Counted from the first letter of the stretch, positions 1 through 27,997 are shown. The stretch is DNA of 27,997 nt from a virus (IMGVR_UViG_3300010413_001137:1-27997), one strand, 5' to 3'. The notes: generated from the sequence alone by a model not told the origin. Program-made: numbers and translations.

Positions 1-510
1 GGCAAGTCGGCCATCTGTCTAGCGACTGTAGCAGTAAAAGAGAATGGCTATGTCTGGTGTGTCGATCATTTTCAAGGGAATGCCGGAACTCGTAGCCAAG
101 GAACAGCTGTTCATTTTGATGTCCTGACTATATTCAAGCAAAATACAGTGGCCGTGAATGCTTGGCAGTCTGTTATTCGTCCTCTAGTAGCCCCTATAGA
201 GGACATGGTTAGGCTCCTACCTCCAAACTACTTCGATTTTATATTTGTGGATTGCGATAATCGTTATGAATCCATGAAGTTCGTCCTGAAAGAATACTGG
301 AAGAAACTCAAAAATCGTGGAATCATGAGCGGTCGCAATCTGCTATATGACTACAAAGATAAAAGGAAAGAGGTAGACGAAGAAATCGACAACGAGTACT
401 CTCATAAACACATGTTGCACCCAGGTATCATCAAGGCGGTTCATGAAGTGTTTAAGGGGAGATATGAACGTATGCCTAACTCCACTCTTTGGTATAAGGT
501 CAAAGAGTGA
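1..510 (+). CDS. Class I SAM-dependent methyltransferase-like protein (5' partial)
   Basis: The frame is open from the first base of the window, so the N-terminus is missing; the GTG at 148 is an internal codon. The visible part starts at GKSA, the end of the SAM-binding glycine loop, followed by WCVDHFQGN, then a hydrophobic strand FDFIFVDCDNRY and a C-terminal IIKAVHEVFKGRY. All four blocks align with the complete protein at 6127-6783 (GKSA, TVDHFMGN, DLVFIDAGHWY, VVKAVYDMFGDDY), so the two are paralogues of the Methyltransf_24 type. Here the family's DAGH and GHD motifs read DCDN and GRN, which suggests loss of metal or substrate contacts. It could be a degenerate or re-specialised copy. 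Family assignment is fairly firm; catalytic activity is doubtful. Confidence 0.7.
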   Translation, partial: GKSAICLATVAVKENGYVWCVDHFQGNAGTRSQGTAVHFDVLTIFKQNTVAVNAWQSVIRPLVAPIEDMVRLLPPNYFDFIFVDCDNRYESMKFVLKEYWKKLKNRGIMSGRNLLYDYKDKRKEVDEEIDNEYSHKHMLHPGIIKAVHEVFKGRYERMPNSTLWYKVKE

Positions 511-531
511 TAACTAAGGGGAAACTGTTAG

Positions 532-810
532 ATGGATGATTCTGTATTTCGTCAGTATGTCGCCAAGCTGACGGTATGGGGAACGTTCTCTTATCTATTC
601 TTCCTGACTGCCCTTGTATCCGTAGGAATCTACACAGACAGGGACTTATTGGGACCGGGTAAGGAACTTTGGTTTTTTGTGGCGGGTTGGATGACTGCTA
701 AGTCGTCAACCATAATTGATCATTTATGGTCCTCAAGCGTAGGCTCAGAGGAAAAGAGTAAGATTCTGACAAAGATTATAGAGAACGGCAGAGGAGCAAA
801 TTGTGAGTAA
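532..810 (+). CDS. Small two-TM membrane protein, holin-like
   Basis: A 92-aa protein with two hydrophobic segments, about residues 14-36 and 45-62, separated by a short charged turn, then a polar C-terminus. The motif SSSVGSEEKSK after the second segment resembles the GSS.GS.EK tail seen after the last helix of many phage holin-like proteins. The ATG at 532 follows an AAGGGG ribosome-binding sequence. It lies in a run of small phage genes with a lipoprotein and a papain-like protease, compatible with a lysis region, but no endolysin of a standard class is adjacent. The holin role is inferred from topology and tail motif. Confidence 0.55.
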   Translation: MDDSVFRQYVAKLTVWGTFSYLFFLTALVSVGIYTDRDLLGPGKELWFFVAGWMTAKSSTIIDHLWSSSVGSEEKSKILTKIIENGRGANCE

Positions 811-1192
811 AATAAAGAGAATCATGGCGTGTTTACTAGTTGTTGGTTTGTTATTTACCCAAGCCTGTGCGGGTTTTACCCCGTTCAAAACTGTATGTGC
901 AAATCAAGAGACCGCTACAATGGTCAAAGAGAAAGCTAAAGTGGCTATGCAAAATGCCAAACTGGTTATTGACGCCTTGACAGCGGAACTTGGCATTGCC
1001 ACAAATGTGGCTGTCATCGCGACCTTGACTGCCGGTATAGCCATAGCCAATACTGTCCTTAACGCAGCCTACCACTTGGTTTATGAAGTTGCCTGTCCGG
1101 AACTCGAAGCTATGGGCGTTTTAGACACACAGGTGGAAGTGATGAACGCCATGCATGTGAAGGCTATGAAGATGGCGAGGGCAGCACGGTGA
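803..1192 (+). CDS. Putative phage lipoprotein, helical
   Basis: A 129-aa protein starting at GTG 803, overlapping the previous gene by 8 bases, with GAGGAG at 791-796 as ribosome-binding site. The N-terminus is a signal sequence: basic SKIKR, a hydrophobic stretch, then LLFTQAC, which approximates a lipobox with Cys22 as lipidation site (Gln at -2 is not ideal). The mature part is Ala/Met-rich and predicted helical, with a hydrophobic stretch around residues 65-95 and two further Cys residues. It might act at the outer or inner membrane in lysis or superinfection exclusion. I do not recognise the family. Lipoprotein processing is likely rather than proven. Confidence 0.6.
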   Translation: MSKIKRIMACLLVVGLLFTQACAGFTPFKTVCANQETATMVKEKAKVAMQNAKLVIDALTAELGIATNVAVIATLTAGIAIANTVLNAAYHLVYEVACPELEAMGVLDTQVEVMNAMHVKAMKMARAAR

Positions 1193-1974
1193 AGTTCGGA
1201 TGGGTTCCAGACCGACCGGATTATAGAGACTTCGGGGCTGTTGACAACGCTACAACAGCCCCCCTATTCCACCGATCCACATATACTCCCGACAGGATTG
1301 ATCTTAGAGAGACGGGATTTTTTTCACCGGTTGAAGATCAAGGAGACTTGGGCTCCTGTACGGCGCAAGCGGTGGTGGGTATCGTTGAATATCTTGAACG
1401 TAAAACATATGGTAACTTTATTGACCACTCAAGATTATTCCTATACCGAGCTTCTAGGAAACTTTATTTTAGAGCTAAAGGTGACTCTCCCATAGGGGAT
1501 ACCGGATGCGAAATTCGAACGACGATCAAAGCGCTAGCATCATTCGGGTGTCCTCCAGAGTGGGTGTGGCCTTACGAACCTACTAAGTTTGATGTAGAGC
1601 CTTCTCCTGACGCATACGCTCTAGCCCAGACATACAAAGGGTTATTCTATGTTAAGTTGGAGTCGCTCCAACATATCAAGGCTTTTCTGAGAATTCAACT
1701 GCCCGTAGCCTTCGGTTTTACTTGCTATGAAAGTATTGACGACCCGAAGACTGCCGATACCGGAGTGATTCCAGTCCCGAAAAACGGAGAGCGGGTTGTT
1801 GGAGGGCACGCTGTAGCGGCCGTAGGCTACACAGATTCTGATGTTATCATCAGAAACTCTTGGTCTAAAAAATGGGGCGAGGATGGCTACGGATACTTGC
1901 CTTATTGGTACTTCGAGAACAAACAAAGTTCAGACTTCTGGGCAGTATTGCGAAGTGGATGGATAGAGTTATAA
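1189..1974 (+). CDS. Papain-family (C1) cysteine peptidase
   Basis: A 261-aa protein beginning at GTG 1189 with a 4-base overlap with the lipoprotein stop (GTGA). It carries the full papain-fold active site: oxyanion Gln51, nucleophile Cys57 in DLGSCTAQA, His207 in VGGHAVAAVGY and Asn223 in RNSWSKKWGEDGYGYLPY. The Gln-to-Cys spacing of six equals that of papain. No signal peptide or propeptide is evident; only about 50 residues precede the catalytic Cys, so it is probably made active in the cytoplasm. C1 peptidases occur sporadically in bacteria and large phages. The target is unknown: host protein degradation, virion maturation, or cleavage of a surface structure are all possible. Confidence 0.88.
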   Translation: MKFGWVPDRPDYRDFGAVDNATTAPLFHRSTYTPDRIDLRETGFFSPVEDQGDLGSCTAQAVVGIVEYLERKTYGNFIDHSRLFLYRASRKLYFRAKGDSPIGDTGCEIRTTIKALASFGCPPEWVWPYEPTKFDVEPSPDAYALAQTYKGLFYVKLESLQHIKAFLRIQLPVAFGFTCYESIDDPKTADTGVIPVPKNGERVVGGHAVAAVGYTDSDVIIRNSWSKKWGEDGYGYLPYWYFENKQSSDFWAVLRSGWIEL

Positions 1975-2186
1975 CTAAGTGCACGTTCAGTTCTTTGTCT
2001 GAACTTGAGCAACGCTATGTAGAGAAGCAGATACCTAGGTGTCCTGACTGCGGTAGCAAGCCGGACATTTTAAAAGGCGATGTCGAGATCTCTATCGACT
2101 CATGCGTAGTCCAAATCCAGACTATGTGCCTCAACTGCTTCTCTACATATCTTGTCACTCTATATGGAGAAAGAGCTGACCCATGA
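1959..2186 (+). CDS. Zinc-ribbon mini-protein
   Basis: A 75-aa ORF starting at ATG 1959, overlapping the peptidase 3' end by 16 bases. An in-frame upstream start at 1872 would lie deep inside the peptidase gene and encodes a non-matching basic stretch, so the shorter form is preferred although its ribosome-binding site is weak. It contains a four-Cys pair, CPDC and CLNC, about 30 residues apart, the signature of a treble-clef or zinc-ribbon fold, with a strand-rich segment between them. Such phage proteins often bind nucleic acid or polymerase subunits, but nothing here identifies a partner. It is coupled by ATGA overlap to the next, highly basic peptide. Confidence 0.6.
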   Translation: MDRVITKCTFSSLSELEQRYVEKQIPRCPDCGSKPDILKGDVEISIDSCVVQIQTMCLNCFSTYLVTLYGERADP

Positions 2187-2275
2187 AAAAACGCAAGCGC
2201 CGCAAGGGGCGACGCAAGATCGGCAGCAAGAAAAGACGTCAGAGACGTAGACGTAAACAACGTAAGAAACGTTAG
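2183..2275 (+). CDS. Polybasic 30-aa peptide (23 of 30 residues Lys/Arg)
   Basis: A short ORF starting at ATG 2183, overlapping the zinc-ribbon stop (ATGA), ending at TAG 2273-2275. Of 30 residues, 23 are Lys or Arg; the others are Met, two Gly, Ile, Ser and two Gln. It has no hydrophobic core, so it is expected to be disordered and to bind nucleic acid or other polyanions, like a protamine or an arginine-rich motif. The TAG is followed, in the same frame, by three sense codons and the ATG of the nuclease at 2285, so rare readthrough would make a basic tail-nuclease fusion. It could instead be a positional accident or a translational coupler. Function is unknown. Confidence 0.5.
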   Translation: MKKRKRRKGRRKIGSKKRRQRRRRKQRKKR

Positions 2276-2284
2276 AGGGAACAT

Positions 2285-2953
2285 ATGACTACAGTTCTCA
2301 CCTTAAATATGATGCACTGGAACTGCGATCTTAACAAACTCGTCAGTTACTTGAACGACAATCCTATTGACATCGGTCTATTCCAAGAAGGAACCGGCGT
2401 TAGATGGTGGCCGTGGGCCAAGCGCAACAACTCTATACGCTGGCTAGGAAATCAGTTAGGTGGAGATACAAGTACAGTCAACATGAACTGCTACTCTCCC
2501 TTCTGGTGCTGGAACTTGGGTATCTTTTCAAAGCATACACTCGGTCCTTGCACAGAAAGAGAATTTATCACTGGGGATTCTTGGCGACGTTCGGTTCTAG
2601 TAGGAGAGGTTAGCTCAACTGTGCGGGTAGCAACTACACATCTGGGTTACGATGCCGACGATCAGGCGTATCAAGTCGAACAACTGCTCGCGTATCTGGA
2701 TGAGTTTCCGCCTACAGCCATAACTATAGTAGGGGGAGACTTCAATTGCACTCCAGATCACGCCGCTGTCCAGCGTATGCTACAAGCAGGTTTCATAGAC
2801 GCATGGGCAGCGGTCGGGGTTGGGGAGGAAGGCACATTTCCGAAAACAGGTAAACGGATAGATTATCTATTTATAAAAGGAGCGGCTCCGATTACGTGTG
2901 GTGTTGTAGGCATCACCGTTAGTGATCATTACGCTGTACGTATGACATTCTAA
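2285..2953 (+). CDS. Endonuclease/exonuclease/phosphatase (EEP) superfamily hydrolase
   Basis: A 222-aa protein with the ordered EEP-fold motifs: Glu35 in GLFQE, His119 in ATTHLG, Asp152 and Asn154 in GGDFNCTP, RIDYLF near residue 191, and Asp214-His215 in VSDHYAV. This is the full metal-dependent phosphodiesterase site of the DNase I/exonuclease III superfamily. Length is near the minimal catalytic core and there is no signal peptide, so it should act in the cytoplasm on DNA, RNA or a small phosphodiester. AGAGGGA upstream is the ribosome-binding site; its first bases overlap the TAG of the polybasic peptide. Host DNA degradation or nucleotide recycling is plausible. Family certain, substrate not. 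Confidence 0.88.
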   Translation: MTTVLTLNMMHWNCDLNKLVSYLNDNPIDIGLFQEGTGVRWWPWAKRNNSIRWLGNQLGGDTSTVNMNCYSPFWCWNLGIFSKHTLGPCTEREFITGDSWRRSVLVGEVSSTVRVATTHLGYDADDQAYQVEQLLAYLDEFPPTAITIVGGDFNCTPDHAAVQRMLQAGFIDAWAAVGVGEEGTFPKTGKRIDYLFIKGAAPITCGVVGITVSDHYAVRMTF

Positions 2954-2965
2954 AAAGGAGGTTGT

Positions 2966-3220
2966 ATGTTCAAACGTTGTCTTCTGATTGGCGGTATCAT
3001 CCTTACATTCGCAGCGTGTACTCATGTACCGAGAACGTGTGTTCTCCAAAACCCACAAACTGGACACGAGGTAATCCTTTCTAAACAATCACCTAGTCCC
3101 TTAGCGGGTTGGTATGGAGTTGGGGTAGCGATTGTACAGAGACAAAATCAGAAGGAGCTTATTGAGGCGTACAAATCCCGTGGCTACATCATCGTCCACG
3201 AATCCAAACAAGGACTCTAA
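2966..3220 (+). CDS. Small lipoprotein
   Basis: An 84-aa protein with a clear lipoprotein signal: FKR, then a hydrophobic run ending in LTFAAC with Cys18 as the probable lipidated residue. The strong AAAAGGAGG site lies just upstream of ATG 2966. The mature part is short and polar, with QNPQTGHEV and a final GYIIVHESKQ segment resembling a small beta-alpha unit. Its position could suggest an outer spanin subunit, but it lacks the proline richness usual for that class. Its stop overlaps the next start by one base (TAATG), so it is translated with the transketolase-like gene. Confidence 0.6.
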   Translation: MFKRCLLIGGIILTFAACTHVPRTCVLQNPQTGHEVILSKQSPSPLAGWYGVGVAIVQRQNQKELIEAYKSRGYIIVHESKQGL

Positions 3221-4122
3221 TGATTTCCCAAAGAGACGCATTTTTCAACTCCCTTTTCGAACTTGCTAAAGACGATAAGCGTATTGTCGTGATATCGGCT
3301 GATATGGGGGCTCCGTCTCTAGACAGATGGAGACTGGAGCTTCCACATCAGTTTATCAATGTCGGCGTAGCCGAGCAAAATGCTGTCAATGTCGCAACTG
3401 GCATGGCCCTAGAAGGGTTCATCCCTTTTGCTTACGCCATTGGACCGTTTATCAGTCTTAGAGTGGTTGAACAGATAAAAATCGGACCTGCCATTCACAG
3501 GTTGCCAGTGACACTTGTGAGTATAGGAGCCGGTTTAAGCTATGCCAATGCGGGACCTACACACCATAACATCGAAGACCTACGCGTTATTTCGTCAATC
3601 CCAGGTGTGACGGTCATAACATGTACAGACTCTGCTATGGCATCAGTTCTTCCCGTACTAAGCGTAGAAAAGTTAAGACCTTTTTACTATAGGCTTGACA
3701 GGGAGACAAGACCTGTTCTACATCCGCGTATCTCTGTTCCAGACTTGGCGTCAGAATACCCCATTAAGAAGTACAACAATGCTCCACAATATGTCTTCTC
3801 TTGTGGAGACCTGTTTCACCTTGTTTACAAAATTTGCGGAGAGGAGAGTATTAACTGCGTAGATATTTTCCAAGTGCCTATCCTCCAAAGTCTACGCAAC
3901 AAGATTCCCAAAAAGGCCAAAATTCTTGTCCTAGAAGAAGGTATAGGGTTAAGTTCGGCTGTGCTTGAATTTAGTGCTGAGCACAATCTTGAGTGGGAGA
4001 TCTCTCAGGCATATATCGCCCACTACAGAGAGACTTATGGAGGAAGGGAACTTATGCGAGGCGACGAGTATGTAGATCGTCTAATCTTGAACTGGAGAGC
4101 CGATCGTGGAACGATATCTTGA
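3220..4122 (+). CDS. Transketolase-like, C-terminal subunit (pyrimidine-binding half)
   Basis: A 300-aa protein matching the pyrimidine-binding domain of transketolase and DXP synthase. Residues about 48-66, GVAEQNAVNVATGMALEG, hold Glu52, the residue that activates the thiamine diphosphate aminopyrimidine. GLSYANAGPTHHNIEDL follows, as in the family, and the last 110 residues form a short transketolase C-terminal domain. The ThDP-phosphate-binding half is the next gene, so the two should assemble as a split enzyme transferring a two-carbon ketol unit. Split transketolases normally place the N-terminal half first; here the order is reversed. The neighbouring sugar-transfer genes suggest action on a sugar intermediate rather than central metabolism. 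Substrate is inference. Confidence 0.85.
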   Translation: MISQRDAFFNSLFELAKDDKRIVVISADMGAPSLDRWRLELPHQFINVGVAEQNAVNVATGMALEGFIPFAYAIGPFISLRVVEQIKIGPAIHRLPVTLVSIGAGLSYANAGPTHHNIEDLRVISSIPGVTVITCTDSAMASVLPVLSVEKLRPFYYRLDRETRPVLHPRISVPDLASEYPIKKYNNAPQYVFSCGDLFHLVYKICGEESINCVDIFQVPILQSLRNKIPKKAKILVLEEGIGLSSAVLEFSAEHNLEWEISQAYIAHYRETYGGRELMRGDEYVDRLILNWRADRGTIS

Positions 4123-4930
4123 TGCAAAAGCAAAATTCATAGTTGATACGCTATACGCAATGTGCTGTAAAGCGAAAATTGGGCACATTTCGTCAGCTTG
4201 TTCCTGTGTGGATATACTTGTAGCGCTCTACTACGGAGAAACTCTACGGTTCAACCCAGCGGAAAGCGAAGACCCCAATAGGGATAGATTTATTCTATCG
4301 AAAGGTCATGCCGGAGTAGCGCTATATCCAATACTGGCTGACTTGGGATTTATCGACTTTGAAGAACTCGAGAAATTCTGTACAGCTAATGGGATACTCG
4401 GAGGACATCCGTCAGCACACATACCTGGAGTTGAGGTTGGAACAGGCTCGCTCGGATATGGTTTAGGAATCGGCAGTGGTATGGCTATGGCCGCGAAACT
4501 AAGACGCGAACATTGGATGACCTTCGTGTTAATGAGCGACGGAGAATGCTACGAAGGCTCTGTCTGGGAGGCGGCTATGTTTGCATCCCACAATCGCCTG
4601 AGTAACCTCGTAGGTATAATTGATAGGAACTTCCAAGGGGCTACAGATTTCACTGAGAACGCCATTGCCCTAGAACCGCTTGCAGACAAGTGGCTAGCAT
4701 TTGGGTGGGATGTCCAGATAGTCAACGGACACAATGTGATCGCCCTTATCGAAGTTCTAAACGCAACGCGCAATAGATACTCCAACAGACCCAAGATGAT
4801 CATTGCACATACAATAAAAGGGTTCAGGGTTGATTTTATGTGTTACGATCCAGCATGGCACGCAAGGTGCCCAGATCCATCAACAATAGGAGACTATATG
4901 AATGTGGACGATAAGTCAACGCAGAGCTAG
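4106..4930 (+). CDS. Transketolase-like, N-terminal subunit (ThDP diphosphate-binding half)
   Basis: A 274-aa protein from GTG 4106, overlapping its partner gene by 17 bases. Motifs in order: His27 in KIGHISSACS, His68 in SKGHAGVALYP, GGHPSAHIPGVEVGTGSLGY, then the ThDP/metal site SDGE with Asp145 and, 30 residues later, Asn175 in IIDRN. This is the known GDG-X(25-30)-N motif with the first Gly replaced by Ser. WEAAMFASHNRLSNLVGIIDRN closely resembles two-subunit bacterial transketolases. It ends with TAG at 4928-4930. Active-site residues visible are intact, so the pair is probably catalytic. Confidence 0.87.
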   Translation: MERYLDAKAKFIVDTLYAMCCKAKIGHISSACSCVDILVALYYGETLRFNPAESEDPNRDRFILSKGHAGVALYPILADLGFIDFEELEKFCTANGILGGHPSAHIPGVEVGTGSLGYGLGIGSGMAMAAKLRREHWMTFVLMSDGECYEGSVWEAAMFASHNRLSNLVGIIDRNFQGATDFTENAIALEPLADKWLAFGWDVQIVNGHNVIALIEVLNATRNRYSNRPKMIIAHTIKGFRVDFMCYDPAWHARCPDPSTIGDYMNVDDKSTQS

Positions 4931-5075
4931 AGAAATCCTCCAAGAAAACAGACAACTCTTTATTGATGTTCTGTCTATCCTATCTGGGAACGGCAAACTG
5001 ACAGAACAAGAGATGGACCTTTTATACAGGGAACATGAACAAGTGATCGCTAAACTCTATGAGGTCATAGAATGA
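4902..5075 (+). CDS. Small hypothetical helical protein (57 aa)
   Basis: An ORF from ATG 4902 to TGA 5073-5075. It fills the gap between the transketolase N-subunit (29-base overlap) and the glycosyltransferase (ATGA overlap). AGGAGA at 4888-4893 is a good ribosome-binding site eight bases upstream. The product is charged and almost entirely helical: a basic start with SQRRAREIL, then NGKLTEQEMDLLYREHEQ, typical of a two-helix bundle. Both-end coupling and the strong ribosome-binding site argue that it is a real gene. I do not recognise it; a small accessory subunit of a neighbouring enzyme is possible. Confidence 0.6.
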   Translation: MWTISQRRAREILQENRQLFIDVLSILSGNGKLTEQEMDLLYREHEQVIAKLYEVIE

Positions 5076-6130
5076 AACCTAAAATCCTGTTTGTCACAGA
5101 AAAGTGGCCCCAGAATAACCCGGCTCTTGGTCAATCAAGTCTCTTTGTCACACTATTTAAAAGCTTGAGCGAGACAGGACTTGCGGAAATGGCGATAGGC
5201 CATCCGGACGAATGGTGGCTACTCAGAGGGGAACCTTTTGATTACGAACTACTCACAGAAGTAGCCGTGCTAAATACACGTCCAGATATCATCATCTATT
5301 CGTGGTTAAGTTGTCATACTGGTGAACCCGAACTCTTCGGAAGATTTAATCCACAACTCAGAACCTGGCATCGTATCAAGACTATTGCTCCAACGGTCAG
5401 GCTATGTGCGATTTGGGGAGATTCTGCGTGGGCTTTATCACATCAGGCGATCAACGTCCTAGCTCCAATATTCGACCTTCATCTTACTCTCGATGTCAAG
5501 CACAATACAGTTCCAGAAGATAAATTTATGGCTCTGTGGGGTTATCCATACTCAAAAGACATTTTCACAGGAAGTCCAACAGACGCTAGGTTTATCGACG
5601 TTTCGTTTGTAGGGAGTGTGTCGAATAGACCCGAACGCCAAAAGGCGCTTTCTGAACTTAAAGAACGTGGAATAAACGTTCAGCACTTTGGCGGACAAGC
5701 AGAGGATAGACTATCTTTCGATGAGTACGCTACGATCTTTAAACAAAGCAAAATAACACTAAACTTTTCTCAAGGCACGTCAAAAGGGCGTGCCAAAGAA
5801 GCCCTATTATGCGGTGCCTGCCTTGTTGAACCGGAAACAGCAATAACAAATATCTGGGTTGAACCCGGAAAAGACTACGTCACATATAAAATGAACGACA
5901 AAGAACCAGATTACGACGATCTAGCAAAACAAATCTCGTACTATCTGGCTAATTCAGAAGACAGAATTGCCATAGCAACACATGGCTACAATACAGTTCA
6001 TGAGAAGTACAATAGCCAGATGTGGTGGGAAGCAGTCTTCACCAAACTTGGTTTCGGAGAAGAAGTCCCAGACTCAGACCAGGGCGTCAACTTCGACCAA
6101 CTAACCCTAGATAGGTTATTTACCCGATGA
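5072..6130 (+). CDS. GT-B-like glycosyltransferase (CgeB / Glyco_trans_1_2-like)
   Basis: A 352-aa protein with a GT-B arrangement. The N-terminal half begins KPKILFVTEKWPQNN and has the strand DIIIYSWLS. The C-terminal half begins near residue 170 with VSFVGSVSNRPERQKAL, then NVQHFGG, a helix YATIFKQSKITLNFS, and GRAKEALLCGACLVEPE, which corresponds to the nucleotide-sugar binding region (R.fE..acG) of CgeB-like and family 1-type enzymes. WVEPGKDYVTYKM continues the usual motif. It is likely cytoplasmic and transfers a nucleotide-activated sugar. Coupled to both neighbours through ATGA overlaps. Donor and acceptor cannot be read; capsule/LPS-type chemistry is the usual setting for this family. 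Confidence 0.75.
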   Translation: MKPKILFVTEKWPQNNPALGQSSLFVTLFKSLSETGLAEMAIGHPDEWWLLRGEPFDYELLTEVAVLNTRPDIIIYSWLSCHTGEPELFGRFNPQLRTWHRIKTIAPTVRLCAIWGDSAWALSHQAINVLAPIFDLHLTLDVKHNTVPEDKFMALWGYPYSKDIFTGSPTDARFIDVSFVGSVSNRPERQKALSELKERGINVQHFGGQAEDRLSFDEYATIFKQSKITLNFSQGTSKGRAKEALLCGACLVEPETAITNIWVEPGKDYVTYKMNDKEPDYDDLAKQISYYLANSEDRIAIATHGYNTVHEKYNSQMWWEAVFTKLGFGEEVPDSDQGVNFDQLTLDRLFTR

Positions 6131-6783
6131 TACTCAAGAAACTTAAAACTCTTGACATACAAGAGAATACCTCTGATTCCGACTGTGGAGTTCTCATGGG
6201 CTTGGCTTCTGCGATCAGTACCAAGAAACCGACCTTCGTCGAGATAGGTACTTGGAAGGGGAAGAGTGCCGCTGTGCTTGCCCACATCGCTTCGGCAAAA
6301 CAAGGAGTGGTGTATACTGTTGATCACTTCATGGGGAACCCTGGGACAAAACGTGACGAGGTCGCCGAACGTATAGACCTATTTGCCATCTTTAGGCACA
6401 ACATGCGCCAACTGGGTTACTGGCAGACTGTTGTCAAGCCCCTTGTGATGGATTCAGAATCAGCGAGTCGATTGTTCAAGAACAAAAGCGTAGATTTAGT
6501 CTTCATAGACGCAGGTCATTGGTATAGCGATGTTATCCATGACGTCTCTCTCTGGCTCCCGAAGATTAAAAAAGGTGGAGTTATCTGTGGACATGATTGT
6601 CAAGAGTATTATCTTGACATCAAAGAAGAAGCCGACGAGATGTATACACAAGTGGATTGTGCAGTGAGTAAACAACTAAACCGACAGATTCACTTTGGAG
6701 TAGTCAAAGCGGTATATGACATGTTCGGAGACGATTATAAAATATTCAAACCGACATCTGTCTGGGGAGCTAGAGTGACATGA
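6127..6783 (+). CDS. Class I SAM-dependent methyltransferase (Methyltransf_24-like)
   Basis: A complete 218-aa methyltransferase. The SAM-binding loop is EIGTWKGKSA at residues 39-48, the acidic end of strand 2 is YTVDHFMG, and strand 4 is DLVFIDAGHWYSDV followed by a helix and KKGGVICGHD. The DAGH and GHD motifs match Methyltransf_24/TylF-like O-methyltransferases that act on sugars and natural products, some of them metal-dependent. It is paralogous to the partial gene at 1-510 but keeps the motifs that copy has lost. Coupled by ATGA to the glycosyltransferase before it and to the second methyltransferase after it, so O-methylation of a transferred sugar is a reasonable inference. Confidence 0.8.
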   Translation: MILKKLKTLDIQENTSDSDCGVLMGLASAISTKKPTFVEIGTWKGKSAAVLAHIASAKQGVVYTVDHFMGNPGTKRDEVAERIDLFAIFRHNMRQLGYWQTVVKPLVMDSESASRLFKNKSVDLVFIDAGHWYSDVIHDVSLWLPKIKKGGVICGHDCQEYYLDIKEEADEMYTQVDCAVSKQLNRQIHFGVVKAVYDMFGDDYKIFKPTSVWGARVT

Positions 6784-7538
6784 ACTGGACTCGAGTAGAA
6801 GAACTCCAACGTCTAATGCTACTCACTAAAGAATTTGATTATCCAGATCCGTGGTTCCTGCGAGAGTTTGTAGGCGTGATTAATTTGTTTAAGCCGTCAG
6901 TATTAATTGAGACTGGAACATATAAAGGCGGCATGATCAAGTTTATTTCTAGGCTGTTTCCAGACCTCATGATCTACTCGTGTGATGTAATAAAGCAAGT
7001 ACAGGATGTAATCACTGAGTTCGAAGATAATCCAAACATCACCATCGAGCAATGCAACAGTCTCGACTTCCTCAAACATCTACGCGAGGATGGTGAACAT
7101 TATATTGGACCCTTCCCGTTCTTCTTCCTAGACGCACATTCTGCGGTGGTGCCGGACTACCCCACAGATGAAAACCTTGAACCTCTAGCCGAGGAAATAA
7201 AAGAAGTACTTAAGTACGGATCTAGTATAGCGTGCATCCACGATTTTGAAGTGCCGAATATACCCGAGTTTGGACACGGCTCAAATGACATGTATCTCAA
7301 AAAACAAATCAAGATTAGTCTTGAAGTGATTAAAGACACAATCAGACACGAGAATGTAGCTATCTATTTCCCCATGTTGCCCCAACGTCTGTTGTGCAAA
7401 GACAAAGTGAACTGGCGTAGCCTCTTTGATTTACGCGGAAGAGTATATCTTCTCATAAATCCCAAACCCGCTGATATAGAACTCCTCCGCCCACTAGAGC
7501 AATTTGGAGTTCTAAGGAGGTTCACATGGCCCGTTTAA
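6780..7538 (+). CDS. Class I methyltransferase-like protein
   Basis: A 252-aa protein. LIETGTYKGGMIKFIS at about residues 40-56 is a SAM-binding glycine loop. MIYSCDV follows as strand 2, then FPFFFLDAHSAV and a long helix EPLAEEIKEVL ending in SIACIHDFEVPN. The DAH and HDF pair is typical of methyltransferases from LPS, rhamnan and capsule gene clusters. It shares the architecture but little sequence with the preceding gene. ATGA overlap at the start; at its 3' end AAGGAGG (7514-7520) leads into a tiny ORF. No membrane segment or signal peptide. Substrate unknown; a sugar or lipid-linked glycan is inferred from context. Confidence 0.7.
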   Translation: MNWTRVEELQRLMLLTKEFDYPDPWFLREFVGVINLFKPSVLIETGTYKGGMIKFISRLFPDLMIYSCDVIKQVQDVITEFEDNPNITIEQCNSLDFLKHLREDGEHYIGPFPFFFLDAHSAVVPDYPTDENLEPLAEEIKEVLKYGSSIACIHDFEVPNIPEFGHGSNDMYLKKQIKISLEVIKDTIRHENVAIYFPMLPQRLLCKDKVNWRSLFDLRGRVYLLINPKPADIELLRPLEQFGVLRRFTWPV

Positions 7539-7585
7539 TCTTCCCGTTTCTAACTAGAAAGGAGTCTGACAAGTGGATCGCGTAA
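7526..7585 (+). CDS. Possible 19-aa leader-like mini-ORF
   Basis: AAGGAGG at 7514-7520 sits at ideal distance from ATG 7526, yet that frame encodes only 19 residues (MARLIFPFLTRK then a polar end) before TAA 7583-7585. It ends inside the next gene, whose GTG start is at 7573 with its own AAAGGAG at 7558-7564. A ribosome terminating at 7585 would be placed to restart at 7573. It may be a coupling or leader peptide, or a fortuitous ORF behind a strong ribosome-binding site. Confidence 0.3.
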   Translation: MARLIFPFLTRKESDKWIA

Positions 7586-8568
7586 GCATACTTTTACCGA
7601 CGATGGATCGGCCTACCTTCATGGAAAGAGTACTTAAGTACTATTCCAACTTAAAGTTCACCGGAACGATCCTAGTGGCGGATAGTTCAAAAGATAATTC
7701 GACAGAGCGTTTAGTCGCACAGCACACAGACCTAAATACTGTGTATCGTCATTATCCAAAAGAGACGTTTAGAAACGAACTAGTGGCGATGAACGCCATC
7801 ATGTCCTATGCGAATACGCCCTATACGATATTCCAAGGAGATGATGACTTCATCTCCATTCGTGGAGTAACTGAGTGTGCGAACTTTCTCGATGGGGAAC
7901 CTGCGTTCACCATGGCTGGCGGAGGACAGATTCGGTTTCAGGTCCAGAATGAGCTTTTCAATATTGACGCTGTTCGGCTTCCGCTAGACCACTCGTCCGA
8001 TGACGCGATTGAGCGCTTTAAGACCTATATGCGGTCGGGCATGTCCACGATGTACTTCCTGCATAGAACAAATGTGATGCGTGATATCCTACAGTACTCC
8101 GAGGATGCTACTCTGCCAGCACTTTGCACTGAAATCCTTTTGTGTTGTCTGGCTGTACTGTCAGGTAGAGCCAAATCACTTCCGTTTATAACAAGCTTTC
8201 AGCAGGGTGAACATGCACAAACTATCTTTCCTAGGACCAACAGAAAACTTGAGCTGCCTACATTCTACCGCATAATGCTGCGGGATGACTGGCCCGACCA
8301 GTTTCGTCTCTTTAAGAGCATTGTCGTGGGAAGGATCGACGATATTGTGGACGACTTCGCTCTTGCAGAACAGACATTCGACGCAGAAATGGTTTACAGA
8401 ACAGTCGTTTTACTCGATTCTCAGATGCGGACGAATTATCCGTCATTCTCTCCAGACTTACAACGATGGGACGCTTATCAGCAGGTCATGGGAAGACAGA
8501 TCTCGATGGATTTTCCGAGAAACGAAAAGTTAGAAGAGGTAACCCGCCCTGTTTTGGAGGTTCTGTGA
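7573..8568 (+). CDS. GT2-like (GT-A) glycosyltransferase, copy 1
   Basis: A 331-aa protein from GTG 7573. The N-terminus VSILLPTMDRP is the first strand and loop of the GT-A nucleotide-binding fold, followed by GTILVADSSKDNS and the metal site FQGDDDF with Asp90-92. An acceptor-side region follows with YFLHRTNVMRDIL and TEILLCCLAVLSGRAKSLP, also recognisable in the second copy at 12188-13246 (YVHRIEVWREM; GGEVLPCCISVMSGRIKDV). The pair thus forms a paralogous set resembling the TIGR00180 glycosyltransferase group. No membrane helix is seen. It probably transfers a nucleotide-sugar-derived residue; specificity unknown. Stop and next start overlap as GTGA. Confidence 0.72.
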   Translation: MDRVSILLPTMDRPTFMERVLKYYSNLKFTGTILVADSSKDNSTERLVAQHTDLNTVYRHYPKETFRNELVAMNAIMSYANTPYTIFQGDDDFISIRGVTECANFLDGEPAFTMAGGGQIRFQVQNELFNIDAVRLPLDHSSDDAIERFKTYMRSGMSTMYFLHRTNVMRDILQYSEDATLPALCTEILLCCLAVLSGRAKSLPFITSFQQGEHAQTIFPRTNRKLELPTFYRIMLRDDWPDQFRLFKSIVVGRIDDIVDDFALAEQTFDAEMVYRTVVLLDSQMRTNYPSFSPDLQRWDAYQQVMGRQISMDFPRNEKLEEVTRPVLEVL

Positions 8569-9932
8569 GAACGTTACTCATTAACTGTCCGATTCCAGAC
8601 TTTGTCGATAATAGAGAATTTATGCCACCTCCGTCCATTCTCTATTTGGCTGGGGTACTTGACGCTCACAGAATTGAGGTTAGAATACTAGACCTGAATG
8701 TTACACGAGCTAAGAAAACGGACGACCAAAAGGCCATAGCTTCGGTCTGCTCTGAGTTTGACCCAGAGTTAATTGGGATAGGCTGTTTATTTAGTGGACA
8801 GTTTCCTTCGGTGCTAGACATCGCTCATCAAGTTAAACAACTTACTGATGATAAAGCTAAAATAATTGTAGGAGGTATCCATCCGACAATCTTTCATTCC
8901 GAAATCTTGGAGAACGTTCCAGAGATAGATTATGTGGCTCTTGGAGAAGGTGAACCACAGCTCTTGGCTCTGGCAACAGGATGGATGCCGTTTTCAGAAG
9001 GGCTAGCGTGGCGTTCAAAAGGCACTATTCAGGTCAACCCAAAAGCCAAGTTGAGTTCCTATATAACACAGCTTGACAATCTTCCGTTCCCAGCTTACCA
9101 CTTGATCGATCTAGACGATTACAGTCAAGATTTGTCACACTGGCATAATCCAAAAGGATTAGAATTCAGCGTTAACATTCCTATTCTCTCGAGTAGAAGT
9201 TGCCCAAGAAGCTGTAACTTCTGCTCGATGCATTTAGTGATGGGAAAAGGAATTCGGTTTCGTTCACCCGCTGATGTCGTAGACGAAATCGAGTGGCTTT
9301 ATAGGGAGTACGAATGTAATCGTTTCGCCTTCCAAGACGATAATCTAACTCTGAGCAAAAGCCACATCGAAGGTATCTGTCACGAGATCCTACACAGAGA
9401 GTTGGATATTCAATGGGAACCCAACAACGGACTGATGGTTAAGACGCTCACTTCAGACATAATCGACTTGATGGTTGAGTCAGGTATGATCAGAGCGTTC
9501 CTTGCTATAGAAAGCGGTAACGGGTACATCCGCAACAGAGTGATGGGAAAAGACCTAGATAAGGAGGATATCTACAGAGTTGCCTTCTACCTCAAAGAGA
9601 AGCATCCTCAAGTATTTGTACGCGGCTTGTTCATCATGGGGATGCCAGAAGATACTCCTGAGACGCTAGACGATACTTACGACATGATAAAGGAACTTCC
9701 CCTCGACACTTTTAGCATATCGAACATCATGCCCTTTCCCGGCACTGAAGTTTTCAACCAAGCCGTAAAAGATGACATCTTGATAAATACAACGACTACC
9801 GACATGTGGAAAGAGTCCCGCATGGACTATAACGACAACAAGACTTTCTATATCAAGCCATACGATATGACCGAGGAACAACTTCACGAGTATCGTCAGA
9901 AGTTCGACGAACTAAAGGCGACCTACAAATGA
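8565..9932 (+). CDS. B12-binding-domain radical SAM protein 1
   Basis: The reading frame is open from 8466, but GTG 8565 is chosen: TTGGAGG at 8554-8560 precedes it, it forms the GTGA overlap with the previous stop, and the protein then starts RTLLINCPIPDF, the usual first strand of the cobalamin-binding domain. Product is 455 aa. Residues 1-140 form the B12-binding-like Rossmann domain with IIVGGIHPT and DYVALGEGEP. The radical SAM core starts with CPRSCNFC (Cys213, 217, 220), ligating the 4Fe-4S cluster. AIESGN and GLFIMGMPEDT are typical later core motifs. Such enzymes (class B methylases and BchE-like) methylate or rearrange unactivated carbons. Product unknown. Confidence 0.87.
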   Translation: MRTLLINCPIPDFVDNREFMPPPSILYLAGVLDAHRIEVRILDLNVTRAKKTDDQKAIASVCSEFDPELIGIGCLFSGQFPSVLDIAHQVKQLTDDKAKIIVGGIHPTIFHSEILENVPEIDYVALGEGEPQLLALATGWMPFSEGLAWRSKGTIQVNPKAKLSSYITQLDNLPFPAYHLIDLDDYSQDLSHWHNPKGLEFSVNIPILSSRSCPRSCNFCSMHLVMGKGIRFRSPADVVDEIEWLYREYECNRFAFQDDNLTLSKSHIEGICHEILHRELDIQWEPNNGLMVKTLTSDIIDLMVESGMIRAFLAIESGNGYIRNRVMGKDLDKEDIYRVAFYLKEKHPQVFVRGLFIMGMPEDTPETLDDTYDMIKELPLDTFSISNIMPFPGTEVFNQAVKDDILINTTTTDMWKESRMDYNDNKTFYIKPYDMTEEQLHEYRQKFDELKATYK

Positions 9933-10771
9933 TAAACGAAGTCCCAGACAAATTGTACGTGACGCCGTACTACAAAAATAAATATGAGTATGAGGCCAGC
10001 GTGCATAAACTCAGAACAGATGCACATAAAGCCTACGACGCCGCATTCCACAGAGATGTCGATACGGCAGCCAATATACTCTTGGCGTGGTCCCTGAGAT
10101 GTTCCGAAGCTGTCAACTTTGAAGCAAAGCTTCATCTAGTCTGGATGGGACATCTGTTTCTAGAAGCATCTCTACTTATGCCAGAGGACGAGTGGAATAG
10201 TGGGGTCTTTGCACCGTGGGTTGACCTTGTTTACCGAGAGGCAGTCCAAAGCGTATATTGGGATGATGACAACAAAGGCTCTTGGGGGATTCTAGGGGCG
10301 ATTCTGACAGACCTTGTCACTAAAGGTGCCTACTTCAGCCATATCGACAGGCTCCTTAGACACATGTCCCAGTCTTGGGAAGACGACGGAACTTTAGTCC
10401 ACGAAGTCAAAAGGACAAACTCGGGTATATGGTACTCCTATTTTAGTCTAGCCCCGATGTTCAGGGCGTGTGATCTTTTAAGTTACGAAGGAGTCGGTCC
10501 AGAAATGTTACTCGCTCCTCTAAATTTTTTATGGACGTACACTCGCTTCCCTAATAAATGGCCGTACAGACTTCCACGAGGATTCATGGGCTGGTTCTGG
10601 AAGTTACTGTATCCATGCTCTGATAAACTGGAAATGCCGAATCCCAAAGACTGGCCTGCGAATCTGTTATTAGAGGCAGGGAAGAAACTCGGTATTCAAA
10701 AATGGATAGACTACGCTGATTTACCTTTGAACGATGGTATTCATATCTTTAGGGAGTATAGCTACTCATGA
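9929..10771 (+). CDS. Alginate-lyase-like (alpha/alpha toroid) protein, likely non-canonical
   Basis: A 280-aa protein without signal peptide, rich in Trp/Tyr helices. Two blocks resemble polysaccharide lyase family 5 (alginate lyase). WDDDNKGSWGILGAI matches the NHGTW block, with Asn115 but Lys116 where the catalytic His normally sits. DGTLVHEVKRTNSGIWYSYF matches the DGS...L.R....YS.FN block, with Arg162 and Tyr169 seven apart, as Arg239 and Tyr246 are in Sphingomonas A1-III; the Asn-to-Arg distance (47) is also close. The rest is divergent and shorter than the roughly 350-aa lyases. It sits between two radical SAM genes with ATGA overlaps, so it may process or bind a sugar polymer in the cytoplasm. 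Homology is by eye and catalysis uncertain. Confidence 0.5.
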   Translation: MINEVPDKLYVTPYYKNKYEYEASVHKLRTDAHKAYDAAFHRDVDTAANILLAWSLRCSEAVNFEAKLHLVWMGHLFLEASLLMPEDEWNSGVFAPWVDLVYREAVQSVYWDDDNKGSWGILGAILTDLVTKGAYFSHIDRLLRHMSQSWEDDGTLVHEVKRTNSGIWYSYFSLAPMFRACDLLSYEGVGPEMLLAPLNFLWTYTRFPNKWPYRLPRGFMGWFWKLLYPCSDKLEMPNPKDWPANLLLEAGKKLGIQKWIDYADLPLNDGIHIFREYSYS

Positions 10772-12186
10772 ACGTTGTATTCGTGCGTCCTAACGCCAAA
10801 AAGAGGCTGTATCAAGAGTTGGATTCATTTAATATGACAGCCATAGAGCCACCCTTGTGGTGTGCTCTGTTGGCTGGTTATATGCGGAACCGCGGAATTA
10901 CATGTGATATCCTTGATGCAGAGGCAGAGAACCTTACACCCTCCCAAGTCAGCGCACAACTCATGGAGATGAAACCAGAGTATGTAGTAATAGTTGTATC
11001 TGGCTCAAATCCGTCAGCCTCTACTATGCAAATGGTTGGAGTGCGACCTATCATAGAGCGAATGCAGACCTTCGTCCCAAAAGCCCGTACTATAGTTTAC
11101 GGCCTTCATCCGTCCGCGCTACCCGAAGAGACTTTGTTACTAACACTGGCTGACTATGTATGCGTGGGAGAGGGATTTGAGACACTGGCACACTTCTTCA
11201 CTTCACCGAACTCGGATTCGACTAGACTTCTAAAAACACAGAATCTGGTTGATCTAAGCTGTCTTCCAGAACCCGCTTGGGATATGGTGGATATAAGTTT
11301 GTACCGAGCACATAACTGGCAGTGTTTCGGAGATATCCACAACAGACAACCTTACGGGGTAATCTATACTAGTTTCGGATGCCCATTTAGGTGTGATTTC
11401 TGCGTTATTCATACGATGTTTTGCAATGAACGCAGTATTCGTTTCCGAAACCCAAGGCTACTCATTCCAGAGATAGCTGATCTCGCCAGTCGCGGCGTAC
11501 GGAACATCCGCATTATTGATGAGATGTTTACTCTCAACCAAGAACATGTAGAAAAGTTTTGCTGTCTAGTCCGAACAATGTTCGGCGATGACTTGAACTT
11601 TTGGGCGTATGGAAGAGTCGGTACCCTTACACCAGAGTTACTCAAACTAATGCGGCAAGCAGGTATAAGGTGGTTAGGAGTAGGTTTCGAGTCTGGTTCT
11701 CAAAAAGTACTTGATGGTTCAATAAAGAATATAAAGTTAGAGCAGGCGTTAAAGACTGCTGACATGATGCGGGACGCTGACATTTGTATTAACGCTAATT
11801 GGATATATGGTCTTCCGCGTGATAATTATAATTCTATGCGAGAAACTCTTGATTTTTCCTTGCAAATTAATGCGGAATGGGCTAATATATATTCTTGCAT
11901 GGCCTATCCAGGCTCAAAACTCTATGAAGAGGCCAAGGCCAATAATCGGTATAGTATTCCGACAGAATACGAAGCCTATTCTCAGTATTCATATGAATGT
12001 TGTCCAATGGGAACCGAGCACTTAACACCGGCTGAAGTGCTCAGATTCAGAGATGAGGCGTTTATGACATATTATACCCATCCAAACTACTTGGGGATGA
12101 TTAAAAGAAAGTTTGGACAGGAGACGGTAGACTATATTAATACCATAACCCAAGTAAAATTAAAACGAAGACTGCTTGGAGATTGA
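10768..12186 (+). CDS. B12-binding-domain radical SAM protein 2
   Basis: A 472-aa protein from ATG 10768 (ATGA overlap). Residues 1-150 form a cobalamin-binding-like domain: NVVFVRPN, LLAGYMRNRGITCDILDAEAE, IVYGLHPSA and DYVCVGEGFE. The radical SAM core begins CPFRCDFC (Cys205, 209, 212) and contains LGVGFESGSQ and ANWIYGLPRDN. Architecture matches the BchE/P-methylase-like class. It is a distant paralogue of the gene at 8565-9932 rather than a recent copy. The C-terminal part beyond residue 400 (about 70 residues) lies outside the core and might contact the substrate. With the first radical SAM protein it could carry out successive C-methylations or a methylation and a rearrangement. Confidence 0.87.
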   Translation: MNVVFVRPNAKKRLYQELDSFNMTAIEPPLWCALLAGYMRNRGITCDILDAEAENLTPSQVSAQLMEMKPEYVVIVVSGSNPSASTMQMVGVRPIIERMQTFVPKARTIVYGLHPSALPEETLLLTLADYVCVGEGFETLAHFFTSPNSDSTRLLKTQNLVDLSCLPEPAWDMVDISLYRAHNWQCFGDIHNRQPYGVIYTSFGCPFRCDFCVIHTMFCNERSIRFRNPRLLIPEIADLASRGVRNIRIIDEMFTLNQEHVEKFCCLVRTMFGDDLNFWAYGRVGTLTPELLKLMRQAGIRWLGVGFESGSQKVLDGSIKNIKLEQALKTADMMRDADICINANWIYGLPRDNYNSMRETLDFSLQINAEWANIYSCMAYPGSKLYEEAKANNRYSIPTEYEAYSQYSYECCPMGTEHLTPAEVLRFRDEAFMTYYTHPNYLGMIKRKFGQETVDYINTITQVKLKRRLLGD

Positions 12187-12187
12187 T

Positions 12188-13246
12188 GTGGCTACTAAAG
12201 AACAGAAACTATCCATAATAATCCCTACCAAGAATAGACCCAGTCGACTTAAACAGTCGCTCCAGTACTATATAAAGAAGCGCTTCAAGGGAACATTACT
12301 TATAGTAGACGCAAGCACTGGGCGTAATATAAAAGTAGTAGATGACCTGATTATTCAGGCTCGCGAAGCGGGACTGAACATTCAGATTGGTCACTATGGA
12401 AGACATAAACATTATGGAGAGGCCATCAAACTAGCCGCTGCCTACGTAGAGACTCCCTATGTTATGTACTGCCGAGACGACGATACAGCAATCCCACGCG
12501 CTCTCATCAAGTGCATAGAGTTTCTAGATATGAATCCTAACTATATAGCAGCAAGCGGCCCAAGAGGGACGTGGGTGCGTAAAGGGAATTATAATCTTGT
12601 CCAATATACGCGCTGTTTAGAAGTGGAAACTGACTACATCACAGACAGGCTGTCGCTCTACCTTCGCACCAGACTCTGCACGACCCATTATGTACATAGA
12701 ATAGAAGTGTGGAGGGAGATGTTCAAATACGCAACTCTAATGCCCAATAAATGGCTTGGAGGTGAGGTCTTACCGTGTTGCATATCAGTCATGAGTGGAA
12801 GGATCAAAGATGTTCTGACCAACTCTAGCTATCATGCTATGATTCGTTCTCACGGCCCTGACTCGCATGTTCAAAATCTAAACTTCCTAAATGTCCTCCA
12901 CAGCGAGGACTACATCAAATCCGCTCGAGTTCTACGCCGCGTAGTTTTGAAGTATCTCGTCGATGGGGGACTCGACAGCGAGACAGCCGGGGGCTTCTAT
13001 GACCGAGAGATGTGGCTAAGCACTCTCATCCTACTCATGAACAAATTTGTGGAGCGTTATCCAAACTTAAAACCGCTAATAGATGAATATAGCCAACGAT
13101 TGGATAATTATCCGTTCGAATGGAAATTCGACTCGTATCCTTCCTCTTGCGTCACAGATCCTTCTATAAATACACTACTCAAGGGAGAGCTGTACTATGG
13201 CAAAAGTAATCCACTTAAGCCGCAATTCTGTTCGCGAAGTTCTTGA
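12188..13246 (+). CDS. GT2-like (GT-A) glycosyltransferase, copy 2
   Basis: The frame also has a TTG at 12176, but GTG 12188 is preferred because TTGGAG (12176-12181) makes a well-spaced ribosome-binding site for it. Product is 352 aa: LSIIIPTKNRPSRLKQSL, then GTLLIVDAST, and the metal site YCRDDDT with Asp97-99. The mid region (YVHRIEVWREM, GEVLPCCISVMSGR) parallels copy 1 at 7573-8568, but overall divergence is high, so they probably act on different donors or acceptors. It closes the symmetric GT-rSAM-toroid-rSAM-GT block. Its last 50 bases overlap the small gene that follows. Confidence 0.72.
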   Translation: MATKEQKLSIIIPTKNRPSRLKQSLQYYIKKRFKGTLLIVDASTGRNIKVVDDLIIQAREAGLNIQIGHYGRHKHYGEAIKLAAAYVETPYVMYCRDDDTAIPRALIKCIEFLDMNPNYIAASGPRGTWVRKGNYNLVQYTRCLEVETDYITDRLSLYLRTRLCTTHYVHRIEVWREMFKYATLMPNKWLGGEVLPCCISVMSGRIKDVLTNSSYHAMIRSHGPDSHVQNLNFLNVLHSEDYIKSARVLRRVVLKYLVDGGLDSETAGGFYDREMWLSTLILLMNKFVERYPNLKPLIDEYSQRLDNYPFEWKFDSYPSSCVTDPSINTLLKGELYYGKSNPLKPQFCSRSS

Positions 13247-13457
13247 ACGCTTAACGAGTATAGAAGGCAGTATCGAAGAAATATGTGCCTTCTACTCAGT
13301 CAGGGTAAAAAATGGCGCGCGCTATTATAGAATCATCACTGGAAACTTGGATGATCCTTTTAGCTGGTATGGAGTAATAGTGGGACTGGCTCACGACAGA
13401 TTTCTGCATGGTACAGGGATTCCACTGGATGAGCTATCCGATGAGGATATGGAATAA
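13197..13457 (+). CDS. Small hypothetical protein (86 aa)
   Basis: ATG 13197 lies inside the 3' end of the glycosyltransferase gene and is preceded by AAGGGAGAG at good spacing. The product is soluble and acidic at its C-terminus (LDELSDEDME), with an N-terminal amphipathic helix VREVLERLTSIEGSIEEICAFY and a strand-rich middle (KNGARYYRIITG). It is the last gene of the plus-strand operon. I do not recognise a family and there is no membrane segment or metal motif. Confidence 0.6.
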   Translation: MAKVIHLSRNSVREVLERLTSIEGSIEEICAFYSVRVKNGARYYRIITGNLDDPFSWYGVIVGLAHDRFLHGTGIPLDELSDEDME

Positions 13458-13521
13458 TGATTGAGAGATAGATTCTGAGGCTCTGAGACGGCGTATAAGG
13501 GGAGTTCTTTTGAGAATTGGG

Positions 13522-13552
13522 CCTTTTCCCTAGCTTGAAATGGGAGAAAAGG
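13522..13552. terminator. Convergent-junction hairpin, possible bidirectional terminator
   Basis: CCTTTTCCC (13522-13530) can pair with GGGAGAAAAGG (13542-13552), giving about nine base pairs with one bulged base and a loop near 12 nt. It lies about 65 bases after the last plus-strand stop and three bases past the stop of the last minus-strand ORF, where both transcripts need to end. Neither side has a U-run, so it is not a canonical intrinsic terminator. An alternative overlapping pairing, AGCTTGA with TCAAAGCT, is also possible. The rest of 13458-13554 shows no other gene. Confidence 0.4.
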
Positions 13553-13554
13553 TA

Positions 13555-13725
13555 TCAAAGCTCAAAATCTCCCCTTTCCCAACTTTCTCGGACGTCCTCG
13601 TCTTGGTTTAACCACTCGAAGCCGCGTGTTATACGATACAACTCTTGTATCGTTTCCAAGCGAGTCGCCTTAGAACGTTTTTTTGAAACTCGTTCTGTCA
13701 TTTCAAACTTGACAACATCGCCCAT
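13555..13725 (-). CDS. Small hypothetical protein (56 aa)
   Basis: ATG at 13725, three bases after the stop of the upstream minus-strand gene, with AAGG about eight bases before it; the TGA is at 13557-13555. The product begins MGDVVKFEMTERVSKKRSKA, then an Arg/Glu-rich helix with TIQELYRITRGFEW and an acidic tail. It is highly charged and without Cys or membrane segment. Continuous spacing with the minus-strand operon supports a real gene; a plus-strand ORF on the same bases (13517-13732) has no such context. Function unknown. Confidence 0.55.
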   Translation of the reverse strand: MGDVVKFEMTERVSKKRSKATRLETIQELYRITRGFEWLNQDEDVRESWERGDFEL

Positions 13726-13728
13726 GAG

Positions 13729-13986
13729 TTAATCCTTACCTTTGCCCCACTCACCTTTTCGGAGTTCGTTTACGGCTGTCCAAAGATTGTCCATCTCTTC
13801 ACGTGTATCCTTCCTGTTGGCGAAATGACTTCCTAACAGTATCTCTCTGATTATCTTCTCGATTTCCTGACACTTCTTTTCTACTCCTACAAATGTCCGC
13901 CAAAAGAGAAAAACAGCTACCCCTAATAAAGTAGTCAATATCCCCAGGATAGTTCCGATATGTTCGGCAAGGTCAACACTAGTCAC
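13729..13986 (-). CDS. Small membrane protein with coiled-coil tail
   Basis: GTG 13986 is preferred over a TTG 24 bases upstream: GAGGA lies eight bases before it and it overlaps the preceding gene's TAG, the usual coupling here. The 85-aa product has a single strong TM segment, about residues 10-30 (IGTILGILTTLLGVAVFLFW), then a charged helical tail (KKCQEIEKIIREILLGS and EEMDNLWTAVNELRKG) that could form a coiled coil. The topology fits a class III-type holin, inner-membrane spanin or immunity protein. None can be chosen from sequence. It is next to another single-TM protein. Confidence 0.6.
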   Translation of the reverse strand: MTSVDLAEHIGTILGILTTLLGVAVFLFWRTFVGVEKKCQEIEKIIREILLGSHFANRKDTREEMDNLWTAVNELRKGEWGKGKD

Positions 13987-14533
13987 AACGCATATCCTCG
14001 AAAACGTCAAAGGCTCCAGATTGATACCAAGGGGTCTCTACTTCCTGGTGAATATTACGCCAAAGGATGTGGGTTCTATAAATGTGTCGAATCTTGAATT
14101 TACGATTCTCTAGGACCTTTCCTCTAGGCAGAGTAAGTGTACCAGTTTCGATTGTATAGTCTAAGTGTCCGTCCTTTTTCTGCGAATGAAGTGAACCTTC
14201 ATGTTCTTGAAAGGACACAATCCAGTCCGCACCTGGATATTCCACAACTAGTTGAACCGCATGAACAACAGGACCTTCTATGGGGTCTTTAAATTCAATT
14301 CTCCAATCGACACCGCAACCAGGTAGGAATACCGTTGCGCCATGAGCTGGTTCGGCAGTAGCAGTTGCATCTTCAAAGATTTTAACAGGCCAAAAAGACC
14401 CACCAAAGAAGAATATAGCAACGGCAGCAAGGACGATAAGAACCGAGAAAGTCATCACCCTTAGTCTGCCGTTACCATACCGCCTTTTGACCTCCTCTAC
14501 ATCAGTTATCAATCGTGCTAGTTTTTGTTCCAT
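13979..14533 (-). CDS. Single-TM membrane-anchored protein
   Basis: A 184-aa protein: a short cytoplasmic helix (MEQKLARLITDVEEVKRRYG), one TM segment at about residues 26-47 (VMTFSVLIVLAAVAIFFFGG), then about 135 residues expected in the periplasm. The outer part is beta-rich: CGVDWRIEFKDPIEGPVV, AVQLVVEYPGADWIVSF, LDYTIETGTLTLPRGKV. This looks like a small beta-sandwich anchored in the inner membrane, but I cannot assign a family. Upstream neighbour ends nine bases before its start. Superinfection exclusion or envelope sensing would fit the topology; that is a guess. Confidence 0.65.
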   Translation of the reverse strand: MEQKLARLITDVEEVKRRYGNGRLRVMTFSVLIVLAAVAIFFFGGSFWPVKIFEDATATAEPAHGATVFLPGCGVDWRIEFKDPIEGPVVHAVQLVVEYPGADWIVSFQEHEGSLHSQKKDGHLDYTIETGTLTLPRGKVLENRKFKIRHIYRTHILWRNIHQEVETPWYQSGAFDVFEDMRCD

Positions 14534-14541
14534 AACGCCCC

Positions 14542-14931
14542 CTAATAAACAAATTGCCCCCTACATACCATAGGTAGATCGAACTGGTCTTTCAGGAAGC
14601 GTCCTACATCAAAGGCATTAAACTCCTTACACGAAGTAAGCAGCACCCTGACGCGTTGTTCAGGCTCTCCCTTTCTATTTGTGTAACTATAGGAGTTACC
14701 CATAATCCCAGATTCGTGAAGCATCACAAAAACTTCGGTGATGCTATGGTAAACTAAAGTCCCTTCCCCGCCTTTGCCTTTCACTGGAAAATCCCGTACA
14801 ACCGGGTCCTCAAAAACCGTCATTCCCACGTAGGCTACAGTATCAAGGAGGACTTCCTTTAGCCGCTCGCCAGTGACCCAACCGTCGAAGCACCAGCCCG
14901 CTACGTATTCGCGTTCGCCAAGGTTCATCAT
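14542..14931 (-). CDS. Hypothetical protein with faint AdoMet-decarboxylase-like pattern
   Basis: A 129-aa soluble protein starting MMNLGEREYVAGW. The motif order resembles bacterial AdoMet decarboxylase (SpeD/SpeH): YVAGWCFDGWV then a helix, VGMTVFEDPVVRDFP, a glycine segment, a strand TLVYHSITEVFVMLHES where the family has ...ESHLTIHTWPE, and LLTSCKEFNAFDVGRFL where it has FTCG....P..AL.YL. The Cys matches, but the Ser-His pair that makes the pyruvoyl group is not in register, so it would be inactive or only a fold relative. An extra 20-residue insertion precedes the last block. This is a by-eye suggestion with low confidence; the CDS itself is well supported by context. Confidence 0.55.
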   Translation of the reverse strand: MMNLGEREYVAGWCFDGWVTGERLKEVLLDTVAYVGMTVFEDPVVRDFPVKGKGGEGTLVYHSITEVFVMLHESGIMGNSYSYTNRKGEPEQRVRVLLTSCKEFNAFDVGRFLKDQFDLPMVCRGQFVY

Positions 14932-14949
14932 TTCTCATACCTAATCTCC

Positions 14950-15348
14950 TCATTCTTCTAAGTTAAGACGTAAAAGAGTATCAAGCACTGGAGCAGGTGG
15001 AGTAGGCAAGTCAGACAATTTGCGTTTCCTCACGGCCATAATAAGAGTTCGAACGTATACTCTCCACTGCTCTCTGAAAGCCAAGAACTCAGGGTGAGTG
15101 AATTGACGACCTAAAGCTTCCAACATCACTAGGCTAAGAATATCATCTTTAACACGTTGTCTGATATCGGCTAAAGCTGAGCTACTGCGGTGTCTGTAAA
15201 ATCTTCCTTGCTTGTTACAGCACCAGTCTATTGGCCTTTGCTGGATTCTAGGGAGGATGTCGTCGGGTATTTGGACGCAACTCTCATCAACGGCTGTATC
15301 TAAAATCTCGCGTACTCTTCCACCTGATATCCTAGCAAACTTACCCAT
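14950..15348 (-). CDS. Fibre-associated hypothetical protein (possible chaperone)
   Basis: A 132-aa protein whose ATG overlaps the stop of the glycine-rich fibre gene (TAATG at 15348). It starts MGKFARISGGRVREILDT, a small beta-hairpin start also seen in phage proteins lying just behind fibre genes, then CCNKQGRFYRHRSSSALA and a long helical C-terminal half rich in Arg (LAFREQWRVYVRTLIMAVRKRK) ending PTPPAPVLDTLLRL. Position directly behind the adhesin suggests a fibre assembly or capping role, as for tail fibre chaperones. No recognisable domain confirms it. Confidence 0.5.
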   Translation of the reverse strand: MGKFARISGGRVREILDTAVDESCVQIPDDILPRIQQRPIDWCCNKQGRFYRHRSSSALADIRQRVKDDILSLVMLEALGRQFTHPEFLAFREQWRVYVRTLIMAVRKRKLSDLPTPPAPVLDTLLRLNLEE

Positions 15349-16382
15349 TAGTATGCCACCTTTATATAGCCATCAGCTCCGTTTCCGCCGCTCTGTTGAG
15401 TCGAACCTCCTCCACCTCCACCGCTGCCATACCCAGTACCGGGATTTCCATTGTTCCCTGTCGTTCCACCACTTCCTCCGAGCCCCATAGCACACCCAGC
15501 ATTGCCGCCGTCACCACCTGTTGTCACCCCCGCAGCACTCTCTCCCTCTTCTCCTGACGAACTAGCAAGCTTATAGGTATTCGGAGCAGTGGCCGCACCA
15601 CCGGCTCCACCGTAGTTACTACCACCGTAACTTTCACCTCCGTATCCACCAGTAGCAGATACTAACGAAGAAAACTTTGAGGCGGTACCATTTGACCCCT
15701 CGTCCATTCCTTCTCCGTGGGTGCCTCCAGTTCCAACTACAATAGTGTAACTCACACCCTTAGTCAACTCAACGACAGCAGTACAGCACTCTGCTCCGCC
15801 TCCACCTCCACCTCCATCTACATTATCTCCACCAGCTCCTCCTCCCCCTCCGCCTACAAGCGTAACTAAGTGGGGAGCAGTCTTCTTCGCTGTAAAGGTA
15901 TAAGAGCCAGCAGTCGTATAAGTCTCTACTCCAGAATCGCCTTCCTGAATACCCAAACCTCCCAAGAAGCGTAGATCTGTAATGTTGTCTCCCCACATAG
16001 TTGTGGCGTTAGCAGGTACATATATACCCGCAATAGGATAAAAGCCAGTCGTCAAAGTGGGGTACGCCGGTGAAGCCGCCGCTGTTCCGGTTTTCGCTTG
16101 GACTGTGCCAGCGTCATTCATCTCAATAACGTCTTTTCGAGGATTAGTAGGATTAGCCGCGGTTATGCTTACGCTTGTCGGGTTAACAGCCGAAAGCGTT
16201 CTAGCTCCAGTATTAAAGATGTATCCGCCATTTACATAGACTTTCATTGACGGAATAGTCATAGGCTCCACGAGAAACCAAGTAGCATAACGCTCTATGA
16301 CAGCGAAACAGTTTTCTATATTAATCTGGTAGCTCGTACCATCTTGTGTTGTCCTATCCGGTAAATTCCAAATTCCACCCAT
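15348..16382 (-). CDS. Glycine-rich tail fibre / adhesin, copy 2
   Basis: A 344-aa protein. Residues 1-150 form a non-repetitive N-terminal part (MGGIWNLPDRTTQDGTSYQI; PSMKVYVNGGYIFNTGA; DNITDLRFLGG) probably attaching to the tail. From about residue 155, TTAGSYTFTA leads into LVTLVGGGGGGAGG and then about 170 residues with repeated GG and GGGG blocks, the phage glycine-rich domain type that may pack as polyglycine helices and tip receptor contacts. The N-terminal part also appears in shortened form in the larger fibre upstream (DLTDLRCL versus ITDLRFL). ATG 16382 has AGGAGA upstream. Probably the receptor-contacting element; the ligand is unknown. Confidence 0.75.
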   Translation of the reverse strand: MGGIWNLPDRTTQDGTSYQINIENCFAVIERYATWFLVEPMTIPSMKVYVNGGYIFNTGARTLSAVNPTSVSITAANPTNPRKDVIEMNDAGTVQAKTGTAAASPAYPTLTTGFYPIAGIYVPANATTMWGDNITDLRFLGGLGIQEGDSGVETYTTAGSYTFTAKKTAPHLVTLVGGGGGGAGGDNVDGGGGGGGAECCTAVVELTKGVSYTIVVGTGGTHGEGMDEGSNGTASKFSSLVSATGGYGGESYGGSNYGGAGGAATAPNTYKLASSSGEEGESAAGVTTGGDGGNAGCAMGLGGSGGTTGNNGNPGTGYGSGGGGGGSTQQSGGNGADGYIKVAY

Positions 16383-16391
16383 ACTTATCTC

Positions 16392-17981
16392 CTATCTAAT
16401 CCAACAGACACCTGCCCAGCCTGTTGCCCCATTATAACCCCCATCACCCGGAGCGCCCCCAGAACCCCCTCCTCCATACTCAGAGCCAGCCGAAGCAGAA
16501 CCGCCAGTCCCGAACCCGGCACCCGCATTTCCCCCCTTCCCCTTCAAACCGACATCTCCAGCGTTTCCGTTAATCCCCGCAGAATACATGACCAACGTTG
16601 TCATAGGGGACGATACGAGGTTATTGAGAACGTCACCAGTGCCTCCATACGCTCCGTAACTGATCCCGCCTCTTCCGCCCCACGCGTATAGAGTAACTCT
16701 ACTTGATCCCGACCCAGAGTGACGCAGAAAAGAAGTAGTACCCCCATCTGAACCATCGCTGTTAGCGGAACCTTTTGAACCGCCTGCACCTAGGGTAACG
16801 TCATAAATATCGTTTTCAGACAATTGAACCAAGTAGGAATAGAGTGGGGACCCACCTCCGCCACCCCCTCCAGTTGCCGTACCAATACTAGTTCCGCCAG
16901 CCCCTCCACCACCACCTCCGACTAACCGAACGAGATACCACCCATCCTGAGGTACTGTAAAAGAGCCGGTTGATGTGAAGTTCTGATAACTCGCGGAGGA
17001 GAAAATAGGCTGTCCGACTTTATCAAGACAACGTAGATCGGTGAGATCCTCTCCAGATTGTGCGAACTGGTTAGAACTCATTCTCAACCTCGCTAGCGGT
17101 ACTACTGCGCCCCCCTCAGAAGCGGCTGGCACGTCTGGCAAATCTGGCTCGTCAGGATACTGGGAAGTTTCCCCTTCTACAAACCCAGCCGCCCCAGTCT
17201 CTTGATTTAAGTATACCATGTGATACGCCCAACCTTTGCGGGGCCAACTTGTGAAGTTGTCGAGAGTAGTAAAAACATGCTGAGTTCCTGTAGACATGAT
17301 TGTACGAGAGCTTTCGTCGTACCACATCCCAGAAGCAACAGTAACGTAAAACCAAGTTGGATATTGTCTGGCGGTCACGTTAAAGTCACTTGCTCTGACT
17401 AGACTCTTGAAACGTTCGTCTATGGTATCTTTTGTTATATTGTTCCCTGAATCTTGTAGAGTATGAAAGGCAGTCCCAACATCGCCCTTATTCTTTCCCA
17501 AACAGAGTAGAAAGTAGGCTCCCCGTGTGGCTGTTTGGGGCGTGAATACGCAATACTTGAGCGCCCATTGGTTAACAGTCCACGATGAAAATAGAGAAGA
17601 GGTCTTATAGCCGAACTCAGGTGCATATACCTGTAGCTGCACTTGTTTCGTGGCGGATGACGATCTAAGGTAACACAACCAAATGTATGTTTGGTTAGCC
17701 TTCAATCTGATTCTGTTACCAAAGAAATCCGAGTACTGATATAGGAAAATATCGTCAATTGCCGCTCCTCCACCAGTAACACTAATCGTAGCTGTCCCCC
17801 AAAAGGTATTCCCCGAGAACCCAGAAGTTCTATAGTCACTCAGAGACGCTGTTCCTGCCGAAACAACAAGACTCCAAGGCTTAATAGACGGTTGCTTAAA
17901 AGCAGCGTTGCACAACGGATTGTAATGTGTTGCCAATGTGCCGCACTTCATGTAGGGGTTAACCCATATTTCTGAACTCAC
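16392..17981 (-). CDS. Glycine-rich tail fibre / adhesin, copy 1
   Basis: A 529-aa protein from GTG 17981. The first 190 residues look like a beta-sandwich carbohydrate-binding-type module (TATISVTGGGAAIDDIFLYQ; RLKANQTYIWLCYLRSS; QVQLQVYAPEF). Residues 200-330 form a linker with GEDLTDLRCLDKVG, and from about residue 335 NFTSTGSFTVPQDGWYLVRL leads into a glycine-rich region with many GG and GGGGG runs and the end TGWAGVCWIR. Its TAG stop overlaps the ribosome-binding site of the downstream paralogue and is in frame with it. Binding of a surface glycan is a reasonable expectation for the N-terminal module, but is inference. Confidence 0.75.
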   Translation of the reverse strand: MSSEIWVNPYMKCGTLATHYNPLCNAAFKQPSIKPWSLVVSAGTASLSDYRTSGFSGNTFWGTATISVTGGGAAIDDIFLYQYSDFFGNRIRLKANQTYIWLCYLRSSSATKQVQLQVYAPEFGYKTSSLFSSWTVNQWALKYCVFTPQTATRGAYFLLCLGKNKGDVGTAFHTLQDSGNNITKDTIDERFKSLVRASDFNVTARQYPTWFYVTVASGMWYDESSRTIMSTGTQHVFTTLDNFTSWPRKGWAYHMVYLNQETGAAGFVEGETSQYPDEPDLPDVPAASEGGAVVPLARLRMSSNQFAQSGEDLTDLRCLDKVGQPIFSSASYQNFTSTGSFTVPQDGWYLVRLVGGGGGGAGGTSIGTATGGGGGGGSPLYSYLVQLSENDIYDVTLGAGGSKGSANSDGSDGGTTSFLRHSGSGSSRVTLYAWGGRGGISYGAYGGTGDVLNNLVSSPMTTLVMYSAGINGNAGDVGLKGKGGNAGAGFGTGGSASAGSEYGGGGSGGAPGDGGYNGATGWAGVCWIR

Positions 17982-18003
17982 TTAACTTACTCCCCTAGAG
18001 TTG

Positions 18004-21000
18004 TTATCCGCCAGGATAACAGCTTCCAAATCCAGTCTGTGCTACCCAGTATATTTCTCCACCCACATCAGTACCAGTCTCGTCATAGACGGTAAACTTA
18101 CAGCTCACAGCGCTCACACTTGTTACCTTGACTGAAAAACCGTCTCCACCTATCACTTGGGCGACGATATTTGGAAAATATCCAATATTCTGTCCGTATT
18201 TTATAGTAGTTCCACCTACAGCGATAGTGTCAGTTCCGGTGCACACAACTGGCTGCATATCAATAGCGTATGTCACATTCCTGAGTACTGCCGCAAACAG
18301 CCCGCCAGACTGGGCTTCCGGTAAGTCGACCCTACATCTGAATTTGTAGGCTTTAACTGACCCATCGCCAACTCTGCTAGACTGTCCTTCTGTCCATTCG
18401 GACGGCTCAGATTCAGTGGATAACCATGCCTTAGTGTAAAACGTAGGTTCCCAAGAACCATAGAAACCATCATTCTCTTCCTTCCACCAAGGAACATAGC
18501 CGTCAGCCTGTATCCAGATACGCGCGTTAGCGACCTGAGCAGAACCAGGTATCCAAGTCTCGTAATATTGTGGAGTAGCTGGACTAGAACAATAGTATTC
18601 AAAAACGCTTAGATCATCGTAATCATCCGCGTCCATGTTGTTCTTAGCTCTGTAAATATTCTTGGAATAGTCGTAAATTAAATTGTATGGATTGGACTCA
18701 GCACCAGCCTCATGTTCCTCACAATCGAACCTATGCCCAGAGATCGAGTACTGAGTTCCATCAGGATACGACCCAGCGAAGAGTTGCCAGATTGGGATAA
18801 ATGTTTCTACAACTCTAACACTGTAGACAGCCGCGGCATTTTCAGACTCGTTTCCAGATAGGTCTATGGCCTTGATAAAAAAGTCGTAATAGCCTTGGGG
18901 TAAGCTCTTGTCTGTCTTAGTCGTGCCTTTAGCAGCAGTCGTTAGCACAGTAGCGGTTTCCCAAGTGTTGAGACCAGCAGCCGAGTACTTAATCTTGTAC
19001 TCCTTCAAGTCATGGTCCGCTACTTCGCTCCACTTCAGCACTACGATCCCACTGTCTTGGTAAACATGAAATCCGGTGACATCCGCGGGAGGTCCTGTCT
19101 TACCCTCAACCGTATGGGTTGTGGACTCGGTCCATGTTCCCCTGTATCCGCTTGTTTTGATGTAGCGGAAACGCATTTCATATGTTGCACCATCGTCGAC
19201 TTGAGTAAAACTAATCTCGCGTTCGCTTAAAGGTGCATCTACACTTCGCCAAGCGCTGTCCTCTTCTTCGTATCGACGTATCTGTCCCTCTATCCCCCAG
19301 TATCCAGGCATGATAGGTGGAAAAGAGAATGTTACTAGTATTCGGCTTTGCCAAGACCCTTGTGCCCAATAAAGAACCGAACCATCAGAATAGATTCCCG
19401 CCACAACAGGAACCCGCCATTCTACAGGAACGCTAATCTTCGGCACGTAAGTTGGAATAGGCCCGTCAGCCGCCTCATACACAGCGTCATCATAGATTGT
19501 ACACAAGAGCGAGGCAGTCAAGTCGGGTTCAGGTTCTATTCCTAAAACTAAAAGGTCTTGTGTAACAAGTCCACTCTCACCAAATGAAAACAGATCTCCC
19601 ATTCTCGGTTCAGTCTGCTCACCTGGGTTTATCGGTGTTGTGATTTCCAGATTGTCTACTACGATCTGGGATGTCGTCGCTGGATTGGTGACCGGAATAA
19701 GCAGAGCCTCTCCATCGTACAGGCGTACCTGCACAGCATAACTAGACCCGGGCTCTACAGTAACGGGATCGTCAAAATACAGCCTGTCTGTGAATCCCAA
19801 ACCATCCGTGTCCGTTCCCTTGAGTCTACCTGAGGATAGACCGATGAGCATAACATCGTGGGAGAAAACAATCCGACTTCCACGTTCACAAGTCAGATAC
19901 TCAAAGTCTGTCTTGAAAGTAATCATTTCTCGCTGATATTCAGCGACTGCTAAGTAGTATCTGGCTAACTTATAAAGTTGATCGTAGTTCGTTACCCCTT
20001 CAAGTTTGAGCTCTTCAAACTTAGTAGCATTAGATTCGTCATATCCGTCAGCGTAAACTGTGACCTCGGTCTCTTTCCAGTCATTATCTTCGTCTATAAA
20101 AGGACACCTGAAAGCGTGAAGATCACGAATAAAAGCCTGTGTTGCCGAGAAATTCCAACTGTTTCGCGGAGTAAAGTGTTGGGCAATTATGTCACGTTTC
20201 TTGTCTATTACTACTCCGTGCTTCCCTGCTGGCATAGCTCTCGCGGCCCTTCCACAGCCAGCGACTAAATCCAAGGCATTCTCTACACTAACACTAGAGT
20301 CAAAGATTACATTACAGTAGAACTTGTTCTCTTCACAGAACTCGTGGAACTCCTGCAAATTCTCCATGTTGACTCTGGAGTCAGGAAGATAATCAGGGTT
20401 AGCATCAGGGTCAGTAAGAATATGCAAATAATGAGACGCTGGGTTTTTAGTTTTACGTCTTATCCACTGCTGAGAATCCTTATCCCAGTCCCTGATAATA
20501 CTATAAGCAATTCCGTTGAACTCATCCACTGCTCCGCTTAACTGGTCACTCGCCTTGATTCTGAGAGCTGTTAGCGCTACTCTGGTTTCCTTCACTGGAT
20601 ACTCATACTTAATAGACCTGAGAGCGCCCCAGTAGGAATCGTCAACTATATCTGTAGAATCGTGGTCGTTTGTAGTACGCTCAATACCCACACTGTATCT
20701 ACCTGGCGTTGGAACTACAAACCTGAAACCTCGCCTAATGGCGCTCATTCTAGCGGCCCTAACACTCAACTGACCTGCTGTGGAATACTCGGCGTCACCG
20801 TCTTTCTTATAGTAGATAGTGAAGTTGACAGTGACAGAGTCCTTTCCTCCATCGCTTCGGTCCACTTCATACAGACCGTTGAAGGCCAAGTCTACACTAA
20901 ACTCGTCGATATTATCCTGAGTAGTTCTGTACTGAACCCCGCCAGCTTTTGTTAGTTGAATATTCAGATCCTCTTCATAGACATCTTTGCTGTACAGAGT

Positions 21001-21867
21001 AACCCGTGTGTCTTCGGCATAGCCAGCCCTGTGTTCCCATTCGGCTCCTTGGAAGTCCTCTAATGGAGTATCGGCTATCCTAAAATCGGTAACTTCTAAC
21101 GGCCCTAGCCCCCAAGTTACCAGCATTCGCAACCATTGTTCTTCGCCAGTCCATTCTCCAGCCTGAGTTTCGCCTACAAGAGCTCTTCCAGACGCCAAGT
21201 CTTGTTTTAGTCTAGCTTCTTGGAGGGCTGTCCAGTAAGGAGATTGATAACTTGGACGAAAGGCTCTTCCTGACTCAACGTTGGACAACTCTGAGTAATA
21301 TGTAGCCGCCAAAGGAGGAACCATACGAATCTTTCCATAGACGCGAGGTACCACGCCGTATGGAACAGCCCTGTTCCTTGCTCCACTGAGGTACTTAGTC
21401 GGCGTATCCTCAGTCATCTCAGTCGCCCTTTGACCCGAACTGATTGATGGAGGTCTAACAAGGGCGGCCATAAGGAGATAGCCAACTACAGAAACAACAG
21501 CACCTGCCAACGCCCCTAATATACCGGCTATGACAGGCCCGAAACCAGCCGCGGCAGAGGTGACACCAAGTTGAGCGGCAATAGCCGCGATTCCGATGAT
21601 GATTGCAGAGATAGGTTCTCTGGGTACGACCCTAATATCTATATACGAACCTGGGGCAGGATAAAAGTACACCCAATCATCGTGATGAATCGGCTCCCCG
21701 TTTACCGCAATCCTAGCCTTCTGACGCAGATTGGCCTTAGGTTGAACTCTACATAGAATCTCATATAGGCTCACCCTAGCCTCTTCGTAGAACTCCATCC
21801 TATCCAAATTGAACGGATTAGGACAAGCTACAACTTGGATTTTGTTATCTGCCACTAAGTCCGGCAT
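18004..21867 (-). CDS. Tail tip protein, gpJ/TipJ-like central fibre
   Basis: A 1287-aa protein, the largest in the window. Residues 1-80 look like a ubiquitin-like/gpI-type module (SLYEILCRVQPKANLRQKA; VYFYPAPGSYIDIRVVP), followed at 83-137 by an Ala/Gly-rich hydrophobic stretch like the tail of lambda gpI. Residues 430-660 carry the J-type core: ALTALRIKASDQLSG, LQEFHEFCEENKFYCN, ENALDLVAGCGRAA, WKETEVTVYADGYDE. A fibronectin type III-like domain spans about 925-1012 (GPPADVTGFHVYQDSGIVVL). The C-terminal 250 residues are beta-rich. This identifies the distal tip of a siphovirus-type tail that contacts the receptor and triggers ejection. ATG overlaps the NlpC/P60 gene by 23 bases. Confidence 0.88.
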   Translation of the reverse strand: MPDLVADNKIQVVACPNPFNLDRMEFYEEARVSLYEILCRVQPKANLRQKARIAVNGEPIHHDDWVYFYPAPGSYIDIRVVPREPISAIIIGIAAIAAQLGVTSAAAGFGPVIAGILGALAGAVVSVVGYLLMAALVRPPSISSGQRATEMTEDTPTKYLSGARNRAVPYGVVPRVYGKIRMVPPLAATYYSELSNVESGRAFRPSYQSPYWTALQEARLKQDLASGRALVGETQAGEWTGEEQWLRMLVTWGLGPLEVTDFRIADTPLEDFQGAEWEHRAGYAEDTRVTLYSKDVYEEDLNIQLTKAGGVQYRTTQDNIDEFSVDLAFNGLYEVDRSDGGKDSVTVNFTIYYKKDGDAEYSTAGQLSVRAARMSAIRRGFRFVVPTPGRYSVGIERTTNDHDSTDIVDDSYWGALRSIKYEYPVKETRVALTALRIKASDQLSGAVDEFNGIAYSIIRDWDKDSQQWIRRKTKNPASHYLHILTDPDANPDYLPDSRVNMENLQEFHEFCEENKFYCNVIFDSSVSVENALDLVAGCGRAARAMPAGKHGVVIDKKRDIIAQHFTPRNSWNFSATQAFIRDLHAFRCPFIDEDNDWKETEVTVYADGYDESNATKFEELKLEGVTNYDQLYKLARYYLAVAEYQREMITFKTDFEYLTCERGSRIVFSHDVMLIGLSSGRLKGTDTDGLGFTDRLYFDDPVTVEPGSSYAVQVRLYDGEALLIPVTNPATTSQIVVDNLEITTPINPGEQTEPRMGDLFSFGESGLVTQDLLVLGIEPEPDLTASLLCTIYDDAVYEAADGPIPTYVPKISVPVEWRVPVVAGIYSDGSVLYWAQGSWQSRILVTFSFPPIMPGYWGIEGQIRRYEEEDSAWRSVDAPLSEREISFTQVDDGATYEMRFRYIKTSGYRGTWTESTTHTVEGKTGPPADVTGFHVYQDSGIVVLKWSEVADHDLKEYKIKYSAAGLNTWETATVLTTAAKGTTKTDKSLPQGYYDFFIKAIDLSGNESENAAAVYSVRVVETFIPIWQLFAGSYPDGTQYSISGHRFDCEEHEAGAESNPYNLIYDYSKNIYRAKNNMDADDYDDLSVFEYYCSSPATPQYYETWIPGSAQVANARIWIQADGYVPWWKEENDGFYGSWEPTFYTKAWLSTESEPSEWTEGQSSRVGDGSVKAYKFRCRVDLPEAQSGGLFAAVLRNVTYAIDMQPVVCTGTDTIAVGGTTIKYGQNIGYFPNIVAQVIGGDGFSVKVTSVSAVSCKFTVYDETGTDVGGEIYWVAQTGFGSCYPGG

Positions 21868-22255
21868 GTCTATAAAAGCCCTCTATCTGACGAATCCAAT
21901 TATAATGGTTGTATGGAACTATACAGGTATTCACACCCTCCATCACATGCAACATAAAACCCTTCTTAACCACTATTGCCAGATGAGCCGGTCTGATATG
22001 TATAACATCCCAAGGTTTCTCTTTTCCTGCCTCAACTTGAACCCACTGCTGAATTTGTTCTTTGAGGCGAGTATATGCCTGTTTCAAGTCTTTCGTTGCA
22101 ACTTCCTCATACGGAGAAAGGTCTATCCCTATAGTATTAAAGGCCGAGACAACAAGCCCCCAACAGTCCCATCCGATTTGTGTTCTACCGTTCTCCAGAT
22201 AAGGAACTGGAATCCGCACCGCCGCGTTAGCAAAATCTAGAATAAGCCTGTCCAT
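21845..22255 (-). CDS. NlpC/P60-family tail peptidase (gpK-like)
   Basis: A 136-aa NlpC/P60 fold peptidase: catalytic Cys31 in GWDCWGLV, His91 in PAHLAIVV, and a following polar residue region at HVMEG (His103). Order and spacing match NlpC/P60 domains, here near the minimum length. In siphovirus tails this domain is at the position of lambda gpK, directly before J, and probably locally cleaves peptidoglycan during entry. The overlap with the J-like gene and the DUF1833 gene on either side confirms the tail-tip setting. An assembly role is also possible for homologues of gpK. Confidence 0.9.
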   Translation of the reverse strand: MDRLILDFANAAVRIPVPYLENGRTQIGWDCWGLVVSAFNTIGIDLSPYEEVATKDLKQAYTRLKEQIQQWVQVEAGKEKPWDVIHIRPAHLAIVVKKGFMLHVMEGVNTCIVPYNHYNWIRQIEGFYRHAGLSGR

Positions 22256-22701
22256 TTCGCCGGATTAAACGTCTTCCCAGGAAACTGAGTCTGGGAGAAT
22301 ATCTCGAAAGTGAGTTCGAATTGTATAGTATTAGCGTCGTAGTCCATTTTACCGATAACCATTCCCGTAACCTCAAATTGCACCGTATTAGGATCAGAGG
22401 CTAGGATTACTTGCATAGTAATACTCGGAGGAGTCCTAATCCCACGAATAACTGCCACAAGTTCACGACTTATATTCTGGTGTTTAAGTGAGGCTCTAGG
22501 CGCTTCACCTTCTCTATCCTGCGGCCAAGTCAGGTCAAACTGTGAGGCTATGAACGTATCACCTTGACTGACTATATTTTCGTTGTTTCTAACAAGACGC
22601 AGATCAGATGAGAAATCCTCGTGTGAGATAGTAAGCAACTCGAGGATAACTTCATCTGTCGACTGCTTAAAAGCCTCTTGTTTAAAAGTGTTGTCAACCA
22701 T
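22237..22701 (-). CDS. DUF1833-like minor tail protein
   Basis: A 154-aa protein showing the DUF1833 pattern: LRLVRNNENIVSQGDTFIAS, FDLTWPQDREGEAPRASL, NISRELVAVIRGIRTPPSITMQVILASDPNTVQFE, a strand MVIGKMDYDANTIQFEL, and the ending FNPAKWTGLF. Genes of this family occupy the place of lambda gpL, upstream of the NlpC/P60 gene, in many siphovirus tails. Its start overlaps the preceding stop (TAATG at 22701). Likely a tail tip structural subunit connecting the distal ring to the hub. Confidence 0.8.
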   Translation of the reverse strand: MVDNTFKQEAFKQSTDEVILELLTISHEDFSSDLRLVRNNENIVSQGDTFIASQFDLTWPQDREGEAPRASLKHQNISRELVAVIRGIRTPPSITMQVILASDPNTVQFEVTGMVIGKMDYDANTIQFELTFEIFSQTQFPGKTFNPAKWTGLF

Positions 22702-23222
22702 TATAGAATAGTTCCACCGCCAGCAATAGCCATCTCATAGTAAAGCATTGTAGAAACGCTATTGTTTTTTATTCTGAGTCGAGTATTTGTTGCCCAAACG
22801 TTGTAACCAGTGGCTCCCATCAAAAAGTACTCGCCTTTCGGGGGTAGTATCTTACCAGTAACCGATGGAGTTCCCATCGCCTTCCAGAAGGCAGTACACG
22901 ACACAAAAAAGTACAGATTCACTGTTGCACTATGGTTTTTGAGATAGATCCACCGCACTTTATCGAACCTTAACTTCTCATTTAGATTGTTTACAAGCGT
23001 ACCTGTATAAGCCCCATACAAATCGTGCGAAGTGTATGTATCTGTAGCTAAAGTTAGATAGTCATGGTATCCAATATTGCACTGCAAAGTTCCAGTGCCC
23101 TCTGTGAAGTACACCCAAGTGTTGTCTTTATCGTATGTATCAACAGGACTTGTTAAGGTAGCGCTTGTGGCCTTAACCATCCTATAATATCTACATACAC
23201 CCGCATGACTTTCGAACGACAT
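22701..23222 (-). CDS. Tail-tip hypothetical protein, tandem paralogue B
   Basis: A 173-aa beta-rich protein starting SFESHAGVCRYYRM, with YDKDNTWVYFTEGTGTLQCN, KLRFDKVRWIYLKNHSATVNLYFF, PPKGEYFLMGATGYN and a final AIAGGGTI. It matches its upstream neighbour almost block for block (ESHSGVRRYIK; YDKDDLWQYYTYGTGNMQCN; KLRFDTIKWFFIKNHSTANNLWIF; SIAGCGTI), so the two arose by tandem duplication. No known domain is recognised. The placement between minor-tail genes and DUF1833, and the mostly beta composition, suggest small tail-decoration or tip proteins, perhaps carbohydrate-facing. It starts 10 bases after the upstream stop. Confidence 0.65.
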   Translation of the reverse strand: MSFESHAGVCRYYRMVKATSATLTSPVDTYDKDNTWVYFTEGTGTLQCNIGYHDYLTLATDTYTSHDLYGAYTGTLVNNLNEKLRFDKVRWIYLKNHSATVNLYFFVSCTAFWKAMGTPSVTGKILPPKGEYFLMGATGYNVWATNTRLRIKNNSVSTMLYYEMAIAGGGTIL

Positions 23223-23231
23223 TACTCACTC

Positions 23232-23783
23232 CTATGAGACTATCGTCCCACAACCAGCGATAGAAATCTCTACATTCACTGTAGCAGATAGATAGTTGTC
23301 GATAGCTACTTTACTATTACCAGTTGTTGTAGAATAGCCGATATACGGACTAGACATGAAGAATTCTCCTGATGGCGTCAATACTAAACCGTACACTGGC
23401 AACGGCGTAACCATAGATGTCCAAGGATTGGCTACTGAATCTGTAAAAATCCATAGATTGTTTGCTGTGCTGTGATTCTTAATAAAGAACCACTTTATTG
23501 TATCAAAGCGTAGTTTTCTGCCAAAATTATCGTATAAAGTACCAGTAGAGGCAGCGTGCAAGTCAAAAGAAGCCGACGAACTACTCAAAGGGAAATAGAG
23601 GTAGCAAGCCAAATTGCACTGCATATTACCCGTGCCATAGGTGTAATACTGCCATAAATCGTCCTTATCATACTCATCTACTATATACGACAGAGTCCCA
23701 TAGGAGGAAAAAGCAGGGTTTGCTTGTCCAGACCTAGTTCTCTTTATATATCTACGCACACCCGAATGTGATTCAAGGTTCAT
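23232..23783 (-). CDS. Tail-tip hypothetical protein, tandem paralogue A
   Basis: A 183-aa beta-rich protein, paralogue of the gene at 22701-23222 and about ten residues longer by an insertion after the first block. Shared landmarks are ESHSGVRRY at the N-terminus, YDKDDLWQYY, GTGNMQCNL, a Leu-Arg-Phe-Asp strand KLRFDTIKWFFIKNHS, SGEFFMSSP and the terminal AGCGTI. The strong preservation of aromatic and Asp positions suggests one fold with variable surface loops. Stop TAG at 23234-23232; a TGA soon afterwards prevents any fused product with the next gene. Function unknown. Confidence 0.65.
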   Translation of the reverse strand: MNLESHSGVRRYIKRTRSGQANPAFSSYGTLSYIVDEYDKDDLWQYYTYGTGNMQCNLACYLYFPLSSSSASFDLHAASTGTLYDNFGRKLRFDTIKWFFIKNHSTANNLWIFTDSVANPWTSMVTPLPVYGLVLTPSGEFFMSSPYIGYSTTTGNSKVAIDNYLSATVNVEISIAGCGTIVS

Positions 23784-23794
23784 GGGTCATACCT

Positions 23795-24178
23795 CTAAGG
23801 TGCTATATAAGGAATAATCTCAAATTCTGTTTGCACTTCATACCAGTTATATTGTCTAGTTTTAAACTGGGGAGGACTGGCAAAACGTGCAGCGATGGTC
23901 TCCCCAGTTCTCGGATGAGTCCACGCAAAAGATTTAGCACCAAACGCAAGAGTGCTCTCATAAAAGGTCATAAAATAGTTTGCCTGCATACGTGTCATAC
24001 CAAACGTAACAGCGATATTAGTTAGAGTCATAGCGCTTCGACGTCTTGCCGACTGAGGCCCGATATCAAAGCCAGATGAACGTAGTGTCTGATCCGATAG
24101 AGTCTCGTCGAACTCTCCCATTAAAGGAGTCGCAGGTACGGCCGACGGCCAGGCTTCTAATGTTGGATAGCCGCTCAT
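23795..24178 (-). CDS. Minor tail protein (gpM-like), stand-alone copy
   Basis: A 127-aa protein with the layout of the gpM-type domain of distal minor tail proteins: a short Pro-rich start (YPTLEAWPSAVPATP), an extended FDETLSDQTLRSSGFDIGP segment, a two-strand core SAMTLTNIAVTFGMTRMQAN, then FMTFYESTLAFGAKSFAWTHPRTGETIAARF and a last strand. The same pattern is the first 118 residues of the fusion gene at 25193-26539 (SGFTETLDQPAFINKPDIGP; GSVSFLWPHPRIGALVTATL). It is thus the split version of a domain also present fused. Likely part of the distal tail ring. Confidence 0.7.
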   Translation of the reverse strand: MSGYPTLEAWPSAVPATPLMGEFDETLSDQTLRSSGFDIGPQSARRRSAMTLTNIAVTFGMTRMQANYFMTFYESTLAFGAKSFAWTHPRTGETIAARFASPPQFKTRQYNWYEVQTEFEIIPYIAP

Positions 24179-24187
24179 ACAAATACC

Positions 24188-25174
24188 TTACGTGACATCG
24201 TCATCCCATCCTTCTTCGGTTCCACCCATGTACTCCCTGTAGTTGAGGGAGACATAGACATCTCCAGTGAACATAGTTGCTCTATCTACGTGTTGTATAC
24301 GTATCCTGTTAGTGGCAGTATGTATGTAGATCGCATCATATTGGGTGTATGTAGTTCCTCCAGCGTATGCCCCGTACGCAATGGCTCCGGCAGGGCGTAT
24401 TCCAAACATCGTATATGCCTGAGGTGAAAGCGGAGTCCATACATAAAAGTAGTTCGAGATCGTAGTTGCGGACTGATAGTCCAAGTAAATTGAGCCTCTA
24501 ATGTTCATCCATGCGCCTTCGTAGTTGTGAACCCAAGCATCGCACGATACAGTAGCGATGGTGCCGCCTTTTCCGTCATCCCACCCAGGAGCATAAGGGA
24601 GCATCCGAGAGGTGGCTGTTGGCCGTTGGATTATGACAGGAGTATTGGGTGCAGACCAAGTGTTAGGAGTTGTCAGAATGGCATTGAATCTACCACAGAC
24701 AGCAATGGGATCTCCACTTTCTGCTGGCCCACCTGCACCTGTGGCAATACTCCATAGTGCACCGTGCCCACTCCCCTCGTTCTGAAACTTGTTTCTCGAA
24801 CGCCATCCCTCCCGAGATACTAACAACATAGGTTGATTACTCGTTCCGTGCCAGCCGACGTATACAAACAGGTCAGTCTCGAAGCCGCTAATCGGACCTC
24901 TAGAGAGATGCAACCAAGACGTAGTCCAGTACCCGTCGCCTGTATTCAACGTACCACTACTCCGCGTCAGAGTCAACGCCTGGTCTAGACAGACTATCTT
25001 CGTCCCACAAGTATAATAGACAGGGTTAGACGAACTGGGAGTATCTCCGTCCGCTGTTAAAATAGAAACAGTCAAATCTCCACCCGAGAAGTCCACATCA
25101 ATCTTTCCATTAACCAAAACGCCTGGATAAGCTGTATAGCGTAGCCTATCTGCTAAAGAAACTTGATCTCCCAT
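24188..25174 (-). CDS. Beta-rich distal tail protein, stand-alone copy of the fusion's second domain
   Basis: A 328-aa protein that parallels residues 137-448 of the fusion gene upstream: YPGVLVNGKIDVDFSGGDLT, LTLTRSSGTLNTGDGYWTT, LFVYVGWHGTSNQP, LLVSREGW, FQNEGSGHGALWSIAT, DPIAVCGRFNAILTTPN and a final MGGTEEGWDDD. It has many Tyr/Trp and no helix-rich region, so it is a beta sandwich or propeller-type surface protein. It also has an N-terminal extension of about 15 residues (GDQVSLADRLRYTA) replacing the M-like domain. Close similarity between the two copies indicates recent duplication and separate surface evolution. Ligand unknown. Confidence 0.7.
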   Translation of the reverse strand: MGDQVSLADRLRYTAYPGVLVNGKIDVDFSGGDLTVSILTADGDTPSSSNPVYYTCGTKIVCLDQALTLTRSSGTLNTGDGYWTTSWLHLSRGPISGFETDLFVYVGWHGTSNQPMLLVSREGWRSRNKFQNEGSGHGALWSIATGAGGPAESGDPIAVCGRFNAILTTPNTWSAPNTPVIIQRPTATSRMLPYAPGWDDGKGGTIATVSCDAWVHNYEGAWMNIRGSIYLDYQSATTISNYFYVWTPLSPQAYTMFGIRPAGAIAYGAYAGGTTYTQYDAIYIHTATNRIRIQHVDRATMFTGDVYVSLNYREYMGGTEEGWDDDVT

Positions 25175-25192
25175 TATACCTGTCTCCAGAAC

Positions 25193-26539
25193 CTAACTAG
25201 TCCAATCATCCCAACCCATGAATTCTCGATAGGTAAAACACATTAACATATTACCTGTGGTCAACGTGGCTCTGTCTGTATGAGCCAAACGCACTCTGTC
25301 AGTATAGATTGTAGATGAGTGGTAATAAACCGAACCGTAATCTACTCGGGCGTTGGGGTCTACATCTCCCCCGTAGCCAAATATCCCTGCCTGACGCACT
25401 CCATATATAGTCTTACTAGGCATCGAAATAGGAGTGACAAACTCTAATTCATTCGATATTGTCCCAGACGTTTGATACTCAAAAAACGTAGAGTTGATGA
25501 TGTTGAGCCAAGGACCCTCAAAATTGTACCACCATATAGTGCGATAACCGGCTGTAGTTAGGGTACCACTCTTCAAGTCAGAAAGATGCGGATTATATGT
25601 CAACATCCGAGTATTACGCGTTGGACGTTGGAGTAAAAGGAACGTATTAGGCGACGACCATGCGTTAGGCGTAGTAAGAATAGCGCTGAATCTACCACAG
25701 ACAGCAATAGGATCGAGACTTCCACTCGGTCCGTACGCGTTAGTAGCAATGCTCCAAAGCGCACCGTGCCCACTACCTTCATTCTGAAAAACGTTCTTGG
25801 TATGCCATCCCTCCCTAGAGACTAACAACATGGGCTGATTGCTCGTTCCGTGCCAACCCACATAGACAAATAAATCCTGCTCGTAACCACTGACAGGTCC
25901 CTTTGCCAAGTGCAACCAAGAGGTTGACCAATATCCAGCACCAGTATCTAGTGCGCCAGCCTCCCTCGTCAGAGTTAGAGGCTCAGTCAGACATACAGAT
26001 CTAGTTCCAACACTATAATAGACAGGATGAGCTACACCCGGAGGACTCCCATCAGCCGCCACTATCGCCACTGTTAAGTCTCCCCCAGAGAAACTCACAT
26101 CAATAGCGCCGTTAATAAGAACTCCTGGGTAGACTGGAGAACCAACAATCGCGCCAGAGTCGTCTGTCAGCTCGGGGATAAACAGCCTAGACTCGTAAAC
26201 ATCTAGTTCAAAGTTGACTACATACCAGTCATACTGAACACTGGAATAATTCGGTGTAGATGTTAGAGTGGCTGTCACCAACGCCCCGATTCTAGGGTGC
26301 GGCCACAAAAAGGAAACGCTTCCACCTGTCAACGAACCCATATAGAAACCGGCAAACGTAGTAATCTGCTCAGTTGTCATGTGGTAACTGACAGTTATAG
26401 TTTTCCGCGCCTGGGTAACCCTAGGTCTAACTTTAGCTGGACCTATATCCGGTTTGTTGATGAACGCAGGCTGATCAAGCGTCTCTGTAAAACCACTGTC
26501 GTCTGGGTATGTTGGAAGTGAAGAAGGCCACGTCGGCAT
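25193..26539 (-). CDS. Fused minor tail protein: gpM-like domain plus beta-rich domain
   Basis: A 448-aa protein directly after the tape measure (TAATG overlap at 26539). Residues 1-118 are the gpM-like module (PTWPSSLPTYPDDSGFTETL; VSFLWPHPRIGALVTATLTS; QYDWYVVNFELDVY). A short linker with LTDDSGAIVGSPV leads into the beta domain at about 137-448, YPGVLINGAIDVSFSGG to MGWDDWTS. Both parts also exist as separate genes downstream in the order beta, then M. In lambda-type tails gpM follows the tape measure, so the first domain probably forms the ring at the tail end with the second displayed outward. Its TAG stop is in frame with the next gene across six sense codons. Confidence 0.75.
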   Translation of the reverse strand: MPTWPSSLPTYPDDSGFTETLDQPAFINKPDIGPAKVRPRVTQARKTITVSYHMTTEQITTFAGFYMGSLTGGSVSFLWPHPRIGALVTATLTSTPNYSSVQYDWYVVNFELDVYESRLFIPELTDDSGAIVGSPVYPGVLINGAIDVSFSGGDLTVAIVAADGSPPGVAHPVYYSVGTRSVCLTEPLTLTREAGALDTGAGYWSTSWLHLAKGPVSGYEQDLFVYVGWHGTSNQPMLLVSREGWHTKNVFQNEGSGHGALWSIATNAYGPSGSLDPIAVCGRFSAILTTPNAWSSPNTFLLLQRPTRNTRMLTYNPHLSDLKSGTLTTAGYRTIWWYNFEGPWLNIINSTFFEYQTSGTISNELEFVTPISMPSKTIYGVRQAGIFGYGGDVDPNARVDYGSVYYHSSTIYTDRVRLAHTDRATLTTGNMLMCFTYREFMGWDDWTS

Positions 26540-27891
26540 TAGCCACCTCTATTTAAAAGCTTTGGAGACATCGCGTACTTACGGGTCAGCGCACGATCGA
26601 ACTCTCCTCCCTTGTTCACATCTTGGATTATCTCGCGTTTTAGTCTGATAATAATAGCGCGCTCGTCTATTTTGACATCTGGTTTCACGGCTACGCCGGT
26701 TTCGTTTATTACCGTTACATTGACATCGCCAGTGCCTTCACCTGTGCTGAGACGATCTAGTGGAATAATAGCCTCAGGTCCGGCTTCACCCATAAGACCG
26801 AACGTTGGCTGAGTTACAACTCCACCATGTTGCATCTTTTGAAATGGTCCAGCCATAAACGATGAACCTGACATAGACCACGAAGAACCTCCACCTAAAA
26901 ACGATAGGAGACTCGTAAAAGGACCCTTCATAGCAGATGATCCAGACATTGAAAACGTCCTATTCGCCAAGATAGCCGCGGCAGTTGTAGCATAACGTAC
27001 AAGCTCAATTCCAGCCATTCTCGCCCCCGATACTAAACTTGTCCCAGCCGTGACTCCAGATGCGGTTAACTGGTTACCAGCCGCAGGAAGAGACAAATCA
27101 AAGGCTTGAGACAACGCCTTCCAAAGAACATTCCAGAGTTCTGTTGTCAACATTGTTATTGACTTTTCTACAAAAGCTTGGGCAATGTCCATCCCTACCT
27201 TCTGGAAGTCCATTCTTGTGCCGTTGAGTGCCCCAACAATTCCAGCAGCTAGGGTCTCTGTAACTGTACCTTCAATACCCAGCATCCACGCTTTGGTAGC
27301 TTCGGCTAAAGTGGTATCCGCCTCACCCACACGCTCATAGAGTCCAGTCTTGACACCACCTAGAGCGCCCTGCGTCATCCATGCCTTACGTGCAAGAACT
27401 TGTTGTTGCAACTGGTACGTTTGTTGTTCGAACAACGTCAATTGAGCGGCCAAGTCATCTGTAATGTCTCCATTCAGACGTTGACGCTCGATTTCATTCA
27501 CTGCAATCTGAGCTGAGTTGGCTAGCTGTTTCTTCTGGAGTTCTAGTTGTCCAGCTAAACCAGGAGTGAGATCTTCCACTGCTTTCAGAATTTTGTTCTG
27601 TCCTTCTAGATACTTGTTTTGCAGTTCCAAGTCGTACATAGCCCGTTGACGTCGTTTCCAAGACTCGACGAACGCTTCAGCATCTCGACCCTGGAGATTA
27701 CCCCATTGATCCAGCATCGCCTTGGCCTGTTCTGTTATTTCAGCATACTTATCACCAGAGCTTTTGGCGACCATGACGTCATATTTAAGTTGCATATCCT
27801 TCACTTCGGCAGCAAAACGTTTGTTTTCCAAGGCAACAACTTCTGCTTCCGTAACCTCACGCTCTTTCCCATTAAGGATTTTGTCAATCAT
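26539..27891 (-). CDS. Tape measure protein, C-terminal part
   Basis: A 450-aa reading frame from ATG 27891. Residues 1-170 are helical coiled coil rich in Lys/Glu/Gln (RFAAEVKDMQLKYDVMV; QLTLFEQQTYQLQQQVLARK). Hydrophobic segments follow at about 200-300. A repeated SMSGSS.M.GPF element occurs at 313-350, then GGVVTQPTFGLMGEAGPEAI at about 353-375, the classic tape-measure C-terminal motif, and a last region that ends with LLNRGG. The ATG is preceded directly by GAGGAG with no spacer, so it is a poor start. The frame continues upstream for 17 sense codons to a TAG at 27943-27945 and is open beyond that, so this is probably the end of a larger protein. Confidence 0.8.
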   Translation of the reverse strand: MIDKILNGKEREVTEAEVVALENKRFAAEVKDMQLKYDVMVAKSSGDKYAEITEQAKAMLDQWGNLQGRDAEAFVESWKRRQRAMYDLELQNKYLEGQNKILKAVEDLTPGLAGQLELQKKQLANSAQIAVNEIERQRLNGDITDDLAAQLTLFEQQTYQLQQQVLARKAWMTQGALGGVKTGLYERVGEADTTLAEATKAWMLGIEGTVTETLAAGIVGALNGTRMDFQKVGMDIAQAFVEKSITMLTTELWNVLWKALSQAFDLSLPAAGNQLTASGVTAGTSLVSGARMAGIELVRYATTAAAILANRTFSMSGSSAMKGPFTSLLSFLGGGSSWSMSGSSFMAGPFQKMQHGGVVTQPTFGLMGEAGPEAIIPLDRLSTGEGTGDVNVTVINETGVAVKPDVKIDERAIIIRLKREIIQDVNKGGEFDRALTRKYAMSPKLLNRGG

Positions 27892-27942
27892 CTCCTCGTG
27901 AGCCCGCGCAGCGGCGTCGTAGGTAGTCTCAGAAAATTTTAA

Positions 27943-27996
27943 CTATTGCTTCATAATAGAATCGTACATAGATAACAGACGACTATTCTCTATGTC
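27943..27996 (-). CDS. Partial upstream reading frame, probable tape-measure N-terminal continuation
   Basis: Of the three minus-strand frames entering at the window end, only this one is free of stops up to TAG 27945-27943, giving DIENSRLLSMYDSIMKQ, a helical, coiled-coil-like composition. It is in the same frame as the tape-measure part at 26539-27891, with LKFSETTYDAAARAHEE encoded between the TAG and its ATG. Either this is the C-terminal end of a separate upstream gene, or the tape measure is one gene interrupted by an amber codon. The first two bases at the right edge cannot be resolved further. Confidence 0.45.
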   Translation of the reverse strand, partial: DIENSRLLSMYDSIMKQ

Positions 27997-27997
27997 G

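Follow-up and report, generated by a model that had tools for sequence, protein, structure and literature searches.

A putative phage-borne glycan island in which a B12-binding radical SAM enzyme is accompanied by a split transketolase-like enzyme

The 27,997-base IMG/VR record IMGVR_UViG_3300010413_001137, analysed in its entirety and referred to below as the window, carries what is probably part of a glycan island in a phage, at a variable site bordered by lysis-side genes on one side and by the tail-fibre module on the other. The island probably makes a carbon-modified, O-methylated sugar and attaches it, most likely, to the host surface. Sequence comparisons identify its conserved core as one B12-binding radical SAM enzyme (rSAM2) together with a ThDP enzyme, and not the five-gene set on which the initial annotation had focused. 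We also put forward, as a tentative proposal, that this pair makes a sugar with an undescribed skeleton (branched, chain-extended or C-methylated), and that phages repeatedly acquired the pathway, which would be distributed across bacterial surface-glycan loci, and use it to re-coat infected cells.

A tail module of siphophage type occupies the right half of the window on the minus strand, and the left half consists of a plus-strand run of genes converging on it:

1-510, plus strand: Methyltransf_24 methyltransferase, truncated at the start of the contig, sharing 32% identity with that at 6127-6783
1189-1974: C1 protease
3220-4122, plus strand: pyrimidine-domain half of a split transketolase-like ThDP enzyme (tktC), with GVAEQ
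4106-4930, plus strand: diphosphate-binding half of the same enzyme (tktN), with SDG...N
5072-6130, plus strand: GT-B glycosyltransferase (Glyco_trans_1_2)
6127-6783, plus strand: Methyltransf_24 methyltransferase (MT24), by domain match
6780-7538, plus strand: second methyltransferase-like protein (MT2), with weak similarity to CmcI/rhamnosyl O-methyltransferase (E 0.08, below the cut-off)
7573-8568, plus strand: GT-A glycosyltransferase (GT2a), TIGR04440, DDD at residues 90-92
8565-9932, plus strand: B12-binding radical SAM enzyme (rSAM1), CxxxCxxC at 213-220
9929-10771, plus strand: all-helical, PL5/PL38-like toroid, PF05426 Alginate_lyase
10768-12186, plus strand: B12-binding radical SAM enzyme (rSAM2), CxxxCxxC at 205-212
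12188-13246, plus strand: GT-A glycosyltransferase (GT2b), TIGR04440, DDD at residues 97-99
13197-13457, plus strand: 86-aa protein, right edge of the island; sister-phage counterpart 60% identical
13979-27891, minus strand: phage tail module with two fibres, a lambda-J-like tip, minor tail proteins and the tape measure

The five genes from GT2a to GT2b had been described as one coupled cassette, and their coordinates, families, domains, motifs and junctions were all recovered. Four-base overlaps join GT2a to rSAM1 (whose GTG start at 8565 overlaps the GT2a stop), rSAM1 to the toroid and the toroid to rSAM2, while rSAM2 and GT2b are linked by an immediate restart. The start of GT2b is most likely the GTG at 12188 rather than the TTG at 12176, and it is with this start that the DDD motif falls at residues 97-99. 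Coupling is thus seen at all four junctions, but the unit does not begin at GT2a, since GT-B, MT24 and MT2 are likewise joined by 4-base overlaps and GT2a follows 34 bases further on. The coupled run comprises eight genes (5072-13246), and the reading frames of the island are all intact.

The C1 protease, 75% identical to its counterpart in another contig, led us to a sister phage, G582 (also L220; IMGVR_UViG_3300010413_000017, 73.9 kb). Synteny between the two runs from the tape measure (53% identity) through J (64%), the fibres and three small genes. It resumes beyond the island, and the positional counterpart of the truncated methyltransferase at 1-510 is 62% identical. At the same site next to the tail-fibre module, G582 carries relatives of the toroid (51%), GT-B (49%), tktN (47%), rSAM2 (44%) and tktC (43%), as well as two GT2 genes (46-48%). 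The order differs: between the shared flanks it is GT-B, tktC, GT2, rSAM2, tktN, GT2. Further to the left, G582 has the toroid gene, overlapped by RmlC over 4 bases, a GHMP kinase, an NTP transferase and an epimerase.

Phage structural genes flank the island and a related phage keeps much of it, which means that the gene set is phage-borne and partly conserved. The same synteny on both sides rules out that the window is host DNA beside a prophage. The five genes are not supported as a unit, as rSAM1 and GT2a are missing from G582. Together with MT2, which also lacks a counterpart there, they leave a fixed pathway containing all three unsupported.

No sugar-activating genes were found within the 27,997 bases of the window, which is a fragment of a phage genome. 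The contig starts inside the Methyltransf_24 gene that adjoins the toroid in G582, so such genes may lie just outside; GHMP kinase, nucleotidyltransferase, epimerase and RmlC are probably encoded beyond the left edge.

The initial annotation described a symmetric cassette, with glycosyltransferases and radical SAM enzymes arranged mirror-wise around the toroid. The order is indeed present. When the eight genes of the coupled run were shuffled by type, however, a five-gene palindrome appeared in 6% (GT-B kept apart) to 13% (all glycosyltransferases treated alike) of the orders, so the mirror alone is weak evidence. The different order in the sister phage shows that the set is real and its symmetry unimportant. 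Thus, we reject the mirror as a functional unit and regard it as probably incidental.

In the window, about 6 kb separates rSAM2 from the split transketolase upstream of it. The two halves of the transketolase match Transketolase_N and Transket_pyr, each above the gathering threshold, and are encoded by adjacent genes overlapping at 4106-4122. The catalytic-Glu motif GVAEQ is kept in tktC. In tktN the first G of GDG is replaced (SDG...N), whereas the sister phage has GDG...N.

A profile built from nine members of the rSAM2 family, which has the signature YRAHNWQCFGD...TSxGCPxxCxFC, gave 121 confirmed matches among genomes of bacteria and archaea and at least 90 in uncultivated viral contigs; 80 loci of each kind were kept for study. 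Clustering of 2,700 flanking ORFs, combined with Pfam, revealed a constant set of neighbours: NAD epimerase, DegT aminotransferase, GHMP kinase, nucleotidyltransferase, RmlC and a ThDP enzyme. The last takes several forms (E1-like, split transketolase or acetolactate-synthase-like). Where rSAM2 had 3 kb or more of flanking sequence on both sides, 55/60 viral and 47/57 bacterial loci (unfiltered counts) had such an enzyme in the flanks, which extended to at most 10 kb, and mostly within 4 kb. After rSAM2 proteins more than 85% identical had been collapsed and 5 kb required on each side, 39/42 viral loci and 21/27 bacterial ones still had it within 10 kb.

A small control set of rSAM1-like B12/radical-SAM genes had a ThDP enzyme in 3/8 loci (Fisher p 0.004), and the association is weaker for the bacterial loci alone (p 0.08). 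It is worth stressing that the ThDP profiles were made from clusters of the same rSAM2 loci, so detection is easier there than in the control.

What recurs in these loci is rSAM2 with the ThDP enzyme. A locus with the five-gene set was not found among the 80 bacterial and archaeal rSAM2 loci, nor in any of six TIGR04440 loci. In Paramagnetospirillum, Azospirillum, Marinomonas, Bdellovibrionota and others, rSAM2 lies near a ThDP enzyme and sugar-nucleotide genes, and other viral contigs (e.g., L119) show the same grouping. Unlike the window, these cassettes have no rSAM1 orthologue and no toroid was found in them; a clear TIGR04440 GT2 relative stands beside rSAM2 in only one (L022). A literature search found no description of a ThDP and B12/radical-SAM pairing.

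These enzyme families and their constant neighbourhood are the reason for proposing two-carbon transfer by the ThDP enzyme and modification by rSAM2. The kinase, nucleotidyltransferase, epimerase and RmlC of the sister phage would supply an activated sugar, and the split transketolase-type enzyme would add a two-carbon unit to this sugar or its precursor. rSAM2 might then alter the extended carbon skeleton by radical chemistry, through rearrangement or through a presumed C-methylation. Further methyl groups could come from rSAM1 and the methyltransferases, and attachment of the product would fall to the three glycosyltransferases, the likeliest target being the surface polysaccharide of the infected cell. 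A receptor changed in this way may block competing phages or re-adsorption. Substrate, reactions, order of steps and target are all predicted from the gene content.

Phages are known to change the surface glycans of their hosts by means of one enzyme or a few. The lineage studied here seems to supply its own radical chemistry and a carbon-transferring enzyme as well. The pair that recurs in bacteria and uncultivated phages appears to mark a pathway for a sugar that has escaped notice in cultured phages. With so few genes, the chemistry is open to experiment.

Both GT2a (148 bits) and GT2b (123 bits) exceed the TIGR04440 cut-off of 70, and their acidic metal-binding DDD motifs lie where first described. 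The initial annotation called these outer enzymes paralogous. At 27% identity between the GT2 proteins and 25% between the radical SAM proteins, recent duplication of either pair is ruled out, and judged by these values both pairs are paralogues only in the wide sense. The two GT2s of G582 are nearer to GT2b (47-48%) than to GT2a (26-29%).

The main rival to a host-surface target is that the sugar decorates the tail or capsid proteins of the phage itself, shielding or tuning them. In both phages the island adjoins the genes for J and the tail fibres, and mycobacteriophages encode glycosyltransferases that modify their capsid and tail tube (PMC12363180). Additionally, the one bacterial TIGR04440 glycosyltransferase whose surroundings we studied belongs to a pseudaminic-acid cluster of the flagellin-glycosylating kind, in which the target is a protein. 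On the other hand, relatives of rSAM2, the ThDP enzyme, the GHMP kinase and DegT are found in bacterial glycan loci that have no phage tail genes, and no feature of the window suggests that the acceptor is a protein. We therefore consider virion glycosylation unlikely, though the strongest of the alternatives to modification of the host surface.

Both radical SAM proteins carry B12-binding and Radical_SAM domains above the gathering thresholds, with intact Fe-S motifs (CPRSCNFC in rSAM1, CPFRCDFC in rSAM2), which places them in the class to which they had been assigned as a distantly related pair. They share a Rossmann B12-type and a radical SAM domain with HpnJ, BchE and AprD4, and score best among these and their relatives, but the scores lie far under the equivalog cut-offs. 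None of the NCBIfam cut-offs was reached by either protein: HpnJ (577.6 bits) gave 115 for rSAM1 and 123 for rSAM2, and the Sden_1168 radical SAM P-methyltransferase model (575 bits) gave 183 for rSAM1.

The closest relatives of rSAM1 among 399 Pseudomonadota genomes (42% and 39% identical) both sit in glycan clusters that also encode C-methyltransferases and GT2s, and members of the rSAM1 and rSAM2 families alike are present in bacterial surface-glycan clusters. In other phages rSAM1 had a single weak match (26% identity). Relatives of rSAM2 at about 40-45% identity occur in viral contigs, while in 50,697 phage records similarity reached only about 24% and no close relative was found.

The domains of rSAM2 predict that it uses cobalamin. 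It could instead be a radical diol dehydratase of the AprD4 type, or another deoxygenase, yielding a deoxysugar with neither methyl transfer nor use of B12. Its predicted structure (pTM 0.74) has AprD4, with an aminosugar substrate present, as its best Foldseek match (E 2e-17), followed by TsrM, MgmA, CysS and OxsB, with TokK also matched; AprD4 is the best PDB profile match as well. The closest solved fold is thus that of a sugar diol dehydratase.

Tyr216 matters in AprD4, and in the rSAM2 family the corresponding column holds Asn or His. The cluster-binding motif also differs, being CX3CX3C in AprD4 (6fd2) and CX3CX2C in rSAM2, and the AprD4 model gives rSAM2 just 76 bits against a cut-off of 500, less than HpnJ (123) or BchE (119). 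An AprD4-type reaction thus appears rather improbable, somewhat more so than virion glycosylation.

In the rSAM2 tree viral and bacterial members are intermixed. Well-supported branches force at least 4 changes and parsimony counts 9, implying, on this phylogeny, that rSAM2 entered phages several times. Phage hallmark genes were confirmed on several of the rSAM2-bearing viral contigs. The branch of the window is long and its exact placement unsure.

Repeated entry would also be expected if the island were a passenger, a fragment of a host polysaccharide locus taken up with no fixed function in the phage. Its content is fluid, too: rSAM1, GT2a and MT2 are confined to the window and RmlC, the GHMP kinase and others to the sister phage in the sequence available. 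Such cargo would not readily account for reading frames that are intact and tightly coupled, nor for a toroid, GT-B, split transketolase, rSAM2 and GT2 that have stayed 43-51% identical at one site while their order changed. We regard this explanation as improbable. The reading first proposed, in which a phage carries a pathway for a glycan comprising split transketolase, B12/radical-SAM enzymes, methyltransferases and glycosyltransferases, is supported by the relatives in bacterial glycan clusters and by the syntenic sister phage.

The initial annotation knew of no named phage system with this set. This is correct in detail for the 50,697 phage records, but not in kind. Pelagimyophages, which infect SAR11, carry glycosyltransferases, LPS-type sugar genes and radical-SAM cassettes in a hypervariable host-recognition region by the tail fibres, much as in the window, and the authors read these regions as surface changes preventing coinfection; unlike in the window, transketolase is not mentioned in the text of that study (PMC7029224). 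The named Campylobacter phages CP220, CPt10 and IBB_35 likewise combine several radical-SAM genes with carbohydrate genes (PMC3322345), but the radical-SAM genes are scattered genome-wide and do not belong to the rSAM2 family (tblastn of phage records). Phage glycan islands with radical-SAM genes have thus been described before; new are the recurrent ThDP and B12/radical-SAM core and its repeated uptake by uncultivated phages.

Glycosyltransferases of T-even phages act on DNA. Such activity is also stated in PMC7029224, but it is very improbable that the sugar is placed on phage DNA bases here, as modified-nucleotide genes were not found within the window, its glycosyltransferases match surface- and protein-glycan families and the neighbours match nucleotide-sugar pathways.

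The central protein, first described as alginate-lyase-like, does match PF05426 (34.1 bits against a gathering threshold of 22.2, E 2.5e-8). No signal peptide was seen in its sequence, and a single-sequence model (pLDDT 48) gave no significant Foldseek match. The toroid was absent from 40 other viral records with rSAM2, lacked close relatives among the 50,697 phage records and was not found convincingly in 299 Pseudomonadota genomes; its 51% identical counterpart in the sister phage rules out that it is unique to this contig. That counterpart combines NNHGSW with a KR...Y stretch, like the PL5 and PL38 alginate/polymannuronate lyases. The toroid of the window shows low similarity to these enzymes and has DNK in place of NNH (His to Lys), which breaks the PL5 active-site set Asn-His/Arg/Tyr. 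This copy may be inactive or altered; alternatively, the fold may have some other function connected with glycans. The Arg and Tyr of the set are kept in both phages (R162 and Y169 in the window).

Among the viral genes of the rSAM2 family (that of the second B12-binding radical SAM enzyme of the window), we observed two in which the [4Fe-4S] motif is interrupted by in-frame inserts, which differ from each other:

L011:946-3357, rSAM2 gene with an intein insert (Pfam PF14890)
L013:10001-11702, rSAM2 gene with an insert whose ends are intein-like (C...N|C)

The former lies immediately 5′ of the third cluster cysteine and the latter immediately 5′ of the second. The +1 residue would be a cluster cysteine in each case.

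A further phage contig region, L119:4926-13340, carries rSAM2 together with a thiamine-diphosphate (ThDP) enzyme. GT2, split acetolactate-synthase-like ThDP enzyme, GHMP kinase and SPASM-type radical SAM genes are followed in sequence by cupin, rSAM2, two methyltransferases and GT2, and structural-looking genes come after this GT2 end.

The following features were also found in the window:

1189-1974, phage-encoded papain-family (C1) protease
2285-2953, endonuclease/exonuclease/phosphatase-family protein
within 22701-23783, tail-module set 2, mutually paralogous proteins 22701 and 23232
within 23795-26539, tail-module set 1, mutually paralogous proteins 23795, 24188 and 25193

The protease is 75% identical to its counterpart in the syntenic sister phage and 38–39% to those of Burkholderia phage FLC9 and an uncultured 595-kb phage. 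The endonuclease/exonuclease/phosphatase-family protein shows 28% identity to the sister phage, and a search of named phages yielded no match for it. Repeats comparable to these paralogues are present in the sister phage.
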